NCBI GenBank assembly: GCA_028713995.1
Contig: JAQTNF010000040.1
Coordinates: 1-36,166, forward strand
Direction of reading: 5' to 3'
Origin: Deltaproteobacteria bacterium
Lineage (GTDB): Bacteria > Myxococcota_A > Polyangia > JAAYKL01
Length of the DNA: 36,166 nucleotides
Shown in pieces: positions 1 through 36,166 of the stretch (position 1 is the first letter of the stretch; each line of letters opens with the position of its first letter). A program made the translations under genes and the position numbers. Under the pieces are notes generated by a model. That model saw only the letters and a program-made list of their open reading frames with translations. It was not told the DNA's origin and ran no database searches.

Positions 1-282
1 TCGCTTCCGGCCCGCCGGGCTCGGCTTTGACCGGACGGGTTTCGCACCCGCTGGACGACTCATCCCAATTTCCAGAAGTTATCGCCTCCTTCCTTTCCAA
101 GGGACCGGCATTGCTCGGTCGCACCAAATGGGCTGGATTGACACCTCTCGTTTAAATCTCGTTTAAAGATTTCCCGTTGATCCGCGCGGATGGCACCAGG
201 GCGGGGATCGTCATCAGACAAACTTGCTTTGGGTTGCGTCCAATAATAGGGTGAGTTGTGAGAAATGCAGGAGGCAGATGCG
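1..282. other. left-edge non-genic stretch
   Basis: No convincing complete gene is seen. Frame 3 on the plus strand is open from the window edge to a TAA at 153-155 but has no start inside the window; it could be the tail of a gene or a dispersed element, and I do not recognise it with confidence. Positions 146-167 hold a perfect 11-base tandem duplication (unit TCTCGTTTAAA, twice). The stretch is clearly more A+T-rich than the rest of the window, as is the gene that follows. Confidence 0.3.
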
Positions 283-741
283 ATGATTGGTCAAACGTGT
301 ATCAACGACAACTCCGAACCACTCGAACCTGCTCTACAGCTTCGAGTCGCGATCGATGAAGATCTCACGCGAGCGCCATGCTACGACGGAGACGTGTTTG
401 ATTTGATGGTCCACTCCCTTGTCAGATGTTGTGGGAAAGGACCCGAAGGTGCGGTACCTGAGGTACGGACCGTGCCGGTGAAGCTGGTGGGACGCTGGGC
501 CGGTAACAACACAGCAGAGAATACTCTCGGCTGGACCTATGAGGGACGGCTATACGTGAGCGATCTTGATATTGATATGGCTGGCGGTATTAATAGATTG
601 CCTGACCGGCTAAAAGAACAACTTGGCTCGCGCTGCGCGCGGGTAATCGTTCACAGCAGGGATGACAACGCGGCCAAGGTTACAGCAACTTTCTCATTCA
701 CGATACCGGAAGGTAACACTCCAGTCCTGGCAATCTCTTGA
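283..741 (+). CDS. hypothetical protein, 152 aa
   Basis: I do not recognise this protein. It has no signal peptide or membrane segment; the composition is that of a small soluble protein with an acidic N-terminal third and a C-terminal part that reads as beta strands (residues 115-150). Cysteines occur at residues 6 and 32 and as a pair near residues 48-49. An ATG at 265 is in frame, but a perfect AGGAGG at 269-274 lies inside that extension and 8 bases before the ATG at 283, so 283 is the preferred start. The GC content is visibly lower than in the genes from 2750 onward, which suggests a transferred region. It is convergent with the nuclease-like gene ending at 803. Confidence 0.6.
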   Translation: MIGQTCINDNSEPLEPALQLRVAIDEDLTRAPCYDGDVFDLMVHSLVRCCGKGPEGAVPEVRTVPVKLVGRWAGNNTAENTLGWTYEGRLYVSDLDIDMAGGINRLPDRLKEQLGSRCARVIVHSRDDNAAKVTATFSFTIPEGNTPVLAIS

Positions 742-802
742 TTGCATGGGATCATGACGCCTGTTTGGGAGTCATCAGATCTAGACGGTCGGCTACTCCA
801 TT

Positions 803-1168
803 TTAGACGAAGAGATCCTCCGGCGCGATGCCGTGCCAGACATTGTCTTTGCCCAGTATGGAGAACTGTCTTTCCTGGTTCTTCTTCCACGAAAACAGGA
901 CGACGTCTCTGGCTGCGTATTTCTTCTTCACCTTCAGAAGGCGTTCTTTGTCGGCTTCTTTGGGCTTGGCGGCGCCGCCGCCCTTGATTTGAATGAGGAT
1001 GATATCGAAGAGATCCCCCCGCTTCAGGATCTTATCCCCGGGATCTTTCTGGTTCTTGCGAATCGCAATGACATCCACCACCCCACGCGATTCCTGGCCA
1101 CCAGGTCCGCGGAACGCCACCATCTGCCAACGTCTGGCGTTCGCTAAGCTTGCGGTCCACTTCATCAT
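803..1168 (-). CDS. small PD-(D/E)XK nuclease-like protein
   Basis: The product is a small basic protein whose core has the spacing of a PD-(D/E)XK nuclease fold: a strand ending in VVDVIAI (putative metal-binding Asp), a loop, then DIILIQIKGG, where Gln-Ile-Lys takes the place of the (D/E)XK triad. After it comes a Lys-rich helix and VVLFSW, as in restriction-endonuclease-like folds of the Holliday-resolvase or Mrr kind. Nuclease activity is inference. Two adjacent ATGs (1168, 1165) follow GGAG; an upstream in-frame GTG at 1240 would overlap the stop of the preceding gene by 8 bases and add 24 residues that look helical, so the longer form is a real alternative. It is the last of three tightly linked minus-strand genes. 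Confidence 0.55.
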   Translation of the reverse strand: MMKWTASLANARRWQMVAFRGPGGQESRGVVDVIAIRKNQKDPGDKILKRGDLFDIILIQIKGGGAAKPKEADKERLLKVKKKYAARDVVLFSWKKNQERQFSILGKDNVWHGIAPEDLFV

Positions 1169-1232
1169 CGTCTCCGCCCATCGGGCGGTCTCGCGCGCTT
1201 TCTCAGTGGCTGTTCTCGTTGGCAATGGTCCC

Positions 1233-1853
1233 CTAACCACCCGCCCCAAGAAGCCATGGAGGTAGCGGTGCCTGACTACGGATCTCCACATGAGATTGAT
1301 ACGATTCTTGATCCGGCCCCCAATCGAAGTAGATGCCTGCGTTTGGTTTCGCAAGCTCTTTGGCTTGGGTCTCGGAGATCAATAGATTCACTTGCGCGAG
1401 GCGTCTTGGTTTCCGATCCGAAACGCGTTTGGCATGTACCACGAGCGTGTATTGACCCGGAAGCAAACTGAAACCAATTCCATCCTCTGGTAAAAGGAAA
1501 TGATGATTACACGCAACACCCTCATATCCGACGTGAAGACCACTGCCTCTCACAAGGCGATCATCCCCATACACCCAAATCGAGAAGTTCTGTCTTGACT
1601 CCGCGCGCTGGAGGGCGATGTGCATGCTCTCTACTGTCTGTCCTCGTCGAGATGTGGAGTACAGAAGCGTTCTCAGAAATACTTTCAAGTGCGCCTTTTC
1701 ATCATTGCGCCGGCCGCCATCAGGTCCAAAGAAGATGACCGTCGGCTGAGTCATCCGTAGTTCCCCCTTCCGGAACAGGGTGAACCAAGCCGTTAGACCC
1801 GATACCAGAAGAGCAATCGCAGATATCCCTATGGCAATCCAGTTAGACATCAT
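1233..1853 (-). CDS. conserved hypothetical protein with one N-terminal membrane span
   Basis: About 206 residues. Residues 4-25 form one transmembrane helix, followed by a basic stretch and a soluble, beta-rich domain containing MTQPTVIFFGPDG, WVYGDDRLVRGSGLHVG and NHHFLLPEDG. I have seen this kind of protein as an uncharacterised, widely scattered family in bacteria; I know of no assigned function. By the positive-inside rule the soluble domain is probably cytoplasmic, but this is uncertain. The start codon overlaps the stop of the upstream nuclease remnant as ATGA, directly after GGAGG; a second ATG follows at 1850. The downstream gene begins at or just after its stop. The tight spacing suggests a three-gene unit that has lost its first member. 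Confidence 0.65.
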   Translation of the reverse strand: MMSNWIAIGISAIALLVSGLTAWFTLFRKGELRMTQPTVIFFGPDGGRRNDEKAHLKVFLRTLLYSTSRRGQTVESMHIALQRAESRQNFSIWVYGDDRLVRGSGLHVGYEGVACNHHFLLPEDGIGFSLLPGQYTLVVHAKRVSDRKPRRLAQVNLLISETQAKELAKPNAGIYFDWGPDQESYQSHVEIRSQAPLPPWLLGAGG

Positions 1854-2197
1854 CCTCCGAACTCCACCCACAACGGCAGATGGTCCGACATCCGCCAGGA
1901 AAACTCCTCGGTCTCCAATCCCCTCATCACCACTCCCCTGAAATCGAAGGTCCCCGCGGAGCGGCAAGCCAGCGTGGACGCGCGGGCGCCCTGCTTGCCC
2001 TCGAAACAGGCGATCTGGTCGTAGAACTTCCTGGTGCTCGGCTTCTTGGGGTCGTCGGTGATCGTGCGCGGCACGTCGTGCAGCGCGGGAGGGATGAACA
2101 GGCGATCGTGCACGAACGCGTCGTAGCAAGGGTCCCCTGCCCTATCGATGTTGAAGTCTCCGAGCGCAACGCGCAAACGGGCCAGAGCGCTCCTCAC
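1850..2197 (-). pseudogene. C-terminal remnant of an exonuclease/endonuclease/phosphatase-family protein
   Basis: The frame encodes the second half of an EEP-family nuclease/phosphatase domain: ALGDFNID (the GDFN metal and nucleophile motif) at 2164-2141 and SDHLPLWVEF (the catalytic SDH motif) just before the stop. The first half of the fold, with the N-terminal Asn and Gln-Glu metal ligands, is absent. The open frame continues upstream to about 2512, but there it encodes only Arg/Pro-rich text translated from hairpin repeats, the first of which begins at 2198. The gene was therefore cut by, or recombined with, a repeat cluster. An internal ATG at 2221 could still allow translation of a fragment. 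Its stop overlaps the next start (ATGA). Catalytic activity is not expected. Confidence 0.65.
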
Positions 2198-2245
2198 TTC
2201 GATGGATCCCGCGACCCCCATCCTCCGCGGGGACGAGCCCCGCGG
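2198..2245. repeat. REP-like repeat, copy A
   Basis: Starts with TTCGATGGATCCC and ends in a perfect hairpin with 8-base arms (CCGCGGGG at 2225-2232, CCCCGCGG at 2238-2245) around the loop ACGAG. The same layout recurs at 2524-2569. It abuts the truncated end of the EEP nuclease remnant. Confidence 0.7.
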
Positions 2246-2342
2246 CCACGATGCTCCTTCGCGCCGTGCGCTGCGGAGCAAGCCCTTCGGGCCAGTTCCC
2301 GACCGTTCGACAGCCCGCCAGGGCTTGCGGCGCCTCGCCTTG

Positions 2343-2363
2343 CCGCGGCCCTCGTGGCCGCGG
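2343..2363. repeat. REP-like hairpin, opposite orientation
   Basis: Perfect hairpin with 8-base arms (CCGCGGCC at 2343-2350, GGCCGCGG at 2356-2363). Its loop CTCGT is the reverse complement of the loop ACGAG in the flanking copies, so it looks like the same element family turned round. Confidence 0.6.
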
Positions 2364-2523
2364 TCCTTGGCCGGGCTCGACCCGGATGAGCAACGCTCCA
2401 GCTCGGCCTCGACGGCTTTCGGCGGCTCGGAGATCCGGATCTGTCGGTTCAAGGCACCCTCCTTCAATCCACGAGGCGATGATACGAGCGGCCGGACAAC
2501 GCCGCAAGGCACGTTTGTGACGG

Positions 2524-2569
2524 TTCGATGGATCCCATGGCCCCTGCTCCGCGGAGACGAGCCCCGCGG
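2524..2569. repeat. REP-like repeat, copy B
   Basis: Second direct copy of the unit at 2198-2245: it begins with the same 13 bases, TTCGATGGATCCC, and ends with a CCGCGG hairpin around ACGAG (arms 2549-2556 and 2562-2569, one mismatch). The two direct copies lie 326 bases apart. Confidence 0.65.
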
Positions 2570-2749
2570 TCAGGATTCCCCTCGTTCAAGGTCTCTGCCC
2601 CCTGAAAGGCACATGAGTGGCAATCCGGTCGGGGATGATCAGCCGAGCCGGGCCGGAGCCGCCATCGGCGTGCTCGCGGCCTTCGAGAGCAAGGACGGCC
2701 GCAAGTGGAAGGCGGCGGGGCGAGAGTAAAATGAGACCGTGGTAGTTGC
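2570..2749. other. non-coding stretch between repeats and rlmN-like gene
   Basis: No supported gene. Together with the repeats, the span 2198-2749 has no functional open frame that I can defend. The open frames crossing it are translations of hairpin-rich DNA or shadows of the neighbouring gene. Confidence 0.4.
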
Positions 2750-3658
2750 TCAATCCCGCCGTGTGCCCGTGGCGAGCTGGCCGCAGGCGGCCTCGATGCG
2801 CCGGCCCTTGGTCTCGCGGCAGCGCGCGACCTGGCCGTGCTTTCCGAGCAGGCGCCGGAAGCGCTCCACCTGCGCCGCGGTCGGGGCAGCGAGCCAGTCC
2901 GGGCCGCCGCTTGCCGGAGGATTGTAAGCGATCAGGTTCACGAGCGTGCGGAAGGGCGAAAGGTACGCGGCCAGCTCGCGGGCGTGCTCCTCGCCGTCGT
3001 TGAGATCGCGGAAGACCACATACTCGGCGAGGAACGTCCTGTTGCGCAGGGGGAAGCGCGACAGCGCCTCGCGCAGCACGGCGAGCGGCCAGCGGCGGTT
3101 CAAGGGCATGAGCCGCGAGCGCAGCTCGTCGTTCGGCGCGTTGAGCGAGACCGCCAGGGTCATCTTGCGCGGAAACACGGGCGCGAGGCGGTCGAGCCCG
3201 TCCACGTGGCCCGCGGTGCTGAGGGTCATGTCCTTCGTGGACCAGGCGAACGGCGGGCGATCCCCGACCCGGCGCGACACGGTGAGGAGCCGGACGGCCT
3301 CGCGCCAGCGCTCGAGGTTGTCGAGCGGCTCGCCCATGCCCATGAAGACCAGCTTGTCCGGCCTGCGCGCGACGCGCTCCGCGATCTCGGCCTGGGCCAC
3401 GATCTCGTCGGGCTCGAGGTCGCGCACGAAGCCCATGCGGCCCGTGGCGCAGAACGCGCAGCCCATGCGGCACCCAACCTGCGTGGACAGGCACAAGGTG
3501 AGGCGCTCGTCGCCGCGGGGCCGGGTCCGCATGGGGATGAGCACCGACTCCACGAATGCGCCGTCCCGAAGCTCGAGGCAGAGCTTGACCACGCCGCGAT
3601 CGCGCCGGATGCGCGCAATCGAGGGGAAGCAGGTGGCGTTTCGCGTCTCTTCGTGCAT
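2750..3658 (-). CDS. RlmN-like radical SAM RNA methyltransferase, short N-terminus
   Basis: Family role: RlmN methylates C2 of an adenosine in 23S rRNA (A2503) and tRNA by a radical mechanism using a protein cysteine as methyl carrier. Seen here (302 aa): the [4Fe-4S]/SAM motif C63-x3-C67-x2-C70 in TQVGCRMGCAFCATG, the GMGEP motif (FMGMGEPLDN), SLNAPNDELRSRLMPLN, and both radical-mechanism cysteines, C56 (E. coli C118) and C292 in AACGQLA (E. coli C355). The protein starts about 60 residues later than E. coli RlmN relative to the cluster motif, so most of the N-terminal accessory helical domain is missing. The ATG at 3658 follows TTGGAGG; an upstream in-frame start would run into the divergent gene. 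It may be a paralogue with altered RNA specificity, so no symbol is given. Confidence 0.88.
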   Translation of the reverse strand: MHEETRNATCFPSIARIRRDRGVVKLCLELRDGAFVESVLIPMRTRPRGDERLTLCLSTQVGCRMGCAFCATGRMGFVRDLEPDEIVAQAEIAERVARRPDKLVFMGMGEPLDNLERWREAVRLLTVSRRVGDRPPFAWSTKDMTLSTAGHVDGLDRLAPVFPRKMTLAVSLNAPNDELRSRLMPLNRRWPLAVLREALSRFPLRNRTFLAEYVVFRDLNDGEEHARELAAYLSPFRTLVNLIAYNPPASGGPDWLAAPTAAQVERFRRLLGKHGQVARCRETKGRRIEAACGQLATGTRRD

Positions 3659-3711
3659 GGTCCTCCAAGGGCGGAGTCGTGATACCATCTTCGCCCGAGG
3701 AGGTGGAGCCC

Positions 3712-4260
3712 ATGCAAGCCCGCGCACCTTCAGTGGTCGTTGTGTCGGCCCTGCTCGCGCTCGCCTCGTGCGCGGACAGCGGGTCGACCGTCGCGACCTT
3801 CGACGTGACCACGCCCGCCTTCGCCGAGGGCGACACCATCCCGGAACGACACACCTGCGACGGCGACGGCCTGTCCGTACCGCTCCTCGTGTCCGGGGGC
3901 CCCAAGGAGGCCGCGAGCCTGGCCGTCATCGCCGAGGATCCGGACGCCCCGGGCGGGACGGTCCTGCATTGGCTCCTGTGGAACGTGCCTCCCGACATGG
4001 CCCTCATCCCCGAGGGGCTCGCCAGAACCGGAAACCCGCGCGACGGGCTCACCCAGGGCACGGCCGCGGACGACGGGCTCGGCTACTTCCCTCCGTGCCC
4101 CCCCGAGGGCGAGGAGCATCGCTACTTCTTCAGGGTGTACGCCCTCGACGCGAAGCTCGACCTGAAAGCCGGCGCCGACCGGGATGCGCTCGGCTCGGCC
4201 ATGAAGAGCCACATCGTGGGCAAGGGCTCCGTCATGGGCCGGTACAAGCGGCTGGAATAA
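3712..4260 (+). CDS. YbhB/YbcL-family PEBP lipoprotein
   Basis: 182 aa. A lipoprotein signal peptide with lipobox LASC puts the mature N-terminus at C20. The rest is a phosphatidylethanolamine-binding-protein (Raf kinase inhibitor-like) domain of the bacterial YbhB/YbcL kind: the first conserved region contains DPDAPGGTVLHWLLWNVP and the second HRYFFRVYALD, lining the anion-binding pocket of the family. The cellular role of bacterial PEBPs is not settled; a phospholipid or small-anion ligand is plausible. The ATG at 3712 has GAGGAGG 8 bases upstream, which excludes the in-frame start at 3679. It is divergent from the rlmN-like gene, with only 53 bases between the starts. Confidence 0.88.
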   Translation: MQARAPSVVVVSALLALASCADSGSTVATFDVTTPAFAEGDTIPERHTCDGDGLSVPLLVSGGPKEAASLAVIAEDPDAPGGTVLHWLLWNVPPDMALIPEGLARTGNPRDGLTQGTAADDGLGYFPPCPPEGEEHRYFFRVYALDAKLDLKAGADRDALGSAMKSHIVGKGSVMGRYKRLE

Positions 4261-4333
4261 CCACGCCTCGCAGCCCGTTTTCGTGAATATCCGCGAGGGA
4301 GCCGCGTTCCAAGTGGGCGACGAGGTGACGTGC

Positions 4334-4528
4334 ATGGCGAGGAAGAAGTCGAGGCCGAGTCTCATGAGGGTCGTGCCCGGACAGGAGCCCGCGGACCCGC
4401 TGCCCGAGGAGGCTTCGCTGGACGACGAGTGGCGCGCCGAGGCCGACGCGTCGTTCCTGGGGCTCGACGAGATCACCCTCCGGCTCGCCGTTTGGAACCG
4501 CGTGCCTTGCGAGAACCGCGTGGCGTGA
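4334..4528 (+). CDS. small hypothetical protein, 64 aa
   Basis: I do not recognise this protein. It has a basic N-terminus (MARKKSRP) and an acidic middle (EEASLDDEWRAEADAS), then a predicted helix ending in NRVPCENR. Codon third positions are G/C-rich like its neighbours, which supports coding. The ATG at 4334 has GAGG 8 bases upstream; a GTG at 4283 in the same frame is possible but lacks a clear ribosome binding site. It lies 73 bases after the PEBP gene on the same strand and is convergent with acyP. Confidence 0.45.
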   Translation: MARKKSRPSLMRVVPGQEPADPLPEEASLDDEWRAEADASFLGLDEITLRLAVWNRVPCENRVA

Positions 4529-4544
4529 CGCCAAAGCCTCCCGC

Positions 4545-4820
4545 TCAGCGCCTGACCGTGAACGGCGGCACCGCCCCGGGCGGCTCGATCCAATCGACCA
4601 CGACGCGATCCACGCCGGCCAGCTCGGGTCCGTGCCCGAGCCAGCGGACGAACGCCTCGAGCGCGTCGCGCCGGCCCTCGGCGATCACCTCCACCGTGCC
4701 GTCCGGGACGTTGCGAACGTAACCCGCGAGCCCCAGCCGATCGGCCTCGGCGCGGGCTCCCCAGCGGAAGCCCACCCCCTGCACCATGCCGTGCACCACG
4801 GCCCGGAACGCGGCGGTCAT
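4545..4820 (-). CDS. acyP: acylphosphatase
   Basis: Acylphosphatase hydrolyses acyl phosphates such as acetyl phosphate and carbamoyl phosphate in the cytoplasm. The 91-residue length is typical. The N-terminal signature HGMVQGVGFRWGARAEADRL carries the catalytic Arg (R19) in the phosphate-binding loop, and the conserved GYVRNVPDGTVEV contains the catalytic Asn (N37). No Shine-Dalgarno sequence precedes the ATG at 4820; instead, a -10-like hexamer lies 6 bases upstream, so a leaderless transcript is likely (see the promoter at 4827-4856). It is divergent from the REC-histidine kinase gene starting at 4902, with 81 bases between the start codons. Confidence 0.92.
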   Translation of the reverse strand: MTAAFRAVVHGMVQGVGFRWGARAEADRLGLAGYVRNVPDGTVEVIAEGRRDALEAFVRWLGHGPELAGVDRVVVDWIEPPGAVPPFTVRR

Positions 4821-4826
4821 GGACAA

Positions 4827-4856
4827 AGGATATCGCAGACCGAAGGCCGGGCGCAA
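4827..4856 (-). promoter_or_regulatory. putative promoter of acyP, leaderless layout
   Basis: On the minus strand TTGCGC (4856-4851), an 18-base spacer and TATCCT (4832-4827) resemble a housekeeping-sigma promoter. Only 6 bases separate the -10 from the ATG at 4820, so transcription would start at or next to the A of the start codon. Confidence 0.4.
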
Positions 4857-4867
4857 ATTCGCCCGTG

Positions 4868-4895
4868 TTGTCCGCGGCCCGCCTTGTGGTAGGTT
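4868..4895 (+). promoter_or_regulatory. putative promoter of the REC-histidine kinase gene, leaderless layout
   Basis: TTGTCC (4868-4873), a 16-base spacer and TAGGTT (4890-4895), then 6 bases (CCGGCC) to the ATG at 4902. No Shine-Dalgarno sequence is present. This mirrors the acyP promoter on the other strand, and the two -35 elements lie close together between the divergent genes. Confidence 0.4.
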
Positions 4896-4901
4896 CCGGC
4901 C

Positions 4902-6122
4902 ATGCCGCGGGTGCTGCATATCGAGGACGACGAGGGCAGCCGCGCTTTGGTCCGCCGGGTGCTGTCGGCCGCGGGTTGGGAGGTGGTGGACGCCGTGACG
5001 GGCCTCTCGGGCATCCGGCAGGCCATGGCCGCGAATCCGGACGTGATCCTGGTCGACATCCAGCTCCCGGACATGGACGGCTACGAGGTGACCCTGAAGC
5101 TGCGCGGCGAGCTGCGCGGGCGCGAGGTGCCCATCGTGGCCATCACCGGCGCGGGCGACCGCGACATGAGCCTGGCCGTGGGCTGCGACGGGCACATCCG
5201 CAAGCCCATCGACGTGAACCGGTTCGCGGACAAACTGGCCTCGTTCCTCTCGGGGCGACACGAGCGGCGCGCCTTCGGCGCCGAGAACCTGCTCCTCGCG
5301 CAGGGCCAGAAGCTGGCGGCCAAGCTGCAGGAAAAGATCGAGGAGCTCGAGCAGACGAACCGCAGGCTCGTGGAGTCGGAGAAGGTGCGCGCCGAGTTCT
5401 ACCGCAACCTGTCCCACGAGCTGTCCACGCCGCTCACGCCGGCCATCGGCTACCTCAACATGCTGCGCTCGGGCGACATGGGGTTCCTCTCGCCGATGCA
5501 GCTGCGCGCGATCGAGTCGGTGGAGCGCAGCTTCCAGCGCATGCGCGCGGTCATCGAGAACATCCTCGACATGACGGCGCTCGCCACCGGCCAGATGACC
5601 TTCATCGCGAGGCATTACGACTTCAACCAGATCGCCCGCGAGGCCGTCGACCTGTGCGGGCACCGGTTCGACGAGCGCGACATCGAGATGGAGACGGTCG
5701 TGCCGGACGCGCCGTTCAAGGCGTACGGCGACTCGGACAAGCTCAAGCGGGCCATGGTGCAGCTGCTCGAGAACGCGGTGAAGTTCTGCCCCTCGGGCGG
5801 CAAGGTACACGTGGCGAGCCGCAGGAGCGGCGGCCAGCTGACGTTCCTCGTGTACGACTCGGGGCAGGGCATCCCGGAGCAGGAGCTCGAGGCCATCTTC
5901 AAGACGTTCTACCAGGTCGACGGCTCGCCCACCCGCGAGCACGGCGGCGCCGGGCTCGGGCTCGCGCTGGCGCGCAAGATCGTGGAGCGTTTCGGGGGCG
6001 ACGTGTGGGCCGAGTCGCCGCCGCAGGGCGAGTCGGGACGGTTCTCGTGGGCCCGGACGCTCGTGGCCCTGCGCGTGCCCGAGATCATGGCCGGCGAGAC
6101 CCCGCCCGGCCAGAGGCGATGA
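4902..6122 (+). CDS. response regulator-histidine kinase hybrid (REC-HisKA-HATPase)
   Basis: 406 aa, cytoplasmic, no membrane span. Residues 1-118 form a receiver domain with the acidic pair D9/D10, phosphoacceptor D52 and conserved K101 (IRKP). Residues 128-165 form a coiled coil (LQEKIEELEQTNRRLVESEK). The HisKA motif NLSHELSTP has phosphoacceptor H172. The HATPase domain has the N box (LENAVKF), G1 box (YDSGQGIP) and G2 box (GGAGLGLALA). The order REC then kinase without a sensory domain suggests that an upstream kinase controls it through the receiver. The target is unknown. The stop overlaps the bioB start as ATGA, so the two are co-translated. No SD is present; the start is supported by the promoter layout and by the receiver domain beginning immediately. 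Confidence 0.9.
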   Translation: MPRVLHIEDDEGSRALVRRVLSAAGWEVVDAVTGLSGIRQAMAANPDVILVDIQLPDMDGYEVTLKLRGELRGREVPIVAITGAGDRDMSLAVGCDGHIRKPIDVNRFADKLASFLSGRHERRAFGAENLLLAQGQKLAAKLQEKIEELEQTNRRLVESEKVRAEFYRNLSHELSTPLTPAIGYLNMLRSGDMGFLSPMQLRAIESVERSFQRMRAVIENILDMTALATGQMTFIARHYDFNQIAREAVDLCGHRFDERDIEMETVVPDAPFKAYGDSDKLKRAMVQLLENAVKFCPSGGKVHVASRRSGGQLTFLVYDSGQGIPEQELEAIFKTFYQVDGSPTREHGGAGLGLALARKIVERFGGDVWAESPPQGESGRFSWARTLVALRVPEIMAGETPPGQRR

Positions 6123-7090
6123 GGCCGCGGGTGGAGAAAGGCTGCACCCCCGCGGAGGCACGCGAGATCCTCGACCTCGGCGAAAAGGGCCTGCACGAGG
6201 TCCTGCGCGAGGCGGGGCGGCTGCGGACAAAGCGCCACGGCGACGAGGTGGAGCTGTGCTCCATCGTGAACGCGCGCAGCGGCGGGTGCAGCCAGGATTG
6301 CGCGTTCTGCGCCCAGTCGTCGCGGGCCGCGGGCGGCGCGCCTCGCTACCCGCTCCTCGCGGCGGACGAGATCGTGGACGCCGCGCGAACGGCCCAGGAC
6401 GTGGGCGCGGCCAGGTTCAGCATCGTGACCTCGGGCAAAGCCATGCGCGCGCAAGCCGAGATCGCGGTCGTCGAGGAGGCCGTGCGCCGCATCGTGGGCG
6501 AGGTGGGCCTGGCCGCGTGCGCCTCGCTCGGCTGCGTGGACAGGGACGTGCTCGAGCGCCTCAAGGCGATCGGGCTCACGCGCTACCACCACAACGTGGA
6601 GACGGGCGAGTCGTACTGGCCGGCCGTGTGCACCACGCGGCCCTACGAGGATTCGCGACGGGTGGTGCGCGACGCGCTCGACATCGGGCTCGAGGTGTGC
6701 AGCGGCGGCATCCTGGGCATGGGCGAGAGCCTCGACCAGCGCGTCGAGCTGCTCGTCGAGATTCGCGATCTCGGCGCGCACGCCGTGGCGCTCAACTTCT
6801 TCAATCCGATCCCGGGCACCCCCTTCGAGGGCGCCCACAACATCGATCCACCCGGGTGCCTGAAGGTCGCGGTCGCCGCGCGGATGCTCATGCCGGATCG
6901 CGACATCCGCGTGTGCGGCGGCCGGGAGAAGAACCTGGGCGACCTTCAGCCGCTGCTCTTTGCGGCCGGTGTGTCGGGACTTATGGTCGGCGGCTACCTC
7001 ACCACGCCCGGCAGGTCCGTGGCCGAAGATCTCACCATGCTGCGCGATCTCCGTCTGCGTCCGGCACCGTCGCGCGCTCGAAAGGCGTGA
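6119..7090 (+). CDS. bioB: biotin synthase, variant auxiliary-cluster ligands
   Basis: Biotin synthase inserts sulfur into dethiobiotin by radical SAM chemistry, the last step of biotin synthesis. The 323-aa protein has the radical SAM motif C57-x3-C61-x2-C64 (GCSQDCAFCAQS), YHHNVET, CSGGILGMGE and the C-terminal LTTPGR. Of the four ligands of the classical [2Fe-2S] sulfur-donor cluster (E. coli C97, C128, C188, R260), the last three align with C134, C194 and R264, but the first aligns with S101 (RFSIVTSG). Extra cysteines lie at C171 (VCTTRPY) and C266 (RVCGGRE). This pattern is shared with BioB of many anaerobes, where, as I recall, a different auxiliary cluster has been reported. The start overlaps the kinase stop (ATGA). 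No other biotin gene is in the window. Confidence 0.92.
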   Translation: MRPRVEKGCTPAEAREILDLGEKGLHEVLREAGRLRTKRHGDEVELCSIVNARSGGCSQDCAFCAQSSRAAGGAPRYPLLAADEIVDAARTAQDVGAARFSIVTSGKAMRAQAEIAVVEEAVRRIVGEVGLAACASLGCVDRDVLERLKAIGLTRYHHNVETGESYWPAVCTTRPYEDSRRVVRDALDIGLEVCSGGILGMGESLDQRVELLVEIRDLGAHAVALNFFNPIPGTPFEGAHNIDPPGCLKVAVAARMLMPDRDIRVCGGREKNLGDLQPLLFAAGVSGLMVGGYLTTPGRSVAEDLTMLRDLRLRPAPSRARKA

Positions 7091-7103
7091 GCGGGAACGG
7101 CGT

Positions 7104-8063
7104 TCAGCCGTCCTCGGGCTCCGCGAGCTTCGCGGCGATCTGCGGGTAGTTCTTCTCGAGGCACTCGGGGCACATGCCGTGGCTGAAGACGGCGTTCGAG
7201 TGCTTCTCCACGTAGGCCTCGATGCGCGTCCAGTAACCCTTGTCGTCGCGCACCTTCCTGCACCACGCGCAGACCGGCAGGAGCCCGGAGAGCTGCTTGA
7301 CCTCGTCGAGGGCGGCCTGCATCTCGGCCGCGAGCCTTGTCTTCTCCTCGGCGATCGCGTGGATCTCGGCGTACTGCCGGCCGACCATGGCCGCCGCGCG
7401 CTCGAAGACGAAGATCGCCACCAAGGCGATGACGAGGAGCACGATCGCGGTCAGGACCAGGTCCGTTCGCTGCAGCTCCCTGACCTTGGCGTTGGCGGCC
7501 TCGTCGTAGGCGAGCACGATCGCGTCCATGCCATCGAGGAAGGCGGGCTCGTGGGAGAGGATGACCCGCGTGCTCCGCAGGAGCTCCTCGCGTCCGGGTG
7601 CCGCCGGATCGCCTCCGGCTCCGATGGCCGCAACCCGGCCCGCGGCCCTCTCGATCACATGGAAATGGGGCTCGATCCCGGCAAAGAGCGCCCCGATATC
7701 GCGCTCCGTCGCCTCGGGGAGATCCGGCATCGCGCCCCGACGCTCGAGCTTTTCGTGCGAGCTCGCCCACTGCCGACGCACGTATTCGATCTCCCTTGCG
7801 GCCCGTGCCGCGTCGCCCGCGCCGCCGGCGTGGAGGACGATCAGGGCCAGCTTGGCGAGCTTCTGGCTCAGCATGCGCTGGCGCCCGGCCTGGTCGACGA
7901 TCCGCGAGTCGCGCTCGTGCTTCTCGATGGTCTTCTGGATGCTCACCTGCGTGAGGACGAGGCAGATCGCGATGAGCGAGAGGCCGACCAGGTACGTGAC
8001 GCGCAGCCGCCTGGCCGGCATCCTCGCGGTTGGGGTTTCCCGGGGTGTGTCACTCTCGGCCAA
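7104..8063 (-). CDS. membrane sensor with PilJ-like input domain and C-terminal Cys-rich motif
   Basis: 319 aa. One transmembrane helix near residues 22-42, a periplasmic helical domain with the PilJ/type IV pili chemoreceptor signature DQAGRQRMLSQKLAKLAL, a second helix near residues 201-219, a short coiled coil, and a cytoplasmic C-terminus containing LPVCAWCRKVRDDKGYW and FSHGMCPECLEKNYP. The latter is a CxxC/CxxC motif, presumably metal-binding, that is often found at the ends of bacterial receiver and PAS proteins and has no assigned function that I know of. No kinase, cyclase or methyl-accepting domain follows, so output must go through a partner. The start is TTG at 8063, backed by GGGAGG 5 bases upstream; the first in-frame ATG (8021) has no properly spaced site. 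It is convergent with bioB. Confidence 0.82.
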   Translation of the reverse strand: MAESDTPRETPTARMPARRLRVTYLVGLSLIAICLVLTQVSIQKTIEKHERDSRIVDQAGRQRMLSQKLAKLALIVLHAGGAGDAARAAREIEYVRRQWASSHEKLERRGAMPDLPEATERDIGALFAGIEPHFHVIERAAGRVAAIGAGGDPAAPGREELLRSTRVILSHEPAFLDGMDAIVLAYDEAANAKVRELQRTDLVLTAIVLLVIALVAIFVFERAAAMVGRQYAEIHAIAEEKTRLAAEMQAALDEVKQLSGLLPVCAWCRKVRDDKGYWTRIEAYVEKHSNAVFSHGMCPECLEKNYPQIAAKLAEPEDG

Positions 8064-8150
8064 GCTCGCCTCCCTGCCCGCGGCCCCGGAAGGAAGCGTA
8101 GCACGACCGCGGGGAAAATCATGTCGGGAGGACGTCGCGTGCGGCCCGGC

Positions 8151-8528
8151 TCACTTCCCCACGAACTTTTCCGGATTGGCGTCGAACTGCGGTTTGCAGG
8201 CCGGACAGCAGAAGTAATACCATTTCCCCTGGTACTGAGATTTCGGCGTGTCGGCGGCCACCGTGAGCCCGTTCTTCGTCACCGGGCACGTGGCCTTGGC
8301 GCCGACCGGGGCCTCCGTATCGAACGCTGTCGGAGCCGTGCCCGGCACGGCCGCCGGTGCCATGGCCATTTGCATGGCCATCGGTGCGGAAGGCGCGGGT
8401 GTTGAAGGCGCCGGTGCGGCGGGCGCCTCAGGCGCCGGAGCCGGCGGCGGAGCAGCGGTCTGGCTGCAGCACGCACACAGCAGCGCGGTCGCGACAACAA
8501 CGGTGATTCCTGCGGAATTGAGCCCCAT
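8151..8528 (-). CDS. YHS-domain lipoprotein
   Basis: 125 aa. A signal peptide ends in LLCAC with the lipidated cysteine at about C20, followed by an Ala/Pro-rich spacer (residues 25-70) and a C-terminal YHS domain: CPVTKNG, then YYFCCPACKPQFDANPEKF. YHS domains bind transition metals through such cysteines and occur in copper- and heavy-metal-handling proteins and oxygenase-associated proteins. It is probably an envelope-anchored metal-binding protein; the metal cannot be told from the sequence. The ATG at 8528 has GAGGAGG 6 bases upstream. It lies 87 bases before the membrane sensor gene on the same strand, so the two could be co-transcribed. Confidence 0.82.
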   Translation of the reverse strand: MGLNSAGITVVVATALLCACCSQTAAPPPAPAPEAPAAPAPSTPAPSAPMAMQMAMAPAAVPGTAPTAFDTEAPVGAKATCPVTKNGLTVAADTPKSQYQGKWYYFCCPACKPQFDANPEKFVGK

Positions 8529-8687
8529 GGCGTCCTCCTCTTTGGTTTCCGGACGTGCCGGTTGCAGGGAGCATAGCACGCGCCCTGCGATTGTCCGCTT
8601 CGCTCGTTTTCGCGCCGGACGGATCGCTTGTGGGCCGTGGGGCTTGGGAGTTACACTCGACCCAGGCTAGAGACGCGGGAGGTCCGC

Positions 8688-9512
8688 ATGGCCGAGACAC
8701 GGTTGGTTCTCCTCGTCCTTGCGTTCTGGCTCACGGCTCCGTGGGCCGGATGCGGCGGCAGCGGCGGCAACGGAAGCCACACCGCCGCGGACGCCTCGGC
8801 GAACAGCGACGCCGGGACCGACTCCGACTCCGATTCCGACACTGATTCCGACACTGACGGTGACGCGGACTCCGCCCCGGGATCGGACGCGGGCGACGAC
8901 ACCGGCTCCGACTCCGGTTCGGATACCGGCACCGCCGGCTGTGAGCCCGCGACCGACGCGACAAAGACCGCGGTCGTATTCGACATCGACGCGACGCTCA
9001 CGACGGGCGACTCCGAGTACGCGAAGCAGATCGCCATCCCGAGTTACGACCCGGCCATGCGCTCCAAGGCGAACGCGCTCGCCCAGGGCTACGCGGCGCG
9101 CGGCTACAAGGTGGTGTACATCACGGCGCGCGGCGTGAGCGTGAGCCTCCTCGACGGCACGAGCGCGACCGATGCGACGACCGCATGGCTCCACAAGCAC
9201 GGCTTCCCGCGGCTCGAAGGCACCGTGTCCCTGTCCCCGGGCCTCGGCGCGAGCGGCGCGGCCGCGACCACCTACAAGACCGGCGTGATGCAGAAACTCA
9301 AGGGCCAGGGATACGTCCTCGCCTACGCGTACGGCAATTCCACGACCGACATCGATGCGTACCAGAACGCGACCATCGAGAACGACCGCATCTTCCTGGT
9401 CGGGAGCCTTTCCGGCCAGGCGTCGAGCTACGGCGTCGAGCCGATCCCCGATGCGGACGCGTACGCGAACCACGTCGCCGCATATCTGCCGTCCGTGCCG
9501 TGCGCGAACTGA
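8688..9512 (+). CDS. HAD-superfamily phosphatase-like lipoprotein with Ser-Asp linker
   Basis: 274 aa. A lipoprotein signal (APWAGC, C22) is followed by a Ser/Asp/Thr/Gly linker (residues about 40-82) and a HAD domain. Motif I is VVFDIDATLTTGD with D99 and D101, motif II is VYITAR with T146, a lysine in TTYKTGVMQKL may serve as motif III, and YGNSTTDIDAY is motif IV. The layout resembles LNS2/lipin-like or secreted acid-phosphatase HAD proteins; a phosphomonoester substrate outside the cytoplasmic membrane is inference. The linker is of the same kind as in the lipoproteins at 11462 and 34977. The ATG at 8688 follows GGGAGGT; the in-frame start at 8628 lacks such a site. It is convergent with the Nudix gene. 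Confidence 0.82.
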   Translation: MAETRLVLLVLAFWLTAPWAGCGGSGGNGSHTAADASANSDAGTDSDSDSDTDSDTDGDADSAPGSDAGDDTGSDSGSDTGTAGCEPATDATKTAVVFDIDATLTTGDSEYAKQIAIPSYDPAMRSKANALAQGYAARGYKVVYITARGVSVSLLDGTSATDATTAWLHKHGFPRLEGTVSLSPGLGASGAAATTYKTGVMQKLKGQGYVLAYAYGNSTTDIDAYQNATIENDRIFLVGSLSGQASSYGVEPIPDADAYANHVAAYLPSVPCAN

Positions 9513-9535
9513 GCTCAGTGGACGGACGGCCTCGG

Positions 9536-9949
9536 TCAGAACGCGACCCTCTCCCAGACCTCGACCAGCCCGGGCACGGTCGGAAGAGACGGAATCTCCG
9601 AGGGAGGCAGCCAGCGCATCTCCACGTTCTCCCAGTCGAGCCGTGGCCGCGCGTCCTGCGACAGCGCGAAGCGGAACGGATGCACCAGATAGCTCCGCCC
9701 GGAAGCCTCGTCGCGTACGAGCACGGGCTCTCCGCGCGTCTCGAGCACCGCTTGAGCCGGCCCCACCCCGAGCTCCTCGCCGAGCTCGATCCACGCCTGG
9801 GCGAGCGCGTCCCCGCTTTCGAGATGACCCGACACGCCGGACCAGCGCCCCTGGTACGTTCCCACACGCTGCGAGCGCTTGAGTAGCAAAACCTCACCAC
9901 ATCTCGTGAGGAAAGCCGTGATGACCGGGATCGGGATCGAATCCGCCAT
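9536..9949 (-). CDS. Nudix hydrolase-like protein with altered Nudix box
   Basis: 137 aa. The N-terminus (PIPVITAFLTRCGEVLLLKRS) and the box GHLESGDALAQAWIELGEEL identify a Nudix fold, which hydrolyses nucleoside diphosphates linked to another moiety. Compared with the consensus GX5EX7REUXEEXGU, the box is one residue short and the conserved Arg is replaced by Ile; the metal-binding Glu-Glu pair and the preceding Glu are kept. The N-terminal part resembles members acting on isopentenyl diphosphate or dinucleotides, but the substrate is unknown. The ATG at 9949 lies 8 bases after the stop of the TPR gene and has no good SD, so translational coupling is likely. A longer in-frame start would overlap the TPR gene by about 50 codons. 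Confidence 0.75.
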   Translation of the reverse strand: MADSIPIPVITAFLTRCGEVLLLKRSQRVGTYQGRWSGVSGHLESGDALAQAWIELGEELGVGPAQAVLETRGEPVLVRDEASGRSYLVHPFRFALSQDARPRLDWENVEMRWLPPSEIPSLPTVPGLVEVWERVAF

Positions 9950-9957
9950 GCAAGGAG

Positions 9958-11235
9958 CTACTTGGCGGGACCCTGGGGCTTGCAGGCTAACCTGCGTTTC
10001 TCGATGTCCGTCCTGCTCACGCCCACGAGATCGCCCTTGAGCGCGTCCTCGTAGTGCTTCTGCCCTGCGTCGTAGAGCCGCCGCCCGCACGCGATGTCGC
10101 CGAGCAGCGCGAACGCCCGGGACAGGTTGGGCTGCATGGTGATGGCCTGGTTCAGGAAGCTGCTCGCCTGCGTGAAACGCTGAAGCTTGTAGTAGACCTC
10201 GCCGGAGTGCAGGAACACCTTCACCTCGCCCGGAGCCATGGCCTTGGCCTTGTCGAGCGATTCGAGCGCCGCGTCCGTGTTGCCCGAGGCGTACTCAATG
10301 TCCGCGAGGAGCAGGTATGCGTCCGCCAGGTTAGGGACGATCTCGATGGCCTTCTCAAGGGCCGTCTTGGCGTCCGCGGTCTTGTTCTGGGAAAGGAGCG
10401 CACGGCCCAGGCCCAGAAACGCGGTGCCGCGGCCCGGCTCGGCCTCGATGGCCTTGCGGAACGCCCCCTCGGCGCCCGCGACGTTGTTCATGGCCAGCAT
10501 GACATCGCCCAGGGCCTGGTACGCCTCGCCCCAATTCGCCCGGATGGCGATGGCCGTGTTCAGCTCGCTCACAGCCTCGGGGCCCGCGCCCAGGAGCCGC
10601 CCGTAGTTGAAGTGGGCCAAGCACGAGGCCGGCTGCCTGCCAACGGCCGTCTTGAACGCGGCGAGCGCGCCCGTCTTGTCCTGTTTGACCTCAAGCGCGA
10701 GCCCGAGCCCCACATCGGCCACATAGTCCGCGCCCGCCTGGAGCGCGGCCCGGTACGCATCGACGGCCTTGTCGTAATCGCCCTGCCTCAGGTACGCCTC
10801 GGCGAGCCCGGTCTGGCCGCGCGCCTTGTCGCCCTTGTCGACCGCCTTCTGGAACTCCTCCACGGCGCGCGCCGAGCGGTCGAACGACAGCCAGAACCAG
10901 CCCGAGCACACGTCGCCCACCGAGCCGTCCTTGTGGCGGCGTGAGACCCCACGGCAGCCGTTCTTGGACTGGTCGAACTTGCCGCCCACCATGTCGATCC
11001 TCACCAGCCCGAACTCGGCCTCGCCGAAGGCCGGCTGCGCCTTGAGCGCCTGGTTGTAGGTCTTCTTGGCGTCGTCGAGCCGGCGCGCCTCCACATACAG
11101 GTCGCCGAGCTGCACGAGCTTGCCCGCGTCGCTGCCCACGGTTCCAGCCAGAGCGTCGAGCGGATTGCCCCTCTGCGCGGTGGCCGCGCCGGAAATCATC
11201 AAAAGACCAAGGCCCACCAGCACTGCACGCATCAT
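9958..11235 (-). CDS. exported TPR protein
   Basis: 425 aa. A signal peptide (MMRAVLVGLGLLMISGAATA, cleavage probably after ATA) is followed by about nine to ten tetratricopeptide repeats, recognisable from the recurring pattern in GLAEAYLRQGDYDKAVDAYR, GDVMLAMNNVAGAEGAFRKA and LADIEYASGNTDAALESLDK. TPR superhelices scaffold protein complexes; here it probably acts in the periplasm. Five cysteines in the N-terminal and C-terminal parts could form disulfides. Two adjacent ATGs (11235, 11232) follow AAGGAGG with spacings of 5 and 8 bases. A TATGAT-like -10 lies about 40 bases upstream. The Nudix gene follows closely; the partner complex is unknown. Confidence 0.85.
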   Translation of the reverse strand: MMRAVLVGLGLLMISGAATAQRGNPLDALAGTVGSDAGKLVQLGDLYVEARRLDDAKKTYNQALKAQPAFGEAEFGLVRIDMVGGKFDQSKNGCRGVSRRHKDGSVGDVCSGWFWLSFDRSARAVEEFQKAVDKGDKARGQTGLAEAYLRQGDYDKAVDAYRAALQAGADYVADVGLGLALEVKQDKTGALAAFKTAVGRQPASCLAHFNYGRLLGAGPEAVSELNTAIAIRANWGEAYQALGDVMLAMNNVAGAEGAFRKAIEAEPGRGTAFLGLGRALLSQNKTADAKTALEKAIEIVPNLADAYLLLADIEYASGNTDAALESLDKAKAMAPGEVKVFLHSGEVYYKLQRFTQASSFLNQAITMQPNLSRAFALLGDIACGRRLYDAGQKHYEDALKGDLVGVSRTDIEKRRLACKPQGPAK

Positions 11236-11461
11236 GAGTTCCTCCTTCCCAAAAATGTCAGAACGAGAGCCTATCATAAAAATCCGTTCCTGGCGTTTTC
11301 CCTAAATCTTGGACGATTTGTCCGACGCGGGTGTTCAAAAATAACGCAACGCCTACCGACGATTTTCGTCTCTCTGGTTTCTCTGGACAAAAAGGTTCCG
11401 TCCGAATAAACGACCAAATGCACTTACTAAAAACAACGGGCTGATAGCCGGAGGTGATTTC

Positions 11462-11797
11462 ATGATGAAAACTGGCGGATTGTGGGTTGTGGTGTTCCTG
11501 GGCGCGCTCGTGCTGGCCGTAGGCTGCGGAGGGAGCAACGCCAGCGACGACGACACCGGCACGGGCTGGGACGGCGGTCCGGACGGAAGCAGCGACACCG
11601 ACTCGGATTCGGATTCGGACTCCGATTCGGATTCGGACAGCGACACCGACAGCGACGGCGACACCGACGGCGACAGTGACAGCGACAGCGACGGCGACAG
11701 TGACAGCGACGGGGACACCGACAGCGATAGCGACAGCGACAACACGGACACGGGCTATAAGACCATGTGGCCGTGCCTGATTTGCGACGAGAAGTAG
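11462..11797 (+). CDS. Ser-Asp repeat lipoprotein
   Basis: 111 aa. A signal peptide ends at VLAVGC (lipidated C22), followed by an acidic linker made almost wholly of Ser-Asp, Thr-Asp and Gly-Asp dipeptides (residues about 43-95) and a short tail containing WPCLICDEK. There is no catalytic domain. Such repeats act as extended, often calcium-binding stalks that hold a domain away from the cell surface; here the only cargo is the CxxC tail, so this may be a truncated or minimal stalk protein. The start follows GGAGGTGATTTC (spacing 7). The preceding 226 bases are unusually A+T-rich and hold promoters for both directions. Confidence 0.75.
   Translation: MMKTGGLWVVVFLGALVLAVGCGGSNASDDDTGTGWDGGPDGSSDTDSDSDSDSDSDSDSDTDSDGDTDGDSDSDSDGDSDSDGDTDSDSDSDNTDTGYKTMWPCLICDEK
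11589..11745 (+). repeat. Ser-Asp coding hexanucleotide repeat tract
   Basis: Imperfect tandem hexamers of the type GATTCG/GACAGC/GACACC, encoding Asp-Ser, Asp-Thr and Asp-Gly. The tract is long enough to be unstable by slippage, but unit changes of 6 bases keep the reading frame. Similar tracts lie at about 8805-8935 (plus) and 34677-34902 (minus). Confidence 0.7.
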
Positions 11798-11933
11798 CCC
11801 CGTCCCCGCCGGATTCCCCGCCCCATCGCACCCTTGCCCCCTTGGTGTTGACAAAGGAAATCCCGCATGCTTGGACCTCATGGAGAGCAACGGAGGACGA
11901 CCCTCCGACGGCTCGATTGCCAAGGAGCAAGAT

Positions 11934-12716
11934 ATGACTCGACATGCCGACGTCGCGCAGATGAGGGCCAGGCACCGCATCGTCGCGACCTTCGACTACG
12001 AGCCCGCCAGGATCGAGCACGGCTACACCATGAAGATTCTCAGGATCGACGTGGGCAAGGGGCTCATCGAGATCCGGCCGGTGACTTCGCAGATGCGCGA
12101 TCTTTTCATCGGCGGCAAGGGCTTCGACCTGCGGCTCATGTGGGACGAAGCGAGCCCCGCCATGAAATGGGACAGCCCCGAAAACCCCATCTGCATCTCG
12201 TCGGGCCCGCTCGGCGGGACAACGTCCTACTCGGGCGCCGGGAAATCCATCGTGACGTCCATCTCGCCGGCCACGGGCGCGCCCATCGACAGCAACGTGG
12301 GCGGCTACTTCGGCCCGTTCCTCAAGTTCGCGGGTTTCGACGCGCTCGTCGTGGTCGGCAAGTCCGACGAGGAGCGCGTGGTGGTCATCGACAGCGCGGC
12401 GAAGCGCGTCACCATCGAGACCGCGCCGGACGAGGCCGTGGACAGCCACGTGCTCGCGGAGCAGCTCACGAGCATGTACGCGGCGAGCCCCAACGACCGG
12501 CTCAACGTGGCGGTGGTGTCCGCGGGCCGCGGCGCGGAGCACACGTTCATCGGCTGCCTCAACTTCTCGTGGTTCGACTGGCGCAGGGACGGGGTGCGCC
12601 TCAAGCAGGCCGGACGCGGCGGGATCGGCTCCGTCCTGCGCAACAAGAAGGTGAAGGCCATCGTGGCGCACGTGGCGCCGTGGCGTCCCAGGTGGACGAT
12701 CACGGTCGGCGCCTAG
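11934..12716 (+). CDS. aldehyde:ferredoxin oxidoreductase N-terminal domain, stand-alone
   Basis: 260 aa. From residue 33 (MKILRIDVGKG) it follows the N-terminal domain of tungsten aldehyde:ferredoxin oxidoreductase (AFOR): FIGGKGFDLRLMWDE, the pterin-contacting SGPLGGTTSYSGAGKS, NVGGYFGPFLKFAGFDALVV and AGRGGIGSVLRNKKVKAI. In complete enzymes of about 600 residues, two more domains follow with the cysteines for the [4Fe-4S] cluster and the rest of the cofactor pocket; here the protein stops 15 residues later, and the next gene's ribosome binding site follows at once. No remains of the later domains are seen in any frame. It may be a natural split subunit or a deletion product. The ATG at 11934 has AAGGAG 6 bases upstream. 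A TTGACA lies at 11848-11853. It forms an operon with the next two genes. Confidence 0.82.
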   Translation: MTRHADVAQMRARHRIVATFDYEPARIEHGYTMKILRIDVGKGLIEIRPVTSQMRDLFIGGKGFDLRLMWDEASPAMKWDSPENPICISSGPLGGTTSYSGAGKSIVTSISPATGAPIDSNVGGYFGPFLKFAGFDALVVVGKSDEERVVVIDSAAKRVTIETAPDEAVDSHVLAEQLTSMYAASPNDRLNVAVVSAGRGAEHTFIGCLNFSWFDWRRDGVRLKQAGRGGIGSVLRNKKVKAIVAHVAPWRPRWTITVGA

Positions 12717-12734
12717 ATTAAGGAGCGGAGCACC

Positions 12735-13226
12735 ATGGAAGTCGCCAAGATCGACCGCATCCTCGACAAATGGCGCCGGGATCCGGATTTTCTCATCGAG
12801 ATTCTTCAGGATGTCCAGGACGAGCAACGCTACCTGCCCGAGGACGCCGTGCGCCATGTGGCCGACGCGCTCAAGGTGCCGCTCGCGCGCGCCTACCACA
12901 TCGCCACGTTCTACAAGGCGTTCAGCCTGAAGCCGCGCGGCAAGCGCATCATCCAGGTGTGCATGGGAACCGCGTGCCACGTGAAGGGCGCGACGCGGGT
13001 GCTCGAGGCCTTCTCGCGCGAGCTCGGTGTGGCGCCCGGCGGGACCACCGCGGATCTGGAGTTCAGCCTCGAGGCCGTGCGCTGCCTGGGCTGCTGCAGC
13101 CTCGCGCCGGCCGTGACGGTCGGAGACGAGCTCGTGGGCGAGGTGGGCGCCGCGGACGCGGACAAGCTTCTCAGGCGCTCGCCCAAGGAGCCGGCAAAGA
13201 AGGGAGGCGGCCATGCAGCGCGTTGA
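12735..13226 (+). CDS. NuoE/HymA-like [2Fe-2S] subunit
   Basis: 163 aa. It has a thioredoxin-like [2Fe-2S] domain as in NuoE of complex I and the HymA/HndA subunits of NAD(P)-linked and electron-bifurcating enzymes. The N-terminal helical part contains YLPEDAVRHVADAL and HIATFYKAF; the cluster ligands are C76-x4-C81 (VCMGTACHVKG) and C117-x3-C121 (RCLGCCSLAPAV). It passes electrons between the NuoF-like flavoprotein and a partner. The SD (AAGGAG) lies between the AFOR-N stop and the ATG at 12735; the end overlaps the next start by 14 bases. No other complex I subunit is nearby, so it belongs to a soluble complex. Confidence 0.93.
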   Translation: MEVAKIDRILDKWRRDPDFLIEILQDVQDEQRYLPEDAVRHVADALKVPLARAYHIATFYKAFSLKPRGKRIIQVCMGTACHVKGATRVLEAFSRELGVAPGGTTADLEFSLEAVRCLGCCSLAPAVTVGDELVGEVGAADADKLLRRSPKEPAKKGGGHAAR

Positions 13227-15093
13227 TCTCAGGAACCTCGGGACCGAGGCCGAGGCCGAGCGCAGGCGCCTCGCGTCCTACAAGCGGCTGCTCATGGTCT
13301 GCACCGGCACGGGCTGCGTGTCCGCAAAGGCGTTCTCCATCCGCGACGAGCTCGCGAGAGAATTGAAGGCGCGGGGGCTCGAACGCGACTTCCTTGTCAT
13401 CTCCACCGGCTGCAACGGCTTCTGCGCCATGGGCCCCATCATGGTCGTGCAGCCCGAGGGCATCTTCTACGAAAAGCTCAAGGCCAAGGATCTCGCGCGC
13501 ATCGTCGACGAGCACCTCACGGGCGGCCGACCGGTCGAGTCCCTCATGCACAAGGATCTCGCTTCGGGCCGAGCCACCCCGCGCATGAAGGACATCCCGT
13601 TCTTCGCGAAGCAGGAGCTCATCGCCCTGCGCAACAAGGGCATCGTCGACCCCGAGAGCGTGGACTCGTACCTGGCGCGCGGCGGCTACGAGGCGCTCGC
13701 CCAGGCGCTCACGAAGATGACACCCGCCGAGGTCGTCGCCGAGGTTCGGCGCTCGGGCCTGCGCGGCCGCGGAGGCGGCGGATTCCCAACCGGCGTCAAG
13801 TGGGAGTCGTGCATCGCGGCGGTCGTAAAGACGGGCAAGCCGCCCGTGATCGTGTGCAACGGCGACGAGGGCGATCCCGGCGCGTTCATGGATCGCTCGA
13901 TCGTGGAGACCGACCCCCACTCCGTGCTTGAGGGCATGTGCCTCGGCGCGTACGCCGTGGGCGCAAAGGAGGGCTACGTCTACATCCGCAAGGAGTACCC
14001 GCTCGCCATGACGCGCCTCGAGAAGGCCATCGCCGCGGCGCGCGAGCGCGGCCTGCTCGGCAAGGGCATCCTCGGCACCGATTTCGAGTTTGACATCGTC
14101 GTCCATCGGGGCGCGGGCGCGTTCGTTTGCGGCGAGTCCACGGCGCTCATGGCGTCCATGGAGGGGCGCCCCGGGGAGCCGCGCGCCAAGTACGTGCACA
14201 ACGTGGAGCAGGGCTACAAGGGCCGGCCCACGGTGCTCAACAACGTGGAGACCTGGGCCAACGTGCCGGTCATCGTGGACAAGGGCGGCGCCTGGTTCGG
14301 CGCCATCGGCACGGGCGACGTGAGCCGCGATCCGTGGGGCGGTTCCTCCGGCACCAAGGTGTTCTCGCTCGTGGGCAACATCAACAACACGGGCCTCGTC
14401 GAGGTGCCCATGGGCATGACTCTGCGCGAAATCATCTTCGACATCGGCGGCGGCATCCCGCGCGGTCGCGCTTTCAAGTGCGTGCAGACCGGCGGGCCTT
14501 CGGGCGGCTGTTTGCCCGCGTCGTTCCTCGACGAGCCGGTCGACTTCGACACGCTCACCAAGGCCGGCTCCATGATGGGCTCCGGCGGCATGATCGTCAT
14601 GGACGACCACACCTGCATGGTCGACGTGGCCAAGTACTTCATCGAGTTCCTCAAGGACGAGTCGTGCGGCAAGTGCACGCCGTGCCGCGAGGGCCTCATC
14701 GGCCTGTACGAGATCCTCAATCGCATCTCGCAGGGCGCAGGAAGCGAGCCCGACCTCGCCGAGCTCGAGCGCATCTCATCGGTGATGGCCGAGGGCGCCC
14801 TGTGCGCGCTCGGCTCGACCGCGCCCAACCCGGTCCTGTCCACGCTCCGCTACTTCAAGGACGAGTACGTATGCCACGTGCGCGACCGCCGCTGTCCGGC
14901 CGGCGTGTGCAAGGCGCTCATCCGGTACGACATCACCGAGGCGTGCACCGGGTGCATGGTCTGCGCGAAGAAATGTCCATCCGACGCCATCACCGGCGTG
15001 AAGAAAGAGCGGCACGTCATCCACCACGAGAAATGCATCAAGTGCGGCATCTGCATGGACGTGTGCAAGTTCGACGCCGTGCGGGTGGAGTAG
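13213..15093 (+). CDS. NuoF/HymB-like NADH-binding flavoprotein with extra ferredoxin domains
   Basis: 626 aa. Order: an N-terminal thioredoxin-like [2Fe-2S] domain (C30-x4-C35 and C67-x3-C71); the FMN and NADH sites (GRGGGGFPTGVKW, GDEGDPGAFMDR, AFVCGESTALMASMEG); a SLBB region; the NuoF [4Fe-4S] motif C485-x2-C488-x2-C491 with its fourth Cys in ALCALGS; and a C-terminal 2[4Fe-4S] ferredoxin domain (CTGCMVCAKKCP, CIKCGICMDVCK). This is the architecture of HymB/HndC-type subunits of bifurcating hydrogenases, formate dehydrogenases and tungsten oxidoreductases, which link NAD(H) and ferredoxin. The hydrogenase alpha subunit that often follows is absent; the only possible partner here is the AFOR-N protein. 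The ATG at 13213 has GGAGG close upstream. Confidence 0.95.
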   Translation: MQRVDLRNLGTEAEAERRRLASYKRLLMVCTGTGCVSAKAFSIRDELARELKARGLERDFLVISTGCNGFCAMGPIMVVQPEGIFYEKLKAKDLARIVDEHLTGGRPVESLMHKDLASGRATPRMKDIPFFAKQELIALRNKGIVDPESVDSYLARGGYEALAQALTKMTPAEVVAEVRRSGLRGRGGGGFPTGVKWESCIAAVVKTGKPPVIVCNGDEGDPGAFMDRSIVETDPHSVLEGMCLGAYAVGAKEGYVYIRKEYPLAMTRLEKAIAAARERGLLGKGILGTDFEFDIVVHRGAGAFVCGESTALMASMEGRPGEPRAKYVHNVEQGYKGRPTVLNNVETWANVPVIVDKGGAWFGAIGTGDVSRDPWGGSSGTKVFSLVGNINNTGLVEVPMGMTLREIIFDIGGGIPRGRAFKCVQTGGPSGGCLPASFLDEPVDFDTLTKAGSMMGSGGMIVMDDHTCMVDVAKYFIEFLKDESCGKCTPCREGLIGLYEILNRISQGAGSEPDLAELERISSVMAEGALCALGSTAPNPVLSTLRYFKDEYVCHVRDRRCPAGVCKALIRYDITEACTGCMVCAKKCPSDAITGVKKERHVIHHEKCIKCGICMDVCKFDAVRVE

Positions 15094-15135
15094 GCCGACC
15101 CCTGACTTTGGCTGCCAGAGGAAATCCGCCCGGCT

Positions 15136-15612
15136 TCAGTGCCCGCCGAACTCGGCCATGAGCTCGTCGTCCCACTCGTCGGCCACGACCGCCATGGTGT
15201 GCAGCATGCTCTCGAACTCCTCGTAGTCGAGGCCGCAAAGGGAGCGCAGGGCGCGCAGGGAGATCGTCTCGGTCTCGCGGTCCACGGCGAACGCGCCCTC
15301 CGACGTGGCGGTGTAGTTGAGCTCGAGCAGGCGGCGGTAGAGCTCCTCGCGCCGCTCGTCGGGCACGGTCATGATGCGCGCCAGGAAGAGGAGCACGTCC
15401 TCCTTCTCGAGCACGTTGATGCCCACCGTGGCCGAGCCGCGCGTCACGCACGAGAAGCCGTCCTCGTCGAGCGGCGCGAACGCGATGGTCGCGCCGGCCG
15501 CGGCCGACACCGTGGCCGAGAAGCGGGCGATGTAGTCGTCGACCATGGCGCGCGCCGTGGCGTAGTCCGCGCCTGTCACCCGATCGTGGTATTCGTGCGT
15601 CCGGTCGCCCAT
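15136..15612 (-). CDS. YbjN/secretion-chaperone-like protein
   Basis: 158 aa, soluble and acidic. The order of elements (a long N-terminal helix, paired strands FSCVTRGSATVGINVL, a helix-rich RREELYRRLLELNY, strands AFAVDRETETISLRA, a final helix) is like the YbjN and type III secretion chaperone (CesT-like) fold, which binds partner proteins. The assignment is by pattern only and the partner is unknown. The ATG at 15612 (MGDRTHEY) follows GAGGAGGGAAGG; the longer frame is not supported. It is convergent with the NuoF-like gene and divergent from the FmdB-like gene. Confidence 0.65.
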   Translation of the reverse strand: MGDRTHEYHDRVTGADYATARAMVDDYIARFSATVSAAAGATIAFAPLDEDGFSCVTRGSATVGINVLEKEDVLLFLARIMTVPDERREELYRRLLELNYTATSEGAFAVDRETETISLRALRSLCGLDYEEFESMLHTMAVVADEWDDELMAEFGGH

Positions 15613-15703
15613 GGCTGCCTTCCCTCCTCGCTCGCGCCGCGTCTCGAACCGATATGCCGTTGCCCCGGGCGGCGTGTCAAGGAGCGCCCGCCGCCGAACG
15701 TGC

Positions 15704-15731
15704 TTGCCCGGTTCCAAGCCGCGACTATATT
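15704..15731 (+). promoter_or_regulatory. putative promoter of the FmdB-like gene, leaderless layout
   Basis: TTGCCC (15704-15709), a 16-base spacer and TATATT (15726-15731), followed by only 7 bases to the ATG at 15739. No Shine-Dalgarno sequence is present, so transcription would begin at the start codon. Confidence 0.45.
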
Positions 15732-15738
15732 AGAGCCC

Positions 15739-15963
15739 ATGCCGATCTTCGAGTTCATCTGCAGCGCGTGCGACGAGGAGTTCGAGGAGATCGTCTCGTC
15801 GGCCAAGGAGAAGGTGCCGTGCCCCAAGTGCGGCGGGCGCAAGGTGAAGCGCAAGCCCTCGGCGTTCGCGATCAAGACGAGCGGCAGGTTCGTCTCCTCG
15901 CGCGGCGGCTCGTGCTCCGGATGCAGCCCGGGCCCCGGCGGCTGCTCGAGCTGCGGCCACTGA
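15739..15963 (+). CDS. FmdB-family zinc ribbon protein
   Basis: 74 aa. It begins with the FmdB/CxxC_CxxC_SSSS regulatory-protein motif: MPIFEFICSACDEEFEEIV (C8, C11) and VPCPKCGGRKVKRKPS (C28, C31), a single zinc ribbon. The tail is Ser/Gly/Cys-rich (GSCSGC, GGCSSCGH), as is common in the family. The role is uncertain; fmdB was first noted beside a formamide-degradation operon as a possible regulator. Translation of the same product from an internal site is unlikely, since the domain begins at the first Met. No SD precedes it (see the promoter at 15704-15731). It is convergent with the DUF362 gene, 8 bases apart. Confidence 0.85.
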   Translation: MPIFEFICSACDEEFEEIVSSAKEKVPCPKCGGRKVKRKPSAFAIKTSGRFVSSRGGSCSGCSPGPGGCSSCGH

Positions 15964-15971
15964 GGAGCGGC

Positions 15972-17120
15972 TCAGCGCGCCCCGATCCGCAGCAACCTCG
16001 CGCCGGGGCCGGACCTCACGCGGATGGCGCCCTCGGGGCACACCTCCTGGCAGCAGAAGCACGAGATGCACGCCTTGCGGTCGATGACCGGTATGCGCCC
16101 GTCCTTGCCCTTCCCGGGCTCCATGGCGATGGCGCGCGCCGCGCAGATCTCGACGCACCGTCCGCACGACGAGCACTTCCTGAGGTCGATGGCGGGCCGC
16201 ATGCCGATGAGGCGATCCAGGATCGGCGAGAGGAATCCCGGGCCGCCAAAGGTGCGGACGATGGCCGGACGCGCCAGACGCCAGACCGGTTTCGGCCGCA
16301 GGCTCTCGGGCTCGGGACCCGCAACCTCGATGCGCTCGGGCAGGAGCCCGGCCTCGCGCGCCGCGGCCAGCGTGGGCACGGCCGCCGCGTCGACCCCCAG
16401 GATGCGCGCCAGGATCGCGTCGAGCGCGTGCGCGTTTGTGGACGCCAGAAGGACGCCGAGCGGCCGCGGATCGCCCGAGCCCGGACCGTTGCCCTCCATG
16501 CCGGTGACGCCGTCGAGGATGCTCAAGGCGGGCGCCACGAGCCCGTGCACGTGCACGAGCAGCCGCGCGAACGCCAGGTGGTCGCGGCCCGCGCGGAAGT
16601 GCCACTGCGCCTTGTCCATGCCCACCACCGCGCCGAAGCAGTTCTTGACCGCGCCGGTGAGCACCATCTGGCCGTGGGTCTTGGCCTTGGGCAGGTTGAC
16701 CACCAGGTCCGCGCCGCGCATGAGCCGCGACACGCGCAGCTTGCGGTAGGCCGCACCCGCGCCTGCCGCCTCGTCGCCGTCGTCCACGTCCACCACGCGG
16801 AACGGCTCGCCTTCGCCCATGCCGAGCTTCCTCGCGCAGCGCGTGGCCGAGCCCACGCCCGGGCTGTCGGTGAGCGTCACCTCGGAGGCGCCCGCTTCGC
16901 GCAGGAGGCGCGCCGCGGTCCGCGCGATCTCGGGGTGCGTGCACACGGCCTTCTCGATCGCGCTCGGCCACAGGAAGTTGGGCTTGAGGAGCGCCCGGCA
17001 CCCGGGCTTCGCGAACGCGGCCATGTCGCCCAAGGGTTCGAGCACGGCCTGCATGGCGCGCCGCACCTCGGTAGGCTCGTAGCCGTCGAGCCGCGCGATC
17101 GATACGAGCGGCGCGGTCAT
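15972..17120 (-). CDS. DUF362 protein with C-terminal 2[4Fe-4S] ferredoxin domain
   Basis: 382 aa. Residues about 1-290 form a DUF362 domain (ALLKPNFLWPSAIEKAVCTHP, DSPGVGSATRCARKLGM, VVNLPKAKTHGQMVLTGAVKNCFG). The C-terminus has two four-cysteine ferredoxin motifs, CSSCGRCVEICAARAI and CISCFCCQEVCPEGAI, so it should bind two [4Fe-4S] clusters. The biochemical role of DUF362 is not established to my knowledge; such proteins are common in anaerobes and are often annotated only as Fe-S proteins. The start ATG overlaps the stop of the upstream hydrolase gene (ATGA at 17120-17117), so the two are translationally coupled. The electron partner is unknown. Confidence 0.88.
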   Translation of the reverse strand: MTAPLVSIARLDGYEPTEVRRAMQAVLEPLGDMAAFAKPGCRALLKPNFLWPSAIEKAVCTHPEIARTAARLLREAGASEVTLTDSPGVGSATRCARKLGMGEGEPFRVVDVDDGDEAAGAGAAYRKLRVSRLMRGADLVVNLPKAKTHGQMVLTGAVKNCFGAVVGMDKAQWHFRAGRDHLAFARLLVHVHGLVAPALSILDGVTGMEGNGPGSGDPRPLGVLLASTNAHALDAILARILGVDAAAVPTLAAAREAGLLPERIEVAGPEPESLRPKPVWRLARPAIVRTFGGPGFLSPILDRLIGMRPAIDLRKCSSCGRCVEICAARAIAMEPGKGKDGRIPVIDRKACISCFCCQEVCPEGAIRVRSGPGARLLRIGAR

Positions 17121-18061
17121 CCGCCGGTCTTGACGCGCTCGAGCAGGGCGCGGATCGCGTCGAAGTATGCTGCGCCCGCGCGCATCTGGATGTCGTTGTG
17201 CCCGGCGCCGGGCACGCGCACGAAGGCTTTCCCCGGATCCTTGCACGCGGAAAAGAGCAGGTCCGCGTCGTGGATGGGGATGATGCGGTCCTCCTGCGCG
17301 TGCAGGAGGAGCGTGGGGAGCGCGACCTCTCCCATCTTGCGGCCGTTGTCCGGGCCGTCGGCCTCGGTCACGCCGAGCCTGCGCGCCGGGATGCCGAGCA
17401 ATTCGAGGAGCGGCACCACGCGCGCGAAGCCGCTCTCGACCACGAGCCCCTTCACGTCCGCGGGCCTGCTCGCGGCGAGATCGATGGCCGGCGCCGATCC
17501 CAGCGAGCGGCCCATCACCACGAGCGGGCCCCTGCGCCCGTCCGCGGCGAGCAGCGCCTTCACCTCGTCGAGGGAGCGCGCCGCATCACCGAGGAACGTG
17601 CGGATCGAGGGCCGGCCCGTGGACGGCCCATAGCCGCGGTACTCGGCCACGACGAGCGTGGCGGGCAGGGCGCGGTAGTCGTCGGCCGCGTGATCGTAGT
17701 CGCGCGCGGTCTCGCCGTTGCCGTGGAAGAACAGGATGTTGGGGGCGCCTTGCGGGCCCGGGAACACGCGCAGCCGGATGCGGGCGCCGTCCACGTCGTG
17801 CATGCGGTCATAGGCGCCGTTCGCCTCCGGGCCGAAGGGGGCGTCCGGCCGTGGGAAGAACACGGCAGAGGCCAGCCTGGGATCGTCGAGTGGGTTCTTC
17901 TTGTCCATCGCGCCATGGTATGAGGCCTTCTTGGCCCCGGCAAGGGGGGCATGACTCCGGGGCGGCACCGGGGGCGGCTTGTCGCCGAAGCAGGCCGCGA
18001 CAAGGGCGGCGGCCGGCAGCGCGGCCATGACGCGGCGGATGCGGTTTGCGACCTTGCCCAC
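17117..18061 (-). CDS. alpha/beta hydrolase lipoprotein
   Basis: 314 aa if started at the GTG at 18061: a basic N-terminus (MGKVANRIRR), hydrophobic core and lipobox LVAAC give a lipidated C24, then a Pro-rich spacer. The rest is an alpha/beta hydrolase of the ABHD13/BEM46 kind: FFHGNGETARDYDH (oxyanion region), nucleophile S186 in GRSLGS, D258 in HAQEDRIIP and H288 in GAGHND complete the triad. The substrate is unknown; esterase or thioesterase activity is inference. A TATGCT -10-like element lies 8 bases before the GTG, which supports this start. The alternative MDKKN start at 17908 would remove the lipoprotein signal. It is coupled to the DUF362 gene. Confidence 0.82.
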   Translation of the reverse strand: MGKVANRIRRVMAALPAAALVAACFGDKPPPVPPRSHAPLAGAKKASYHGAMDKKNPLDDPRLASAVFFPRPDAPFGPEANGAYDRMHDVDGARIRLRVFPGPQGAPNILFFHGNGETARDYDHAADDYRALPATLVVAEYRGYGPSTGRPSIRTFLGDAARSLDEVKALLAADGRRGPLVVMGRSLGSAPAIDLAASRPADVKGLVVESGFARVVPLLELLGIPARRLGVTEADGPDNGRKMGEVALPTLLLHAQEDRIIPIHDADLLFSACKDPGKAFVRVPGAGHNDIQMRAGAAYFDAIRALLERVKTGG

Positions 18062-18069
18062 GGAACCGG

Positions 18070-18075
18070 AGCATA
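18070..18075 (-). promoter_or_regulatory. putative -10 element of the hydrolase gene
   Basis: TATGCT on the minus strand, 8 bases before the GTG at 18061, with no SD between. No convincing -35 is seen. It resembles the leaderless layouts at 4820, 4902 and 15739 but is weaker evidence. Confidence 0.25.
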
Positions 18076-18135
18076 GATCGACGGCCCGAAAAGGTGTACT
18101 GTGCTCTCTACAAGAACGTCGTTTTTAGGTATGGT

Positions 18136-18153
18136 GGTTTGAGATTTCAAACC
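18136..18153. promoter_or_regulatory. perfect palindrome before the lipoprotein gene
   Basis: A perfect inverted repeat, 7-base arms GGTTTGA and TCAAACC around GATT, directly abutting the GAGGAGG ribosome binding site at 18154-18160. As RNA it would form a hairpin next to the SD; as DNA it could be an operator. It is too short and lacks a T-run for a terminator. Confidence 0.4.
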
Positions 18154-18166
18154 GAGGAGGAACATC

Positions 18167-18790
18167 GTGAAAGCAAGGATCCTCGCTGGATTGGCGCTGT
18201 GCGCCATGGTCGGTCTCGTCTTCGGCGGCTGCAAGTCCGAGCCGCCCCCTCCCCCTCCGCCGCCGGTTGCGGTGGCTCCGGTCCCGGTGGCTCCGCCGCC
18301 GCCGCCCGTCGTGACGCCACCTCCGCCGCCGGCCACGCCTCTCGTGCCCGTGGCGAACGAGGTCGCGGCCGCGCCCGAGGCCAAGGGCACGGGCTCGAGC
18401 GACAACGTGGACAAGGCCATCGGCGGGAAGACGACCACCGGCGAAGAGCTCGCCGGCAACTACACCTGCGAGGTGGCGTCCAAGGAGCTGCCGACCGGGC
18501 CCATGAAGCTGCCGGGCTTCCCCTGCATCATCAAGAACTCCGGGGACGGGACCTTCAAGCTCACGTCGCGCGCCGCGGGCGGCTTGAACCTGGGCGGCAC
18601 GATCACCGGCGCCACGGATCAGGGATTCTTCGTCGTGGGCACCTTCAAGTTCATGGGCAACAAGATGGACGTGAAGTCGCGGATGCTCAGGCAGGGCAAG
18701 GCCGACAAGTACAAGGGCAAGGGCCGCGGCATGCTGAACGACGACAAGAAGGTGATGAAGCAATACGAATTGACTATGACCCGTCAGTAA
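18167..18790 (+). CDS. Pro-rich lipoprotein
   Basis: 207 aa. The start is GTG, set by GAGGAGG 6 bases upstream. A lipoprotein signal (VFGGC, C22) leads to a long Pro/Ala/Val linker (residues 25-60) with runs of six to eight prolines, suited to spanning the periplasm or peptidoglycan, and then a globular domain of about 110 residues (GNYTCEVASKELPTGPMKLP to KQYELTMTRQ) with two cysteines that may pair. The domain reads as a small beta barrel, but I do not recognise it. It sits just before the PilZ-PEGA gene on the same strand (58 bases), so a shared envelope function is possible. Confidence 0.75.
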   Translation: MKARILAGLALCAMVGLVFGGCKSEPPPPPPPPVAVAPVPVAPPPPPVVTPPPPPATPLVPVANEVAAAPEAKGTGSSDNVDKAIGGKTTTGEELAGNYTCEVASKELPTGPMKLPGFPCIIKNSGDGTFKLTSRAAGGLNLGGTITGATDQGFFVVGTFKFMGNKMDVKSRMLRQGKADKYKGKGRGMLNDDKKVMKQYELTMTRQ

Positions 18791-18848
18791 GACATCACTA
18801 CCGGGCTCTCGACGAAATGAGTGAGCGATTTCGCCCGTGGAGGACGCC

Positions 18849-20627
18849 ATGAACAAGGACATACGTCGTGACAAGCGTCAGCCCATCGCGCTGAAGATCC
18901 GCTTCAAGAGCGCGACGGTCAACGAGTTCATCGAGCAATACTCTCGGGACGTGAGCAAGGGCGGCATCTTCATCAAGATGAAGAGCCCCATGCCGGTCGG
19001 AACGCTCATCAAGTTCGATTTCTGCCTGAACGACGACAAGTCCATCATCCAGGGCATCGGCCGGGTCGTGTGGCGCCGCGAGGCGGACGGGGATCCGGAA
19101 ACGCCGGCGGGCATGGGCATCAAGTTCATCAAGCTCGACGAGAAGAGCCGCAGCAACCTGCAGATGATTCTCGAGGGCGGCGATATGGTCCGCGAGGGCG
19201 CGTCCCGGCCGACCGAGGAGCCCGAGGTCGAACAGATGGAGCCGTCCACGTCGAAGGCGCCGGGGCCCATCTCGCCGGTTCGGCCGCAGGCCCCGCCCAA
19301 GGGCGCCAAGCGCACCATGATCGGCATGGGCGTGTCCGAGCCCCCGCCCCCGGGCACTGCGCCGCCGCCCGAGCCGGAGATCAGGATCGGCGAGGTGGAG
19401 ATCCACGTCGAGGAGCCCGCGGGCGTTCCCACTCCGGAACTGCCCAAGGTCTCCGACAAGGAAGGGGAGAAGATCTCGGCTCTCGAAGGGGCCGTGTCCC
19501 TGTTCTCCGGAGAGTCGGCCGCCACCGGAGCCCCCCACGCGGACAAAGCCGCACCGGACAAACCTTTCGAGACCGACTTCCTCGCGGACATCTCGTCGGC
19601 CATCGACAACGCTCTGAGCGGCGGCGAGGAGACACCTGTCCCGCCGGAGCCTACGAAAGAGGCTTTGCCCGAGACCGCCCCGGCGGCAGCGCAGGTGGCC
19701 GAGACCAAGCCGGTCGAAGAGAAGAAGGCAGCTCCAGTCACGGAAGAGAAGGCTCCCCTGCCCCAGCCCGCGGTCGCGGCGCGCGCCGGGGCCGATGCGA
19801 AGCCCCGGGGCATGCCCGCAACGGTGTGGGTGATCCTGATCCTGGTCGCGGTCGGCGCGGGGGTGTACTGGTTCGTGCTCCGGCCCCAAGAGGACCAGCC
19901 GCCCGCTTCGAGCCCAAATGTTGCGACACCCGAACCGGTCGCGCCCGAGCCCTCGCCTGAGCCGGCCAAACCCGAGCCCTCGCCGGCCCCGGTGCCGGCA
20001 GCGACACACGCGACGATCAAGGTCGCGAGCAAGCCCGAGGGCGCCGCGGTCGCAGTGAACGGCAAGGCCCTGCCCGGGGTCACTCCGCTCGAAGTGAACG
20101 ATCTCGCGATCGGTCGCGAGGTGGAGATCCGGGTCAGCCTGTTCGGGTGGGTATCCGAAACGCAGAAGCTCATGCCGACGGAGAAGCCGCTGGAAGCCTC
20201 CTTCGCCCTCAAGCCCGCCAAGATCTCGCTCGACGTGAAGACCGATCCGGCCGGCGCCTCGTTGACCGTGGACGGCAAGTGGATGGGCAAGACGCCGCGC
20301 ACGGTCACAGGCAAGGACGTGGTGAAGACGTCGTTCGAGTACCTGATCCAGAAGCCCGGGTACCGGGACTACATGGGCCGCGTGTCCGAGGGAGACTGGA
20401 CCGAGGTCGACGGCACGTTCAAGGCCACCATCGACGCGACGCTCGCCAAGGTCGAAAAGGCGGCGCCGTTGCCCGCGGTGGAGAAACCCGCGGCCGAGAA
20501 GCCGGTCGAAAAGCCCGTGGCCAAGCCGGTCGAAAAGCCTGCCGAGAAGCCCGCGGAGAAGCCCGCCGCAGAGAAACCCGCAGAGAAACCAGCGGCGAAG
20601 CCCGCGGTCGACGAGAACCCCTTCTGA
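18849..20627 (+). CDS. PilZ-TM-PEGA envelope protein
   Basis: 592 aa. Residues 1-105 form a PilZ domain of the type that is abundant as paralogues in Myxococcus, with the cyclic-di-GMP motifs RRDKR (R6, R10) and D34-x-S36-x-x-G39. Then come about 210 residues of low-complexity, Pro/Glu-rich sequence, one transmembrane helix (about 322-344, TVWVILILVAVGAGVYWFV) and a second Pro-rich linker. Two PEGA domains follow (IKVASKPEGAAVAVNGKALPG and ISLDVKTDPAGASLTVDGKW). The C-terminus is a run of EKPAEKPA-type repeats. PilZ would be cytoplasmic and the PEGA part periplasmic, so the protein could pass a c-di-GMP signal to the envelope (inference). The ATG at 18849 follows GTGGAGG. The C-terminal repeats resemble TonB-like wall-spanning stretches. 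Confidence 0.85.
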   Translation: MNKDIRRDKRQPIALKIRFKSATVNEFIEQYSRDVSKGGIFIKMKSPMPVGTLIKFDFCLNDDKSIIQGIGRVVWRREADGDPETPAGMGIKFIKLDEKSRSNLQMILEGGDMVREGASRPTEEPEVEQMEPSTSKAPGPISPVRPQAPPKGAKRTMIGMGVSEPPPPGTAPPPEPEIRIGEVEIHVEEPAGVPTPELPKVSDKEGEKISALEGAVSLFSGESAATGAPHADKAAPDKPFETDFLADISSAIDNALSGGEETPVPPEPTKEALPETAPAAAQVAETKPVEEKKAAPVTEEKAPLPQPAVAARAGADAKPRGMPATVWVILILVAVGAGVYWFVLRPQEDQPPASSPNVATPEPVAPEPSPEPAKPEPSPAPVPAATHATIKVASKPEGAAVAVNGKALPGVTPLEVNDLAIGREVEIRVSLFGWVSETQKLMPTEKPLEASFALKPAKISLDVKTDPAGASLTVDGKWMGKTPRTVTGKDVVKTSFEYLIQKPGYRDYMGRVSEGDWTEVDGTFKATIDATLAKVEKAAPLPAVEKPAAEKPVEKPVAKPVEKPAEKPAEKPAAEKPAEKPAAKPAVDENPF

Positions 20628-20658
20628 TCGGCTTGCCGCGCGAGCGGTCGGAGACGCC

Positions 20659-23600
20659 GTGACGGAAGTCCCAAACCCGCTCATCCCGGACGTGCGGGAA
20701 GGCGCCCGTCCCATCGACGACATCGCCCGTATGGCCCTGTCGCGGCCGCGCATCAACGTCGTGGGCGCCGCAGGGGGAAGCCTCGCCGCGCTCGTCGCCC
20801 GGGTCGCGCGCGCCGGGAGCGGCAGCGTCCTTGTCGTGGTCGAGGATCGGGAGCGCAAGCGCGCCTTCGCGTCGGATCTGGCCTATCACTTCGGTGCCTT
20901 GTCCGGCATGGCCGATCCGGCGAGCGTGCTGCGCTTCCCGGCCCATGATCTCGGCCCCTACGAAGAGATCGCGCCGGACAGGCGTTCGCTCATGCGCCGC
21001 TCCGGGATGCTGTTTCGGCTCGCGTTCGGAGCGGGCTCGACCTTCCTCGTGGTTTCGGCCGACGCCCTCGCGCGGCGCCTCATACCCAGGGCCGCGTTCG
21101 AGGCCGCGTGCCTGCCGCTCGCGGTCGGCGACACCGTGGACTGGGGAGAGCTCCTCGCGGCCCTCGAGCGCGGGGGGTACCACCGCTCGCCGCTCGTGGA
21201 GGAGGCCGGCACGTACTCGGTGCGCGGCAGCATCATCGACGTGTTCCCGCCCTACCTCGCGCGTCCGGTGCGGGTCGATTTCTCGGGCTTCACCGTGGAG
21301 CGCATCCGTTTTTTCGATCCCGCGACCCAGGAGGGCGGCGAGGAGACGACCGAGACGTGGGTGCACCCGGCCCGACCGACGCTGATGCCGGCCTCGGACG
21401 AGGAGCGTTTCCGCATCGCGGCGCGCATCCGCGAGCTGTGCGACGAGGTGGACAGGCCGACGAGCCAGACCGACCGGCTGATCGAGGACGCGCTCGCGGG
21501 CCGCGTCGTGGTCGGGTCCGAGGGCCTCACCCCGGCCTTCCACGAACCGCTCGGCTCCCTGCTCGACTACCTGCCCGCAAACGTGACCGTGTGCCTCGAA
21601 AACCCGGCCGGCGTGCGCGCCGCGTGGCACAAGTCCGAGGCCATGCTCCTTACGGACTTCGAGCGCAAGCGCACGTCGGGCGAGCCCGCGTTCCCGCCTT
21701 CGAGCCACGCGTTGCCGTCCGTGCAGGTGGAAGAGTGGCTGCTCCGCCACAGGCTCGTCGTCGCACATCCGTTCGCGGTGTCGGGCGGCGATCCGGTCCC
21801 GCTCGAGCGCTGCGACGACCCCGTGGACCTCGGCGCCGCGTCCACCGCGGATCTGGGCGAGAAGCTGCGCAACCTGGTGCCGGCCGGCGACAAGGTCGAT
21901 CTGCTCGCGCCCCTCGCGGGCCATTTGCGCGCCCTCGACGAGCGCGGCGTGCGGACGATCCTGGTGGGGCACACGGCGGGACAGATGGAGCGGCTCGCGG
22001 CCATGTTGCGCGGGCGCGGCCTTGCGCCCCGGATCGCGGAACCCGGCGCGCCTTCCCACGGTCCCGGGCTTTCTCTCGCCGTGGGCGAGCTCAACCGCGG
22101 GTGCCTGCTGCCGGCCGACGCCGTGTGCTGGATCACCGAGGAGGAGATCTTCGGCAAACGCGCGCGGCGAAAGGCCCGTCCGGCTTCCGCCCACACCTCC
22201 CTCGACTCCCTGCGCCTTTCGAGGCCGGGCGATCTCATGGTCCACCTGGATCACGGCATCGGCCGCTACGAGGGCCTCGTACGCCAGCGCGTGCGCGGGG
22301 CCGAGATGGACTTCGTGCTGCTCACCTACAGGGACGGCGACAAGCTGTACGTGCCCGTCTACCGCCTGAACCAGGTGCAGCGCTACAGCGGCGGCGAGGG
22401 GCAGGTGCGCCTCGACAAGCTGGGCGGCGAGGGCTTCGCACGCACCAAGGCAGACGTGCGGAAGGCGGCCTTCGACATGGCCGGCAGGCTCCTCGACCTG
22501 TACGCACGTCGCGCCGCGGCCGAGCGCGGCCCGTTCCCCGCGCCCGACGACCTGCAACGCGCCTTCGAGGCGTCGTTCCCGTTCGAGGAGACCGACGACC
22601 AGCTGCGCGCCATCGACACGGTCATGGCCGATCTCGACGGGCCACGCCCCATGGACCGGCTCGTGTGCGGCGACGTGGGCTTCGGCAAGACCGAGGTGGC
22701 CCTGCGCGCGGCGTTCCGCGTGGTGATGGCGGGCCGGCAGGTGGCGGTGCTCGTGCCGACCACGGTGCTCGCGCAGCAGCACTTCCAGACGTTCTCGTCG
22801 CGCTTCAAGGGTTACCCGGTGCGCGTGGAGAGCATGAGCCGCTTCAGGACCGACGCGGAGAACGCGGCGGCGGCGACGGGACTCAAGGACGGGACCCTCG
22901 ACATCGTGGTCGGCACGCACCGTCTGCTCTCGCCGGACGTGCACTTCAAGCGCCTCGGGCTGCTCGTGATCGACGAGGAGCACCGCTTCGGCGTGGTGCA
23001 CAAGGAGCGCATCCGAGAGCTGCGCGCCTCGGTCGACACCATGGTCCTCACCGCGACGCCCATCCCGCGCACCCTTCACATGTCGCTTTCGGGCCTGAAG
23101 GACATCTCGCTCATCGCCACGGCGCCCGCGGATCGAAGACCCATCAAGACGTTCCTGTGCCACGACGATCCGGCCCTCCTGCGCGAGGCCATGGAGAAGG
23201 AGCTGGCGCGCGAGGGGCAGGTGTTCTTCGTCCACAACAGGGTGCGCGACATCGGCGAGGCGGCGGAGCGCGTGCGACGTCTCGTGCCAGGTGCGCGCGT
23301 GGTCGTGGGCCACGGGCAGATGAGGGAGGAGAGCCTCGAACGGGTCATGCTCGACTTCGTGGCCGGCAGGTACGACGTGCTCGTGTGCACCTCGATCATC
23401 GAGTCCGGGCTCGACATCCCGCGCGCCAATACGGTCATCATCGATCGCGCCGACACGTTCGGCCTGGCCCAGCTCTACCAGATCCGCGGCCGCGTGGGTC
23501 GCAGCCACAAGCAGGCCTACGCGTACCTGATCGTGCCGCCGCTCGAGTCCTTGTCCGGCGACGCGCGCGCGCGGGTGGAGGCGCTGGCCCGGTTCACGGA

Positions 23601-24240
23601 TCTCGGAAGCGGGTTCGCGGTGGCCACCATGGATCTCGAGATCCGCGGGGCGGGCAACCTGCTCGGGCCCGAGCAGTCCGGCGACGTGAGCGCCGTGGGC
23701 TTCGAGATGTTCTGCGATCTCGTCGCCGAGGCCACGGCCGAGATGCAGGGCCGACCGGTCGTCCGCGACGTGGAGCCGGAGCTGACCTTCGAGCGTCCGG
23801 GCTTCTTCCCGGACACGTACATGCCCGACGTGGGTCAGCGCCTCCAGTACTACAAGCGCCTCGCCCAGTCCGAGGACGAGGCCGAGGTCGAGTCGGTGGC
23901 GGCCGAGATCCGCGATCGGTTCGGCCCGCTTCCCGCGGACGCCCTGGATCTCGTCAAGCTCATGATCGCCAAGGCCCTGTGCCGCGCGCTTCGGATCCCG
24001 GGCCTCGAATCCGCGTCCGCGCGGGCCGTGGTGCACCTCCACTCCGAATCGCGGGTCGACCCGGAGCGGGTGGCAAAGATGGTGCGGGAGGCCAGGGGAA
24101 CAATCCGGCTCACTGCGGAGTTGAAGCTCATCGTGAAGCTCCCGCAGGACGACGAGACCGGAGCGGACGGGGCCATTCGCATCTTGCGTCGGCTGGGAGG
24201 CCATGATAACAACCCCCGAATATCACAGAGGAATCGGTAG
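20659..24240 (+). CDS. mfd: transcription-repair coupling factor
   Basis: Mfd removes RNA polymerase stalled at DNA lesions and recruits UvrA. The 1193-aa length is normal. The N-terminal UvrB-like region includes DLGPYEEIAPDRRSLMRR and YSVRGSIIDVFPPYL; the polymerase-interaction domain (RID) includes GDLMVHLDHGIGRYEGL and LTYRDGDKLYVPV. The SF2 translocase has Walker A GDVGFGKTEVA (about residue 671), the DEEHRFGV box (about 772), TATPIPRTLHMSLSG and the TRG-type motif DIPRANTVIIDRAD...QIRGRVGRS. The C-terminal D7-like domain begins near RPGFFPDTYMPDVGQRLQYYK. The GTG start at 20659 has CGGAG close upstream. The two parvulin genes follow, an arrangement I recall from other delta-type genomes. 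Confidence 0.97.
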   Translation: MTEVPNPLIPDVREGARPIDDIARMALSRPRINVVGAAGGSLAALVARVARAGSGSVLVVVEDRERKRAFASDLAYHFGALSGMADPASVLRFPAHDLGPYEEIAPDRRSLMRRSGMLFRLAFGAGSTFLVVSADALARRLIPRAAFEAACLPLAVGDTVDWGELLAALERGGYHRSPLVEEAGTYSVRGSIIDVFPPYLARPVRVDFSGFTVERIRFFDPATQEGGEETTETWVHPARPTLMPASDEERFRIAARIRELCDEVDRPTSQTDRLIEDALAGRVVVGSEGLTPAFHEPLGSLLDYLPANVTVCLENPAGVRAAWHKSEAMLLTDFERKRTSGEPAFPPSSHALPSVQVEEWLLRHRLVVAHPFAVSGGDPVPLERCDDPVDLGAASTADLGEKLRNLVPAGDKVDLLAPLAGHLRALDERGVRTILVGHTAGQMERLAAMLRGRGLAPRIAEPGAPSHGPGLSLAVGELNRGCLLPADAVCWITEEEIFGKRARRKARPASAHTSLDSLRLSRPGDLMVHLDHGIGRYEGLVRQRVRGAEMDFVLLTYRDGDKLYVPVYRLNQVQRYSGGEGQVRLDKLGGEGFARTKADVRKAAFDMAGRLLDLYARRAAAERGPFPAPDDLQRAFEASFPFEETDDQLRAIDTVMADLDGPRPMDRLVCGDVGFGKTEVALRAAFRVVMAGRQVAVLVPTTVLAQQHFQTFSSRFKGYPVRVESMSRFRTDAENAAAATGLKDGTLDIVVGTHRLLSPDVHFKRLGLLVIDEEHRFGVVHKERIRELRASVDTMVLTATPIPRTLHMSLSGLKDISLIATAPADRRPIKTFLCHDDPALLREAMEKELAREGQVFFVHNRVRDIGEAAERVRRLVPGARVVVGHGQMREESLERVMLDFVAGRYDVLVCTSIIESGLDIPRANTVIIDRADTFGLAQLYQIRGRVGRSHKQAYAYLIVPPLESLSGDARARVEALARFTDLGSGFAVATMDLEIRGAGNLLGPEQSGDVSAVGFEMFCDLVAEATAEMQGRPVVRDVEPELTFERPGFFPDTYMPDVGQRLQYYKRLAQSEDEAEVESVAAEIRDRFGPLPADALDLVKLMIAKALCRALRIPGLESASARAVVHLHSESRVDPERVAKMVREARGTIRLTAELKLIVKLPQDDETGADGAIRILRRLGGHDNNPRISQRNR

Positions 24241-24255
24241 CAAGGAGTGTGGTCC

Positions 24256-25347
24256 ATGAAACGAAGAGCGAGGGTTTGCCGGGTGCTCGTCGTCGTTGTC
24301 GCGGCCGCGGCGGTGTGGCTCGCGGGCTGTGGGGAGAAGAAGGCCGGGACCCCGGCCGGGGCCGGCAAGAAACCCGCCGCGGGCCAAGGGGTTCCGGATG
24401 GGCTCACACCCGAGCAGGCGGCCAAGGTCGTGGCCCGGGTCGGCGACGCGGTCATCACGGTCGGCGACGTGACGCGCCAGATCAACCGGCTGTCGCCGTA
24501 CATCCGGCGCAGGTGGGCCGCGCCCGAGAAGCGCAAGGAGTTCCTCGACAAGCTCATCCGCGTGGAGCTGCTCGCGCAGGAGGCACAGCGCCTGGGGTTG
24601 GGCGAGGATCCCGAGGTCCAGCGCACGGTCAAGCAGGTCATGATCCGCCTCATGATCAAGAACGATTTGGAAAAGAACGTCCTGCCCGTGTCCGTGGACG
24701 AGGGCACGCTCAAGACCGAGTACGACAAGGAGATCGACAAGTACAAGCGGCCTGCTCAGGTGCGCGCGAGCCACATCGTCGTGAAGACGAGGGAGGCCGC
24801 GGCGAAGCTCATCGCGGATATCAAGGCGCACACGGACGACGGCCGCTACTTCAGGGACAAGGCCGCGGAGCTGTCGCTCGACGAGAAGACCAAGGGACAG
24901 GGCGGAGATCTGGGCTACTTCTCGAGGCCCGAGGAGCGCAGGCCGGACGAGCCCGAGGTGCCGAAGGCGGTGGCCGAGGCCGCGTGGAAGATCGCGAACG
25001 TGAACGAGCTCGCGCCCGAGCCGGTCGAAGCACCGGGCGGCTTCTCGGTGGTCAGGCTGACCAACAAGAAGCCCGCGCTCGACCGCTCGTTCGAGAGCGT
25101 CAAGCGCCTCATCGAGAACCGGCTCCTGCGCGACAAGCGCGGCCAGGCGCTCGACGATTTCGTGGCCGATCTGCGCAAGAAGGCCAAGGTCGAGATCACG
25201 GCCGAGAACCTCGACAAGGTCGTGCTCCCGCCCGAGCCGCCTCCCATGCCCGGCATGGGCATGGGGTTCCCGCCCCCGGGCGCAATGGGCACGATGCCCG
25301 GCCGGGAGCCGCCTCCATCTTCACCGGCGCCCGGGAAGGCCGAGTAG
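24256..25347 (+). CDS. parvulin-type peptidyl-prolyl isomerase lipoprotein
   Basis: 363 aa. A lipoprotein signal (VWLAGC, C25) and Ala/Gly/Lys spacer precede a SurA_N-like helical chaperone domain (VARVGDAVITVGDVTRQINR to LEKNVLPVSVD) and one parvulin PPIase domain (VRASHIVVKTREAA, FRDKAAELSLDEKTKGQGGDLGYFSR, APEPVEAPGGFSVVRLTNKK). It should catalyse proline isomerisation and chaperone proteins outside the cytoplasmic membrane. The tail is rich in Pro, Met and Gly (PPPMPGMGMGFPPPG). The ATG at 24256 has AAGGAG 8 bases upstream. It starts 15 bases after mfd, with the second parvulin gene 7 bases after its stop: one transcription unit. Confidence 0.93.
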   Translation: MKRRARVCRVLVVVVAAAAVWLAGCGEKKAGTPAGAGKKPAAGQGVPDGLTPEQAAKVVARVGDAVITVGDVTRQINRLSPYIRRRWAAPEKRKEFLDKLIRVELLAQEAQRLGLGEDPEVQRTVKQVMIRLMIKNDLEKNVLPVSVDEGTLKTEYDKEIDKYKRPAQVRASHIVVKTREAAAKLIADIKAHTDDGRYFRDKAAELSLDEKTKGQGGDLGYFSRPEERRPDEPEVPKAVAEAAWKIANVNELAPEPVEAPGGFSVVRLTNKKPALDRSFESVKRLIENRLLRDKRGQALDDFVADLRKKAKVEITAENLDKVVLPPEPPPMPGMGMGFPPPGAMGTMPGREPPPSSPAPGKAE

Positions 25348-25354
25348 GCCGGCC

Positions 25355-26356
25355 GTGCCGGGAGTCGCTTTCATCCCGCGGACGGCGTGCCTCCTCGCAT
25401 GCCTGGCTCTCGCCGCGCCCGCGCTCGGCCAGGATGGCGCCAAGGGACGCGTCGTCGATCGCATCGCCGCGGTGATCGGCTCGGACATCATCCTCGCGAG
25501 CGAGGCCGCGCTGAAGGCGGCCCCGCAGCTCACGGAGTTCGAGAAGGCGGGCGGAGACACCCTCATCGGCGGCGACAAGAAGCGCGCCCAGCTCCTGCGC
25601 GACGCGCTCGAGAAGCTCATCGACGCAGAGCTCGTCAAGCAGCAGGCCGTGGAGATGAAGATCACGGTGGCGGGCGAGGAGGTCGACCGGGCCATCGAGA
25701 ACATCGCACGCGAGAACAACGTGGACGTGGAGACGCTCAGGCGCGCGGTCGTGACCCAGGGCATGGACTACCTCGCCTACCGCAACAACCTGCGCGACGA
25801 GATCCTGCGCTTCAAGGTGTTGAACCTGCGCGTGCGCGGTCGCGTCAAGATCTCGGACGCCGAGGCGCGCCAGTACTACAACGACCAGGTGCGCGAGATC
25901 CGGGTCAAGGGCACGTTCGAGGGCGCTCATGTTCTCGTGCGCGTGCCCGAGGGTGCAAGGCCGGCCGAGGTCGCGGCGGCGAGAAAAAAAGCCGAGGCGA
26001 TCCTCACGCGCGTCCGCGGCGGAGAGCGTTTCGAGGATGTCGCGCGCGCCGAGTCGGATGACAAGGCCACGGTTGAGGGGGGCGGCAGCCTCGGCCTGAA
26101 ATCTCCGGGCCAGCTCCCCAAAGTGCTCGACCGGGAGTTCCTCGACATGGAGCCGGGCGAGGTGGCCGGGCCCATACGCACCGCGGCCGGGTTCCACGTC
26201 CTCAAGCTCGTCTCGCGCGAGGCGCTCGGCGTCCAGAAATTCAGCGAGGTCAAGGACCGTATCATGAGCCAGCTCGCCAAGGACGCCATGGCGCGCCAGG
26301 AGCAGATCTGGCTCAAGGAACTGCGCCTCAAGACTTACATCGAGATTCTCCTGTGA
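25355..26356 (+). CDS. SurA-like periplasmic peptidyl-prolyl isomerase
   Basis: 333 aa. Signal peptide (CLLACLALAAPALG, cleavage probably before QDG), a SurA_N domain (DRIAAVIGSDIILASEAALK to LRDEILRFKVLNLRVRGRV) and a single parvulin domain (EGAHVLVRVPEGARPAEV, EDVARAESDDKATVEGGGSLG, LDMEPGEVAGPIRTAAGFHVLKL). E. coli SurA has two parvulin repeats; this has one. It assists outer-membrane protein folding in the family. The GTG at 25355 is chosen from position and the signal peptide; the SD is poor, so coupling to the previous gene is likely. Last gene of the mfd unit. Confidence 0.92.
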   Translation: MPGVAFIPRTACLLACLALAAPALGQDGAKGRVVDRIAAVIGSDIILASEAALKAAPQLTEFEKAGGDTLIGGDKKRAQLLRDALEKLIDAELVKQQAVEMKITVAGEEVDRAIENIARENNVDVETLRRAVVTQGMDYLAYRNNLRDEILRFKVLNLRVRGRVKISDAEARQYYNDQVREIRVKGTFEGAHVLVRVPEGARPAEVAAARKKAEAILTRVRGGERFEDVARAESDDKATVEGGGSLGLKSPGQLPKVLDREFLDMEPGEVAGPIRTAAGFHVLKLVSREALGVQKFSEVKDRIMSQLAKDAMARQEQIWLKELRLKTYIEILL

Positions 26357-26379
26357 AGTGCGCTCTCCCGTAAAAGAAT

Positions 26380-26408
26380 TTGACACCCGGCCGGACATAG
26401 ATTAGTTA
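26380..26408 (+). promoter_or_regulatory. putative promoter upstream of the ABC-GTPase-NifS operon
   Basis: A perfect -35 consensus TTGACA (26380-26385) with TAGTTA (26403-26408) at 17-base spacing as a weak -10. The 137-base gap is A+T-rich in contrast to its surroundings and carries a near-direct repeat (ATTAGTTA and ATTAGATA, 12 bases apart) and a run of eight T at 26445-26452, which makes regulation here likely, though the details are uncertain. Confidence 0.35.
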
Positions 26409-26493
26409 TCCCATTAGATAGGTCATATAAGAAGACACGGTCTGTTTTTTTTGAGATGAAATGCGATAAACCCAATCGGACAAGGAGGATAAG

Positions 26494-27279
26494 ATGATCG
26501 AAAGGATCACGGTGACGACGGGGCATGGCCGCAACGGCGAGGCCGACGGCATGGAGCGGCTCGAGCTGCGCATGGGCGACGTGGTCAGCATCGTGGGCCC
26601 CACCGGCTCGGGCAAGACCACGCTCATCAACGACATCGAGCTGTTCGCGGACGGGGACACTCCCTCGGGCCGTCGCGTGCTCATCGACGGCGCGCGGCCG
26701 CCGGCCGAGTACCGGCACGATCCGGCGCGCCACCCCATCGCGCTCATCACGCAGCACACCACGTTCCTCTCGGATCTGCCCGTGGGCCTGTTCCTCAGCA
26801 CGCACGCCAAGATCCGCTGCACCGTGGCCTCGGGCGCCGTGGACCTGGTCGAGGAATCGCTCGCCTTTGCCAACCAGCTCACCGGCGAGCCCATCGAGGC
26901 CCACTCGCGCATGACCGAGCTGTCCGGCGGCCAGACACGCGCCCTGCTCATCGCCGACGCGGCGATCATCTGCAGCACGCCCATCGTGCTCCTCGACGAG
27001 GTGGAGAACGCGGGCATCCACCGCACGCGCGCCATCGAGCTCCTGCGCCGCTACCGCAAGATCTTCATCTTCGTGACGCACGACCCGCGCATCGCGCTCT
27101 TGAGCGACTACCGCGTGGTCATGAAGAACGGGCGCATCACCGCGGTGCTGCACACCGACGAGGCTGAGCGCATTTTCGCGGTCAAGGTGAGCCGGCTCGA
27201 CGACGCGATGAGCGATCTGCGCGACCGGCTGCGCCACGGGATGCGCCTCGACGGCACGGAACTCCGGGGGCTGGCATGA
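26494..27279 (+). CDS. orphan ABC-type ATPase of a metallocentre-assembly-like operon
   Basis: 261 aa, soluble. ABC ATPase motifs are complete: Walker A GPTGSGKTT (35-43), Q-loop Q87, signature LSGGQ (143-147), Walker B IVLLDE (D168, E169) and H-loop H196 (FVTHDP). The D-loop region, ENAGIH, is not the SALD of transporter subunits, and no permease or binding-protein gene is near, so it probably works in the cytoplasm rather than in transport; SufC- or AtwA-type ATPases are precedents for such roles (inference). The ATG has AAGGAGG. The stop overlaps the GTPase start as ATGA, indicating a fixed stoichiometric partnership with the next three genes. Confidence 0.85.
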   Translation: MIERITVTTGHGRNGEADGMERLELRMGDVVSIVGPTGSGKTTLINDIELFADGDTPSGRRVLIDGARPPAEYRHDPARHPIALITQHTTFLSDLPVGLFLSTHAKIRCTVASGAVDLVEESLAFANQLTGEPIEAHSRMTELSGGQTRALLIADAAIICSTPIVLLDEVENAGIHRTRAIELLRRYRKIFIFVTHDPRIALLSDYRVVMKNGRITAVLHTDEAERIFAVKVSRLDDAMSDLRDRLRHGMRLDGTELRGLA

Positions 27280-27977
27280 GGCTCGCCATCTGCGCAGGGC
27301 CGGCCACCACCGGCAAGACCGCCGTGCTGCGGCACGTTGCCCGCAAGCTCCTCTCGCTCGGCCACAAGGTCGCGTTCCTCAAGATCGACGTGCAGTACGC
27401 TGAAGAGGACGAGCAGCTCGCGGCCGAGCTCGGCATCCCCACGCGCAAGGTCTACTCCGGCGAGCTGTGCCCGGATCACTGCTCGGTCATGGTGCTCGGC
27501 GACGCGCTCGCGTGGGCCGCGGCAGCGGGCGCGGACGTGCTCCTCGTGGAGACCGCCGGGCTGTGCCTGCGCTGCGCCCCGTACGTGGACGGCGGGCTCG
27601 GGCTCATCGTGATGGAGGCCACCTCGGGCATGAACCTTCCGCTCAAGGTGGGGCCCATGCTCTCGCTCGCGGATCTGGCGGTCGTGACCAAGATCGACCG
27701 GGTCTCGCAGGCCGAACGCGAGGTGTTCCGCGCGCGCATCGGCGAGGTGGCGCCGCGCGTCAAGGTGCGCGAGGTCAACGCGCTGCACGGGATCGGCATC
27801 GATCCGATCGTGGAGGAGGTGCTCGCCGCGCCGCTCGCATTCGAGGGCATGCAGCTTCGCGGCAACCCGCCCGTGGGCACGTGCACCATCTGCGTGGGCA
27901 AGAAGGACATCGGGTGGCAGTCGCACTTCGGCGTGGTGCGGCCGCTCGACAACCAGACGTTCTACAGGGGCGAGTGA
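27276..27977 (+). CDS. HypB-like SIMIBI GTPase with three cysteine pairs
   Basis: 233 aa. P-loop GPATTGKT (8-15), a HypB-like FLKIDVQYAEED, GELCPDHC where HypB has its metal-binding Cys-His, VETAGLCLRCAP in place of HypB's IENVGNLVCPA, TSGMNLPLKVGPML matching HypB's TEGEDKPLKYP, TKID (138-141) as the G4 base-specificity motif, and NALHGIGID as G5. Paired cysteines at C65/C69, C97/C100 and C203/C206 could bind metal or an Fe-S cluster. HypB and UreG load nickel into hydrogenase and urease; a metal-delivery role here is inference. It overlaps the ABC gene upstream (ATGA) and the NifS gene downstream (GTGA). No hyp, ure or CODH gene is in the window. Confidence 0.85.
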   Translation: MRLAICAGPATTGKTAVLRHVARKLLSLGHKVAFLKIDVQYAEEDEQLAAELGIPTRKVYSGELCPDHCSVMVLGDALAWAAAAGADVLLVETAGLCLRCAPYVDGGLGLIVMEATSGMNLPLKVGPMLSLADLAVVTKIDRVSQAEREVFRARIGEVAPRVKVREVNALHGIGIDPIVEEVLAAPLAFEGMQLRGNPPVGTCTICVGKKDIGWQSHFGVVRPLDNQTFYRGE

Positions 27978-29182
27978 CTGTGCGGCCGCTCGTCTATCTC
28001 GACAACTCGGCCACGACCCGGCTCGATCCGCGCGTGGCCGAGGCTATGCGCCCGCATCTCGAAGACTCGTACGGCAACCCATCGAGCCTGCACGCCATGG
28101 GTCGCGAGGCGCGCGCGGCGGTGGAGGAGGCGCGAGCGAGCGTGGCGGGCCTCGTGAACGCCCGGCCGCGCGAGATCGTGTTCACGGGCAGCGGCACCGA
28201 GGCCAACAACCTGGCGCTCCTCGGCGCGGTGGGGGCCTCGGGCGCGGTGACGCCCCACATGGTCGCATCGGCCTTCGAGCACCCGTCCGTGCTCGAGCCC
28301 TGCGCCCGTCTGCGCGCGCTGGGCGCGGACGTGACGCTCCTCCCGGTGGGAGGCGACGGCATCGTCGAGCCTGGTGAGCTGGCCCGCGCCATGCGCCCGG
28401 AGACGGTGCTCGTCTCGATCATGACCGCCAACAACGTTGTGGGCACGCTGCAGCCCATCGCCGAGCTCGCGCGGGTGGCGCGCTCGCGCGGAGCGCTGTT
28501 CCACACGGACGCGGTCCAGGCCGCGGGCAGGGTTCCCATCGAAGTGTCGCGCGACGACGTGGACCTGCTCTCCCTGTCGGCGCACAAGCTCCACGGCCCC
28601 AAGGGGGTGGGAGCCCTGTTCGTCCGCACGGGCGTAAGGATCGCGCCCCAGGTCCACGGCGGCGGGCAGGAACAGGGCCTGCGCTCGGCCACGGAGAACG
28701 TGGCCGGAATCGCGGGGTTCGGCCGTGCGGCCGAGATCGCGGCCGCGGCGCGGGGCGAGGAGGCGGCCCGACTCGTCAACCTGCGCGATCGGCTGCTCGA
28801 GGCGATTTGCGGCTCGGTGCCAGGAGCCTACCTGATCGGGCACCCGCACCGCCGCCTGCCCGGTCACCTGTGCATCGGGATCTCGGGCCTCGAACCCGAG
28901 GCCATGAAGCTGCTCCTCGCCCTGGACGAGCAGGGGTTCGCGGTCTCCACGGGCAGCGCGTGCAGCTCGAGCCACGCAAGCGAGCCCTCGCACGTGCTCA
29001 TGGCCATGGGCTTCGATCCGGTGCGGGCGCGCGGCTCGCTCCGCATCACCCTCGGCCGCTTCAACACCGACGAGGAGGCCCTCGCCTTCGCCGACGCCCT
29101 GCGGCGGGTCGCAGCCACATTGCGCCCCATCACGACCCGCAAAATCCCGAGCGAAAGGACTGAACCATGCCGAACCAGGTGA
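27974..29182 (+). CDS. NifS/IscS-like cysteine desulfurase
   Basis: 402 aa. A PLP enzyme that takes sulfur from cysteine and forms a persulfide. The N-terminus VYLDNSATTRLDPRVAEAM and GNPSSLHAMGREA, the PLP lysine K205 (LSAHKLHGPKG), RSATENVAGIAGFG and active-site Cys C330 in GSACSSSHASEPSHVL are typical of the NifS/IscS group. Being inside a HypB-like GTPase operon, it is probably a dedicated sulfur donor rather than the housekeeping IscS (inference; no iscU or scaffold follows). The GTG at 27974 overlaps the GTPase stop as GTGA; a GTG at 27980 is a close alternative. The 3' end overlaps the next gene by 16 bases. Confidence 0.92.
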   Translation: MTVRPLVYLDNSATTRLDPRVAEAMRPHLEDSYGNPSSLHAMGREARAAVEEARASVAGLVNARPREIVFTGSGTEANNLALLGAVGASGAVTPHMVASAFEHPSVLEPCARLRALGADVTLLPVGGDGIVEPGELARAMRPETVLVSIMTANNVVGTLQPIAELARVARSRGALFHTDAVQAAGRVPIEVSRDDVDLLSLSAHKLHGPKGVGALFVRTGVRIAPQVHGGGQEQGLRSATENVAGIAGFGRAAEIAAAARGEEAARLVNLRDRLLEAICGSVPGAYLIGHPHRRLPGHLCIGISGLEPEAMKLLLALDEQGFAVSTGSACSSSHASEPSHVLMAMGFDPVRARGSLRITLGRFNTDEEALAFADALRRVAATLRPITTRKIPSERTEPCRTR

Positions 29183-29865
29183 ACCTTCCGGGCATCGACT
29201 GCGGGCTGTGCGGCTCGCGTACGTGCGCCGAGTTCGCGCAGCGCCTCGCCACGGATCCGGAGTTGATCAAACGCTGCATTCCGTTGTCGACGGATTCCAC
29301 GCCACCGCCCAAGGCCTCCGTTCCGGTCCAGGCGCCGGCGGCGTGCGAAGCTGCCTGCGCGGGATGTGCGCCCGCGCCGCGGCAGAAGAAAACGCCCGAG
29401 TGGCACGATAGCCTCGGTCGCGAGTTCGACTTCATCCTCGAGCACTTTCCCGAGGATCCGGGGCCTCGCGAGATCATCCTGCCCCACAACCCCATGCTCA
29501 CCCGCGAGATGGACGTGAAGCGCGGCGACGTGCTCATCGGCAGGCCGCTCGGCATGTCGTGCGGCTGTCCCATCACCCACTGCGGCGTCGTCTCGGACGT
29601 GGATCCCCGCACGGGCGTCATCACGTGGTGCGTGACCGGCCCGCTCGGCCCGCGCGAAAAGGGCTTCAAGGACATCGGGTACTACATCGCCGAGGCGTAC
29701 GAGGGCATGATCCCGCGAGCGCGCTGCGACATCAAGATCGGCATGCGCTACTTCTTCCAGCCGCGCATGTGCATGCTCCAATGGCGGCACAGCGGCCTCG
29801 TGAACTACGTGAACCGCACGCCCGTCGGCATGCAGGTGCGCCTGGAAGGCCTTTGGATCGGGTGA
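29167..29865 (+). CDS. [4Fe-4S] domain protein with uncharacterised Cys-rich C-terminal domain
   Basis: 232 aa. The N-terminus LPGIDCGLCGSRTCAEFA with C12-x2-C15-x4-C20 and C37 is the four-cysteine Fe-S domain of RnfB and corrinoid Fe-S proteins. A linker with CEAACAGC follows, then a domain of about 160 residues (EFDFILEHFPEDPG to VRLEGLWIG) that I do not recognise, with SCGCPITHC and MCML. It could be a scaffold, a cluster carrier, or the client of the three proteins encoded before it. The ATG at 29167 follows AAAGGA and sits inside the end of the desulfurase gene. It is the last gene of the operon and is convergent with the Fic-like gene. Confidence 0.8.
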   Translation: MPNQVNLPGIDCGLCGSRTCAEFAQRLATDPELIKRCIPLSTDSTPPPKASVPVQAPAACEAACAGCAPAPRQKKTPEWHDSLGREFDFILEHFPEDPGPREIILPHNPMLTREMDVKRGDVLIGRPLGMSCGCPITHCGVVSDVDPRTGVITWCVTGPLGPREKGFKDIGYYIAEAYEGMIPRARCDIKIGMRYFFQPRMCMLQWRHSGLVNYVNRTPVGMQVRLEGLWIG

Positions 29866-29892
29866 GAGGGATTCGTTGAAAAAGCGCGGAAC

Positions 29893-30666
29893 TCAGGACG
29901 CCGCGGCCGCGCCGCTGAGCATCTTGCCGGTCGCTTCCACGGACGAAAGCGCGGACTCCAAGATCAGTCGCGTGAGAGCCTGCTGGGGCTGGCGGATGCA
30001 CTCGTAGTAGCGCTGGCGCTCGGTGGCGTGGATCACGGCGGGCAGGTAGCCGTTGCGGATGAGCACCATGTTCATCATGACCCGGCCGACCTTGCCGGAC
30101 ACGTCGGCGTACGGGAAGATGCGCATGAACCGGTAGTGGAACTTGGACGCCCAGAGCACCGGGTGCAGCTCGGCCGCCTCATCCGGGTCGTTCAGCCACT
30201 GAACCAGCTTGCGCATGTTCGGTCCGATCGCGTCGGGCGCGCAGATCTCGTGGAAGTACGAGCGGTGCAGCGGAATTTCCTTGCGGTAGCGGCCGGGCGC
30301 GCCGCCGTCCGAGTCGCCCGAGAAGAACGCGTGGAACTCCTTGAAAAGGCTCACCGAGTACACGAGCTTCTTGCGCGCCGCCGTCTCGCGCGCCAGGTGC
30401 AGCGCCCAGCGATGCGAGCGCAACGCCAGGTACAGCCCGAGCGAGGACGCATCGGTCACGGCGCGGTAGTCGAAGGCGTTGTCGAGATCCGACGCCGAAA
30501 CCACCTGACCCTCGAGCGCCCAATCATGGTAAATGGTGGAAACGTCCAGGCTCTTCCACAATCCGGCGATGAGCGAGCCCGAGCTTCGGGCCATCAGGTG
30601 ACGGACAGATTCGGCCCGCCTGTCGAGCTCGGTCAGCATCCCGTCCATGGGATCGTGTTGCATCAT
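29893..30666 (-). CDS. degenerate Fic-domain protein
   Basis: 257 aa, soluble. The helical arrangement and the segment FHYRFMRIFPYADVSGKVGR match the Fic core (HPFx(D/E)GNGRxxR), but the catalytic His is Phe (F184), Asn is Ser (S190) and the first Arg is Lys (K192); P185, D188, G191 and R195 are kept. DWALEG (E52, G53) lies where many Fic proteins have the inhibitory helix. AMP transfer by the usual mechanism is not expected; it may bind nucleotides, have another activity, or act as a regulator. Two ATGs (30666, 30663) are possible with a weak SD. A good sigma-70-type promoter lies 44 bases upstream. The region around the start is A+T-rich. Confidence 0.72.
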   Translation of the reverse strand: MMQHDPMDGMLTELDRRAESVRHLMARSSGSLIAGLWKSLDVSTIYHDWALEGQVVSASDLDNAFDYRAVTDASSLGLYLALRSHRWALHLARETAARKKLVYSVSLFKEFHAFFSGDSDGGAPGRYRKEIPLHRSYFHEICAPDAIGPNMRKLVQWLNDPDEAAELHPVLWASKFHYRFMRIFPYADVSGKVGRVMMNMVLIRNGYLPAVIHATERQRYYECIRQPQQALTRLILESALSSVEATGKMLSGAAAAS

Positions 30667-30709
30667 CTTGTCTTCTTTTTGTTTGAGCAAACAGCCCCCT
30701 ATTCCAAGT

Positions 30710-30738
30710 ATTCTATTAATACATCCGCATGTCGTCAA
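30710..30738 (-). promoter_or_regulatory. sigma-70-type promoter of the Fic-like gene
   Basis: On the minus strand TTGACG (30738-30733), a 17-base spacer and TAGAAT (30715-30710), in an A+T-rich island. The predicted transcript starts near 30703, giving a leader of about 37 bases before the ATG at 30666. Confidence 0.6.
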
Positions 30739-30800
30739 GAAAACTCTTCTATCTTATTGTAATAATTAAGAATTTTAGAATTTCGAACGGGTCGCGGGGG

Positions 30801-32456
30801 TCAGCCGCCCACAAAGAGACGCGCGATGTCATTCCAGGTGGCGAACACCAGAAGGGCCAGAATCATGGCCACGCCCACCAGCATGATCCGCTCCTTGAGC
30901 AGTCGGCTCAAGGGCTTGCGCAGGAGCGACTCCACTCCGATGAGGAGGATCTGGCCGCCGTCCAGGACCGGGATGGGGAAGAGGTTGATGAGGCCCAGGT
31001 TGACGCTGATGAGGGCCATGATCCACAGGAAGCTCAAGGCTCCCGCCTCGCCGGCGCGACCCGCGAGCTGTCCGATCATGATGGGCCCGCCCAAAGTGCG
31101 CACCGAGACCTTGCCCTGGAACAGGAGCTTGAAGCCCAGGAACATCACCTTGAAACCGTTGGCGGTTTCGGTTGCGGCAAAGGAGAGCGCGCTGCGCACG
31201 AGCGCCGGGTTGGGCACGGGCACCGGCGCCACGGCCGCGGCCATGCCCCAGAATCCCTTGTCGTACACGCCCGGCGCCGGGCCGAGCTTGCCCGCCTCTC
31301 CCGCGGGGTGGAACGCGGGCTTGTAGGAGCGCTCGAAGCTCTGTCCCTCGCGGGAAAAGGACAGCCTCCAGGTCCGTTCCGGTTCGCGCTCGATGGCGTC
31401 GAAGACCTGGCCCATGGGGTAGGTCCGGCCGTCCAGGGATTCGAGCCGGTCCCCACGCGCGAGGCCGATCTTGTCGGCCGCGCCGCCCGGGGCCACGTAG
31501 GCCACGAAATCCGCGGACGGACCGATGCCCAGATCCGCGAGCGAGTGGGCGTCCGCCGGCACCACCAGGATCAGGCTGCGCTTTCCCTTCTCGAGCGCGG
31601 TCTCGAGGGGCGGCTTGGCATCCGGGGCGAGGCGCCTCACCACCAGCCCCACGCTGTGCCCGGCGGCCGCGACCAGGACTTTTTCGAGCTCCACGTAGCG
31701 GGTCAAGGGCCTGCCGTTCGCGCTCACCACCACGTCGAACGTCCGGAGCCCCGCCTTGCCCGCCGGGCTTCCCGGGTCCTCCACCCCGACCTGCGCCGCC
31801 AGGTACGACGGCCCGATCCCGATGCGGCCGACGCGCTCCTTGACGTCGAGCAGCACGCGCTCCTCGAGCGGGGCGGGCGTGATGGTGCGCGTGAACAGGG
31901 TCTTGCCGCGTCGCACCTCGAACCTGAGGGGCACGCCCGGGCGGGGCGCCACGGCCGCGATCAGGTCGTCAAAGCTGCCGATCCGCTTGCCGCCGACGGA
32001 CTCGACGCGGTCGCCGGGCCGCAGACCAGCCTCGAACGCCGGGCTGCCCGGAAGGACGGTCCCCACCTCGGGGGGCACCACCTTGGTCATGGTGAGGCCC
32101 GCGCCGAAGTGCAGGAAGAGCGGAAAGATCAGGTTCATGCACGGCCCGCCCAGGATGATGACGAGCCGCTGCCAGCGGGGCTTGTCGCCGAACGCGCGGC
32201 CGCGATCCTCGGGCCCGAGCTCCTCGCTCGGATCCTCGCCGAGCATCTTCACGTAGCCGCCCACCGGGATCGCGCTCAGCCGGTACTCGGTCTCGCCGCG
32301 GCGCACGGCCGCGAGCTTGGGGCCGAACCCCATGGAGAACACGTGCACCTTGACCTTGAAGAGCTTGGCGAACAGGAAGTGGCCGCCCTCGTGGACGAGC
32401 ACCAGCACGCCGATGAGGATGATGAAGAAGACGAGGGCCCACAGGGTCGAAGCCAT
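30801..32456 (-). CDS. rseP: RseP-family site-2 metalloprotease with three PDZ domains
   Basis: 551 aa integral membrane protease that cleaves membrane-embedded anti-sigma factors and signal-peptide remnants. The zinc motif HEGGH (H22, E23, H26) lies in the first membrane helix; the second active-site motif NLFPIPVLDGGQI lies near the C-terminus. E. coli RseP has 450 residues and two PDZ domains; here three PDZ-like units are visible (VLPGSPAFEAGLRPGDRV, VEDPGSPAGKAGLRTFDVVV, VAPGGAADKIGLARGDRLES). The ATG at 32456 (MASTLW) has AAGGTG 5 bases upstream; the upstream in-frame start would add 11 residues. It stands alone here, without dxr, cdsA or bamA. Confidence 0.93.
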   Translation of the reverse strand: MASTLWALVFFIILIGVLVLVHEGGHFLFAKLFKVKVHVFSMGFGPKLAAVRRGETEYRLSAIPVGGYVKMLGEDPSEELGPEDRGRAFGDKPRWQRLVIILGGPCMNLIFPLFLHFGAGLTMTKVVPPEVGTVLPGSPAFEAGLRPGDRVESVGGKRIGSFDDLIAAVAPRPGVPLRFEVRRGKTLFTRTITPAPLEERVLLDVKERVGRIGIGPSYLAAQVGVEDPGSPAGKAGLRTFDVVVSANGRPLTRYVELEKVLVAAAGHSVGLVVRRLAPDAKPPLETALEKGKRSLILVVPADAHSLADLGIGPSADFVAYVAPGGAADKIGLARGDRLESLDGRTYPMGQVFDAIEREPERTWRLSFSREGQSFERSYKPAFHPAGEAGKLGPAPGVYDKGFWGMAAAVAPVPVPNPALVRSALSFAATETANGFKVMFLGFKLLFQGKVSVRTLGGPIMIGQLAGRAGEAGALSFLWIMALISVNLGLINLFPIPVLDGGQILLIGVESLLRKPLSRLLKERIMLVGVAMILALLVFATWNDIARLFVGG

Positions 32457-32534
32457 GCCGCACCTTACCACGAAGCGGGCAACGCACAATGCCGGGCCCG
32501 CGGGTCAGCGGCCGGTCCGGGTAAGTCGCCCATG

Positions 32535-32615
32535 CCGGTTCGAGGGCCCATTGTTCAGGGCCATGGCGAAGGAACCGGCCCCGGAGCCGTTGCTCCAGTG
32601 CCCGCCGCGGATCCC
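32535..32615 (-). pseudogene. remnant of a second FGE-sulfatase-like gene 3' end
   Basis: Read on the minus strand, this piece encodes RGGHWSNGSGAGSFAMALNN and then GPS, clearly homologous to [20 protein letters not shown] plus GPS at the end of the intact gene at 33337-34977. After GPS the frame departs (NRHGRL instead of WDDSIG), and there is no upstream domain. It is a leftover of a duplicated or replaced paralogue; the VapBC-type pair lies between it and the intact copy. Confidence 0.65.
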
Positions 32616-32643
32616 CGCCGCCGACAAGCCCGCCTTTCAGGCT

Positions 32644-33060
32644 TCAGGGGACGACGGTCAGCCCGCTGGCTCGGGACGCCTCGGCGAGGCGCTTGTCGAA
32701 CGTCGCGACCGCCGCGCCGAGATCCGAAGCCACTGCCAGGTGAAGGGAGTCCAACGTGCGAAGCGGGATCCTCGATTCGGTGCAGAACGCACGAACCACG
32801 GCCACGTGATCCGGTGACAGGGCCACCCGATGGTACACGCCCTGCGAAAGGTGCTCCTCGAAGAAGGACCGGCTTTGCTCCATCTGGTCACGCGTGAGAG
32901 ATCCCGCGCGCAGCTTTCGAGCCAGGCCCACGTAAAGCTCGGCCACCGTGACGTCGCTCACCGCGACGGCGTCGGCGGTCTCGACGATCCGCTGCGCCTC
33001 TTCGCTCTGCTCCTCCGGGACATAGCAGGGAAGGAGCAGCGAGGTGTCGGCGTAGATCAC
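32644..33060 (-). CDS. PIN-domain toxin, VapC-like
   Basis: 138 aa. PIN-domain RNase with the four acidic metal-binding positions: D5 (MIYADTS), E41 (VAELYVGL), D104 (LRTLDSLHLA) and D122 (ATFDKRL). PIN toxins of VapBC modules cut tRNA or rRNA when not bound by the antitoxin. The GTG start at 33060 overlaps the antitoxin stop as GTGA, the usual antitoxin-then-toxin order. It sits between the remnant at 32535-32615 and the 3' end of the FGE-like gene, so the module probably moved in or rode with a recombination event. Confidence 0.85.
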   Translation of the reverse strand: MIYADTSLLLPCYVPEEQSEEAQRIVETADAVAVSDVTVAELYVGLARKLRAGSLTRDQMEQSRSFFEEHLSQGVYHRVALSPDHVAVVRAFCTESRIPLRTLDSLHLAVASDLGAAVATFDKRLAEASRASGLTVVP

Positions 33061-33290
33061 GAGCGTTCCTCCTCGCGCATCTCCAGGATGGTGTTACCCG
33101 GGTATACGGGCGCTCCGAGCCGGGCCCGGAACCCGGCGAAATCGGGCACGGGGCGCTTCTCGGGCACCGCGGCCGCGCCGTCGTCAATCTCGATCCGGAT
33201 CCGGCGCCTTCCCCTGGGGGCGTGTCCCGGCGCCTTGACCACGAGCATACCGTCTTCCGCAATTTCAACTATGGTTTCGATGGTGACCAT
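33057..33290 (-). CDS. antitoxin of the VapBC-type pair
   Basis: 77 aa. The N-terminal half (MVTIETIVEIAEDGMLVVKA) reads as a short beta domain of the kind found in small antitoxins, followed by a basic stretch (RGRRRIRIEIDDG) and a C-terminal segment (PVPDFAGFRARLG to ILEMREEERS) of the type that wraps the PIN toxin. DNA binding for autoregulation is expected from family behaviour. The ATG at 33290 is preferred because GGAGGTG lies upstream at good spacing; the in-frame ATG at 33320 would add 10 residues. The toxin gene overlaps by 4 bases. Confidence 0.75.
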   Translation of the reverse strand: MVTIETIVEIAEDGMLVVKAPGHAPRGRRRIRIEIDDGAAAVPEKRPVPDFAGFRARLGAPVYPGNTILEMREEERS

Positions 33291-33336
33291 CCACTTCACC
33301 TCCGCTACTTCCGAGAGCATTGTACCATGGATCCCT

Positions 33337-34977
33337 CTACTTCTGGCGGCAGCAGCGAGCGCCTATGCTGTCGTCCCAGCCCGAGGGCCCGTAGTCCAGG
33401 GCCATGGCGAAGGCCCCGGCCTTGGAGCCGCTGGTCCAGCCCCCGCCGCGGCGCGCCGCCGGCGGCAGGCCCGCCGTGTGCGCCGTGCCGTTGTACGCCG
33501 TGCCGTTCACGCTCCACGTGGAGTCGCTCCCGTACGACGCGCCCCACACCGCGGCCGCCTCCTGCCCGTTCGCCGCCTGCCATGTCATCCCGCCCTCGCC
33601 CCACCACGCCACGAACTCCCACGGGTTCCCGATCATGTCCTCGGCCCCCCACATCGACACGCACGTCGCGGTCCCGCCCGGCGTGGTCCCGGCCAGCCCG
33701 GTCGCTCGCGGCGCGCTGTTTCCCGTGGCGATATGGCATTGGGCCCCGGACTCCGTGCCGCCCGTGTCGTACGTCCCGGCCGCGGCAGCCTGCCACTCCT
33801 CGTTCGTGCACAGCGATTTGCCCGCGAGCTCGCACGCCTGCTGCGCTTGGAACCACGTCATGGACCGCGACGGCGTCACTCCCGTCACCGAACAGGCATA
33901 CACGGGCGTGGACCAGTTCCCGTTGTCCGGGAACCCGGCCGGGAAGTCGTCGCTGCTCGCACCGTACTGCGCGCCGCCGCACGCGGCCGTCTCCCAGATC
34001 GATGCTTCGTACTTGTCGATCCAAAAATTGCCAACCTTCACCATCCTGTCGATCTTGCCGCCGCCCATGTCCTTCTCGCACAGCACGATCTGGCCGCACG
34101 TGCCGCAGGTCGTGTTGCGCGCGTAACCCTCCGGGCACTCGGGCAACCAGTAGCTCGTGTCCACCGTGAGCATGTCCACGGTCGCGTGGCCCGCTACGTC
34201 GAGATCGCCGGACAGAGCCGCGTTGGTCGCGTTCACGTCGCCGGTCACGGTCAGGCTGCCGTTCAGCGTGCAGTCTGTGCCTGTGCAGTCGAGCACGCTG
34301 TCGCCCTGATTGCCCTGATCGCCTTTCTCGCCTTGCAGGAAGAACACCTGCGCTGTCGCGTCGCCCTGCGGCGTGGCCACGGTCAACAGGAACAGCCCCG
34401 CGCCGATGGTCAGCGGCGAGGGGAACTTCGCGGTCACTTGCGTCATGGTCGCTCCCTCCACTGAAAACGTTATCGTCCCTTGGCTCGCCTGGCCCTCGGC
34501 ATTCACCGAGGTCGCGCCCGAGAGGTTCTCTCCCGTGATAATCAACGTCTGGTCAATGGTCCCGACGCGATGCGCGGCCGGAACCCGGTCCGTCGAATGC
34601 GCGTCCCAATCGGTCTGATCCTCGGGCCGCGGCGCAATCGCGAGCGCCGGCCCGGTCGCGTCGATGCCCGTGATGCTCGCCGACGTGTCCGTGTCGCTGT
34701 CCGAGTCTGTGTCGGTATCCGCGTCACTGTCGGCATCTGTGTCGGCATCGCCATCGGTATCGGAGTCCGCATCCGTGTCCGCGTCGGAATCGACATCCGT
34801 GTCTCCGTCGCTGCTCGAGCCCGTGTCCTCGTTCGTGTCCGTGTCGCTGTCCGAGTCGGTGTCACCGTCGGACGCTGTGTCCGTGCCCGTATCGGAGTCA
34901 CCAGTCATCTTGAGATCCTCGAACAGGCCGCACCCGGCGACGAGCGCAAACGGGAGCACGATGATGTTCCGGTTCAT
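33337..34977 (-). CDS. FGE-sulfatase-domain lipoprotein with Ser-Asp stalk
   Basis: 546 aa. Lipobox LVAGC (C16); an acidic Ser/Thr/Asp repeat stalk (residues about 26-100); an IPT/TIG-like beta domain ([20 protein letters not shown]); a short collagen-like stretch of Gly-X-Y triplets ([11 protein letters not shown]); an adhesin-like strand region ([20 protein letters not shown]); and a C-terminal formylglycine-generating-enzyme (SUMF1) domain, [12 protein letters not shown] to [21 protein letters not shown] and the final GARCCRQK. In secreted proteins this fold often has a C-type-lectin-like binding role rather than enzymatic activity. Probably a surface-displayed protein. The ATG is 1 base after the stop of the PEGA gene, so the two are translationally coupled. 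Many cysteines suggest disulfides. Confidence 0.85.
34677..34902 (-). repeat. Ser-Asp/Thr-Asp coding repeat tract
   Basis: About 75 codons of imperfect hexanucleotide repeats encoding Asp-Ser, Asp-Thr, Asp-Ala and Asp-Gly in the stalk of the FGE-sulfatase lipoprotein; same kind as at 11589-11745. Confidence 0.7.
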
Positions 34978-34978
34978 G

Positions 34979-35965
34979 TCAGAACCTCTTTCCCACGGCC
35001 ACGCCGCCCCCGCCCGGAGCGACCCACGCAGACACCTTCGGCGCGCCCTCGTCCGAGTACACGCTGAAATCCGTGAAGGACGCGACGATCGCCGTGGTTA
35101 CGGCCGCCGCGCCCGCGAGCGCGATGAACGCGATGCCGGTATTCTGGAATCTTTCGGTCTCGTCCATTTTCACCTGCGTCGTGATATCGTCCTTGCGGTC
35201 TTCCACCGCGAAGTTCATGGCCACGGCCACGGCCCCGAACGCGCCGGTCGCGCCCAGCCCGATCCAGAACCAGAGCGGGCTGAGACCTCTCCCCCCCTGA
35301 CTGATCTCCGGTACCCGATCTCCCCTCCCCGACGGGGAGGGGCCGGGGGAGAGGTTCTTCCCGGACTCGGGCTCCGGCTGGGCCACGGACGCTACCGCAG
35401 GCTCGGCCTTGGGCTCGGTCGCCTCGACCTCGATCACCGCCCCGCCGCGCACCGACTGTTTCACGGCGAGCAGTTCCTTCCCGTCCTTCACGAGCCGGAT
35501 GTCGTGCTCCACGCCCGCGGTCACCGCGATGTCCGAGCCGAGCGGCGCGCGGCCTCGCTCCTCGCCGTCGATGAGCACCTGCGTGCCGGCCGGAGCCTTG
35601 ACCTTCACGCCGCCCACCATCTTGCGCATGCGATCCAGCTCGGCGAGCACCGCGTCGCGACGCTCGGGCTCGACGACGTCGCCGCCTTCTGCCAGGTAGC
35701 GCTCGAACGCCTCGATGGCCTGCCCGTACGCCTTGCGCGCGGCCTCGCACTGGCCGATGTTGTAAAGGAGCTTCCATGTAGGCTTGAGCCGGTCCGCCTC
35801 GCGGAACGCCCCCGCGGCCTCGGTGTACTTCCCCTCGTGAAACAGCGCCTTGCCCTTCTCGAACGCGGCCTTGGCCTCACCATCGCCCCCGGCCTGGGCC
35901 GAAGCCCAACCAGTGACCGCCATCGCGAGAATACAGACGAAAACTCCCGCCCACCAACGCGTCAT
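34979..35965 (-). CDS. exported TPR-PEGA protein with two C-terminal membrane spans
   Basis: 328 aa. Signal peptide ([16 protein letters not shown]), a TPR-like helical part ([20 protein letters not shown] to [16 protein letters not shown]), a PEGA domain ([19 protein letters not shown] to [11 protein letters not shown]), a low-complexity linker, and two membrane helices ([40 protein letters not shown]). The domain order is common in Myxococcota proteins of unknown function. The linker segment [14 protein letters not shown] is encoded by a nested palindromic element at 35285-35355 and looks inserted in frame. The ATG at 35965 follows AAAGGAG. It is coupled to the FGE-like lipoprotein gene (1-base gap), suggesting that they act together at the envelope. 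Confidence 0.82.
35285..35355. repeat. nested palindromic element inside the TPR-PEGA gene
   Basis: Outer inverted repeat ACCTCTCCCCC (35285-35295) with GGGGGAGAGGT (35345-35355), perfect over 11 bases, enclosing an inner perfect hairpin CCCCTCCCC (35322-35330)/GGGGAGGGG (35334-35342) with loop GAC. The 71-base unit does not break the reading frame. Peptides of the [11 protein letters not shown] kind encoded by such elements turn up in unrelated proteins of many genomes, as I recall, which fits a dispersed repeat. Confidence 0.7.
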
Positions 35966-36041
35966 CTCAATGCTCCTTTATTGAACGGATCAAGTATCGT
36001 TGGGGCGCGGAGGGCAGTCAAGCGCGGACGCGGACCCGACG

Positions 36042-36166
36042 GTGGACAGGCCAACAGATCGTGACCCACCCCGGTGGCGGTTCGACGAGGTTCCTTCAAG
36101 GGCTGACGCCTGGGGTGCGATGAAGGCCGTCCTCGCGCTGATGGAGTTGGACGGTCTGCGCGTTTT
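36042..36166 (+). CDS. partial open frame at the right edge
   Basis: The frame is open from 35985 to the window end without a stop. Candidate starts are GTG at 36042 or TTG at 36000. The C-terminal visible part (WRFDEVPSRADAWGAMKAVL) has the composition of real coding sequence in this genome, but no family is recognisable from about 40 residues. It is divergent from the TPR-PEGA gene. Confidence 0.25.
   Translation, partial: MDRPTDRDPPRWRFDEVPSRADAWGAMKAVLALMELDGLRV

What the first reader, a model, noticed from the sequence alone, without database searches (positions are those of the whole stretch)
26494..29865. Four-gene overlapping operon: orphan ABC ATPase, HypB-like GTPase, NifS-like desulfurase and Fe-S protein
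Seen: four genes overlapping by 4, 4 and 16 bases, all with intact catalytic motifs, behind an A+T-rich leader. Known: HypB/UreG-type GTPases load metal into hydrogenase or urease, NifS supplies sulfur for clusters, and soluble ABC ATPases (SufC, AtwA) drive cofactor assembly. Inference: together they form a dedicated system that builds or repairs a sulfur- and metal-containing centre, with the fourth protein as scaffold or client. No hydrogenase, urease, CODH or nitrogenase gene is in the window, and I do not recognise this combination as a named pathway.
Basis: partly seen in the sequence, partly recalled or inferred. Interest (0 to 1): 0.8.

Follow-up and report, generated by a model that had tools for sequence, protein, structure and literature searches.

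The report
Mobile sulfur-linked metallo-GTPase/Fe-S operon
This is a real, widely shared but apparently unnamed set of three to four genes that sits beside sulfate- and cysteine-making genes in many unrelated bacteria and some archaea, and it may build a small metal-sulfur enzyme that helps cells turn oxidised sulfur into usable sulfide.

Summary
The four overlapping genes are real. They belong to a conserved module found in about 18 phyla, archaea included. The core is three genes, ABC ATPase - HypB/UreG-fold GTPase - Fe-S protein; the cysteine desulfurase is present in only about half of complete operons. Some operons lie inside a sulfate transporter operon or next to CysC-CysD-CysN. About 30 loci have an Rrf2 regulator just upstream, and its apparent operator recurs in the A+T-rich leader of this window, which was not used to train the motif. 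The GTPase keeps the metal-site Cys and His of HypB and UreG. The Fe-S protein has a [4Fe-4S] motif plus a C-terminal domain with invariant Cys, His and Arg, no Pfam family and no clear fold match. Siroheme sulfite reductase is absent from 32 of 52 carriers, including this genome. Three carriers appear to make sulfite but lack that enzyme. Best guess: the module assembles and energises a siroheme-free reductase, most likely for sulfite. The sulfur link is well supported; the reaction is inferred.

The parts
26380..26385 (+). TTGACA, possible -35 box just upstream of the operator
   Evidence: read from the sequence; consensus match only, inference
26406..26428 (+). Rrf2-type operator-like site TTATCCCATTAGATAGGTCATAT (consensus TTATCCTAT-N7-GTCATAT)
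   Evidence: matrix built from 15 sites in other loci; best hit in the whole 36 kb window (17.5, next 10.0); control maximum 13.9 once control regions lying on operon contigs are dropped
26482..26489 (+). AAGGAGGA ribosome-binding site
   Evidence: read from the sequence
26494..27279 (+). soluble ABC ATPase (261 aa), no permease beside it
   Evidence: PF00005 E 7e-14; 62% identical to the G017 homologue; recurs upstream of the GTPase in nearly all loci
27276..27977 (+). HypB/UreG-fold metallo-GTPase (233 aa)
   Evidence: PF02492 E 5e-11; model pLDDT 89, best PDB matches HypB 2hf8 E 1.5e-11 and UreG 4hi0 E 1.8e-11
27468..27479 (+). CPDH motif of the GTPase, at the place of the UreG CPH and HypB C-H metal site
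   Evidence: invariant in 56 sequences; alignment to 4hi0, 5xkt and 4lps
27558..27575 (+). GLCLRC: switch-region cysteine pair of the GTPase
   Evidence: Cys97, Arg99 and Cys100 invariant
27882..27893 (+). C-terminal CTIC cysteine pair of the GTPase
   Evidence: Cys203 and Cys206 invariant
27974..29182 (+). NifS/IscS-type cysteine desulfurase (402 aa), an optional member of the operon
   Evidence: PF00266 E 2e-74; TIGR03402 440.7 bits, below its 530.75 cut-off; in about half of complete operons
29167..29865 (+). Fe-S protein (232 aa), candidate client or enzyme
   Evidence: family present in 73 fetched loci; structure model pLDDT 87
29200..29277 (+). [4Fe-4S] motif, Cys12, 15, 20 and 37 (PF04060)
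   Evidence: PF04060 E 4e-9; invariant in A5
29404..29862 (+). C-terminal beta domain with invariant Cys134, His138, Cys202, His208, Arg126 , Arg163 and Arg194
   Evidence: invariants; pLDDT mostly above 90; no Pfam match; no Foldseek hit below E 0.001 and best aligner Z 5.3

Best explanation
A horizontally spread, Rrf2-controlled sulfur-assimilation module. Shown by data: conserved ABC-GTPase-FeS operon, optional dedicated desulfurase, a shared operator-like site, and linkage to sulfate uptake, sulfate activation and sulfide-using genes. Inferred: (1) the desulfurase, in the operon or elsewhere, supplies sulfur; (2) the HypB/UreG-type GTPase delivers a metal ion through its CPDH and cysteine sites; (3) the ABC ATPase uses ATP to assemble or reductively activate the site; (4) the product is a metal-sulfur centre held by the invariant Cys and His of the Fe-S protein's C-terminal domain, fed with electrons through its N-terminal [4Fe-4S] cluster; (5) the finished protein reduces an oxidised sulfur compound, most likely sulfite, to sulfide for CysK or O-acetylhomoserine sulfhydrylase, without siroheme.
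For: Operon and distribution. Sulfur genes in 22 of 81 loci versus 2 of 53 control regions, one of which (L163) is an operon contig. Specific cases: L038, operon between the sulfate-binding protein and its permeases and ATPase; L077, operon then sulfate-binding protein and permease; L095, operon then CysC-CysD-CysN; L067, Cys genes just upstream; L045, L048, L050, L059, CysK next downstream. L047: a sulfur-starvation island with serine acetyltransferase, family 2A encapsulin and desulfurase cargo, and methylthio-alkane-reductase-like genes (PMC8049743, PMC12552129). Operator in the leader, held-out hit in this window. No NIR_SIR domain in 32 of 52 carriers. Carriers G454 (5.26 Mb contig) and G420 have profile-confirmed CysH, and G418 a similar CysH-like gene; each also has an ATP sulfurylase and none has NIR_SIR. 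This genome has Sat and no NIR_SIR. GTPase metal site. Conserved Arg, Cys and His in the Fe-S protein.
Against: No activity is known. 20 of 52 carriers do have NIR_SIR, and 24 of 57 non-carrier relatives also lack it, so absence is only mildly enriched. Non-carrier G057 also has two PF01507 genes without NIR_SIR. This genome has Sat but no PF01507 (CysD/CysH) match and no AprB, so it is unclear where its sulfite would come from. In Omnitrophota 11 of 14 carriers and 185 of 370 others have PF01507, a weak link. The operator was not found upstream of Sat, CysH or CysDN. The window locus itself has no sulfur-assimilation gene nearby. Most genomes are incomplete MAGs.
Confidence: 0.38

Rival explanations
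1. A new iron-sulfur cluster biogenesis system used when sulfur is scarce: the desulfurase gives sulfur, the Fe-S protein is the scaffold, the ABC ATPase plays the SufC/SmsC part and the GTPase delivers iron or another metal. The sulfur genes next door supply cysteine.
For: Rrf2 regulator plus desulfurase is the make-up of isc operons (own knowledge); a soluble ABC ATPase drives SUF and SMS (PMC12192291); desulfurase next to GTPase in about half of operons; CysK and CysE neighbours.
Against: The Rrf2 proteins next to the operon mostly lack the IscR cluster cysteines; no scaffold partner of SufB type is seen in the operons; the desulfurase is often missing; sulfate transporter, CysCDN and MetX/MetW neighbours are not expected; the C-terminal domain with invariant Arg, His and Cys looks more like an active site than a scaffold.
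Confidence: 0.25
2. Maturation machinery for a separate client metalloenzyme encoded elsewhere (a nitrogenase-like or other sulfur-scavenging reductase), with the Fe-S protein as carrier or electron donor.
For: Operon beside nitrogenase-like MarBHDK-type genes in Pararhodospirillum oryzae; a distant paralogous set GTPase-radical SAM-GTPase-ABC lies beside NifH/NifDK-like genes in L022.
Against: Only one of 81 operon loci has nitrogenase-like genes nearby; no client gene recurs across loci.
Confidence: 0.17
3. The module handles another oxidised or organic sulfur compound (thiosulfate, a sulfonate, APS/PAPS directly) rather than sulfite.
For: Carriers with CysD but no CysH, AprB or NIR_SIR seen; this genome with Sat only; some loci carry sulfonate-like transporters.
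Against: No specific substrate gene recurs; CysDN can also serve sulfation, and sulfotransferase-like genes sit beside it in L119.
Confidence: 0.15
4. A variant of a known hyp, ure, nif or acs system.
For: Fold and metal-site likeness to HypB and UreG; desulfurase like NifS.
Against: Scores far below the hypB and ureG cut-offs and below the nifS one; no hydrogenase, urease, nitrogenase or CODH genes recur beside the operon.
Confidence: 0.03

Closest known systems
HypB / UreG nickel-inserting GTPases
   Same: SIMIBI fold, G motifs, metal-site Cys and His between G1 and G3 and a switch cysteine
   Different: About 20% identity, extra invariant GLCxRC and C-terminal CxxC, below curated cut-offs, no hydrogenase or urease partner
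isr operon of Acetobacterium wieringae (putative isoprene reductase, PMC10134865)
   Same: HypB-like GTPase and an Fe-S protein in an operon with no hydrogenase, proposed to deliver nickel to a partner in the operon
   Different: isr has HypA proteins and a large FAD/Fe-S oxidoreductase, and no ABC ATPase or desulfurase as described; no sulfur context
SUF / SMS iron-sulfur assembly (SufC, SmsC)
   Same: Soluble ABC ATPase with Fe-S chemistry, sometimes with a desulfurase (PMC12192291)
   Different: No SufB/SmsB-like partner seen; GTPase added; sulfur-assimilation neighbourhood
Siroheme assimilatory sulfite reductases (CysI, Sir, AsrC)
   Same: Proposed reaction and position in the pathway
   Different: No NIR_SIR domain in the Fe-S protein; about 230 aa instead of a two-repeat siroheme enzyme
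Corrinoid Fe-S protein / RnfB FeS domain (PF04060)
   Same: N-terminal CxxCxxxxC...C cluster motif
   Different: Rest of the protein unrelated; C-terminal domain has no Pfam family

Membership tests
HypB (TIGR00073) | SIMIBI GTPase fold of the HypB/UreG type | tested here: met
   Foldseek HypB 2hf8 E 1.5e-11, 4lps E 1.8e-9
HypB (TIGR00073) | G-domain metal site Cys-His plus a second Cys | tested here: met
   CPDH and GLC align with the H. pylori HypB CH...C region
HypB (TIGR00073) | score above the curated family cut-off | tested here: not met
   43.8 bits against 121.2
HypB (TIGR00073) | accompanied by [NiFe]-hydrogenase or other hyp genes | tested here: not met
   no such gene family recurs in the neighbourhoods; a hydrogenase cluster lies near in L048 only, as an isolated case
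UreG (TIGR00101) | CPH nickel motif position | tested here: met
   alignment with 4hi0 and 5xkt; here CPDH
UreG (TIGR00101) | score above cut-off | tested here: not met
   25.7 against 204.2 bits
NifS (TIGR03402) | fold-type I desulfurase with PLP lysine and cysteine loop | tested here: met
   PF00266 E 2e-74; SAHK and GSACSS read from the sequence
NifS (TIGR03402) | score above the nifS cut-off | tested here: not met
   440.7 against 530.75 bits
DndA (DNA phosphorothioation) | score above the dndA cut-off | tested here: not met
   TIGR03235 362.8 against 480 bits; the PADLOC DndA hit of 451 bits reflects the shared desulfurase family
SUF/SMS system | SufB/SmsB-type scaffold encoded with the ABC ATPase | tested here: inconclusive
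   no recurrent partner other than GTPase, FeS, NifS and Rrf2, but no SufB profile was run on every neighbour
SUF/SMS system | ABC ATPase transfers or assembles Fe-S clusters | not testable with these tools
   needs biochemistry
Assimilatory siroheme sulfite reductase | NIR_SIR domain PF01077 | tested here: not met
   only PF04060 found in the Fe-S protein
Sulfur-assimilation gene set (functional class) | recurrent linkage to sulfate uptake, activation and sulfide-using genes | tested here: met
   22 of 81 loci versus 1 of 52 usable control regions

The most novel reading that the evidence does not exclude
The Fe-S protein, matured by its own HypB-like GTPase, ABC ATPase and desulfurase, is a siroheme-free assimilatory sulfite reductase (or a reductase of a related sulfur oxyanion) that fills the missing step in many anaerobes, with an unprecedented metal-sulfur active site in a domain of no known family.
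Probability: 0.3. Interest if true: 0.92.

Novelty: new variant of a known kind. Interest (0 to 1): 0.72.

Why it matters
Many anaerobic genomes, including three shown here, encode enzymes that make sulfite but no recognised assimilatory sulfite reductase, and how they obtain sulfide is unclear. A small, horizontally spread operon with metal-delivery and ATP-driven assembly genes, sitting inside sulfate transport and activation operons, makes that gap testable with one gene deletion. It would also extend HypB/UreG-type metal delivery beyond hydrogenase and urease, and give a role to a protein domain that Pfam does not cover.

Tried and rejected
Conservation of all four genes as the unit: rejected, desulfurase optional. 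Sulfate activation co-occurring specifically with the operon: weak (18 of 32 versus 8 of 24 genomes without NIR_SIR for PF01507; 11 of 14 versus 185 of 370 in Omnitrophota). AprAB as the missing APS reductase: AprB found in only 4 carriers, all of which have NIR_SIR. Operator upstream of CysK in L055: rejected, the hit lies inside the coding sequence of a conserved CysK motif. Operator upstream of Sat, CysH and CysDN: none found. DNA phosphorothioation: no dnd partners seen. Plasmid carriage: no match. C-terminal fold: no Foldseek hit below 0.001 and best aligner Z 5.3, which does not show that the fold is new. Literature: ten searches found no description of the operon; preprints and most subscription papers are not held.
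Full report
Observation. The four genes are present as described: ABC ATPase 26494-27279, GTPase 27276-27977, cysteine desulfurase 27974-29182 and Fe-S protein 29167-29865, with overlaps of 4, 4 and 16 bases and intact motifs. The leader is 37% G+C in a 68% window. The window lies in a 5.0 Mb, 97% complete genome and the Fe-S gene is single-copy there.

Distribution and architecture. One scan of named genomes with a GTPase alignment gave 550 relatives, of which the best 80 loci were kept, spanning about 18 phyla including Chloroflexota, Omnitrophota, Planctomycetota, Acidobacteriota, Pseudomonadota, Bacteroidota, Bacillota, Elusimicrobiota and three archaeal groups. With a simple self-trained gene caller the gene order was tabulated. 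ABC directly precedes GTPase in nearly all loci, 53 of them with exactly the 4-base overlap seen here. The Fe-S family is present in 73 loci. The desulfurase lies between GTPase and Fe-S protein in about 34 of about 71 complete operons. An Rrf2 regulator lies directly upstream in about 29. A tree of 57 GTPases interleaves phyla and separates this family from a distant paralogous family; the window's GTPase is 83% identical to Chloroflexota sequences but 70% to the Myxococcales one, which points to horizontal transfer. In this phylum only 2 of 379 sampled genomes carry the Fe-S gene as a full-length match; in Omnitrophota 14 of 384.

What the proteins are. The GTPase model (pLDDT 89) matches HypB and UreG best. 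Its invariant CPDH aligns with the nickel-binding CPH of UreG and the C-H of HypB, and it adds invariant GLCxRC and C-terminal CxxC. It is nevertheless far below the hypB and ureG cut-offs, so it works like a metal-delivery GTPase but is not filed as HypB or UreG. The ABC protein is a generic soluble ABC ATPase with no permease partner. The desulfurase is NifS/IscS-like but below the nifS cut-off. The Fe-S protein has a PF04060 [4Fe-4S] motif and a C-terminal beta domain of about 150 residues with invariant Cys134, His138, Cys202, His208 and several arginines across 58 sequences. It was modelled with high confidence, and has no Pfam family, no solved relative by sequence and no convincing fold match. 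That these residues hold a metal-sulfur site is inference.

Sulfur context. Twenty-two of 81 operon loci hold at least one gene of sulfate uptake, sulfate activation, or cysteine or methionine synthesis, 52 genes in all, against 4 genes in 2 of 53 control regions cut from the same genomes. One of those control regions, L163, is itself an operon contig, which leaves 1 of 52 (Fisher p about 4e-7 by gene and 3e-4 by locus before that correction). The query families were chosen from operon loci, so the size of the effect is somewhat inflated; the cases are concrete. L038: sulfate-binding protein, ABC, GTPase, FeS, CysT, CysW, transporter ATPase in one run. L077: operon, then sulfate-binding protein and permease. 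L095: operon, then CysC, CysD, CysN. L067: CysC-CysD-CysN upstream of Rrf2-ABC-GTPase-FeS. L045, L048, L050 and L059: CysK next downstream. In Pararhodospirillum oryzae (L047) the operon stands beside serine acetyltransferase, a family 2A encapsulin with its desulfurase cargo (a sulfur-starvation compartment, PMC8049743) and nitrogenase-like genes resembling methylthio-alkane reductase (PMC12552129).

Regulation. The Rrf2 proteins next to the operon mostly lack the IscR cluster cysteines. A 23-base imperfect palindrome, TTATCCTAT-N7-GTCATAT, recurs just upstream of the ABC or Rrf2 gene. A matrix from 15 such sites finds held-out sites in about 17 further loci, including this window at 26406-26428 (score 17.5; next best in 36 kb is 10.0). 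The highest control score is 13.9 once L192, which is the operon contig of L045, is set aside. The site lies just downstream of a TTGACA box, as a repressor site would (inference). The window has no Rrf2 gene next to the operon, so its regulator would be encoded elsewhere. The site was not found upstream of the Sat, CysH or CysDN genes that were checked.

Missing sulfite reductase. No NIR_SIR domain was found in 32 of 52 carrier genomes, including this one and G017, against 24 of 57 non-carrier relatives. Sulfate activation (Sat or PF01507) without NIR_SIR occurs in 26 of 52 carriers and 14 of 57 non-carriers. The sharpest cases are G454 (a 5.26 Mb contig), with CysD, CysN and a profile-confirmed APS reductase, and G420, with Sat and confirmed CysH, both without NIR_SIR; G418 has the same pattern with a CysH-like gene. 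This genome has Sat but neither CysD/CysH nor AprB. One non-carrier, G057, shows the same gap, so the gap alone proves nothing.

Mechanism and verdict. The best reading is a sulfur-assimilation module in which desulfurase, metallo-GTPase and ABC ATPase build and energise a metal-sulfur site on the Fe-S protein, which then reduces an oxidised sulfur compound, most likely sulfite. The module, its spread, its operator-like site and its sulfur linkage are shown; the metal, the client and the reaction are inferred. The nearest published parallel for a HypB-like GTPase serving a partner outside hydrogenase is the isr operon of Acetobacterium (PMC10134865). An Fe-S biogenesis role and a maturation role for an outside enzyme remain serious rivals.

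Noticed in passing
L021, L022:7142-9875, L023:2808-6204, L024, L025:6012-9532, L027: A distant paralogous set in genomes of the same phylum, GTPase - radical SAM (about 440 aa) - GTPase - ABC ATPase, also tightly packed; in L022 it lies beside NifH-like, two NifDK-like and another radical SAM gene.
   Followed up: partly
L047:151-8694: Pararhodospirillum oryzae sulfur-starvation island: serine acetyltransferase, family 2A encapsulin shell and desulfurase cargo, and nitrogenase-like MarBHDK-type genes divergent from the operon.
   Followed up: partly
11934-15093: A stand-alone aldehyde ferredoxin oxidoreductase N-terminal domain gene (260 aa) followed by NuoE-like and NuoF-like genes with extra Fe-S domains.
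   Followed up: partly
20659-26356: Mfd (transcription-repair coupling factor) followed by two PpiC/SurA-type peptidyl-prolyl isomerases directly upstream of the operon.
   Followed up: partly
29893-33320 (- strand): Downstream, convergent: a Fic-domain protein, an RseP-like M50 protease with PDZ domains, and a PIN-domain toxin-like gene with a small upstream partner.
   Followed up: partly
15972-17120 (- strand): DUF362 protein with a two-cluster ferredoxin domain.
   Followed up: no
G419, G426 (L119, L121), G421 (L116), G424 (L118): CysD-CysN pairs in genomes where no CysH, AprB or NIR_SIR was found; in L119 sulfotransferase-like genes lie next to them, so CysDN may serve sulfation there.
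   Followed up: partly
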